Positions 1 to 32,888 of a DNA stretch of 32,888 bases are shown here, in pieces. Each line of letters starts with the position of its first letter. Position 1 is the stretch's first letter. The notes beneath the pieces were generated by a model. That model ran no database searches. It had not been told where the DNA came from and was given only the letters and a program-made list of their open reading frames with translations. The translations under genes and the position numbers were made by a program. The DNA is taken from IMG/VR virus record IMGVR_UViG_3300022591_000040, positions 1 to 32,888 of that record, one strand, 5' to 3'. Source of the stretch: a virus.

Positions 1-196
1 CAAGGCGATTCCATTCTTTACCGGAAAGTGACAGACCATACATAAATGCCCACGTTGTATTGACTTCGCGGACTCCCATCTCTGTTATATGGTAACACTC
101 TTTGGACACTTCGAAGAGCATCTCCATATATTCCTTAATGTCCGAATCTTGTCTGTCGCGGTGTTCTTCATAGATTCTTTGTAACTCACTATCCAT
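1..196 (-). CDS. Class I SAM methyltransferase-like protein, N-terminal part (cut by window edge)
   Basis: Only the first 65 codons are visible; the frame is open to position 1. The ATG at 196 overlaps the stop of the upstream glycosyltransferase by 8 bases and has a GGAG ribosome binding site 8 bases before it. After a charged N-terminal helix, residues about 36 to 52 read as HITEMGVREVNTTWAF, which resembles the beginning of the SAM-binding motif I strand and loop in cephalosporin-hydroxylase/TylF-type methyltransferases (E-x-G-V-R followed by S/T-W-A). The catalytic half lies outside the window, so the substrate cannot be inferred. As the next gene after a heptosyltransferase-like protein, it may methylate a sugar or glycan. 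The family call rests on one motif and is tentative. Confidence 0.5.
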   Translation of the reverse strand, partial: MDSELQRIYEEHRDRQDSDIKEYMEMLFEVSKECYHITEMGVREVNTTWAFMYGLSLSGKEWNRL

Positions 197-1064
197 TTAC
201 GATTCTCCTAATCTCTGCGACGACTTGTTCATCTGTCAAGTATGGGTCTAGGTCTATGTGTCCAGGTTTACCATAGAACCGAGGCCCCAATTTCAAATCC
301 TTCACCTTCCGTACTACTCCATTCCATCCGTACAACTGATGCACAAAATCAGACGTGAGGATTGTCTTGGTTCCTACACCATATGCAACGTTCGCTAGCC
401 CACCCTCTGCACCAATGAAGTAATCGCACTGTTTGATAAATGAAGCTTGTTCTGCAAACTCATTCTCGCGTCCCATTGTTTGATACACATTCAACGGTAC
501 ACCGACTTCCACCAATGCAAAATCCTTTCCAAGTTGCTCAAGTATCCATTCAATCTTTCGGTTACTTCCACCATACCCTTTATAGGGTACGTCTATCCCC
601 CTCTTGTATTCCTCTTCGGTAAAGAGAAATGACTTCTCTTTCCAATTACTCAATACTGCAAGAACCTTATATCCAGCCGCGCGTACTGATTTGAACCTAA
701 GTTCCCACGTTTCATCGTATTCGGGCACCGTGTACACTTTGAAATCTGCATTTGGTTTTCGTGCTCCGGCTGCAATTTGGTCTTGCAATGCTGGTTGAAT
801 GTCAAACGTATGAATAGGTTGTTTGAGTACTACATCATATGCATTGAAGAATCCACTTGGCGGAATAGGAAATGGTGACGGAACATTCGCAATGGTAACA
901 TCATCTATCCACGGATTACGTTTCAATAATGGTACAACTTGTGGGAATCCCACATAGTAACTCACCACTTGAAACTGTCCCTCTTCTTTCAGTCTCTTTG
1001 CAACGGAACTTCCAAAGAGAATATCACCAAGAAATCCTGATGTTACATACAGACACGTTCTCAT
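189..1064 (-). CDS. Glycosyltransferase family 9-like (heptosyltransferase-like) protein
   Basis: A 291-residue protein of GT-B type. It opens with a strand and glycine loop (LYVTSGFLGDILFGSS), as in heptosyltransferases and ADP-heptose:LPS transferases. Near the C-terminus it has an acceptable GT9 nucleotide-sugar pocket (FIGAEGGLANVAYGVGTKTI, around residues 215 to 235), where the family usually has a D/E-G-G-x-x-H/N-x-A pattern. GT9 enzymes move a sugar from a nucleotide-activated donor to a glycan. An ATG 15 bases upstream is possible. I chose the ATG at 1064 because it forms an ATGA overlap with the upstream methyltransferase stop and has AGAGGG in front. The sugar and acceptor are unknown. 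Confidence 0.65.
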   Translation of the reverse strand: MRTCLYVTSGFLGDILFGSSVAKRLKEEGQFQVVSYYVGFPQVVPLLKRNPWIDDVTIANVPSPFPIPPSGFFNAYDVVLKQPIHTFDIQPALQDQIAAGARKPNADFKVYTVPEYDETWELRFKSVRAAGYKVLAVLSNWKEKSFLFTEEEYKRGIDVPYKGYGGSNRKIEWILEQLGKDFALVEVGVPLNVYQTMGRENEFAEQASFIKQCDYFIGAEGGLANVAYGVGTKTILTSDFVHQLYGWNGVVRKVKDLKLGPRFYGKPGHIDLDPYLTDEQVVAEIRRIVNG

Positions 1065-1816
1065 TTTACCCTCTTCCATACTCTGTTATGTCCTACTGCA
1101 AATAGGTGTTGGAAACTATCATCTGGTTCAATCACGTCTCGTACTGCATTGGATACGTCCGGCAAACCAAACCAATCCATCCGTATCAATCCCCTCGGCA
1201 TCTTCAAGTAGTTCGATGCATCGTCCATCACCAGGAATCCGCCCACCTTCACCAATGGTGCGTACCATTTCAAATCCGATTCTACCGTTTCATAGTCGTG
1301 TCCACCGTCTATGAACACAATATCAAATCCTTCCGGCATTGAGATACCCTTAACGAATATCATTATGTTCATCTGCGTAGACAACCCCTCAATGATATGC
1401 GTTCTATCCAGTTTCAATCCAAACTCTGCGTAGACTTCTGCAATGATTTGCCGGTAGTCTACATCTGGATGTTTAGAGTACTTGTCGCCATCATTGGACA
1501 ATGGTGTTACGCCGTAAATATGTGGTTCCTTTTTCAGTTCATTGGATATGAGTTGTACGAGACTGATTACTTGCCCCATATACACACCAATCTCTAGGAA
1601 CTTGAATTGTACTGGCATTTGTTCTACCAGCAATTCCCATAGGTAATGCAATGAACGGTTTCCATACCCTCTGCGCGTCCGTACAATGTAGTCGCGGTGA
1701 TTCTTGAGATAGTATGTTGCGTTCACTTTCTGTTTGAACTGAATCCAAATATCGCGGTGAACTTCTTCGGTGTCTTTGTAGTTTGCAATCAGTTCATCAA
1801 AATTCGTGTAGTCCAT
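1061..1816 (-). CDS. Class I SAM-dependent methyltransferase (family 24-like)
   Basis: A 251-residue protein with a Rossmann-type methyltransferase core. Motif I is FLEIGVYMGQVISLV (about residues 73 to 87). Later comes FDIVFIDGGHDYETV, the acidic strand-and-loop motif with the D-G-x-H-x-Y signature of Methyltransf_24 proteins, and then GGFLVMDDAS. The frame is open 29 codons further upstream, inside the previous gene. The ATG at 1816 directly follows that gene's stop and has AAAGGA 5 to 6 bases before it, so it is preferred. Between two glycosyltransferases, a role in O- or N-methylation of a sugar is likely but inferred. Confidence 0.75.
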   Translation of the reverse strand: MDYTNFDELIANYKDTEEVHRDIWIQFKQKVNATYYLKNHRDYIVRTRRGYGNRSLHYLWELLVEQMPVQFKFLEIGVYMGQVISLVQLISNELKKEPHIYGVTPLSNDGDKYSKHPDVDYRQIIAEVYAEFGLKLDRTHIIEGLSTQMNIMIFVKGISMPEGFDIVFIDGGHDYETVESDLKWYAPLVKVGGFLVMDDASNYLKMPRGLIRMDWFGLPDVSNAVRDVIEPDDSFQHLFAVGHNRVWKRVK

Positions 1817-1817
1817 A

Positions 1818-2606
1818 TTATCCTTTCGGTGTCCATACTGGAGGAATCCTACTTCTGTTGTATTCGTTCTCTGCCTTTCGTGCGATTGCCGCTTGTCTTT
1901 CACGTTCTATTACTTGATGCATAAGAATAGTTGGTACATCAATTGCTCCAAAAGGTATCCCTTGTTGTTCAAGGTGGTGACGTATCAAGCATTCTCCAGC
2001 AAATCTCACATTCGATGTTCGATAATATTGTTCTATCCAATTAGTCAAGTCCGAATACACATTCATATAATAGGAACCCGAAAATGCAAATTGGTCGTTG
2101 ATTCCATCGTGATGAGCACAATTGTTCACAACATAAACCTTCGTCATTGGATAGTCAGACAAAAGTAACGGTGATTCCAAACAGAAATCAAATCGTAACC
2201 GAATCACTACATCATACGTAAATCGGTTTTCCATTTCATAACGTGTTTTCAGTTCATTCGCAGCCCATATAGAATAGATTGCACTCAATTGATAGAACAC
2301 ATTGATAAACTCAAGTTTTCTATTCGCGTAGTCTTTTACATCGAACTGTCGTTGTGGTTCAATCTTTACTACCTTTGGGTGATACAAGTCAGTGATAATT
2401 TCTGGTGTCTGCGCGGATATTGGTTCACTTGCTTGATACATCCCGGCAGCCTGCATAATCACTTTTCCAGCTACACTTTCGTCAAACCACGTATGAACAA
2501 ATACGTCAACTTCACCATTGGGGTCAATGAGATTCTTCTTTATATGTTCGTGATAGGTTCTCTCTATCCAGCGCGGTTGACCTGATATACACAATGCAAT
2601 TCTCAC
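1818..2606 (-). CDS. Putative glycosyltransferase (RIALCISGQPR type)
   Basis: A 262-residue protein. It begins with RIALCISGQPR and has a VHTWFD segment and an arginine-flanked acidic motif, VIRLRFDF. That pattern occurs in poorly characterised GT-A-like proteins of polysaccharide and phage sugar clusters, where the aspartate would help bind a metal and nucleotide sugar. I prefer the GTG at 2606: it overlaps the HAD gene stop as GTGA, it puts the first beta strand at the N-terminus, and AGGAG lies about 10 bases before it. A GTG at 2633 would also be in frame but adds a polar tail with no obvious role. The function is inferred from motif and neighbours. Confidence 0.55.
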   Translation of the reverse strand: MRIALCISGQPRWIERTYHEHIKKNLIDPNGEVDVFVHTWFDESVAGKVIMQAAGMYQASEPISAQTPEIITDLYHPKVVKIEPQRQFDVKDYANRKLEFINVFYQLSAIYSIWAANELKTRYEMENRFTYDVVIRLRFDFCLESPLLLSDYPMTKVYVVNNCAHHDGINDQFAFSGSYYMNVYSDLTNWIEQYYRTSNVRFAGECLIRHHLEQQGIPFGAIDVPTILMHQVIERERQAAIARKAENEYNRSRIPPVWTPKG

Positions 2607-2947
2607 GGTATCTGTTCTCCTATTCGTATCCACGATTCAAGTCTTATGGCTTTATCGTCAATGTACACGTCCGCGTAAGGTTTACCAAAATGGATTTCAT
2701 CATATGGTATTTTCCATTTATCCAACCACTCAAAAAGTGTCTTACCTTGCAATGCAATCACTCTTCCCACATTTGAGCTACACGTTACCATATGCCGTGC
2801 GGTGTCGAGAATGATATAGTATCCCTCACTCTTCCATCTTTGAATAGTCTCAACTGCACCCGGCAAGGGGTCTACGTCTGCGTAGGATTGGTCAGGGCGT
2901 TTCGTAGTACAAATGCAACCATCTATGTCAATGCAGATTCTCAGCAT
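2603..2947 (-). CDS. HAD-superfamily phosphatase, capsule-biosynthesis type
   Basis: A 114-residue minimal HAD phosphatase without a cap domain. HAD motif I is CIDIDGCIC, with nucleophile Asp7 and acid Asp9. Motif II is the threonine in ILDTARHM, the motif III lysine is in FGKP, and motif IV is the paired aspartates of YIDDKA. Proteins of this size and pattern occur in capsule and other sugar clusters and remove a phosphate from a sugar phosphate or similar intermediate. The gene overlaps the end of the nucleotidyltransferase by 20 bases. A TTG three codons upstream is the alternative start. With the kinase and nucleotidyltransferase before it, it likely completes a small activated-sugar pathway. 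Confidence 0.8.
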   Translation of the reverse strand: MLRICIDIDGCICTTKRPDQSYADVDPLPGAVETIQRWKSEGYYIILDTARHMVTCSSNVGRVIALQGKTLFEWLDKWKIPYDEIHFGKPYADVYIDDKAIRLESWIRIGEQIP

Positions 2948-3698
2948 ATTTCTCAATGTCCTCTGGTGTTCCTATTGGTACGATTCCCTCTACCTTCAAT
3001 CCGAATACGTCTATACCTTTGTCAATCAATTTCTGCATTGACTGTGACATATAGTATTCTCTTGTCTGCGGTTGATTCAAAATTTCATCTGCTGTTGACT
3101 CAAACAACATCAACTTACTGTAATAGTATACTCCCATAATCGGTTTTCCGCCCGCCTTCAATGCGATAGGGTCTTTCTCAGCAACTCTCAATATGTTGTC
3201 GTGATTCGGAAATACGAAACACCACTTTGCACTATCGTCCATAGGTTCAAAATAACACAACGCACCAAAGAGAGTACTCTTTCGTCGCATCTTATCAATG
3301 AACCATAGGAAGTTGATTCCATCATACCGATTGTCTGCATCCAATATCAATACAGGTTCATTTTGTGCTGAACTTGGAAGAGTCAACGTAGTCTGCAATG
3401 CAGTTTCGAGCGGGCCTCTTGTCAACCGTGGAAACTTCACAACATTGACACCTTCACCGTAAATGTCGTGCAAGGTCTGTTCGTGTTCCCAATCTTCTTC
3501 ACGTATTGCGAACGTCAACGAATAATCAATAACCCACAATGGTGTTTCGTCGTGGTGACTGATAAATGGCATTGAGCGCGTTGTCCATTCGATAATGGGT
3601 TTCCCCTTAATCGGAATGAACGGTTTGGATACGGTATATCCAACACCTCTAAAGCGTTTCCCTTCGCCAGCCGCACATACAATTATATTGAGTTTCAT
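2928..3698 (-). CDS. Sugar nucleotidyltransferase (NTP_transferase family)
   Basis: A 256-residue protein that transfers a nucleotide from NTP to a sugar (or small polyol) 1-phosphate. The N-terminus carries the family signature AAGEGKRFRGVGYTVSKPFI, with the nucleotide-binding glycine/arginine loop and a lysine. LILDADNRYD in the middle holds the metal-binding aspartates. The C-terminal IVPIGTPEDIEKYAE is typical of these enzymes. The ATG overlaps the stop of the kinase gene as ATGA. Length and motifs fit a complete single-domain enzyme. The sugar and nucleotide cannot be read from sequence. Confidence 0.85.
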   Translation of the reverse strand: MKLNIIVCAAGEGKRFRGVGYTVSKPFIPIKGKPIIEWTTRSMPFISHHDETPLWVIDYSLTFAIREEDWEHEQTLHDIYGEGVNVVKFPRLTRGPLETALQTTLTLPSSAQNEPVLILDADNRYDGINFLWFIDKMRRKSTLFGALCYFEPMDDSAKWCFVFPNHDNILRVAEKDPIALKAGGKPIMGVYYYSKLMLFESTADEILNQPQTREYYMSQSMQKLIDKGIDVFGLKVEGIVPIGTPEDIEKYAENLH

Positions 3699-4675
3699 AG
3701 ATATCCTAAAACGTCGTTGAGAATTTGTACGCCCGTTGCGTACATTACTTTCTGTCTGTCGAGTGAATCATAATGACGCGCACACATACTGATGAACAGC
3801 AATCCTTCCACCAACATTGCGTTTACATTTCCGTTCTTCATTCCGAAGAACTCATTGTAGAATACGTCTTTGATAACTGCACGTTGGTCATTACGGCCAA
3901 TGGTAAAATGAATCCTATTATCTTCGTGTTCCTGCGTAAAGTGGTCGTTGATAATAAACTCATATCCACCTGCATATGAGTGCATCAACTTAGCAAAATC
4001 ATATATCGGGTCACCGTATACTCCTTTCGCGCCAAAAGAACCGCGCGGGTCTATGAACTTGAACACCGGTTCATCATTCACGAATCCGCAGAGTATATTT
4101 GCGAAACAGAAATCGCCGTGTATGAACGAGAATGGTATGTTCGTTATCAATCGTTTGTCTATCTGTTCTTTTATCTCAGGCCACACTACATTGAAATTTT
4201 TGTATGATGCATTGTTGATAAAGATGGTGGAGTTCTCCATCAACCGTCTCAGTTCAGGAAACTTTTGAAGATTGTCATATTCCGTTATCGTTTTGTCTAT
4301 GAACATACGTGTGCGACACACATTGTATTGAATCCGTTCTGATGTGTCGAATGGATGATAGTTAGAGAACAATTGAAGTATCGCGCCCAACTTACGTGCG
4401 ATTGAAACCCACTGTTCACGTGAAAGAGCACCATCGGTCATATAGTCTCCAAGAGACTTATACCCTGGGTAATAATCCATCACTATACACCATCGGTTTG
4501 TAACAGTATCAAATCCAGCTGATAGTATACGCGGAAAAAACGGCTTCAATGTGTCGGGAATATGATTGTAATACTCAATCTCGTCTTGTAACTTGTCCGT
4601 TGTGCTGGACTTTATGATTGTTCCGTACAACCTATTGAACTCCACACTGTTATATGTTCGTGTCGTGAATTTCAT
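3695..4675 (-). CDS. Aminoglycoside-phosphotransferase-fold kinase, sugar-cluster type
   Basis: A 326-residue kinase of the APH/choline-kinase fold. The catalytic loop is FIHGDFCFANILCG, with Asp188 and Asn193. The metal-binding segment is FIDPRGSFG, with Asp209. GDPIYDFAKLMHSY follows, as in the sugar-cluster branch of this fold. Lys22 in the early IIKSST strand is a candidate ATP-contacting lysine. The gene is translationally coupled on both sides by ATGA overlaps, to the galactosyltransferase-like gene before it and the nucleotidyltransferase after it. It probably phosphorylates the sugar (or sugar-like molecule) that the next two enzymes process. An antibiotic-resistance role is unlikely given this position. 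Confidence 0.8.
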   Translation of the reverse strand: MKFTTRTYNSVEFNRLYGTIIKSSTTDKLQDEIEYYNHIPDTLKPFFPRILSAGFDTVTNRWCIVMDYYPGYKSLGDYMTDGALSREQWVSIARKLGAILQLFSNYHPFDTSERIQYNVCRTRMFIDKTITEYDNLQKFPELRRLMENSTIFINNASYKNFNVVWPEIKEQIDKRLITNIPFSFIHGDFCFANILCGFVNDEPVFKFIDPRGSFGAKGVYGDPIYDFAKLMHSYAGGYEFIINDHFTQEHEDNRIHFTIGRNDQRAVIKDVFYNEFFGMKNGNVNAMLVEGLLFISMCARHYDSLDRQKVMYATGVQILNDVLGYL

Positions 4676-5388
4676 TTCTCTACCCTAAAGTTTTTTATCT
4701 TCAACCACGTAACGTTTTCCCATCCTGCATCTGTCGGATAGTTAGCGACCACATCGGCTTTTGATTGTTTCAATCCATACCCTACAAAATCCCACCAATG
4801 AGAAAATATCTGCTCGTTGTTTTGAAAGTCGGGGTCTGTCGGTGGTGGTCCAGAATCTGGATGATGCAATGCATAGAACAATCCACTACCACGCACTTGT
4901 TTCAATCCCAATCTTCCAATACGAGCACGCATATCATCGTCGTCTTTGCCCCATCCTACATATAATGGGTTCAGTCCATTGAGTTTTTCAAATGTTCCCC
5001 TTCGCATCACATAGACGCCACCACTATGGTTTCCCACGTCTATGTGAAAGTGCCTGTATCCACCGGGTATATCTTCCAATCGTTTAGGTGTCGCGTTATC
5101 TTCCGCAAGAAACACCACTTGTTTCACCGGATAATATGGGTTATCGTCTAGCGCATTATACACCACGTTGTCGGACGGAATGTAATCAACGTCGTGGAAT
5201 ACAACTTGTTCTCCGTATGTCCATCTGAACGCGATATTGTACAACATACTCAAACGGAACTTCTCATTGTCGTCTTGTTCTGCAATGACTATCTCATAGT
5301 CACCGAGAAGAACTTCCCTTAATCGCGGAACGAGAATAGAAAGGTGTTCCTCTCTGTTTCTATACGGAATGATTATCGAGCGTTTCAT
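4672..5388 (-). CDS. GT7-like (galactosyltransferase-like) GT-A glycosyltransferase
   Basis: A 238-residue GT-A enzyme that starts directly with the nucleotide-binding strand RSIIIPYRNREEHL. The metal-binding DxD motif is FHDVDYIP (Asp66/Asp68). GGVYVMRRGTFEKLNGL and VGWGKDDDDM follow, closely matching the acceptor and catalytic region of beta-1,4-galactosyltransferase-type GT7 proteins (GGV...NG...WGxEDDD). The start is either the ATG at 5394 or the ATG at 5388. The second has a weak GGA 7 bases before it and is used here. It overlaps the preceding glycosyltransferase gene by about 29 bases. The sugar and acceptor are unknown. Confidence 0.8.
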   Translation of the reverse strand: MKRSIIIPYRNREEHLSILVPRLREVLLGDYEIVIAEQDDNEKFRLSMLYNIAFRWTYGEQVVFHDVDYIPSDNVVYNALDDNPYYPVKQVVFLAEDNATPKRLEDIPGGYRHFHIDVGNHSGGVYVMRRGTFEKLNGLNPLYVGWGKDDDDMRARIGRLGLKQVRGSGLFYALHHPDSGPPPTDPDFQNNEQIFSHWWDFVGYGLKQSKADVVANYPTDAGWENVTWLKIKNFRVEK

Positions 5389-6244
5389 ATTCATCCAATC
5401 GTTTGTTTATGAGTTGTAACCACCGTGGATTGCGTTCATATTGATGAACGATACAGAACAATTTTCCATTTGACGTTTCTACAAACCCATCATTTTTCAT
5501 TATTGGTTCTGCGGTGATAAGTTTCGAACGGAACGCATCTATCTTTGAAGGGTCTGCGGTCACTCCGACTTGACAGGCCCAACCTTCGTTGTGGTGACAG
5601 AAATATGTATCGTCTCTCAACAACGTTCTCAAAAGTATCGCGAATGAGCATTGGTCTGCTGGATACGTGCGTCCATTCGCAAGAAAGTAATTAACCAAGA
5701 GAAGGTCTTTGAAAAACGGCATCACTCCAGCAATTGTACCACAATTGTACGTAGGGAAGTCTTTCATCATCTCATACACATACCCACCATATGCTCGATA
5801 CAGATTCTCCGTACCCCACGGTTCGTCTCTGTACAGGATACCCTCTGCCGGCGCGAGAAGTTTCTCTGTTCCTTCCGAAAGTTTCCCTTGAAGAAACTCT
5901 ATCGGGTCTCTCTGAAAGATTACGTCTCTCGTATCAGTGAGAACGACAAACCGAACATCATCTTGTTCCGAGAGATATTGCCAAGCGTGAAAGTAACGCA
6001 TTTCGTGTGAGATGGTTCCCGGCGCTCCCATATGGTCACGCGAATGATGATTCAACGGTTGACCATAAATGTCATTGTTCACGCGGACAATCTCAATACC
6101 GTGAGCAATACATTTCTTCTCCGTCTCTTCGTCCATACGATATGTGAGAAGGACTCTCTTTCCGTTGAAACATTCGGACGTGAGAACCCATCCGCGCAGT
6201 TGACTCCAATCGTAACCGTCTGCACCACCTATGAGAACATTCAT
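5360..6244 (-). CDS. GT-A-type glycosyltransferase with TDTRD motif
   Basis: A 294-residue protein. The key segment FVVLTDTRDVIFQRDP (Asp104, Asp107) resembles the metal and nucleotide-sugar binding motif of GT-A enzymes found in phage and polysaccharide clusters, where T-D-x-R-D is followed by F-x-x-D-P. YNCGTIAGVMPFF and YPADQCSFAILL further on resemble the acceptor-side half, with a D-Q pair typical of this group. It begins with an ATGA overlap with the tandem-paralogue gene at 6241 to 6615. No transmembrane segment is seen, so it is probably cytoplasmic. Confidence 0.65.
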   Translation of the reverse strand: MNVLIGGADGYDWSQLRGWVLTSECFNGKRVLLTYRMDEETEKKCIAHGIEIVRVNNDIYGQPLNHHSRDHMGAPGTISHEMRYFHAWQYLSEQDDVRFVVLTDTRDVIFQRDPIEFLQGKLSEGTEKLLAPAEGILYRDEPWGTENLYRAYGGYVYEMMKDFPTYNCGTIAGVMPFFKDLLLVNYFLANGRTYPADQCSFAILLRTLLRDDTYFCHHNEGWACQVGVTADPSKIDAFRSKLITAEPIMKNDGFVETSNGKLFCIVHQYERNPRWLQLINKRLDEYETLDNHSV

Positions 6245-6615
6245 TCTACAACTTCCTTATCCAATACACGAATTATGGCTGTTTGATTCCAATGTTTGTC
6301 TGCGTTCCAATCATACAACACTGAACGATACTTCGTATTCGGTTTGAGTGGGCCTATTCCCATAACGTTACTTACCGATTCACCATTCTCGTCCAATGTC
6401 GGAAATCCCATTCCATCCGTTACGAGAACTTCTTCACGGATAACCATTGACTCCGCAACTTCACCCATTTTCTTTTTCCAATCATCGTGTGTCAAGTCGA
6501 ACATAAACATCTGCGCACTACCTGACGTGATGTATGAAAAGAAAATTGGGTGCGGTTCTTTATATAATGGATTTGTTGTTTCCATTATTGTACCTTGACC
6601 ATCTATTACTTTCAT
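6241..6615 (-). CDS. Unknown protein, second copy of a tandem paralogous pair
   Basis: A 124-residue protein of unknown function. It matches its upstream neighbour (6612 to 6932) in order and spacing: PLYKEPHPIFFSYITSGS against PLYKDPMPIFYTFTSSGS near the N-terminus, then a central V/E-T-D/N-G-x-G-x-P stretch, then PLKPNTKYRSVLY against PLKSNTKYSAIKY near the C-terminus. The two probably arose by duplication and then diverged. The ATG at 6615 overlaps the first copy's stop as ATGA and has GGGAG in front. No signal peptide, membrane segment or catalytic motif is visible. The length suggests a small beta-rich domain. Confidence 0.75.
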   Translation of the reverse strand: MKVIDGQGTIMETTNPLYKEPHPIFFSYITSGSAQMFMFDLTHDDWKKKMGEVAESMVIREEVLVTDGMGFPTLDENGESVSNVMGIGPLKPNTKYRSVLYDWNADKHWNQTAIIRVLDKEVVE

Positions 6616-6932
6616 ATCTCTTCTCCCAGGACGTATACGGTACCGTTCCCTTCATATTTGATTGCACTGTATTTTGTGTTTGATTTGAGAGGTGTTCCAT
6701 CTGTAAGAACCCATTCAATATTCGGTAGACCACTACCGTTTGTTTCAACTACGGCGACTGATGCAGTTGTTGCTGTCGCGATTTGATTCAAGAATCGTTT
6801 GTGATTGTCTTGGTCAAGATACCACGGTCGAACTTCACTACTTCCTGAAGAAGTGAATGTGTAGAAAATCGGCATAGGGTCTTTGTACAATGGACTTGAC
6901 GGTTCACCGCGTAACATACTTAAGAAACTCAT
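6612..6932 (-). CDS. Unknown protein, first copy of a tandem paralogous pair
   Basis: A 106-residue protein of unknown function, the shorter member of the tandem pair with 6241 to 6615. It keeps the PLYKDPMPIFY segment, the serine/threonine-rich TFTSSGSS stretch, the central ETNGSGLPNIEW and the PLKSNTKYSAIKYEG segment. The pair sits between a GT2 and a GT-A glycosyltransferase. It starts 4 bases after the GT2 stop, with AAAGGT about 7 bases before the ATG. Possible roles are a small virion or decoration protein, or an accessory of the glycan pathway; nothing in the sequence decides this. Confidence 0.75.
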   Translation of the reverse strand: MSFLSMLRGEPSSPLYKDPMPIFYTFTSSGSSEVRPWYLDQDNHKRFLNQIATATTASVAVVETNGSGLPNIEWVLTDGTPLKSNTKYSAIKYEGNGTVYVLGEEI

Positions 6933-6936
6933 AATG

Positions 6937-7566
6937 TCACCTTTGCATTTGTGAGTACATTTGGTTTTGTTTTACTTGTCGTTCTATTGTCTTTGGATGA
7001 AAGAGTGCCCATATGATTTCTGCAGGCAACTTCGTAACTATTCCAGCACCTTTTATCTGTTCGTGAACCTTGCCAAACCAATATATGTCTCTTGAATTTC
7101 GGAAGATACGACCTTGATAGTCTGGCCAATTGACCACGGGCAGTTCCACATTCTCTAGATTGGACATTTGCCATCCCCACTCTTGTATATGTTGTGGTGT
7201 CAATCCCGTAACGGTATTGACTCGCGGAACCCAATACAAATCAACCGTAGGATTCGTGTCAATGATGTTACCAATTTCTTCCACCAATATACTTGAAGGA
7301 TACTCGTCTGCGTCTATCTGAAAGATGAACTCTCCGTGGCATTTTGACGTGAGGAAATTCTTGTGTTCTGCAAAACTCCCATCAAACTTTCGACACACTA
7401 CTTTATGTCCGCGTATAGGAAGTACGATACCTTCAGCATTAGTATCTTGCAGAATGACTATCTCATAATCGTAAGTGACTTCTGCAAGCCACCTATGCAG
7501 TTTTGATAGTAGGGAATCCAACTCTTGAATTTCATCTTTGAACGTGATTGCATAACTGATTTTCAT
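6937..7566 (-). CDS. Family 2 glycosyltransferase
   Basis: A 209-residue GT-A enzyme of the GT2 type. It starts ISYAITFKDEIQELDSLL, the usual first strand and helix, and has a short acidic YEIVILQD strand. The metal-binding motif is FIFQIDADEYP (Asp85, Asp87), in the D-x-D-E form common in lipopolysaccharide-type GT2 enzymes. The C-terminal part has GRIFRNSRDIYWFGKVHEQI, which matches the conserved R-x-F-R-N...G-x-x-H-E segment of that group. The protein is near the minimum length for this fold. The donor and acceptor are unknown. Confidence 0.85.
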   Translation of the reverse strand: MKISYAITFKDEIQELDSLLSKLHRWLAEVTYDYEIVILQDTNAEGIVLPIRGHKVVCRKFDGSFAEHKNFLTSKCHGEFIFQIDADEYPSSILVEEIGNIIDTNPTVDLYWVPRVNTVTGLTPQHIQEWGWQMSNLENVELPVVNWPDYQGRIFRNSRDIYWFGKVHEQIKGAGIVTKLPAEIIWALFHPKTIERQVKQNQMYSQMQR

Positions 7567-7574
7567 TTAGAACC

Positions 7575-8150
7575 TTACCCTTTCTTGATCGCACGTGCTT
7601 GAGCTTCTGCACGTACACGGTCTATAGCTTGTTTCATCAACTTCACTTCCTTTTCTTTCTTTTCAAGTGCAGCTTCATCTCTCTGTTCTTGAAGAGTGAA
7701 TCGGTACTCAATCAACTTGACGTTCGAAATACGATTGACTGTATACTCACGGTATAATTCCGGCAGTTCTGTCTTAACCAACTTTGGAAGCATTGGTTTC
7801 AACTTCGACTCATAGAATGATTTCGGACTTCCCACGTTAACCTTCAACAATGGTAGACGTAAATCCGCTTGCTGATTCAATCTCTTATTGAACCACAAAT
7901 CCACCTGTTGCACAATTTTCTCTACCACTTCAGGTCTGACTTCATCTATACGGAGTACGTGCATATTGCCGTGATAGACGGGATTCAATACAATCACCAA
8001 TGGTTTGGTTGTTTTCTTCTCGTCGTCTATGTAGGTGAACCATATGATTGCGCCTGGTTGCAGATTGGTCTTGTTGAACTGTTGCTCACTCAAGAAATTC
8101 CTCTTGTGCAACTCTAGGTAGTTTGGTAGTTTCTTCTTTACTTCCGGCAT
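7575..8150 (-). CDS. Unknown phage protein with N-terminal beta domain and basic C-terminal helix
   Basis: A 191-residue protein. The N-terminal third has LQPGAIIWFTYIDD followed by KPLVIVLNPVYHGNMHVLRID. This resembles a small beta-barrel seen in conserved phage proteins of the form P-G-x-x-x-x-F-x-Y...P-L-V. I cannot name the family. The last 45 residues or so are rich in Lys, Glu, Arg and Ala and look like one long helix or coiled coil. The ATG overlaps the end of the 42-residue membrane-protein gene by 13 bases. Either an assembly or structural role, or a nucleic-acid-binding role, would fit. Confidence 0.7.
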   Translation of the reverse strand: MPEVKKKLPNYLELHKRNFLSEQQFNKTNLQPGAIIWFTYIDDEKKTTKPLVIVLNPVYHGNMHVLRIDEVRPEVVEKIVQQVDLWFNKRLNQQADLRLPLLKVNVGSPKSFYESKLKPMLPKLVKTELPELYREYTVNRISNVKLIEYRFTLQEQRDEAALEKKEKEVKLMKQAIDRVRAEAQARAIKKG

Positions 8151-8266
8151 TTGAGTTCTCGAATTTTAGCTTTAAGTTTTATGTTTTCTGAAACTACCGT
8201 TGACCAATTAGCACTTACGAGAATGACCGCAACGCATATCCAAAATACTGCCCACGTACTTATCAT
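8138..8266 (-). CDS. Small single-pass membrane protein (42 residues)
   Basis: A 42-codon gene filling what would otherwise be a gap. It starts MISTWAVFWICVAVILVSAN, a hydrophobic stretch (residues 5 to 19) long enough for one membrane helix. A lysine/arginine-rich tail follows (NIKLKAKIRELKCRK), which by the positive-inside rule would stay in the cytoplasm. Support for coding is strong: the ATG overlaps the upstream stop as ATGA, GGAGG lies 5 to 6 bases before it, and its stop lies inside the start of the next gene. Possibilities include a holin- or spanin-like piece, a membrane anchor for the glycan enzymes, or a modulator of a host membrane protein. Confidence 0.75.
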   Translation of the reverse strand: MISTWAVFWICVAVILVSANWSTVVSENIKLKAKIRELKCRK

Positions 8267-8829
8267 TCTTTCCTCCCGACTAACGCACCGAGAAACGCAA
8301 CGGCGTTCTGAAAGTCATTCTTGTCAAACGTCTGCGATTTCTCCGTTGCAAGTCTGTATTGATATTTCTGCACTTCTGCGTTCGTAGATAAATATGATTC
8401 TATTTCTTCTTTTGTCAAAGGCACGGCAGGCGCACATACCCAATGCCACCCTTCGGGATCGGTGTCAGGATAGATGCATCCCTTTGTAGGTATGTTAATG
8501 ACAGACGGAAACCATACAATGTTCCGCACATTGTCCATCACCTTCAAATCTTGTACCAATTTCGGAGAATTGACACGAGCAAGTTCTGCAGCTGGCGAAC
8601 CTACAACCATATCACTGGTCGTGGTATATCCACAACGGACACATAGATAATGTTCTATGTATTCTTCAATCGTATATTCTCCATTCTCAATGGTATTCTC
8701 ATCCCTACGACTGATTTCCTTCTGCGTCATACACGTCCCTTCTCCATTACATATTGGACAATTCACCGCTTCTTCAATCACTTCAAACGGTTTCGCTTCC
8801 GGATTGTATTCCACTTGTCTCTGTCTCAT
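8263..8829 (-). CDS. Zinc-ribbon protein of unknown function
   Basis: A 188-residue protein with a likely zinc-binding site made by NCPICNGEGTC (about residues 23 to 33) and LCVRCGYTTTSD (about 62 to 73), two CxxC knuckles spaced as in zinc ribbons. The rest has no motif I recognise; a GWHWVCAP segment and a mostly helical C-terminus are visible. The ATG has GGAGG 9 bases upstream, and the gene overlaps the previous glycosyltransferase by 47 bases, the largest overlap in this part of the window. Binding of nucleic acid or a protein partner is plausible but unproven. Confidence 0.7.
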   Translation of the reverse strand: MRQRQVEYNPEAKPFEVIEEAVNCPICNGEGTCMTQKEISRRDENTIENGEYTIEEYIEHYLCVRCGYTTTSDMVVGSPAAELARVNSPKLVQDLKVMDNVRNIVWFPSVINIPTKGCIYPDTDPEGWHWVCAPAVPLTKEEIESYLSTNAEVQKYQYRLATEKSQTFDKNDFQNAVAFLGALVGRKE

Positions 8830-10288
8830 TTGTTTTTTCCTCCGTTGTTACTATCGGATTTTCCATCTTACCTTGCGGTATTGGACTATCGTGTTCACTC
8901 ATCGGTTCTGGAAGTTGCATACTCTTCACTTCCATTTCACTATTGAGTGTACCTATCTCTGTTTTAGTCGCTGGTGGTACTATTGGTTTCAACTTCGGAA
9001 GTTTGATTGAACCAAGTTTCGGAATTGTTGCGACTACTTCATCCGGCACTTCGAACTTTGGAAGATATTTGTCGAGTATCTTGACAAACTCTTCGTGCAT
9101 CCGATTGAATGAAAAGTTCTGTTCAGAGAACATCGCTTGTTTCAATGCGTTTTGTTTGTGTTTGTTGTAGTCTCTCCACAGCTGTGACATCACATTAGAT
9201 GCAACTTGATAGTTGATATAGAACCACGACGACTCTTCAACGATTACGTCTTTCCATACAGCTGTCGGATGGACTTTCTGTATCTGTCCCGGCAATAGCA
9301 TCGAGAACTGTTTGTTCAAAAAGTCAAGCTGTCCACTCCACGCTGGCGCGATTACGGGTTTTCGACTCAAAGATGCCTCCAACAAAGGACGACCGAATCC
9401 CTCACCCTTCGTGAATGAGATATGCGCCTTCACTTTGTTGTTATTGTAGAGACTATTCATCTCATCGTCTGTTAAATCACCGTGGATAAGATAGACACTA
9501 GGCAATGGTTTATCTGTTGCGACCATTTTCTTAATCATCGCAATGCGTCTCATACATTCATTGCGGTCTGAAATGGAATATGTACCAAGTGATGTTTTGA
9601 GAATTAACGCAGGCGGATTGGGTACGTTCTTGAATGTCTCAAGAAACACCTTTATCAATCCACTCACGTCTTTACGGTCGTGGAACAATTCACCTTGCAA
9701 CCAATGCCCAACAAATAGAAAACAGAACGACTCAGTAACCCCCTTCAATTCGGAACGTACTGAAGTTGATGTATTGCTCTCGTAATGGAATACACTCGTA
9801 TCCACACCCTCAAATAATATCTCAACTGGAACGTTGCATTTCAACTTTCCAATGGGTTGCTTTGTCCTATCATCCAACTGTGTGTAATTCGTTTTGTCGA
9901 ATACTTCCTTTGAATGTTTAGATGGAACGATAACCATATTCATTCGGTTCATTCCTTCTAGCCACACCGCAGAACAGTGTGTCGTTTCAATACCGGCAGT
10001 AATACCGATATTGTACTGTCCCATTTTCAGAAACTCATTCGGTACGGTGATGTGAACAAAGATTTCCGGTTTGCGCGGAAGTTTTGGTTCCTTCAATATA
10101 CGCTTGAAGATTTCTCTGTCCCTATCGGTGTCAAGGTTGATGTATGCCGTTTCACCCCACCGAGTTCCGAGTATCTTTATGTCATATCTGTCCATCTTGA
10201 TAAGTGAACGCACTATGTCTCTAGAGTGTTCGCCATATCCACTCCTTGTCGCAATGGCAGCTTGTACTACCAATAATGGTTTTCCCAT
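8783..10288 (-). CDS. Family 4-type GT-B glycosyltransferase with disordered tail
   Basis: A 501-residue GT-B enzyme. The N-terminal domain begins PLLVVQAAIATRSGYGEHSR, with the glycine-rich acceptor loop. The donor-binding domain holds FTKGEGFGRPLLEASLSRKP, in which Glu296 and Glu304 form the E-x7-E motif of GT4. After about residue 420 the sequence becomes a tail rich in Pro, Ser, Thr and Glu (for example PIVPPATKTE and EEKTNETETSG), probably unstructured. A TTG start 42 bases upstream is possible but lies inside the preceding small gene. The ATG at 10288 has AAAGG 8 bases before it and is preferred. Confidence 0.85.
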   Translation of the reverse strand: MGKPLLVVQAAIATRSGYGEHSRDIVRSLIKMDRYDIKILGTRWGETAYINLDTDRDREIFKRILKEPKLPRKPEIFVHITVPNEFLKMGQYNIGITAGIETTHCSAVWLEGMNRMNMVIVPSKHSKEVFDKTNYTQLDDRTKQPIGKLKCNVPVEILFEGVDTSVFHYESNTSTSVRSELKGVTESFCFLFVGHWLQGELFHDRKDVSGLIKVFLETFKNVPNPPALILKTSLGTYSISDRNECMRRIAMIKKMVATDKPLPSVYLIHGDLTDDEMNSLYNNNKVKAHISFTKGEGFGRPLLEASLSRKPVIAPAWSGQLDFLNKQFSMLLPGQIQKVHPTAVWKDVIVEESSWFYINYQVASNVMSQLWRDYNKHKQNALKQAMFSEQNFSFNRMHEEFVKILDKYLPKFEVPDEVVATIPKLGSIKLPKLKPIVPPATKTEIGTLNSEMEVKSMQLPEPMSEHDSPIPQGKMENPIVTTEEKTNETETSGIQSGSETV

Positions 10289-10293
10289 CTGTT

Positions 10294-10470
10294 TTACCTT
10301 TCGTATCGAGTATGCGATTCTTTGATACAATCAAGTATGTAATTCAAGTCACTTCGCGTTCCTTTTGTTGGATTTGTTGCATATGTATCCACCAACAATT
10401 TGGCTTGTTTTGCACACTTATTTATCTGTTTCACGCGATACGCGCTTAGCGCTGTTTCTAGTCGTCTCAT
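10294..10470 (-). CDS. Small basic protein of unknown function (58 residues)
   Basis: A 58-codon gene between two larger ones. The ATG overlaps the upstream stop by one base (TAATG), and AAAGGAG lies about 8 bases before it. The stop is 5 bases from the next gene's ATG. The product starts MRRLETALSAYRVKQINK and reads as mostly helical and basic, with two cysteines far apart and no recognisable motif. Spacing and ribosome binding site support it as a real gene, despite its small size. No function can be proposed. Confidence 0.7.
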   Translation of the reverse strand: MRRLETALSAYRVKQINKCAKQAKLLVDTYATNPTKGTRSDLNYILDCIKESHTRYER

Positions 10471-10757
10471 TATTTGTACTCCTTTTCTGGATATGATGGG
10501 TCGTTCTTGAATCCATCTTTGAGTGCCTTGATAAAATCCTCTTTCAACTTCTGTCCCAACTTCTCTCGAATCTCTTCATCTGTCACACTCGCTTGATAAT
10601 ACGCCTTCATATCTTGCGTAAGTTCCATACCAAGACCGAATGAGATTTTCTTCCGTGGTGTGAATGTTATCGGGTCGAAAATCTGCGGAGATGCGTAGAA
10701 CACAAAATCTCCGACTAGTACAACACGACCATCATCTTTCAATTCTACGTCTACCAT
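10470..10757 (-). CDS. Unknown protein (95 residues)
   Basis: A small acidic-to-neutral protein. The first half is beta-rich (VDVELKDDGRVVLVGDFVFY) and the second half helical and charged (TDEEIREKLGQKLKEDFIKAL). A longer frame opens with an ATG at 10787 inside the previous gene. The ATG at 10757 has a near-perfect AAGGAGG 6 bases upstream and is clearly better. I recognise no family. It lies in a run of unknown genes between two GT4-type glycosyltransferases. Confidence 0.7.
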   Translation of the reverse strand: MVDVELKDDGRVVLVGDFVFYASPQIFDPITFTPRKKISFGLGMELTQDMKAYYQASVTDEEIREKLGQKLKEDFIKALKDGFKNDPSYPEKEYK

Positions 10758-10767
10758 ATTCGCCTCC

Positions 10768-11598
10768 TTAATGTAATGCAGTTGCATTGATTGACGCCAT
10801 CACCGAAGCATTGAGTGCAGTTCTGACCGCAGTACTCAAACCATCATCCTCTTCTTCATCGTCTGTCGGTAATGTAATCGCATCCATTGCGGCTTGTATA
10901 CGTTCTTGTTTATCCATACGTTTCAATGCGTCCCGTATGACCGCCATATTCTCGTCTTGTTTCAGTTCCTCAATTGCATTGTCGAAATCCTTCTGCAAGT
11001 TCAAGGTAACTGCGGCAAGTTTTCTGATTGTATACTTACGCACTGGCCAGTCACGTTTTTCTTTCGCGTAATCCTCTTCCTCTTTGATTGCGTCATTCGC
11101 TTTTGTAATATCATCCCTTATATCTTCAGGAACCGTTGTGATACCTGCGCGATATGCAACGCCCGTCTCTTCAAACGGATCAGAATACTCAGGTGGAATC
11201 GGTACGTGTTTATATACGTTAATGTATTTGTCCAGCAACTTCGTCAAGAACGTAGGTCTATGACTCTCGTTATACGTTGTGTGCCATAGGTGGGGTATGT
11301 ACTCTCCCACTACCAGACGCATCTGTTGTTCATCTTGCAACTTCGTAACCCATTTCTGGATACGATTTGGTTCTTTCTCTTTTGGTAACGCAAGTCGGAA
11401 CGCACCGCTTTCGTGTCTCACAAACTGCGGCACGGCATATGGATACTCAAGAGGTAATCCCAAAAATGCATTACGTTGTGCATCTTGAAGCGTCTTTTCG
11501 TGTCTCTCCACAAGTCTAGACCCTTTAAGATATAGACGTGCGGCTCGTTCATACCGTGTCTTAAGACGGTAGTACTTCCATATTGATCTGATACTCAT
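10768..11598 (-). CDS. Unknown helical protein (276 residues)
   Basis: A 276-residue protein, mostly charged and helix-forming. The first 70 residues are rich in Arg, Tyr and Leu (IWKYYRLKTRYERAARLY). A middle region carries EEEDYAKEKRDWPVRKYTIRK. A run of acidic residues (DDEEEDDG, about residue 248 to 255) precedes a short alanine-rich C-terminus. No catalytic, zinc or membrane motif is visible. The ATG has GGAG 7 bases upstream. The protein could bind nucleic acid or take part in particle assembly, but nothing in the sequence shows which. Confidence 0.7.
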   Translation of the reverse strand: MSIRSIWKYYRLKTRYERAARLYLKGSRLVERHEKTLQDAQRNAFLGLPLEYPYAVPQFVRHESGAFRLALPKEKEPNRIQKWVTKLQDEQQMRLVVGEYIPHLWHTTYNESHRPTFLTKLLDKYINVYKHVPIPPEYSDPFEETGVAYRAGITTVPEDIRDDITKANDAIKEEEDYAKEKRDWPVRKYTIRKLAAVTLNLQKDFDNAIEELKQDENMAVIRDALKRMDKQERIQAAMDAITLPTDDEEEDDGLSTAVRTALNASVMASINATALH

Positions 11599-11610
11599 TG
11601 TTATTCTCCG

Positions 11611-12027
11611 TTAGGTTGTTTCCACGGACTTCACTGTTGAAGGGTCAACGAGAGAATCAGAATCTTGTTTCAAAGGACGTTTCGCAAGGACGCGAACAAA
11701 CCCACTTCGTTCCTCACCTTCCTTGATTGCGTTCTTATCCTTACTATCTTTGAAACGTTTCTTCGGCTTGAAATCAGGCGGGAACGTTTTCTTACGAAAT
11801 TCTGCAAGTTCCTTTTCGTAGTTCGGACCTGCCTGACGTTTGCGGTTTTCAATCAATTTCTGGTTATGTTCCGCATATTGTGCTTCAGAAATGAATCCGG
11901 CATTTATTGCGTTCTGCATCGAAGCAATCCTTGCGTTCGTATACTGCAAATTCTCTTCAAGACGCATCTTGCGAGCAATTTCGTGATACAAACACCATTT
12001 TGTCCATAGATAAGCTAGTAATCTCAT
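11611..12027 (-). CDS. Unknown basic helical protein (138 residues)
   Basis: A 138-residue protein with a tryptophan- and tyrosine-containing N-terminal helix (LLAYLWTKWCLYHEIARK). An Asn/Gln/Glu-rich helical stretch follows, then a lysine-rich segment (FPPDFKPKKRFKDSKDKN) and a polar Ser/Thr/Asp tail that is probably disordered. I recognise no domain. It follows the GT4 gene at 12030 with 2 bases between stop and ATG, and AAGG lies 7 bases before the ATG. In composition it resembles its downstream neighbour, so both may belong to one functional unit. Confidence 0.7.
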   Translation of the reverse strand: MRLLAYLWTKWCLYHEIARKMRLEENLQYTNARIASMQNAINAGFISEAQYAEHNQKLIENRKRQAGPNYEKELAEFRKKTFPPDFKPKKRFKDSKDKNAIKEGEERSGFVRVLAKRPLKQDSDSLVDPSTVKSVETT

Positions 12028-12029
12028 TG

Positions 12030-13544
12030 TTATACCTTATATAGTGTGAATTGTTTCCGTGGTTTGAAATTCGCAAACGCAGTATCCATACCTTCCATAA
12101 ACCTTCTTGCCATTTCATCAGCAGACATACCGACTGATGGAGTGAGCAAGTATTCGCGACCGAGAAGGCCAACTCGTTTTCGTTCGTCCCTTCCCATATC
12201 GTAGTACTCTCGTATGAGAGTTGCAACATCTTGCCACCGACACCTATCATCATAAATGTACGGCGTTGGTACTGATCCTTGGAGCGATAATGTAGCTGGG
12301 AAAATGGGTTTGCACCATTCTCCGTGTTTCGTGTAACGTCCATCGTGATTAGAACCCCACTCTTTATTGAAGTCTTCGATGGTCACTAACGAGCCATCTT
12401 CCTTCATAAACCCACATTGATCTTGTAACCCACCGGTCACATTCACAATGATTGGTGTCCCGGCCATCAGGGACTCCGCAGTACCTAAACCAAATCCTTC
12501 ATTCGAAGAAAGGTTAATGGTAACGTCTGCAAGGTTAAAGATAAGGTTCATAAACCGTGGTTCAATACGTTTATCGGAAATCGCAATTTTGTGTTTGATT
12601 TCCATATCATCAATTACAGCTTGAAGGTTTGTTCCTGCTTCATCCACAACTGCGGTATGCATCATCAACAAACACTTCGCCGCCTTCTCTGGCGGTAGTT
12701 CATTACAAAACTTATTGTACGCAAGGATAACATCGGAAGTCATTTTCCTTCGCACATTTCTATTGACATACAAAAGGACAAACTCAGGAACGAAATCCTT
12801 CAACATCATCTTCTTCAATTCTTGAAGTAAGGTATAGTCGGACTTCAATGCCGTTTCTTGAATGTCTACCAGCGCCCCCTTTTCATCCTTCTCTTTGTGC
12901 GATTTACCTGTAAAGACTTTCTGCATCTTTCCTGGATTCTGTTCCGTGACAGGATAGAAAATCCTTGTAGGGATTCCGTGAGGAATATACTGCACTTGGT
13001 CAGGCCTTGGTGGATACTTCGTCCATACGTGTTTCACAATGTTGTATGTCTGTTTGGATATACAACTAATCCAATCACACGACTCGTAGTATCCTTCATT
13101 GTATTTTGGAAACGGCATATCATCCCATACGTGGTAAAACAGCATAGGCATTTTCTGACGGAGTTCGTGTTCGTGGTTGAATAACCATCCCCAAAACCGA
13201 GGGTCGGTATAGGGCATAATCGCATCTATTTTCTCTGTGTCAATAAGGTAGCGAACAAAATCAATGTTTCCATACCCATTGAAAGGATAGATGATAATAC
13301 TGGCATCGTCCAATCCCATTTCTTCATTGACGGCCTGAGAAATGTCAACTCGTTTGTTGACTTCCGGGTGGTTGATTGCACCACCTATCTGTACCCAGTT
13401 GTAATGATGCGCGGTGTTGACTACAATCTCACGTGACATTGTGCCAATACCACTACTCATTCGTAGGTCGTCTGACAATAATAGGATTTTCTTACGTTGG
13501 TCTTTCGGTATGTAAGGGAACCCATTGATTAACTTCTCTTCCAT
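12030..13544 (-). CDS. Family 4-type GT-B glycosyltransferase
   Basis: A 504-residue GT-B enzyme. The N-terminal domain starts KKILLLSDDLRMSSGIGTMS, with a glycine-rich loop at residues 30 to 35. The donor domain contains LSSNEGFGLGTAESLMAGTP, in which Glu349 and Glu357 form the GT4 E-x7-E motif, and Arg/Lys residues around 262 to 267 (NRNVRRK) are at the usual phosphate-binding position. The gene follows one of the two gaps longer than 50 bases and has AGGAAGG about 7 bases before its ATG. It may therefore begin a transcription unit for the left-hand sugar genes. Confidence 0.85.
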   Translation of the reverse strand: MEEKLINGFPYIPKDQRKKILLLSDDLRMSSGIGTMSREIVVNTAHHYNWVQIGGAINHPEVNKRVDISQAVNEEMGLDDASIIIYPFNGYGNIDFVRYLIDTEKIDAIMPYTDPRFWGWLFNHEHELRQKMPMLFYHVWDDMPFPKYNEGYYESCDWISCISKQTYNIVKHVWTKYPPRPDQVQYIPHGIPTRIFYPVTEQNPGKMQKVFTGKSHKEKDEKGALVDIQETALKSDYTLLQELKKMMLKDFVPEFVLLYVNRNVRRKMTSDVILAYNKFCNELPPEKAAKCLLMMHTAVVDEAGTNLQAVIDDMEIKHKIAISDKRIEPRFMNLIFNLADVTINLSSNEGFGLGTAESLMAGTPIIVNVTGGLQDQCGFMKEDGSLVTIEDFNKEWGSNHDGRYTKHGEWCKPIFPATLSLQGSVPTPYIYDDRCRWQDVATLIREYYDMGRDERKRVGLLGREYLLTPSVGMSADEMARRFMEGMDTAFANFKPRKQFTLYKV

Positions 13545-13558
13545 AACATTCCTTCCTT

Positions 13559-13573
13559 TTACGTTACCTTCAT
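13559..13573 (-). other. Possible four-codon leader ORF before the GT4 gene
   Basis: ATG AAG GTA ACG TAA, encoding MKVT, with AAAGG 7 bases before its ATG. The hexamer GGTAAC occurs twice here, once in the spacer before the ATG and once inside the mini-ORF. It ends 14 bases before the real ATG of the glycosyltransferase. It may be a translated leader that affects loading of ribosomes on the GT4 gene, or a chance arrangement. Confidence 0.25.
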
Positions 13574-13585
13574 TTTGTTACCTTT

Positions 13586-13591
13586 AGTATA
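13586..13591 (-). promoter_or_regulatory. Candidate -10 element before the GT4 gene
   Basis: TATACT on the minus strand inside the 59-base gap. It sits in the octamer TTATACTA, which is also present in the candidate promoter at 28649 to 28676. No convincing -35 hexamer lies 16 to 18 bases upstream. A second TATAAT-like sequence overlaps the stop of the preceding gene. The position before a gene cluster is the main support. Confidence 0.3.
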
Positions 13592-13603
13592 AGTATTGTG
13601 GGA

Positions 13604-13996
13604 TTATACAAAAGGTTCAAATATTCGACCTTTGGGAAGTTCTATAGCATCCCCAGCCTTGATTTTGATAACTTTTTCATAGGATTTTCCTTCATCATCA
13701 GGAAATATGGACTTCAAAAGCACCACGGGTTTCTTCAACGCTAGCGCGGCTCCCAAATCAAAGTGTGAACCTTTCGACTCCTTGTTCCATATGATATACA
13801 CAACGTCACACTCGCGGATTGCTCGCAGTTCCGTTTCTACAATGTTCAATCCTGTGGGATCATTCTCTTGTTCAACGTCACGTTGCGGATAGAATACGGT
13901 GTGTCCCTCTGATTCGAACTTCTCCACATAGTATTTCGCTGTATCGGTTGTGTACTCTGTCGCCATACGGACAGGACAAATGAGATATATTTTCAT
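13604..13996 (-). CDS. Nucleoside 2-deoxyribosyltransferase-like protein (second of two)
   Basis: A 130-residue single Rossmann-like domain. It starts with MKIYLICPVR, the usual first strand and loop of the nucleoside 2-deoxyribosyltransferase superfamily. ECDVVYIIWN and KGSHFDLGAALALKKPVVLL follow, corresponding to the strand, the G-S-x-F-D/E-x-G-A motif and the last strand of this fold. In true deoxyribosyltransferases a glutamate in that motif is the nucleophile; here the corresponding acid appears to be an aspartate. The function may therefore be another N-glycosidic reaction or nucleotide binding. The start overlaps the dCMP deaminase stop as ATGA. Confidence 0.65.
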   Translation of the reverse strand: MKIYLICPVRMATEYTTDTAKYYVEKFESEGHTVFYPQRDVEQENDPTGLNIVETELRAIRECDVVYIIWNKESKGSHFDLGAALALKKPVVLLKSIFPDDEGKSYEKVIKIKAGDAIELPKGRIFEPFV

Positions 13997-14496
13997 ACGT
14001 CTGCAATCCTTTCTTCTCTTGTGAACCAACTACCACCATCGGGTTCCTTGTCTAGAATCTCAACATCTACTCCACCTTCTTGAAGTATTTGTCTTGCTAT
14101 AACAAAATCCTCTGCCCATCGTGCGTCCGCATCGCTATCTCCCTTGTACTTGCGTCCGTCAATGATTACGGCTTTGATTCCACTCTGTACTATTGCGCGA
14201 GCGCAATCCGAACAAGGATGCCACGCAGTATACATACTGCACCATCCAGTCGGTGTTCCGTGAAGTGCAGCTGCGAAGATTGCATTTCTCTCGGCGTGTT
14301 CCATCCACTTATACTTCTCTGGGCGAACATACCTTGATTCAATTGTGTCGTCTACTCCACGCGGAAATCCGTTGTAACCAACTGAACGGACATTATGTTC
14401 ATCGTCTACTATAACCGCACCGGTTTTTGTTGAGGGGTCACGTGACCACGATGCAACCAAATCAACCATTGCGAAAAACTTTTCATTCCAATTCAT
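13993..14496 (-). CDS. dCMP deaminase
   Basis: A 167-residue zinc-dependent deaminase that converts dCMP to dUMP, supplying thymidylate synthesis. The zinc site and proton shuttle are plain: HAERNAIF (His67, Glu69) and HPCSDCARAI (Cys95, Cys98). The early WSRDPSTKTGAVIV and VGYNGFPRGVDD segments are typical of dCMP deaminases, including that of phage T4. A longer frame begins inside the previous gene. The ATG at 14496 has AAGGA 6 bases before it and starts 2 bases from the previous stop. With the RNR, dNMP kinase and MazG-like proteins it belongs to the phage's nucleotide pathway. Confidence 0.9.
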   Translation of the reverse strand: MNWNEKFFAMVDLVASWSRDPSTKTGAVIVDDEHNVRSVGYNGFPRGVDDTIESRYVRPEKYKWMEHAERNAIFAAALHGTPTGWCSMYTAWHPCSDCARAIVQSGIKAVIIDGRKYKGDSDADARWAEDFVIARQILQEGGVDVEILDKEPDGGSWFTREERIADV

Positions 14497-14497
14497 A

Positions 14498-14758
14498 TTA
14501 TTCCTTTTCTTCTGGTGGAAGTTTGACATTGTGAAATTCAATTTCTGGTAGTTCTACCTTCAACAACTTTGCTGAAATTCCGTATGCATTAAGCATCATA
14601 CGTGTAGAAAACAAAAGGAACCAAATTGTTTTCTGTTCATCTGTCAAGTCGTGCAGACGCATTGTGTAATTTTGTTCCATTGCGTCAATACCATCTTGGC
14701 TTGGCACACATTTAGTAACTGCACCTTGCATCATCAAAACCAGTTTCTCTCTATCCAT
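14498..14758 (-). CDS. Unknown protein (86 residues)
   Basis: A small protein with two helical stretches. HDLTDEQKTIWFLLFSTRMML (split over residues 36 to 56) is moderately hydrophobic and could be a buried helix, but its charged start argues against a membrane span. The C-terminal KVELPEIEFHNVKLPPEEKE is extended and acidic. I recognise no family. The ATG has GAGGG 6 bases upstream. It lies between a deoxyribosyltransferase-like gene and dCMP deaminase, which hints at, but does not show, a link to nucleotide metabolism. Confidence 0.65.
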   Translation of the reverse strand: MDREKLVLMMQGAVTKCVPSQDGIDAMEQNYTMRLHDLTDEQKTIWFLLFSTRMMLNAYGISAKLLKVELPEIEFHNVKLPPEEKE

Positions 14759-14765
14759 ATTACCC

Positions 14766-15230
14766 TCACATTGTTGTTAAGAGTGCCTTGACTATATGGA
14801 TTCCCACTTCAATAGAATCAACAATGTATCCAGCACATTCATTCAACATTGAGTGCTGATGAATGTTATCGGGTTCCATCACAACGACGATTGGTTTGCC
14901 TGAATTGTCCGCCCACGCAATCTCTAAGACAGTACCGATTGATACTTTCTTTGCACCGAGGAAATTCACAAAAAGAACATCACACCTTGTCGCGTCCCAT
15001 CTGTCGCGTGTGATGATTCCTTTGGGAGTAGACAATGGAGAGATTTCCTTTGAATAGGAATCTGCAATGTGTCCGTTCTGTCCGTCAAGGTGAGAGAGAT
15101 ATGTCTTTGCACGTAACGGAGAGTAACACGTGATACCGACTTCTTTCAAGTCCGCCTTCACTTTCTCTCTCCAATCTGTCGCTTCACCCCACGAAAGACC
15201 TGTTATTGGGCCTGCAAGATACACTTTCAT
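14766..15230 (-). CDS. Nucleoside 2-deoxyribosyltransferase-like protein (first of two)
   Basis: A 154-residue protein of the nucleoside 2-deoxyribosyltransferase superfamily. It opens MKVYLAGPITGLSWGEATDW, the classic A-G-P first loop. A middle RDRWDATRCDVLFVNF strand follows, then KVSIGTVLEIAWA with the glutamate of the S-x-G-T-x-x-E active-site motif, then KPIVVVME. Family members cleave or transfer the N-glycosidic bond of deoxynucleosides or nucleotides. In a phage this could salvage bases or change the nucleotide pool. AAAGGG lies 6 bases before the ATG. Confidence 0.75.
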   Translation of the reverse strand: MKVYLAGPITGLSWGEATDWREKVKADLKEVGITCYSPLRAKTYLSHLDGQNGHIADSYSKEISPLSTPKGIITRDRWDATRCDVLFVNFLGAKKVSIGTVLEIAWADNSGKPIVVVMEPDNIHQHSMLNECAGYIVDSIEVGIHIVKALLTTM

Positions 15231-15231
15231 T

Positions 15232-15426
15232 TTATTCCCTTTCGTTTATGTAAAATTCTTGCGCTTGTACACTCATATCGAACACGACTTCTGCTGCATC
15301 TGTCATCATCTCAACAAGGCAATCAGGATAATATGCTTCATTTGGAATCATATCATCATCTTGACAATTATCTTCGATGAACTTATTTATTGCAGCTTCC
15401 AACTTTGCTTTGTATTTTGCTTTCAT
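15232..15426 (-). CDS. Unknown small acidic protein (64 residues)
   Basis: A 64-residue protein beginning MKAKYKAKLEAAINKFIEDN. The remainder is acidic (CQDDDMIPNEAYYPDC, then DAAEVVFDMSV). A TTG nine codons upstream is an alternative start, but it lies inside the preceding gene. The ATG at 15426 has AAAGGG about 7 bases before it. No motif or family is recognised; the two cysteines are too far apart for a knuckle. It is probably a two-helix protein. Confidence 0.6.
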   Translation of the reverse strand: MKAKYKAKLEAAINKFIEDNCQDDDMIPNEAYYPDCLVEMMTDAAEVVFDMSVQAQEFYINERE

Positions 15427-15439
15427 TCTCGTCCCTTTC

Positions 15440-15643
15440 TTATAGATCGCCAAAAGTTATGTTGCGTTTTTCGACTTTCCAAAAATTACTCCACGCGGAA
15501 TCTCTTTGGTCGTTCAGTCGGTTTGCTTCGTCCCACGCATCTTGTTCACTCATATAGACTGTTGGTCCTACACCTACCAATATATCAACTTTCCAATATC
15601 CTTCTTGGTGAAATTCAAGTAGTAAATACACATATGGTTCCAT
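15440..15643 (-). CDS. Unknown small protein (67 residues)
   Basis: A 67-residue protein. It starts MEPYVYLLLEFHQEGYWKVD, a beta-rich opening. SEQDAWDEANRLND then reads as a helix, and it ends WSNFWKVEKRNITFGDL. Beta strand, helix, beta strand with many aromatic residues is a common layout of small phage accessory proteins. I do not recognise the family. GAGG lies about 6 bases before the ATG. Confidence 0.6.
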   Translation of the reverse strand: MEPYVYLLLEFHQEGYWKVDILVGVGPTVYMSEQDAWDEANRLNDQRDSAWSNFWKVEKRNITFGDL

Positions 15644-15650
15644 ATGATCC

Positions 15651-16052
15651 TCAATTGATTATGACTGATGGTTTCTTTAACTTGTCTGCCCACATTAGAG
15701 TGTTGTTCGTACCATTGGATACGTGACCCTTCGGAATGAAGGCAACAATCTTGTCCGAGTACTCCACAATCTGTTTGTTCCTCATAAAAAAGTAGCGCAC
15801 GTGATATTGTTGATTGTACATATATGGTGGTTCAGGACAATAACAATTGTGCGGATGATGTAATGGTGGAAACTCTACATACTTCACTCCGAGAGACAAC
15901 GCACATTCCTTTGCATATCTGTCTGCACCGTCTTTACAACCACCACTTACAATCTCCAGGTCTGCACCAAACTCTTCCATACATAGTCCGATGAAATCTC
16001 GTATCTTTTTTTTGTCCGTCCAAATTCTACTTCCCACTATTCCTATTTTCAT
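15651..16052 (-). CDS. SLOG-family protein (DUF2493/YspA-like)
   Basis: A 133-residue Rossmann-like protein of the SLOG superfamily. Its MKIGIVGSRIWTDKKKIRDF start carries the G-S-R motif, and LEIVSGGCKDGADRYAKE carries the S-G-G and D-G-A-D motifs that bind the phosphate or ribose of nucleotide-type ligands. The C-terminal NKQIVEYSDKIVAFIPKG and NGTNNTLMWA match the rest of the DUF2493 pattern. SLOG proteins bind, sense or process nucleotides. The exact ligand is unknown. A further in-frame start lies inside the previous gene; AAGGAG 8 bases before the ATG at 16052 decides the start. Confidence 0.8.
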   Translation of the reverse strand: MKIGIVGSRIWTDKKKIRDFIGLCMEEFGADLEIVSGGCKDGADRYAKECALSLGVKYVEFPPLHHPHNCYCPEPPYMYNQQYHVRYFFMRNKQIVEYSDKIVAFIPKGHVSNGTNNTLMWADKLKKPSVIIN

Positions 16053-16056
16053 TCGT

Positions 16057-16569
16057 TTACTCCTTCGGAACTTGCTTTTGAACGCGGTCATTCACCCTCC
16101 TGATTGATACACGATAACCTTTACCATTTGGTTTTCCAACTTCCTCTCCTTCGCGCCGTATGACATTCGGAGGCGGTTGTGGTTTCTCCACACCAATCAC
16201 CATCTTCTTGAATACGTGCAGACCGAGAAAGATTCCATCCACGTCTACATAAATGTATTCGTGTCGGTACTGCATCTGCGTACTCTCTCCACGTCTCTTG
16301 ATATTGAACCAACTCTTTTGCTGCCACGGTTCAACATCACCTACGTGAATGTTCGTACCTATATCTTCAAGTACTGTTTCATACTTCTTCACGAAATCCG
16401 AAACTTGTGATTGCGTCAACTCGTCATTCTTATACCATAACTTGAGAAATATCCTTTTCCCAGTTTCCCTTGCAACTTCCGCAATGTAGGTGACAATCTT
16501 CTCTTCAAACTCCGTACCTATGAAGTCCGTCAATTTGATTCTTACACTGTACCTTATTGGATTATCCAT
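16057..16569 (-). CDS. Unknown protein (170 residues)
   Basis: A 170-residue protein starting MDNPIRYSVRIKLTDFIGTE. It alternates strands and helices (RIFLKLWYKNDELTQSQVSD; YIYVDVDGIFLGLHVFKK) and ends in a basic tail (YRVSIRRVNDRVQKQ). The proline-rich PQPPPN segment separates the domain from the tail. I recognise no family. The ATG at 16569 overlaps the end of the nuclease gene by 8 bases and has GGAG 7 bases upstream. Coupling to the nuclease hints at a DNA-related role, not shown by any motif. Confidence 0.65.
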   Translation of the reverse strand: MDNPIRYSVRIKLTDFIGTEFEEKIVTYIAEVARETGKRIFLKLWYKNDELTQSQVSDFVKKYETVLEDIGTNIHVGDVEPWQQKSWFNIKRRGESTQMQYRHEYIYVDVDGIFLGLHVFKKMVIGVEKPQPPPNVIRREGEEVGKPNGKGYRVSIRRVNDRVQKQVPKE

Positions 16570-17494
16570 TCTTTTTCTCCGCAATCAATCGCGCAGCCTT
16601 CTTCGGATTGTTCTTATCGCATATGTCCGGTCGGTCTGCAAACTCGCAATATTTGCACGTCTTAACAGATGGATTTTTAGGGTACTCCGCGCTGGCTCGA
16701 TGCTTACCATTCTCATCAAAACATTTACCGACAAACTCCCTCAACTCATTGAGGACTTCCTTCATCGTTATACTTCCACTCGCAGGTGTAATCCTCTGTA
16801 TACGTTTCTGCGGCCATTCTGCCTTCTCAAACAACTTGCGTTTGAGAATAAGAAACTCCACGGTCACGTCTTTGGGGTCGTATCCGTATTGGGCAGCGTA
16901 GAAGGCTTTGTAGAGAACCAACTGCATCATTTTCCGTTTATCGGCTTTCTGATACTTGTTCCATCCTTGATAAGAAGTTTTGAAATCGTAGATGGTGATT
17001 TTGTTCAATACCGTGTCGCGAATTACCACATCAAGGCATCCGTTCATCGTAACACCATTCTGAATTGGGAACTGTATCTCTACTTCACACCCTACCAATT
17101 CGTGCCCGCGTTTCGAGAAGTATTCTCCTTTGTTCTTCACAAACCAATAGATGATGTCCGTTCCTTGTTCCCAAAACTCCGTCATTTCCTGCGGAGTAGT
17201 TTGAATTGGAATGTTCTTCTTCGTTATATCTTCGAAGTTCGCCATCATTCGTTCCAACAGCATCTTCGGAAGGTCTAGTGCGTCCGCAGCTATCACGGAC
17301 GTACCATAGAATACTTCCAAATACTTTTGAAAGACTTCGTGCATTGACCGTCCAAACAAAGTATTGATTGTCTCTGTCTTGATTCTCTTGCGGTCAATGT
17401 AGTTCAACTTCCAACGGAAGGGACATTCTTGCCACATCGAGAACTGCGTGTAGGATATAGTCTTACCCTTATCTATTTCTTTTTCTTCACTCAC
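16562..17494 (-). CDS. PD-(D/E)XK nuclease, Cas4/AddB-like, with likely Fe-S cluster
   Basis: A 310-residue RecB-family nuclease. It begins with the family's YTQFSMWQECPFRWKL box. A histidine follows (GRSMHEVF, His52), then acidic residues around 137 to 139, Asp155 (GCLDVVIRD), the D-x-K of ITIYDFKTS (Asp170, Lys172) and Gln191 (MMQLVLYKAFYA). Four cysteines, Cys24 near the N-terminus and Cys280, Cys283, Cys292 near the C-terminus, are arranged as in AddB and Cas4, where they hold a 4Fe-4S cluster. Such nucleases trim DNA ends during recombination or replication. The start is GTG in a GTGA overlap with the previous gene; its ribosome binding site is weak. Confidence 0.85.
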   Translation of the reverse strand: MSEEKEIDKGKTISYTQFSMWQECPFRWKLNYIDRKRIKTETINTLFGRSMHEVFQKYLEVFYGTSVIAADALDLPKMLLERMMANFEDITKKNIPIQTTPQEMTEFWEQGTDIIYWFVKNKGEYFSKRGHELVGCEVEIQFPIQNGVTMNGCLDVVIRDTVLNKITIYDFKTSYQGWNKYQKADKRKMMQLVLYKAFYAAQYGYDPKDVTVEFLILKRKLFEKAEWPQKRIQRITPASGSITMKEVLNELREFVGKCFDENGKHRASAEYPKNPSVKTCKYCEFADRPDICDKNNPKKAARLIAEKKNG

Positions 17495-17778
17495 GAATGT
17501 AGTATTCCCTTTTCTGTTTTCGGTTCTTCCTCTTTGAGTACTACTTCCGGCGCATTACCGAACGCAGTTCTGTCCACAAGATACTGTAACATTTCGTGGT
17601 ATTGTTCTTTACCGTAAACACGTGTGGTCACTTCCTTCTCATATCCGGCAATGTAACTCATAGGCCAGCAACCATTGTTATTAGGTTCTGTTCTATATTG
17701 CGGTTTCTCTTCTATCTCTCGCACTATCCATCCATTTGTTGTGCGTTCAACTTCGACTAAATATCTTTCTTGTACCAT
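17491..17778 (-). CDS. Unknown protein (95 residues)
   Basis: A 95-residue protein. It is beta-rich at the start (RYLVEVERTTNGWIVREIEE) and has a middle NNNGCWPMSYIAGYEKEV and a helix (KEQYHEMLQYLVDRTAF). The acidic C-terminus looks disordered. I recognise no family. GGGAG lies about 5 bases before the ATG. It is coupled to the nuclease that follows, and it comes right after the glycosyltransferase at 17781. Confidence 0.65.
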   Translation of the reverse strand: MVQERYLVEVERTTNGWIVREIEEKPQYRTEPNNNGCWPMSYIAGYEKEVTTRVYGKEQYHEMLQYLVDRTAFGNAPEVVLKEEEPKTEKGILHS

Positions 17779-17780
17779 AA

Positions 17781-19196
17781 CTACTCCCAGAACCCGTGGT
17801 TCTTCTTTGTGATTACTGTCTGTTTGTTTGTCTTTGCCTTGATTCGCAGATGCAAGTCTTTCACCATCTCTTGTAATGCAGCCTCTTTGTCGGGAATTAC
17901 ACTGTAAGACGTATAAGGGCTATTCGGATTGTCTGTAAACCCATTGTTCATCAACCAACGACGAATATATTGCCATACCGAGTTCAATTGAATGGTGGAT
18001 TGTATCTGATTGGTTATGTCATTCTTGTAATGCAACCCATTGAGAATGTACCAGGCCCACGTGAGAGCATCTTTCGGTGTATCTCCCTCTTGTGATACAC
18101 ACTCTACCATTGCGTCCAAAAGGTTCTTCTTGAATACTGTATCGTGATCGTCTAATGGATATGAAAGTGAACGCGGAAGTTTCTCAATCTTGGTCGAGAA
18201 CTCTTCTTGCGTCTCAAAATAGAATGGATAGTCTTTACCAAGAATTACACTCATAACCGGGTGTTTGTACACCAATACAGGTTTGTTTACCGCCATTCCA
18301 TCTTGTACTGCCATATTCCACGTTGCATAGTCGTCTACGAAACAGACCATTGCATAGGTCTTACTTAACAACCACGCATATTCTTGAGAGTCCAATCGTT
18401 TAGGAACTACGTAATAACCCTTTGGTACGTTCTCCGCAGTAGCATCGGTGATTACATATAAGTATCTATCAGTTGTCCCAGAAGTGTATTCTAGGAATCT
18501 GTTCATCCCTGTGGATTGTGACCAGCGATGATTGAACACCACAATTGGTTTGTCCAACGGTATATCAAATGGTCGTTTCTTTTCCGATACATAAGAGGAC
18601 AATGGCATCAGCAATCCTTTGTCTGCAAGGAAATTGCGGTCAATACCGCGCACCGCACGTAAACGTTTGAAGTTGGATTCAAGATAGTCTATTGCAATTT
18701 CCGAATGAACAAAGAACTTCGTGCATAAGTTCATCGCCTCTAATTGTCGCATATATGAAGGCGGAATTGCAGGTGACCCTCTGCTGGCCGAACAGTCAAT
18801 CCAATGATAAAACACGAATCGGTGCAACATTTCACCATACCGTCTATCCATCAATGCAACAAGGATGTTGTAGAGTAGTTCCGGTTGGTGACAGAATACG
18901 AAGTCGAAGTCCATCTGTTTCATATCCACCAACTTGAGAAACGCAACCGCGTCGAACTGCGAACGGTTTGATACTGCATTGTGCGGATATGGATACTTAA
19001 TAAGAGTAACGTTCGAGCGATTGTCAGGGATTGTGTAGACTTGTGGAACCAAAACATAGTGATGGCATTCAGGCAACCAATTGATTGTCTTTTCCATTAC
19101 CTTGTAGTTTGAATCCGCCTCGTGGTTGAATACATTCCCATCGAAACGGACGGGTGACATATAGTGCAGTATCCTTCGTCCGTGTAATTTTCCCAT
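17781..19196 (-). CDS. GT-B-like glycosyltransferase, copy A of a paralogous pair
   Basis: A 471-residue protein whose order of motifs matches the 496-residue protein at 27021 to 28511: GRRILHYMSPVR, then SNYKVMEKTINWLPECHHY, then VFCHQPELLYNI, then AMVCFVDDYATWNMAVQDG, which is nearly the same in both. The last segment lies where GT-B enzymes bind the sugar nucleotide. FVDDYATWN is shared by the pair but lacks the usual GT4 E-x7-E, so the family assignment is only at fold level. It lies between dNMP kinase and a nuclease, in DNA-related surroundings. The ATG overlaps the previous gene's stop by 1 base. Confidence 0.7.
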   Translation of the reverse strand: MGKLHGRRILHYMSPVRFDGNVFNHEADSNYKVMEKTINWLPECHHYVLVPQVYTIPDNRSNVTLIKYPYPHNAVSNRSQFDAVAFLKLVDMKQMDFDFVFCHQPELLYNILVALMDRRYGEMLHRFVFYHWIDCSASRGSPAIPPSYMRQLEAMNLCTKFFVHSEIAIDYLESNFKRLRAVRGIDRNFLADKGLLMPLSSYVSEKKRPFDIPLDKPIVVFNHRWSQSTGMNRFLEYTSGTTDRYLYVITDATAENVPKGYYVVPKRLDSQEYAWLLSKTYAMVCFVDDYATWNMAVQDGMAVNKPVLVYKHPVMSVILGKDYPFYFETQEEFSTKIEKLPRSLSYPLDDHDTVFKKNLLDAMVECVSQEGDTPKDALTWAWYILNGLHYKNDITNQIQSTIQLNSVWQYIRRWLMNNGFTDNPNSPYTSYSVIPDKEAALQEMVKDLHLRIKAKTNKQTVITKKNHGFWE

Positions 19197-19912
19197 TAGT
19201 TCTCTTCCAATCTTTTCAACAACGTTGCAGTTGAACTCTTCAATGTTGGTAAGTCGCCACTCAATGCAACCAACGTACAGTATGGTTCTTCATCCTTAAT
19301 GTCAATCTCTGACGGATGATTGGGGTCACGTGAAGGGTCTACGTATGGTTTCGCGGCGGCGGAAAGACGGACTACACGAATGTAGTACCCACCATTGTTC
19401 TTAATGTACGCAACTTCATTCTTGAATCGCGTATCACTCACGACAATGTATATATCTGCGGGCACCTCACGAAAATTCTCCCTCAACCATTGGACTTGTT
19501 CGTTCGTTCTCTTCACCCAATAATCGGGGTCTTGTGCTCTACGGAAGTCCGTTCCCCAAAACTGAAGCATCGGAGCATCCTTTTCATTCATACCCATATA
19601 TTCCGCGATTCCCCTCTGCACGAATAGTTGGTGAAGGTACATCACATTCTCGGGTCTGAAACATAGATACCTTCCCTCTTCTGCATTGTCAAGCAACATA
19701 TAGTATTTACCTGACCCCGGCGATGCGTTCGTTCCGCACTGAATAACGAGAGGATACTTACGTTCCTTGTTTCTCACTTCCTTATACAATGCATCTGCAA
19801 AATGCAATGTGTAGACGTTCTTTCGCATATCTGAAATGAATCCTGCAACTGTATCTTTACCTTGCCGCGCTCGGTGTCCTACACCGAGTAGAAATACTCT
19901 TCCTTGTTTCAT
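19196..19912 (-). CDS. Deoxynucleoside monophosphate kinase (T4 gene 1-like)
   Basis: A 238-residue P-loop kinase that phosphorylates dNMPs. The P-loop, GVGHRARQGKDTVAGF (residues 10 to 25), ends in the G-K-D-T form typical of phage dNMP kinases. QFWGTDFRRAQDPDYWVKRT carries the conserved substrate-binding W-G-T-D-x-R-R...W pattern. YIVVSDTRFKNEVAYIKNNG is the family's D-x-R-F...E motif, and DPNHPSEIDI follows. A TTG start at 19936 is in frame, but GGAG 5 bases before the ATG at 19912 decides. The enzyme fits with RNR, dCMP deaminase and the replisome. Confidence 0.85.
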   Translation of the reverse strand: MKQGRVFLLGVGHRARQGKDTVAGFISDMRKNVYTLHFADALYKEVRNKERKYPLVIQCGTNASPGSGKYYMLLDNAEEGRYLCFRPENVMYLHQLFVQRGIAEYMGMNEKDAPMLQFWGTDFRRAQDPDYWVKRTNEQVQWLRENFREVPADIYIVVSDTRFKNEVAYIKNNGGYYIRVVRLSAAAKPYVDPSRDPNHPSEIDIKDEEPYCTLVALSGDLPTLKSSTATLLKRLEEN

Positions 19913-19926
19913 AGGTTCTCCATTTG

Positions 19927-20673
19927 TTAGTTCCAATCCGTAGTTGACTTTCTTCCTACGGATATGTCGAGTTTCGAAAACACTTCGTCTCTTTCTTTCA
20001 ATTCAACTGTTCCGTCGTCTATTGTCATTTTCTCACACTCCGGCGGATGATAGTCTTTGAATCTCCACGGTTCCAATTCCTTGTGTCTCTTACAAGGAGC
20101 ACAATATCCACAAGGTTCAAATACTTTACCTGCACCAAGAACATCATTAGGATTTTCGCACCACACACACAACTCCATTAACTCTTTCGCGAGTGCGTCT
20201 CTGATTTCTTGTTTAGTCCACTTCATCAACGGAAACACAAGTTTCGGTAACTTGTATGAAAAGAATGGTTGATATGCCTTGTACACTCTCCGAATATCGT
20301 CCAAGAATGAAATCATACAATCATTCTGTACATAACCGATTGCAACTTCGTCTACCGATTGGTCTATCGCAAAGAGCGCAGCAAGAATCCAAAAGGGTAC
20401 TTGGTGTGCAACTATATCACCACCACGACTGACTTCAGCTCTTCCCATCGCTTGATTACTAAAACTGAAATTTCCCTTCGGGAAAGTTTCCCTTATCAAA
20501 TCTCCCATTTTCGTTGTCGCTTGAAGTTCCGCTTTAGATTTCGTTTCGTTGTTCTCAAGAGTGAAGTAAACCGCGTTGACTTTGTGGCCTTCTTGCAAGT
20601 ATTTCTGCACTAGGAATGTTGAATCCATTCCACCACTCCACAACACTATAACCATTTTCTCTTTCTTTTTCAT
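19927..20673 (-). CDS. queC: QueC-like PP-loop synthase (7-cyano-7-deazaguanine synthase family)
   Basis: A 248-residue ATP-using enzyme. The PP-loop LWSGGMDSTFLV (SGGMDS at 13 to 18) binds ATP. The C-terminal half has CVWCENP and FEPCGYCAPCKRH, with Cys169, 172, 188, 191 and 194; the last three and one of the first two would form the structural zinc site of QueC. QueC makes preQ0, a precursor of queuosine and of the 7-deazaguanine DNA modifications of several phages. The segment where QueC proteins recognise substrate is not typical here (GYVQNDCMISFLDDIR), so a related ATP-dependent amidation cannot be excluded. It is coupled by ATGA to clamp-loader subunit A. Confidence 0.65.
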   Translation of the reverse strand: MKKKEKMVIVLWSGGMDSTFLVQKYLQEGHKVNAVYFTLENNETKSKAELQATTKMGDLIRETFPKGNFSFSNQAMGRAEVSRGGDIVAHQVPFWILAALFAIDQSVDEVAIGYVQNDCMISFLDDIRRVYKAYQPFFSYKLPKLVFPLMKWTKQEIRDALAKELMELCVWCENPNDVLGAGKVFEPCGYCAPCKRHKELEPWRFKDYHPPECEKMTIDDGTVELKERDEVFSKLDISVGRKSTTDWN

Positions 20674-21185
20674 AACCTAGTTTCTTTCTTGATTTTCTTG
20701 AGTTCGGCTTCTTGTGTTCCAAAATCTGCGAGTAGTTGACGGAGAAAGTTCTTTCCTTCCTCTGTACGCATCAACGTAAAGTAGTTCTCCCTCACGTTAT
20801 GGTCACTATCCCTGAAGAACACCTTCAGGATGGTCGCCAATGCGACGGGGATGGTCTTGGCGTCCTTCGCCTTAACGTACTTGAAGAAGTACTTACCTTT
20901 GGGTAGAATCTCCCAATACAGACGAAAAACCTCTTTCTTTCCGAGAGGCCCAATTGTCAAACGTTGCAGTTCATCTACAAAGTCGGTCCAATCGGGATTC
21001 ATTGACAACCACCGGTTAATCATATATGGACTGAACTCTTTCTTTTCTGCATCGGTAAGTTCGTTCCAATACTGCACAGGGTTGTCACCCTCTGTCAAGT
21101 ACCGTAAATGGTCAAAGAGATTCCGTGACTTATGCGACGGACTCTCTGTTGATTCTACGACTTTCTTTTTCTTCGGTCGTGGCAT
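20670..21185 (-). CDS. Clamp loader subunit A (T4 gp62-like)
   Basis: A 171-residue protein of the phage clamp loader A family. The signature FSPYMINRWLSMNPDWTDFV (about residues 51 to 70) and VFRLYWEILPKGKYFFKYVK after it are characteristic. The N-terminus is lysine-rich (MPRPKKKKVVE). In T4, one gp62 joins four gp44 ATPases and loads the sliding clamp at primer ends. The gene overlaps by 1 base with the gene before it (21185 to 21502), two genes downstream of the gp44-like ATPase. T4 gp62 has a similar length of about 190 residues. Confidence 0.85.
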   Translation of the reverse strand: MPRPKKKKVVESTESPSHKSRNLFDHLRYLTEGDNPVQYWNELTDAEKKEFSPYMINRWLSMNPDWTDFVDELQRLTIGPLGKKEVFRLYWEILPKGKYFFKYVKAKDAKTIPVALATILKVFFRDSDHNVRENYFTLMRTEEGKNFLRQLLADFGTQEAELKKIKKETRL

Positions 21186-21502
21186 TAGATATACAAACCA
21201 CTCTTTGTTGTTTGTTCTTTCGGTGGAGCATCTTCCAACGTTGCACCTTCTATACTTACGCCCGCCGACCGTGGTATTTCCTCTGTCTTATTCAAGTTGT
21301 CAAAGAGAGGACTCATTGTACCGCAACTGTCACACGCAAACACCTGAATCGGAACAATGGTCTGTTTGGCTGTCGGTGAAATAAGTGCGGACAACTTCTT
21401 GAGAAGATAGACAACCTTCCATTGGGTGTGATGACATACAGCACACTCTTCAAGAGGTACTTGGTTTAGGTCTATGTTGACGTTATTGAGTTTGTTTGCC
21501 AT
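21185..21502 (-). CDS. Small zinc-ribbon protein (105 residues)
   Basis: A 105-residue protein with two CxxC knuckles: ECAVCHHTQWKVV (about residues 18 to 30) and VFACDSCGTMSPLF (about 53 to 66). This is a four-cysteine zinc ribbon of the type seen in small transcription or replication accessory proteins. The C-terminus is polar and disordered. It lies between the two clamp-loader subunits. GGAG lies 9 bases before the ATG, and it overlaps the previous gene by 20 bases. The function is unknown. Confidence 0.7.
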   Translation of the reverse strand: MANKLNNVNIDLNQVPLEECAVCHHTQWKVVYLLKKLSALISPTAKQTIVPIQVFACDSCGTMSPLFDNLNKTEEIPRSAGVSIEGATLEDAPPKEQTTKSGLYI

Positions 21503-21806
21503 TTTCTGTCTCTCCTTCTTTTTTCTCGAATGTTAAATTGAACTCTCCGTACATTTCATAAATCTCTTTCTCGTTCTTTGCACCGATAACGAAACGAACT
21601 TCATTATCGTCTGGGTTGTGTGCAACACCAATCACTGGTACGTCAATGACGCATATGAACTCTTCATCAGGTTCAAGTTCCGCTTTCTCTTCTTCTGTCG
21701 TTCCAGGCGGCGGTTGATTTGCTGGTACGACGAATACCTTTGAGAAAACCACATTTGCGTCAGGTGGATACCGAAGCAACTCTGTCACTACTTGTGCTAC
21801 ATTCAT
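21483..21806 (-). CDS. Unknown acidic protein (107 residues)
   Basis: A 107-residue protein. It starts with MNVAQVVTELLRYPPDANVV, a helix-turn-strand opening also found in many small phage proteins of unknown role. The middle is beta-rich (EFICVIDVPVIGVAHNPDDN), and a charged polar C-terminus follows. PPPGTTEEEKAELEPDEE looks like a flexible linker. No motif is recognised. GAGG lies about 5 bases before the ATG. Confidence 0.65.
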   Translation of the reverse strand: MNVAQVVTELLRYPPDANVVFSKVFVVPANQPPPGTTEEEKAELEPDEEFICVIDVPVIGVAHNPDDNEVRFVIGAKNEKEIYEMYGEFNLTFEKKEGETENGKQTQ

Positions 21807-21813
21807 ATGCGCC

Positions 21814-22737
21814 TCATTTGGTTTTTATGTCTGCGAGTATCTTGATAATCATACTCATTACGTGAATCTCTTTGTCTACTGCGAACGTGTCCGTTGCATT
21901 TGCATCCCCCAATATCAGAATGACAGACGCAATGTGCCCCTTCGCGTAGGTTTCAATTTCATCAAACAACAAACGGTACAAGTCCGTATAGTCATTCACT
22001 TGCGTATCCGCAAGCAACTGACGAATGTTGTTGAACGCTTGAGATTTGGAATCGTTCTTCAAGTGTTCCAACAACTGCAACTTATAATCGTTCTGCAACA
22101 TTGCATACTTGTCTACGGTCAACACACCCTTGACGTTCTGTCGTTGCGCGGAATTGATAACCCTTCGAATGTCGGGGTATCCACTGTTCACAATCATCGC
22201 AATATCTTCTAGGGTATACACAACACCCTCTGTATCGAGAATCTGTACGAGACGCACCGCAACCGATTCCTTTTTCGGAGGTACAATCTTGAACACTTGA
22301 CACCTACTCTGTATAGGGTCGATCATTCTCTCCGCGTAGTTTGCAGTAAGGATGAATCGCGTATATTTGGAGAACGTCTCCATTAGATTGCGCAACGCAG
22401 CTTGTGCATTAGGAGTGAGAAAATCTGCTTCGTCCAACACGATCAATTTGAACGTTGCAAACCCCGTGGTGGAACAAAAGTCTTGAATCTTGTTCCTCAT
22501 AATGTCCACGGAGTTCTCACTACTCGCGTTGATATAGAGTAAGTCACAGTCGGTATTCTTCGCGAGTACTTTTGCGAGTGTGGTTTTACCGGTCCCGGCA
22601 GGCCCTACCAAAAGAAGGTGTGGTATATCCCCACTCTCAATAAACACCTGCATCTTCGCTTTGAGTTCTGTATTCCCAATATACTCTTCAAGATTTTGGG
22701 GTCTATATTTCTCTACCCATAATGTATGTTCAATCAT
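21814..22737 (-). CDS. Clamp loader ATPase (T4 gp44 / RFC small subunit-like)
   Basis: A 307-residue AAA+ ATPase that opens and loads the sliding clamp. It has the RFC opening LWVEKYRPQNLEEYIG, Walker A GPAGTGKT (45 to 52), Walker B LIVLDEAD (98 to 105), sensor 1 in LTANY (Asn133) and the SRC motif (144 to 146) that carries the arginine finger. GYPDIRRVINSAQR is the sensor 2 region. Length and motifs match T4 gp44 (about 319 residues). It lies between the clamp and clamp loader A genes, as in T4-like replisomes. The ATG overlaps the previous gene by 8 bases. Confidence 0.95.
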   Translation of the reverse strand: MIEHTLWVEKYRPQNLEEYIGNTELKAKMQVFIESGDIPHLLLVGPAGTGKTTLAKVLAKNTDCDLLYINASSENSVDIMRNKIQDFCSTTGFATFKLIVLDEADFLTPNAQAALRNLMETFSKYTRFILTANYAERMIDPIQSRCQVFKIVPPKKESVAVRLVQILDTEGVVYTLEDIAMIVNSGYPDIRRVINSAQRQNVKGVLTVDKYAMLQNDYKLQLLEHLKNDSKSQAFNNIRQLLADTQVNDYTDLYRLLFDEIETYAKGHIASVILILGDANATDTFAVDKEIHVMSMIIKILADIKTK

Positions 22738-22966
22738 TCCTTTGTTCCTTTATTTTTCCATCGTAAACATACTCCCACGTCCAACGTACCCCGTGGTTTG
22801 AGCATCTGAACTCATACAAGTTTTCGTTTATTCTTACCCGTTCAAGTTCACTCCCACACAATCTACACGTTACTGGATCATCGGGTCGAATAGAAATAAT
22901 ATCATCAAGTGATGAAGCTTGTCTCGCAATCGGAAACACTTCATCTGCACCAGGCGTATCCTTCAT
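22730..22966 (-). CDS. Small zinc-ribbon protein (78 residues)
   Basis: A 78-residue protein. Residues about 34 to 58 form a compact metal site: TCRLCGSELERVR, then FRCSNHGVRWTW, a C-x2-C...C-x2-H arrangement. The N-terminal half is acidic and polar. The gene is coupled by ATGA to the MazG-like gene and overlaps the start of the clamp-loader ATPase by 8 bases. The family is unknown; small treble-clef or ribbon proteins of this size often regulate or bridge nucleic-acid enzymes. Confidence 0.7.
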   Translation of the reverse strand: MKDTPGADEVFPIARQASSLDDIISIRPDDPVTCRLCGSELERVRINENLYEFRCSNHGVRWTWEYVYDGKIKEQRND

Positions 22967-23370
22967 CGTATATCTCCCGTTCCTTTGATTACTCCACGTT
23001 CCCTTCGGTCTTGGAGTTTCTGTATGTTGTGTCGTGCAACTTCATCGAGAGTCAAACCCAAATCATAGGTAAGGGCGGCAAGATACCACAACACATCACC
23101 CATTTCTTTCTTGATTAGTTCCAATCTCTCTGGCGTCATTACACGGTTATCGTCTCGTATCCACTTCTTAATCTTCTCCGCAGTTTCGCCCGCTTCTCCG
23201 CACAATCCAAGAGTAGGGTAAATCACCTTCATATCTTCAGGATACTTGACGGTTGCGTGTGCAAGTCTTTGGTATTCGTTCATACCCATTCCGTGATAGG
23301 CCAAAATTTGGTCTATTATCATCTGCGTCTTTGCGTCTATCATTTTCACTGGTTTATCTTCAAAGTCCAT
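22963..23370 (-). CDS. MazG-like nucleotide pyrophosphohydrolase
   Basis: A 135-residue all-helical protein of the MazG/dUTPase-like superfamily that splits NTPs or dNTPs into NMP and pyrophosphate. The metal-binding signature is complete: Glu59-x-x-Glu62 in GLCGEAGETAEK and Glu89-x-x-Asp92 in KKEMGDVLWYLAAL. The last third, LDEVARHNIQKLQDRRERG, matches the conserved C-terminal helix. The longer frame from 23412 would start inside the upstream gene. The ATG at 23370 overlaps that stop as TAATG and has AAAGGG about 10 bases before it. It may cleanse the dNTP pool or lower host alarm nucleotides. Confidence 0.85.
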   Translation of the reverse strand: MDFEDKPVKMIDAKTQMIIDQILAYHGMGMNEYQRLAHATVKYPEDMKVIYPTLGLCGEAGETAEKIKKWIRDDNRVMTPERLELIKKEMGDVLWYLAALTYDLGLTLDEVARHNIQKLQDRRERGVIKGTGDIR

Positions 23371-23702
23371 TACATTATACCCTTTCTGTCGGGAAACGTG
23401 AGGAACTTCCACGCTTTCATTAGTTCTTCTTCTTGTTTCTCCTTCGCCTCTCGTATCTCCATTATCTTCTCACGAAATTCCTCTCCACTGTCCCAACACG
23501 GACGACATATTCGTTCCGGTCGGTCGGAATTGTAATTGTTTGGTTCCCTCAAATCACAGTCATACATATCGTGATAGACAGTACACTCTCTGCAAATCTC
23601 TCTACCACAAATTACGCACGTGTGACCATTACAGGATTTTCCGCAAATGTCACAAAAGTAAACGTATATTTCCTCTACTGGTTTGGTTGTCGTCTTTCTC
23701 AT
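23370..23702 (-). CDS. Small multi-cysteine zinc-finger protein (110 residues)
   Basis: A 110-residue protein with a dense set of metal ligands: FCDICGKSCNGHTCVICGRE, then ICRECTVYHDMYDC, then RICRPCWD. The eight or so cysteines and one histidine, in CxxC pairs, resemble a FYVE/PHD-like cross-brace that binds two zinc ions. The C-terminal third is a charged helix (KIMEIREAKEKQEEELMKAW). It lies directly after the sliding clamp, with GAGG 7 bases before an ATG that overlaps the clamp stop by 1 base. Protein or nucleic-acid binding is likely, but no partner is visible. Confidence 0.75.
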   Translation of the reverse strand: MRKTTTKPVEEIYVYFCDICGKSCNGHTCVICGREICRECTVYHDMYDCDLREPNNYNSDRPERICRPCWDSGEEFREKIMEIREAKEKQEEELMKAWKFLTFPDRKGIM

Positions 23703-24439
23703 TACTTCGCCTCTTCGGTTGATACTGCAAAATAGGTTGTCTTATAGTCGTCGGAATCAAACTCCATCTTTGCGAGTCCTTTTTCAGAGACTTCCAAGCT
23801 CATCTTCGTCGCATCTTTGTTTGCAGAGAAGATTTCCTTGAACACCGGTGTAGGAAACACAATAGGTGAAATTGGTTTTGATACTTCCAATTCCGCATAC
23901 GTAGAAATAGTATTCGATGCGACGGACGTGTATCCGATTTTGAACTCTGCCATATCTTTCTTAACAGAGAACGTGAACGTTCCGACTTCGGACAATGCGT
24001 TTGCGTGTTTTATGAATCGTTCGAGGACTTCATTTGTCAACTTCACCGATACATCACCTTTTGGAATATCCTTCGCCTTCGGAATCGAGGGGATCATATC
24101 AATGGACGAAAGCATAAATCGTATCTCCGAATTTTTGTCGGAAAGTTCTAGGGATTTTGCTTCATTATCTGTAATGAGAACCTTCATCTCACATTCATTG
24201 TCCAAACCACCTATCAACTTCAACAACTTCTCTGTATCGAAGATACCAAGATTGAACGCATCGGGGTAGGTTAGTCCCTTAAGAACAACAGTTCCCTTCA
24301 TCGTTCTCGCTTCGGTTGCATACTCTGTTATGAGTTTCTTTCCATCGAACTTCCATACAACGGACTTACCGAGTCCACCGAGATAGTAACGCTGAATAAA
24401 ACCTTCGAGTTTGGATTTATCTATACTTGTCTTACTCAT
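23702..24439 (-). CDS. DNA polymerase sliding clamp (T4 gp45-like)
   Basis: A 245-residue clamp that would form a trimeric ring and hold the polymerase on DNA. Its sequence has the alternation of beta strands seen in gp45: SVVWKFDGKKLITEYATEA near the start, FMLSSIDMIPSIP in the middle and a C-terminal KTTYFAVSTEE. It is close in length to T4 gp45 (228 residues). The strongest support is location: it directly follows the family B polymerase, whose C-terminal tail could bind it, and it precedes the clamp loader. AAAGGA lies 7 to 8 bases before the ATG. Confidence 0.85.
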   Translation of the reverse strand: MSKTSIDKSKLEGFIQRYYLGGLGKSVVWKFDGKKLITEYATEARTMKGTVVLKGLTYPDAFNLGIFDTEKLLKLIGGLDNECEMKVLITDNEAKSLELSDKNSEIRFMLSSIDMIPSIPKAKDIPKGDVSVKLTNEVLERFIKHANALSEVGTFTFSVKKDMAEFKIGYTSVASNTISTYAELEVSKPISPIVFPTPVFKEIFSANKDATKMSLEVSEKGLAKMEFDSDDYKTTYFAVSTEEAK

Positions 24440-24468
24440 ATGTGTATCCTTTCTTGTTGTTTGTTCTG

Positions 24469-27021
24469 TTAAAAATCAAAAAATTCAGCAAACTTCTTTG
24501 CGGATTGTGAAGGCATACCCCACGACATTGCACTGAAAACATCTTGTAGTTTACTTTCCAATTCGTGTTCGTATATCTTCGTTACGTCAATGTACTTTAC
24601 AACAAACTCCATCAATTCTGGTGGGTCTTCATATCCACGGAACGCGATTTCATCTATACCGAATGGATTGTCTTTGAGATACGTCCACCGAATCTTTTCA
24701 CTCTCATACAATGGTTCGAAGTTCTTGTCCAATCCCATATACACGATGAAGTTGTTATAATTGATGGCAGCTTTCACGTGCGCTGGCGTACCTTTGACTG
24801 CCTTACGGAAAATATCTGTTGACCCCTTCATCAATTTGGTTCCGCGTTTATCAACTGCATACTTAGAAATGCCCTTAACACTCGTAGGTTTCGCTATCTC
24901 ACGCACATCGAGATTCGGTAGGTTCTTTTTGAACGCAAGAATCTTCTCGTCAATTTCCGACTTTGGATTACCTTTGAGAATCATCGTAAGGATTTCCTTC
25001 AATAGACCCTTGAAGGCCTTAGGGAAGTTCGAACGGACAGTATCAAGTCCCTTCACTTCCAACTTGTCCAACTTCACACCGTTGTCGTTGATAATCCAGT
25101 GTGCATACCTTTTCTTTGCAACCCATATTCCCGAACGCGCAATGACTTCTTGTTTAATGTCGAATCGGTGTTCCTTAAGATTCAAAAATTCCATTGCAAA
25201 GAAATCAAAGGCCTTATTCAACCACACTTGCACTTCCCCAGCAATCTTTATGGTCTGTTCAACCATAAAATCTTCGTTCGTATAGTCCGCAGTTGGGAAT
25301 CTATACTTAATCATTGGAAGGGAACTAAAGAATGTCGAATCCGTATCCATATAGATGCAGTAGTCGGCATCCTTCCCCAATTCGTGTCCATAAAATTGAT
25401 TCACCATTCGTTGTGCGAACTTGATAATGGTAACTCCAGTGGTTGTAACTGCGGACGCATTATCTGAATCGAAGAACCGAAACACAGGCAATCCAAGAAC
25501 ACCATACACAGAGTTTAACAGTGTCTTGATAACCAACTGTTTGTGTTTGAAATACTCGTACTTCGGTTTGTCGTTTTCCTTGCCGTGTTTCTTCATTAAG
25601 TTCTTGTACTCAATGCGTTCCTTGAACCATTCATTCAGTATTGACGGAATGAGTCCCAGCGTTTCTGTACTATACACAACACCGTTTGATGCAATGGAAT
25701 ACTGATGTGCTTCCAAAAACTCTTTCAGTTCTTGTCCACTAAATCTCTTTGACTTTCCCTTCGAGTCGAACGTCACTATTGGTAGTTCATCCTTTACATA
25801 TGCCTCTGCGTCCCAGTCGTTTACCTTTCCTATCTTCGTTTCAGGAGAAATGTTCAAACTCATAATCACAGATGGATACAGAGAAGTCATATCCAAATCG
25901 AATATCCATTCATACCTTCCCGGTATAGGTTCCATCACATATGCCCCTGGAATTTCGTCTAGCCCGGCGGCTCTCGCATCATCCATACTTCGAAACTTCT
26001 TTGACGGTGCAACAATCTTCAATCGTTTCAGATGCGTAAGGATTGCACCGTCAATGACACGTGAGTTGAAATATACGTCTTGATATGGAGTGTGAGCCTT
26101 GTGAGACAACATAATCGCAAGGTTAATCAACTGCATCTTTTGGTCAATCGCGTGAACTATCTTTACGTCCTGCAAGTTGTATTCGATGAACTTCTTCAAG
26201 TCCGTTGCATACAACTTATCAAGAGAACCTTCATACTTCACCTTACCCATCTTGACTTCTTTCTGCCCGATGGCGTCTAGGTTATACGATGATTCTTGTG
26301 TATATGTGAACTTCTTATATAATCCAAGATAGTCCAATACCGATACACCAGCAATCTGATACTGTTCCTTGAAGTCACTCCATTCAACAAGACTGATTGG
26401 ACTCAACATATTCGCGAACTCTCCACCGAGAATACGCTTCATCCTTCGATAGAGATAGGGAATGTCGAATTTGTCTATGTTCCAGCCTGTCAATATAGTC
26501 GGTTTGATTTCTGCATACTTCAATAGGAACTGCGACAACAAATCCTCTTCGGTTTCCACGAATGTCAACACTTCTTGACCATCCACATAGTTCTCACGTT
26601 TCTCTAAACGATTGAGAACCCATCCGTAAAGTTTCTGTCCCGATTCATCCCATAAACCGATTGCGTTCACTTCTTTGTCCGCCTCTTGTATATTGGGGAA
26701 TCCACCGATTGCGGATACTTCAATATCAAGAACGGCAATCTTGTGTCCGATAGGTACTTCATCGGAATCCGTATATTCATCCACCAACACACGTGTTAGA
26801 ACTGGCACATCTGATTCGAATACATTTCCGTCGGCTTCATCTTGCTTACTCCATCGTTGAACTTTCTTCACCGTATCACCAAAGATGGTAAAAACTGTTC
26901 CTACGCTGGTTTTGGCCTTGACATATGCGTATCCCTTAAATGGAAATGAGGAATACCCATCCTTGTCGTCCCAAAGATGAATCTTCTGCGCCTCTTGTTC
27001 AAAGTAAATGCTCTGATACAT
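24469..27021 (-). CDS. Family B DNA polymerase (T4 gp43-like)
   Basis: An 850-residue replicative polymerase with proofreading. The exonuclease motifs are intact: Exo I VLDIEVSAIG (Asp99, Glu101), Exo II GWNIDKFDIPY (Asp186) and Exo III YNLQDVKIVHAID (Asp285). In the polymerase domain, motif A is DLDMTSLYPSVI (Asp377), motif B is IKTLLNSVYGVLG (Lys499) and motif C is YMDTDSTFF (Asp559, Asp561). The extreme C-terminus, SAKKFAEFFDF, looks like a clamp-binding tail. T4 gp43 is 898 residues, so this is complete. The ATG overlaps the previous glycosyltransferase stop as TAATG. Confidence 0.97.
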   Translation of the reverse strand: MYQSIYFEQEAQKIHLWDDKDGYSSFPFKGYAYVKAKTSVGTVFTIFGDTVKKVQRWSKQDEADGNVFESDVPVLTRVLVDEYTDSDEVPIGHKIAVLDIEVSAIGGFPNIQEADKEVNAIGLWDESGQKLYGWVLNRLEKRENYVDGQEVLTFVETEEDLLSQFLLKYAEIKPTILTGWNIDKFDIPYLYRRMKRILGGEFANMLSPISLVEWSDFKEQYQIAGVSVLDYLGLYKKFTYTQESSYNLDAIGQKEVKMGKVKYEGSLDKLYATDLKKFIEYNLQDVKIVHAIDQKMQLINLAIMLSHKAHTPYQDVYFNSRVIDGAILTHLKRLKIVAPSKKFRSMDDARAAGLDEIPGAYVMEPIPGRYEWIFDLDMTSLYPSVIMSLNISPETKIGKVNDWDAEAYVKDELPIVTFDSKGKSKRFSGQELKEFLEAHQYSIASNGVVYSTETLGLIPSILNEWFKERIEYKNLMKKHGKENDKPKYEYFKHKQLVIKTLLNSVYGVLGLPVFRFFDSDNASAVTTTGVTIIKFAQRMVNQFYGHELGKDADYCIYMDTDSTFFSSLPMIKYRFPTADYTNEDFMVEQTIKIAGEVQVWLNKAFDFFAMEFLNLKEHRFDIKQEVIARSGIWVAKKRYAHWIINDNGVKLDKLEVKGLDTVRSNFPKAFKGLLKEILTMILKGNPKSEIDEKILAFKKNLPNLDVREIAKPTSVKGISKYAVDKRGTKLMKGSTDIFRKAVKGTPAHVKAAINYNNFIVYMGLDKNFEPLYESEKIRWTYLKDNPFGIDEIAFRGYEDPPELMEFVVKYIDVTKIYEHELESKLQDVFSAMSWGMPSQSAKKFAEFFDF

Positions 27022-28511
27022 TATGTGAAGAACTCCGAAAATTTCTTACTCGTTTCGACAATGAAATCCTTGTCACGCACTGTCGGTGTCTTAGGGTCAA
27101 TCTTTCCCTCTGTAATCAACTCTTTTACTTTCTTCAACGCACTAGGCGGCACCCACAACCTTGTATACTTACTATTCGGGTCGTCTAGGACACCTTGTTC
27201 CATACACCAGCAACGCACTCGTTCCCACGAATTACTTGCAAACAAATCCGGGTGTGTATTTGCGAGTAGGTGTCTTTTGTATCCTTCCTCTCCGAGTTTC
27301 AGAATGTGGTACAACCATTCGCGTGTCGCTTTTGGTTCTTGTTTCATCACGTGAATGTTCTCTCGCATTGCATTGAGAAGATTCACTTGAAATCGTTCAT
27401 CGTGGTTTGGAAGGGGCCATTGTGACAACATCGCTCGTACATCATCATCTTCGACGGTTTTCAATTGCATCAAAAACGTTTCTTTGTTTTTGAAGTAGAG
27501 TGGGTATCCCTCTCCAAGAATCTCTGGCATTGCAGGGTGTTCATACACAAGTCCCGGCGTTCCTATGGTCAATCCATCTTGTACCGCCATATTCCACGTT
27601 GCATAATCATCTACGAATGTCAACGTTGCATACGCCTTTTCCAATAGGTAACGGTATTGTTTTCCATTCGGTAGATTGCATACCTTCATCCACGAAGGTG
27701 CAGGCACTCCGGCTTTCGGATGCATTGCATCTGGGTCTGTTACCCACACAAGGAACCTGTCTCTGTCCAATTCTTCGGTATACTTGATTAACCGTTCAAT
27801 CCCCGTAGTGTTGTTCCATCGGTGCGGAAATACTAGAACCTTCTTTCCCTTTGGTAATGGAAATGGTTCAGACTTCGAAGGTAGTCCAGCAATGGACAAC
27901 GGCATCCACGTGACTTTCTTTGCGAACTCTTCATCGTTCAATCCATTCACTACTTTCGGTTTTTTGAAGTTCGACCGTAGGTATTCAATCGCGGTAGGTG
28001 AGTGAAAAAACGACTTGTCGGCTAGCGACACCGCCTCTATCAATCTCCAAAATCCTTCAGGATAATCACCTATCGGAATACTCTGCGGACAATCTACCCA
28101 ATGGAAGAACGCAAATTTCTTTAGAGTCGGAGCGATACGAGCAACGTGTAGTGTTCCTTCTATATTGTAGAGTAATTCGGGTTGGTGACAGAACACAAAA
28201 TCAATATCCATTTTCTGCGGATCAAACCATTCAAGAAACGCCTTAGAATCGAAAAACGCTCGATTGTACAACACACTTCCGGGGTATGGGAATGGTACGA
28301 GTGTGACATTCTCGCGGTTGTTAGGAATGGAATTGTTCTTCGGAACCAAGATGTAGTGGTGACACATCGGCAACCAACGGACGGTTTTTTCCATTACTTG
28401 ATAATTCGAATCCGATTGATGTTGGTATTTTTTAGCACTCCATCTGACAGGAGACAAAACGTGTAAAATACGCCTTCCATATAAGGGGTGAGTTACATTT
28501 GGTTGAATCAT
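27021..28511 (-). CDS. GT-B-like glycosyltransferase, copy B of a paralogous pair
   Basis: A 496-residue protein of the same family as the one at 17781 to 19196. Shared segments in the same order are GRRILHVLSPVRWS, SNYQVMEKTVRWLPMCHHY, VFCHQPELLYNIEG, FFHWVDCPQS, VLVFPHRWNNTTGIERLI and LTFVDDYATWNMAVQDG. HRWNNTTG is reminiscent of the loop after the linker that contacts the donor diphosphate in GT-B enzymes. An ATG at 28517 lies directly against the AAGGA site, so the ATG at 28511, 6 bases from it, is preferred. It sits immediately before the DNA polymerase, which recalls phages whose glycosyltransferases act on DNA. Confidence 0.7.
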   Translation of the reverse strand: MIQPNVTHPLYGRRILHVLSPVRWSAKKYQHQSDSNYQVMEKTVRWLPMCHHYILVPKNNSIPNNRENVTLVPFPYPGSVLYNRAFFDSKAFLEWFDPQKMDIDFVFCHQPELLYNIEGTLHVARIAPTLKKFAFFHWVDCPQSIPIGDYPEGFWRLIEAVSLADKSFFHSPTAIEYLRSNFKKPKVVNGLNDEEFAKKVTWMPLSIAGLPSKSEPFPLPKGKKVLVFPHRWNNTTGIERLIKYTEELDRDRFLVWVTDPDAMHPKAGVPAPSWMKVCNLPNGKQYRYLLEKAYATLTFVDDYATWNMAVQDGLTIGTPGLVYEHPAMPEILGEGYPLYFKNKETFLMQLKTVEDDDVRAMLSQWPLPNHDERFQVNLLNAMRENIHVMKQEPKATREWLYHILKLGEEGYKRHLLANTHPDLFASNSWERVRCWCMEQGVLDDPNSKYTRLWVPPSALKKVKELITEGKIDPKTPTVRDKDFIVETSKKFSEFFT

Positions 28512-28527
28512 AACCATTCCTTCAATT

Positions 28528-28626
28528 CTATAAATTCACAGAATTTCGCTTCATCGCTAATTTCATTACATCTTTTCGAGAATAGATAAGTTCTTTATCG
28601 CACTTCGGGCAATTTCTTATGTACAT
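28528..28626 (-). pseudogene. Remnant of a NUMOD3/HNH-type homing endonuclease (N-terminal zinc knuckle only)
   Basis: A 32-codon reading frame, MYIRNCPKCDKELIYSRKDV and then MKLAMKRNSVNL, that matches the beginning of phage homing endonucleases: C-P-x-C followed by E-x-x-Y, then a K-x-x-A-x-K-x-N-S segment. In complete proteins this is followed by a second CxxC and by NUMOD3 and HNH domains. Here the frame stops exactly where the second cysteine pair should come. It has AAAGG 7 bases before the ATG and a promoter-like sequence further upstream. It may still be translated, but the protein can no longer cut DNA. Confidence 0.55.
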
Positions 28627-28648
28627 AACAAAACCTTTATTTGAGTGT

Positions 28649-28676
28649 AGTATAATGTAACCAATTTTCCTGACAA
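28649..28676 (-). promoter_or_regulatory. Candidate sigma70-type promoter
   Basis: On the minus strand, TTGTCA (28671 to 28676) is followed after 16 bases by TATACT (28649 to 28654), each one base from the bacterial consensus. It lies in a 52-base gap after the ribonucleotide reductase stop, one of only two gaps longer than 50 bases. It would transcribe the endonuclease remnant, the glycosyltransferase, the polymerase and the clamp genes. No hairpin terminator is seen in the same gap. Confidence 0.5.
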
Positions 28677-28678
28677 AA

Positions 28679-30661
28679 TCAAGTGGTCGGTAAAGGAAAT
28701 TCACACACGTCATTGTTGCAGAACTTCTCAACGTCTGCTTCTTCTCCCTTCACATTAGTCATATTAAGTTTGCGAATTTTATTAAATTTCGCAATGTAGG
28801 TTTGTTCGTTTATTTTCTCGTATGGCATTTGACGGAACGCTCCCTCTTGGTGACGCGGTAGACAAGATATTCCCTTAAGCTGATACTGATAAATGTCCAA
28901 CGCACGTGCAAGCTGAGGGCCTTCAGTCACGGGGTCAAATGAGATAGTTGCACTCACTTGATTGTCCGCCCAATATTTCTGCATAAAAGCAGCGAGCGCG
29001 AACTGTTCCCACATAGAAACTTCTGACACGCATCGGATACCCTCACCAATGTCAACAGGCACTTCCACGACTACCGTAGTTTCTTCGGAACCATAACAAG
29101 GTTCCACTATGTATCCGGCCTTCTCTAGTGGTTTCACCATATCACTGAACTTCGAAAGACGGAATCTACGAATGTAGAAACGACTCTCTGGATAATGAAG
29201 TCCCGGCGTTGCACCAGCAAGCAATGATACCGTACCACTTGGTTTCACGGATGTGGTTTTGATACTGCGCGGAATTGCCATCCAATCCGAGTATACCTTA
29301 TCCCACTGTTGGATTGTATCATATCCCTCTGTCAACCACGTCTTAAGAACATCTATACCTTCCCTATGAAGGAACTGCGCGACACCACTTACCGAGCAAC
29401 CTATACGTCTATTACGTAACATAACGCGATTGGTTTCTGGCCAATGCGTCTTACCTAACGTGACAGTCTTTGCATAGAGATACGCAAACTTCAATGTACG
29501 TCGATAATCGTCTAGGTCTTTATGATTGAATGGAAATGTCTCAACGAGACAACATAATTCATACGATTCTAGTGTCTGTTCTAGACACGGATTTCCGCCG
29601 TCTGCACGTGCGTCTTTGTTATCGGGCCCATTGTTCATCCTAGAGTATCCACGCATATTCTCTAACCACGCGAATCCTGGTTCTCCATTGAAAACTGTTC
29701 TCTCGCAGGCAGAATCATATGACATTCCCACCTTTGCGAATATGGAGTTGTTTGAAGTCCAACCATACTCTTCACGTTGCGGATTGACTTCGTAATTCTT
29801 CAAATCGAGATATTCCTTTGAGTTCATATCTCCAAAGACAATCTCTGCGGTGCGTCTCACGTTCCCAGCAACTACTGCCTTTCCTACGTGATTCATTATA
29901 TCTACGATTGCGGTAATGGAAATGGGTGAACCGACTTCTCTATCCAATGTTCTACGTACTGCATCGTGCATATCAGAAAGGGGTTTGCACCCGGCAGATA
30001 TACCACCGAATCCCTTAATGGGAGCTCCGGCAGCACGAATCAATGAGTAATCAAACTGAATTGGTGCGGACGAATAAAAGTACGATTCAATAAGTAGACG
30101 CAGACTTTCAACCCATCCTTCACGTGTATCAGGAATCTTGTATGTCTCTGTATCCCTCTTTGGGTTTGGGCTCTTCACAATGATTTGCCCAGCGCCTACC
30201 GTATCAAACCCTACTCCCACCCCCAACATCGAGGCATCCATAAGGAAAGTGAATGGTTTTGCTCCATCTTCTTTCAGTGTCTTGGTGGACACAAACGCAC
30301 AGTTGTTTAGAGCTGCGTATAATCCACGTTCTTCCGTGATGGGAGAACCCATTGCCCACAGTCCACGGCCTGGTGGCAGAAACTTCATCTGAAACATACG
30401 TTCGTACATTTCTTGCGCCGACTTTTGTGCCTGCCACGAGTTCCATCCTAGACCGTGTTCATCTATCCATTTCCTCTGCATATTGTATGTACCGTCTACC
30501 ACTCGGCGGCACGTTTCATACCATTGTTCATTCGCTCCATCCTCTTTGATACGAGAATAGGTACGCATATAGACCAACTCCCCCAATCCATTGAACCCGA
30601 ATGGCGGTCGTTTCGTTTTGAACCCTTCAATAAATTTCTCTGATAGGTGGAATTTGTCCAT
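28679..30661 (-). CDS. Class II (adenosylcobalamin-dependent) ribonucleoside-triphosphate reductase
   Basis: A 660-residue monomeric-type RNR that makes dNTPs from NTPs. All expected residues are present: Cys121 in LNNCAFVSTKT and Cys370 in YELCCLVETFP as the redox pair, Asn357, Cys359 (radical site) and Glu361 in GGNPCLEQTLE, and a C-terminal Cys648/Cys653 pair that recharges the active site. KPSGTVSLLAGATPG is the conserved phosphate-binding strand. The spacing of the catalytic and second redox cysteine (11 residues) matches the Lactobacillus leichmannii enzyme, which is about 80 residues longer. A class II enzyme needs vitamin B12 from the host but works with or without oxygen. Confidence 0.93.
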   Translation of the reverse strand: MDKFHLSEKFIEGFKTKRPPFGFNGLGELVYMRTYSRIKEDGANEQWYETCRRVVDGTYNMQRKWIDEHGLGWNSWQAQKSAQEMYERMFQMKFLPPGRGLWAMGSPITEERGLYAALNNCAFVSTKTLKEDGAKPFTFLMDASMLGVGVGFDTVGAGQIIVKSPNPKRDTETYKIPDTREGWVESLRLLIESYFYSSAPIQFDYSLIRAAGAPIKGFGGISAGCKPLSDMHDAVRRTLDREVGSPISITAIVDIMNHVGKAVVAGNVRRTAEIVFGDMNSKEYLDLKNYEVNPQREEYGWTSNNSIFAKVGMSYDSACERTVFNGEPGFAWLENMRGYSRMNNGPDNKDARADGGNPCLEQTLESYELCCLVETFPFNHKDLDDYRRTLKFAYLYAKTVTLGKTHWPETNRVMLRNRRIGCSVSGVAQFLHREGIDVLKTWLTEGYDTIQQWDKVYSDWMAIPRSIKTTSVKPSGTVSLLAGATPGLHYPESRFYIRRFRLSKFSDMVKPLEKAGYIVEPCYGSEETTVVVEVPVDIGEGIRCVSEVSMWEQFALAAFMQKYWADNQVSATISFDPVTEGPQLARALDIYQYQLKGISCLPRHQEGAFRQMPYEKINEQTYIAKFNKIRKLNMTNVKGEEADVEKFCNNDVCEFPLPTT

Positions 30662-30987
30662 TACTTTCTCCGTCTTGATATTACTTTGTCTGACACGCGA
30701 TACCCAAACACTTCCTCTTCATACTTGTAATGTCCGAGTGTCAATTGCAGAACTTGGTCAAACTGTTTCTTAGTGCAAAACACGCGAACAGGAATCATTG
30801 CATCTTTATATCTCTTTCCGGCGGGACTCACCCACACACCCTTTGTTGTCTTGTGTATCGTAAGTCCACCTGTCACTGTCTCTATTTTTGCATCCCATTT
30901 GTGATGGTATTCAAGTGGGATTTCCTTTCCGTTTTCCATTGTAGGTACTAAAACTTCCCACAAGTATTTAGGTTCTTTCTTTTTCAT
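30661..30987 (-). CDS. Conserved small protein of unknown function (108 residues)
   Basis: A 108-residue protein. Its pattern YLWEVLVPTMENGKEIP, then HHKWDAKIETVTGGLTI, then KGVWVSPAGKRYKDAMIPVR resembles a family of small conserved proteins that I have seen in phages and bacteria without a known function. The rest, FDQVLQLTLGHYKYEEEVFG, reads as a helix followed by a strand. It lies between the helicase and the RNR, coupled to both by ATGA and TAATG overlaps. A role in nucleotide metabolism or replication is suggested only by the neighbours. Confidence 0.75.
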   Translation of the reverse strand: MKKKEPKYLWEVLVPTMENGKEIPLEYHHKWDAKIETVTGGLTIHKTTKGVWVSPAGKRYKDAMIPVRVFCTKKQFDQVLQLTLGHYKYEEEVFGYRVSDKVISRRRK

Positions 30988-32441
30988 ATCGCCACCGGTT
31001 CTGTTGGTTCTCCATCTTCACCACCTTCGAATCCACCTAATCTGTCACCCAAATCCTCTCTCATATCAAGTGGTGGTTTATCTTCATCCTTCATATCTTT
31101 GTATTTCTGTCCGAGAATCCTTCTCATAGTAATATCGCCACCTTTCATATCCTCTTTCGCTTGTTTACCTTGTGGTGTTGACTCTTCGAACAATTGAATG
31201 AGGCCTGTTGACGTGTTCATCTTCGATGGAAATGTGATTCCATCAGGACCGAATCGGTTCTTGATTATGTGCCAACGACCTGAACTTCCAATCTTGTCTT
31301 GTGCGCGACGAGACAACGAGATCACAAAGTCTGCAACCATCAACTTTGAATATGCCTCTGCGATCTTATCTCCACCTATGATTTCTGAATCTGCGGATGA
31401 ACGATTCGCTTGTGAAGCAGTCCAAAATGGTATACCAAACTCCCCAGCAAGCGAACGCAAATCCTCATAGATATTTTCTAATTGGTGACGGATTTCCTTG
31501 AATCCAGTCATCGGTTTAATTAGGTCTGCGTAGTCCACAATCACCAAGTCGGGTTTGTACCCTTGCAAGATGCACGACTGAATGTGGGAACGCAATGTCT
31601 GAATAGAGGCGTTCTTCGGCGGATAATACTTGATAATCAAGTTACCACTGATTGCGTCTATTGCAGACTGAATATCATCTTTATGATACTTAAGGTTCTG
31701 CGCGGAGATACCACTCAACTTTGCGTCATATCTGCGCCCTACATAGGACTCTTGTAATTCCATCGAATAGTGTATCACCGTCTTGCCCAATGACAAGGCG
31801 TGTGCGCCTACGTTCACTAGACCCCACGTTTTACCTACTCCCGGCGGTGCAACGATAACAAACAAATCACCACTTGAACTACCGCCATCGGTAATGTCAT
31901 TGATAACGTCCCACGGTGTCGGAATTGTCCTACGCGCAGATTCATCCATTCGTAAATCTAAAGCTTCCTTGTACTTCTGTCCCAAATCTTTCTTGATTCC
32001 CGCCTTCATCGCCTTATCGAGACGGCCTCTCATTCCATCATAATCACCCTTCTGTACAAGATTCACTCCATCATTCAACGCGGCGACAAACTCTTGATTT
32101 ACGCAGAACTTGAGGGACAAATCTTTCACTTGTTGCAAATCAGTTGATGCGCGTAAGTCATATGCATCTTTCAACATCATTGCAACTGCGGTGCGGAGAA
32201 GTTCTTGTGGAATTTCCTTTACACGAATGACCATCGCCTCCCACGTAGGATTCGTCTTGTACTGTTCGAAGTAAACCTGTACGTCTTTGACGATCCACTT
32301 CGATGAATCGGAGTCAAAGTAGTTTGTTTCGATTATGTCATAGATGCTGGAAAGGTAATCGTAGTCGTTTATTAGCAATGCGATTACCTTCAACTGAAAT
32401 GAATGTCCATACTGCAAAAATGTGTCTTTATCAGAACTCAT
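30984..32441 (-). CDS. Replicative DNA helicase (DnaB / T4 gp41-like)
   Basis: A 485-residue hexameric helicase of the RecA-like DnaB family. The N-terminal 160 residues are helical, as in gp41. The motor domain has Walker A VAPPGVGKTW (198 to 205), the H-Y-S-M-E-L motif 1a segment around residues 224 to 229, Walker B LVIVDYADLI (Asp303) and a late KNRFGPDGI segment that provides the arginine finger. T4 gp41 is 475 residues. No primase domain is fused. It overlaps the 5' nuclease stop as ATGA. Confidence 0.92.
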   Translation of the reverse strand: MSSDKDTFLQYGHSFQLKVIALLINDYDYLSSIYDIIETNYFDSDSSKWIVKDVQVYFEQYKTNPTWEAMVIRVKEIPQELLRTAVAMMLKDAYDLRASTDLQQVKDLSLKFCVNQEFVAALNDGVNLVQKGDYDGMRGRLDKAMKAGIKKDLGQKYKEALDLRMDESARRTIPTPWDVINDITDGGSSSGDLFVIVAPPGVGKTWGLVNVGAHALSLGKTVIHYSMELQESYVGRRYDAKLSGISAQNLKYHKDDIQSAIDAISGNLIIKYYPPKNASIQTLRSHIQSCILQGYKPDLVIVDYADLIKPMTGFKEIRHQLENIYEDLRSLAGEFGIPFWTASQANRSSADSEIIGGDKIAEAYSKLMVADFVISLSRRAQDKIGSSGRWHIIKNRFGPDGITFPSKMNTSTGLIQLFEESTPQGKQAKEDMKGGDITMRRILGQKYKDMKDEDKPPLDMREDLGDRLGGFEGGEDGEPTEPVAI

Positions 32442-32888
32442 TTGATTTCCTTCTTTTGTGACAACTGAGCATATCGTTCAATTGTCGTCCAATGTTCCCG
32501 CAACCACAATTCCATATTCGGTATTCCGTTATACAACTTATCTTCGAGGAACATTTTCATCATCTGAAACTTGTTCATTGATTTGATTGGGTTTCGGATG
32601 GTTTCCAATACCTTTGATTTGGCAGACGCGGATATATCTACGTTCCCAAGCTGCATAAGTTTACAGTTCCTTTCGACTATCTCCCTTCCATCATATAGTC
32701 GCTGATACATTTTGTCTTTCTGTTTCGGTTTGTTTATGAATGAGAGTGCGTGTTTGCACACTTCATCCAATTCCACCTTACGTTCTTCGGTCAACATCGG
32801 AAACTTCTTGACTATGGTGGATGTTCCGAATCCCTTGATACCACCAATGTTATCCGATTTGTCACCCTTCCCACTTATTGCGCGAACT
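32438..32888 (-). CDS. 5' nuclease / RNase H (T4 rnh-like, FEN family), C-terminal part
   Basis: The frame stays open to the right edge and runs upstream of the internal ATG at 32797. The extra codons encode SGKGDKSDNIGGIKGFG, then STIVKKFP, the helix-3-turn-helix region of FEN-type 5' nucleases, with the G-D-x-S-D-N-I metal and DNA binding loop. The remaining 119 residues resemble the C-terminal domain of T4 RNase H, which removes RNA primers and 5' flaps from lagging strands. PIKSMNKFQMMKMFLEDKL is in the position of the conserved last helices. The catalytic N-terminal half lies outside the window. Confidence 0.8.
   Translation of the reverse strand, partial: VRAISGKGDKSDNIGGIKGFGTSTIVKKFPMLTEERKVELDEVCKHALSFINKPKQKDKMYQRLYDGREIVERNCKLMQLGNVDISASAKSKVLETIRNPIKSMNKFQMMKMFLEDKLYNGIPNMELWLREHWTTIERYAQLSQKKEIK

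Follow-up and report, generated by a model that had tools for sequence, protein, structure and literature searches.

The sugar genes of the window (the whole 32,888-nt stretch of phage DNA analysed here) are not a single unit but form two layers, a conserved core and a swappable periphery. In the core, a nuclease, a SLOG protein, two GT4 glycosyltransferases (GTa and GTb) and a GT2 glycosyltransferase (GTc) follow one another in that order and adjoin replication genes; the carriers are about 100 related phages, mostly uncultured. With a probability of roughly 0.45, we read the two layers as a phage-encoded, entirely soluble pathway that assembles a glycan on an acceptor located in the cytoplasm, a virion protein being the likeliest candidate. 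A preliminary description had counted seven glycosyltransferases within 13.5 kb and proposed that they could build a multi-sugar, methylated glycan going beyond the addition of one glucose to DNA. All seven are supported, solidly for the two GT4 enzymes, a GT7 enzyme and the GT2 enzyme and weakly for a GT9-like protein, and the proposed glycan agrees with the gene content of both the window and its relatives. All the sugar genes reported from positions 1-13544 lie on the minus strand, as does every other feature whose coordinates are given below.

The upstream landmark of the core is a PD-(D/E)XK nuclease (EXK; 16562..17494; 42% identity to the Mel-JY01 homolog), and between it and GTa, in a conserved position, stands a SLOG/YAcAr protein (15651..16091; Pfam YAcAr, 1.9e-8). 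GTa (12030..13544; 504 aa) and GTb (8783..10330; 515 aa) match Pfam Glycos_transf_1 at 9.5e-7 and 1.1e-4, GTb also matching the glycosyltransferase family phrog_2170 at 8.8e-19, and both carry the EX7E pair of GT4 enzymes in the C-terminal GT-B domain: in family alignments of 25 sequences, E349/E357 of GTa is invariant and E310/E318 of GTb invariant or nearly so. The PDB chain nearest to GTa is chlorovirus B736L (3OY2, 4.1e-17), which is also the solved structure nearest to GTb (3.7e-6), and, judging by their hhalign comparison (E = 6.5e-12), the two proteins are ancient homologs. Between GTb and GTc lie a conserved zinc-ribbon-like small protein (8263..8829), without a match in a Pfam search and with homologs in 58 loci, mostly in that position, and a further core-module protein (7575..8150), for which a profile search found homologs in 25 loci. 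GTc (6937..7566; 209 aa) is GT2-like, matching Glycos_transf_2 at 1.1e-4, just under the Pfam cut-off that its homolog in phage immuto passes.

The arrangement of these genes is conserved. GTb directly follows GTa in 99 of 99 contigs of relatives, GTc lies at most six genes downstream of GTb in 58 of 60, and the nuclease lies at most six genes upstream of GTa in 88 of 89; where contigs were recruited independently by PolB, GTa again comes after the nuclease (14 of 14). Two cultured phages, immuto of Flavobacterium and Mel-JY01 of Microcystis, also carry the core. The hypervariable sugar island begins after GTc, and only 12% of its genes are common between contigs, compared with 54% upstream. 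In the relatives, the core gives way to islands of epimerases, aminotransferases, methyltransferases, nucleotidyltransferases and extra glycosyltransferases; abundant among 132 such island proteins are epimerases (20), GT2 enzymes, methyltransferases, DegT aminotransferases and nucleotidyltransferases. In cyanophages, sugar clusters were described at least as early as 2010, their function unsettled, and stuffer DNA was among the roles considered by the authors (PMC3037559); a core whose genes stay together throughout about 100 contigs is hard to explain as filler.

The window's own island combines glycosyltransferases, methyltransferases and a cassette for making an activated sugar. Two small paralogous proteins (6241-6615 and 6612-6932; 34% mutual identity) have no relatives in the loci searched. 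A glycosyltransferase with a TDTRD motif (5360..6244), whose family occurs in 540+ viral stretches, is assigned by that motif to the putative GT-A enzymes: T103, D104 and D107 (TDxxD) are invariant among 19 relatives, and these relatives match GT_PLOD and Nucleotid_trans, at best at 8.4e-5. The GT7-family enzyme (4672..5394) exceeds the cut-offs of both Glyco_transf_7N (3.6e-14) and 7C (4.4e-11). The NDP-sugar cassette, missed by the preliminary description, is a triad of an APH-type small-molecule, probably sugar, kinase (3695..4675; Pfam APH, 2.5e-6) retaining the HGD...N and IDPRG motifs, a sugar-1-phosphate nucleotidyltransferase (2928..3698; NTP_transferase, 1.9e-9; phrog_3980) with homologs in Synechococcus phages, and a HAD phosphatase of the EcbF/BcbF capsule type (2603..2956; TIGR01689 at 3.4e-21, under its curated cut-off). 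Relatives of the kinase escaped a single-protein scan and were recovered by an alignment query.

Next to the triad, the DUF7796 protein of the 'RIALCISGQPR' type (1818..2633, likely start GTG at 2606; DUF7796, 5.1e-10) has a predicted GT-A fold. Fold prediction had been suggested as a check on glycosyltransferase identity, and it bears this assignment out: the top 50 PDB matches of its AlphaFold model (pLDDT 86.5) are all GT-A glycosyltransferases, mostly GT6, the best at 2.9e-6, although the TM scores reach only about 0.4-0.5. Two methyltransferases had been claimed. One, of the Methyltransf_24/CmcI type (1061..1903, likely start ATG at 1816; Methyltransf_24, 1.1e-11; RMNT_CmcI, 3.3e-6), is clear and complete; the second is probable: its N-terminus would be a 65-aa ORF truncated at the edge of the contig (2..196), which over 45 aa shares 44% identity with a protein of 199 aa that itself matches Methyltransf_24 only at E = 0.027. 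The GT9-like protein (189..1079, likely start ATG at 1064) matches a heptosyltransferase model (TIGR04414) at 2e-4, far under the cut-off, its relatives are absent from the loci searched, and it is the weakest of the seven putative glycosyltransferase assignments; single-sequence PDB searches with this protein and with that at 5360-6244 gave nothing useful. The contig is probably a fragment of a larger genome, so that the island would extend beyond position 1.

Outside the region first described lie two further glycosyltransferases, GTp1 (17781..19196) and GTp2 (27021..28517), the latter beside the DNA polymerase. They are 42% identical paralogs of the same family fold, and the AlphaFold model of GTp2 (pLDDT 86.8, pTM 0.87) has SenB, MshA, OtsA and the phage HY126 glycosyltransferase as its best Foldseek matches (E down to 4e-11); two predicted Rossmann-like domains matching known GT-B enzymes point to the GT-B fold for both. 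The original claim that the enzymes differ in fold and did not arise by recent duplication is therefore partly right, and has to make room for this pair and for the ancient homology of GTa and GTb. Also encoded in the window are a protein resembling dNMP kinases (Pfam DNMK) and a dCMP deaminase. Models of defence systems picked out nothing beyond a QueC-like protein and the PD-(D/E)XK nuclease, and scans for promoters and terminators did not exceed the number of sites obtained with shuffled sequence. In a Megablast search, 20 kb matched none of the phage records, so close DNA relatives are missing from that collection. A cyanophage identity, considered on the basis of Mel-JY01 and Synechococcus matches, was dropped, as GTa also occurs in immuto and in Rhodothermus phage RM378.

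The island proteins are depleted in membrane proteins: by a simple hydropathy rule, TM-like segments occur in 5 of 269 of them and in 67 of 601 proteins elsewhere (Fisher p = 5e-7), and the GT-region proteins of the window have none. The tested families of initiating phosphoglycosyltransferases and of flippases (PF13440) are absent from 16 records, which, together with the scarcity of membrane proteins, argues against de novo synthesis of capsule or O-antigen. The same observations weigh against the plausible, though less likely, alternative that the phages remodel the host surface, altering LPS, capsule or other surface glycans to block superinfection, as does the retention of one core in phages whose hosts, Flavobacterium and, according to the records, Microcystis, differ in their surfaces. 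Host lipid-linked intermediates are possible substrates of soluble glycosyltransferases. Surface remodelling also draws support from a gene content resembling that of Synechococcus phages S-SKS1, S-SM2, B23, S-CAM9 and Bellamy, from the capsule type of the HAD phosphatase and from the hypervariability of the island, which fits an arms race at the surface. Furthermore, it has been proposed for the sugar clusters of cyanophages and pelagimyophages (PMC3037559, PMC7824862, PMC7029224), and cyanophage clusters with the same accessory enzyme families have been ascribed to host LPS (PMC3037559, PMC7824862).

DNA had been left open as an acceptor beside virion protein and host surface, and is now unlikely, since the phages that carry the core differ in their DNA-modification route and some have none. 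DpdA and QueC of the 7-deazaguanine route are present in 5 of 16 core-bearing records (counted with a protein query, the Pfam TGT model having missed DpdA even in immuto, which voids it as a test); a divergent hydroxymethylase-like gene in an RB69-like locus is found in one other (G002), apart from its glycosyltransferase island, and the remaining records have neither route. The gene set is independent of DNA-base chemistry in this respect, and the assembly of a sugar chain on modified bases, for which the triad would supply the activated sugar as proposed for RB69 arabinosyl-hmC, is improbable. What speaks for such a chain is the placement of the glycosyltransferases amid replication genes, the DNMK-like protein and deaminase, and the homology of the triad to the RB69-type glmU-like (nucleotidyltransferase plus APH) and HAD genes, from which a kinase-nucleotidyltransferase-phosphatase supply of activated sugar has been proposed (PMC6024577). 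The window's kinase and phosphatase are nevertheless much nearer to their S-SKS1 versions (39% and 51-52% identity) than to the RB69 (Mosigvirus) type (23% and 31-32%). The RB69/Mosigvirus locus, in which nucleotidyltransferase and APH are fused and adjoin the HAD phosphatase, has a KpsF isomerase and a thyA-type gene, whereas the window, a genome fragment, has no match to a SIS (arabinose-5-phosphate) isomerase and no thymidylate-synthase-fold (dCMP) hydroxymethylase. RB69 arabinosylation was our first main reading of the triad, and was dropped on the closer S-SKS1 versions and the separate locus of G002. Quite unlikely, too, is a role in takeover in which the enzymes glycosylate a small metabolite or a protein of the host cytoplasm instead of a structural glycan acceptor: the lack of transmembrane segments, a sub-threshold match of GTa to 'GT4-conflict' and the resemblance of the GTp proteins to the small-molecule enzymes SenB, MshA and BshA would suit it, but the many glycosyltransferases and variable decorations exceed what inactivating one target needs.

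For the two-layer assembly on a virion protein, we infer that the core enzymes act first, that their products and those of the island are joined into a single glycan, and that a phage protein in the cytoplasm, most likely one of the virion, serves as acceptor. GTa, GTb and GTc, fixed beside the replication genes, would lay the first, shared sugars on this acceptor; the island's kinase, nucleotidyltransferase and phosphatase would produce an activated sugar, which further island glycosyltransferases would attach along with others; and methyltransferases may cap the chain, giving each phage lineage its own outer glycan. That the core adjoins replication genes rather than capsid or tail genes is an observation counting against a virion acceptor. 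Within GT4, the acceptor is poorly predictable from sequence similarity. It is plausible, though we would put it below even odds, that widespread and mostly uncultured T4-like phages, phages of Bacteroidota among them, make their own complex glycoproteins in this manner, with a conserved three-enzyme core that lays a common stem on a virion protein and a swappable cassette that extends it by a methylated outer glycan particular to the lineage. If virions are glycosylated, phage adsorption, stability and recognition would be affected, and chlorovirus-style autonomous glycosylation would exist in bacteriophages too. As the core sits in the cultured phage immuto, virion, surface and DNA acceptors are all directly testable.

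Among known systems, immuto (NC_055915, 48-60 kb) shares with the window the order nuclease-GTa-GTb-small protein-GTc (GTa 45%, GTb 43.5%), and behind these genes come aminotransferases, a methyltransferase, an epimerase and additional glycosyltransferases; it differs in its other island genes, in its family-A DNA polymerase and in having, at another place in its genome, a gene set annotated for 7-deazaguanine DNA modification. Mel-JY01 (PP395634, 83-90 kb), whose DNA polymerase (44%) makes it the nearest relative in culture, has the same replication module and the GTa-GTb-GTc order, but its GTa is annotated as two ORFs, homologs of the triad were not found and the island content is other. The LPS/capsular polysaccharide clusters of cyanophages (S-SM2, S-SKS1, P-SSM2 type), located near hli, phoH or tRNA genes (PMC3037559), have the nucleotidyltransferase, HAD, APH kinase and DUF7796 families in common with the window's island, and, like them, the islands of the window and its relatives cluster sugar-activating enzymes with glycosyltransferases. 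Their sporadic presence among related phages is matched by the island (12%) and not by the core (99 of 99), and GTa and GTb were not found in Synechococcus phages. Chloroviruses (PBCV-1, NY-2A) resemble the window's system in encoding soluble glycosyltransferases and methyltransferases, with a conserved core and variable decorations. Their glycosyltransferases are mostly predicted to be cytoplasmic and soluble, B736L itself having no proven acceptor and NY-2A capsid glycans no mannose (PMC9614988). They are eukaryotic giant viruses with scattered genes and a glycan proven on the capsid, consisting of a conserved core and virus-specific decorations (PMC5408694), whereas the window's system is one block known from its genes. 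Virion glycans have also been reported for mycobacteriophage Che8, as cited in PMC11256854. Soluble cytoplasmic glycosyltransferases with conserved core and variable decoration genes, the pattern of the chlorovirus and Che8 type, are found in the window and its relatives; should our reading be true, these phages would possess a bacteriophage equivalent of the capsid glycans of chloroviruses, with their conserved core and added decorations.

The 32,888-base record is probably a fragment of a virus genome, and all 46 of its assigned genes lie on the minus strand, passing from right to left through, among others, a DnaB-type helicase, a B12-dependent ribonucleotide reductase, a family-B DNA polymerase (PolB), a sliding clamp, a clamp loader and a PD-(D/E)XK nuclease into a region of glycosyltransferases (GTs). 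The seven GTs named in the preliminary description all find support in domain matches, motifs or a predicted fold, with uneven strength: the GT7 protein (4672-5394) is solid, both Pfam domains scoring above cut-off; in two GT4 enzymes, GTa (12030-13544) and GTb (8783-10330), the EX7E motif is conserved over 25 sequences each; GT2-like GTc (6937-7566) falls slightly under cut-off, its homolog in Flavobacterium phage immuto over it; in the TDTRD protein (5360-6244) TDxxD is invariant, and its relatives match the Nucleotid_trans and PLOD GT models; and the putative GT9-like protein (189-1079) is weakest, with a single match at 2e-4. The 'RIALCISGQPR' protein (1818-2633) belongs to the Pfam family DUF7796, and its AlphaFold model (pLDDT 86.5), whose top 50 PDB matches are exclusively GT-A, predicts that this domain is a GT-A glycosyltransferase closest to GT6 enzymes. 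GTa and GTb are distant homologs, so a set described as differing in fold and free of recent duplication is not wholly unrelated; of two reported methyltransferases one is complete (1061-1903), the other an ORF cut off by the contig edge, whose methyltransferase match is marginal. The cautious reading of these genes as a set that could build a multi-sugar, methylated glycan is supported. Amid the GTs sit an APH-type kinase (3695-4675), a sugar nucleotidyltransferase (2928-3698) and an EcbF/BcbF-type HAD phosphatase (2603-2956), a natural sugar-activation set, and two additional GTs lie beyond the region first described (GTp1, 17781-19196; GTp2, 27021-28517; 42% identity), their family model (pLDDT 86.8) having a GT-B fold closest to SenB, MshA and OtsA. 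Neighbouring genes from 6932 down to 189 all overlap, and are thus consistent with a single transcription unit. Two tandem paralogs in this stretch (6241-6615 and 6612-6932; 34% identical), with no relatives in any fetched locus, are possible acceptors or decoration proteins.

Alignments of PolB, GTp, APH and GTb, scanned against viral contigs, gave 231 contig loci, in which the order polymerase-clamp-loader-nuclease-SLOG-GTa-GTb-small protein-GTc recurs. GTa adjoins GTb in 99/99 contigs, GTc follows the pair in 58/60 and the nuclease precedes it in 88/89; since GTb recruited most of these contigs, the unbiased figure is the presence of GTa in all 14 PolB-recruited contigs that include the nuclease and extend far enough. 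In immuto, nuclease-GTa-GTb-small protein-GTc stand in this order, and behind them come aminotransferases, a methyltransferase, a mannosyltransferase, an epimerase and another GT; because the polymerase of this phage belongs to family A, the GT block moves with the nuclease and not with PolB. By DNA polymerase the nearest cultured phage is Microcystis phage Mel-JY01 (43.6% over full length), and a more distant GTa (23%) occurs in Rhodothermus phage RM378; as immuto and RM378 both carry GTa, a cyanobacterial host cannot be called with confidence. The Mel-JY01 GTa homolog (PP395634.1 83441-84932; L002:33442-34933) is annotated as two ORFs matching consecutive parts of the window's GTa, which reflects either a genuine split or an error in sequencing.

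Downstream of GTc this constancy ends. Of the genes in an island, a mean of 12% have homologs in the island of some other contig, the figure for the upstream module being 54%. Judged by their domain matches the islands are sugar islands: 132 non-redundant proteins include 20 epimerase, 7 GT2, 7 Methyltransf_24 and 6 DegT aminotransferase matches, besides cytidylyltransferases, fucosyltransferase-type and hexapeptide proteins. Synechococcus phages carry homologs of the window's DUF7796, nucleotidyltransferase and APH proteins in the type of cluster interpreted as LPS genes, and in a second uncultured clade (L324:7995-14385 with some 18-20 viral contigs like it, L343 among them) a cassette recurs behind the helicase, comprising a relative of the TDTRD protein, a methyltransferase, DUF7796, a nucleotidyltransferase, an APH kinase, a cyclase resembling dehydroquinate synthase (PF01761, 6.7e-36) and a short-chain dehydrogenase. 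The cyclase, kinase, nucleotidyltransferase and dehydrogenase look like a route to an activated cyclitol or pseudo-sugar, and with homologs in both groups the window's island looks assembled out of gene families circulating among aquatic phages.

We tentatively favour, at roughly 45%, a soluble phage system that would glycosylate an acceptor in the cytoplasm, with a virion protein as the likeliest candidate. That the GTs instead glycosylate phage DNA is improbable: the kinase-nucleotidyltransferase-phosphatase triad is similar to the arabinosyl-hmC locus of RB69 (PMC6024577), yet its kinase and phosphatase are more like those of S-SKS1 (39% and 51%, against 23% and 32% for RB69), and the window, itself a fragment, holds neither a SIS isomerase nor a thymidylate-synthase-fold protein. 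Among core-clade records, some partial, a thymidylate-synthase-fold gene occurs in 4/15, three scoring as typical thymidylate synthase and a divergent copy in G002 lying near an RB69-like nucleotidyltransferase-APH gene; DpdA and QueC of the 7-deazaguanine route occur in 5/16, and several large genomes, Mel-JY01 included, show neither. With records of all three kinds, the core is, in this correlational comparison, independent of DNA-base chemistry. The RB69-like locus of G002 (57525-63972, in L277/L278) encodes divergent thymidylate-synthase-fold, dUTPase-like, HAD, nucleotidyltransferase-APH fusion, GT-B-type and C5-methyltransferase-like proteins, apart from the same genome's GT island. The window has its own QueC-like protein (19927-20673; Cys cluster, score under the NCBIfam cut-off) and, with DpdA and QueC in several core-bearing relatives, its phage may make 7-deazaguanine DNA as well. 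Close to its dCMP deaminase lies a nucleoside 2-deoxyribosyltransferase-like pair (13604-14029 and 14766-15230) without relatives among the loci searched.

Alteration of the host surface by phage enzymes is a more plausible competitor, if still rather doubtful. Self-contained capsule or O-antigen synthesis is disfavoured, because 16 records contain neither of the two families searched, the initiating phosphoglycosyltransferase PF02397 and the flippase PF13440, and TM-like segments occur in 5/269 island proteins vs 67/601 elsewhere in the same genomes (p = 5e-7), although host intermediates could still serve as substrates for soluble enzymes. Action of the GTs on some other host target seems as improbable as action on DNA.

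Phage sugar clusters as such are already known; what appears new, judged against a limited literature, is a fixed core separable from a swappable periphery, and its occurrence in a cultured phage, where the acceptor question can be settled experimentally. The nearest solved structure to both GTa and GTb is chlorovirus B736L; that the likeness extends to the acceptor would be an inference by analogy. In organisation the parallel is real: chlorovirus capsid glycans combine a conserved core with virus-specific decorations (PMC5408694), and the GTs of PBCV-1 are mostly predicted to be soluble and cytoplasmic (PMC9614988).
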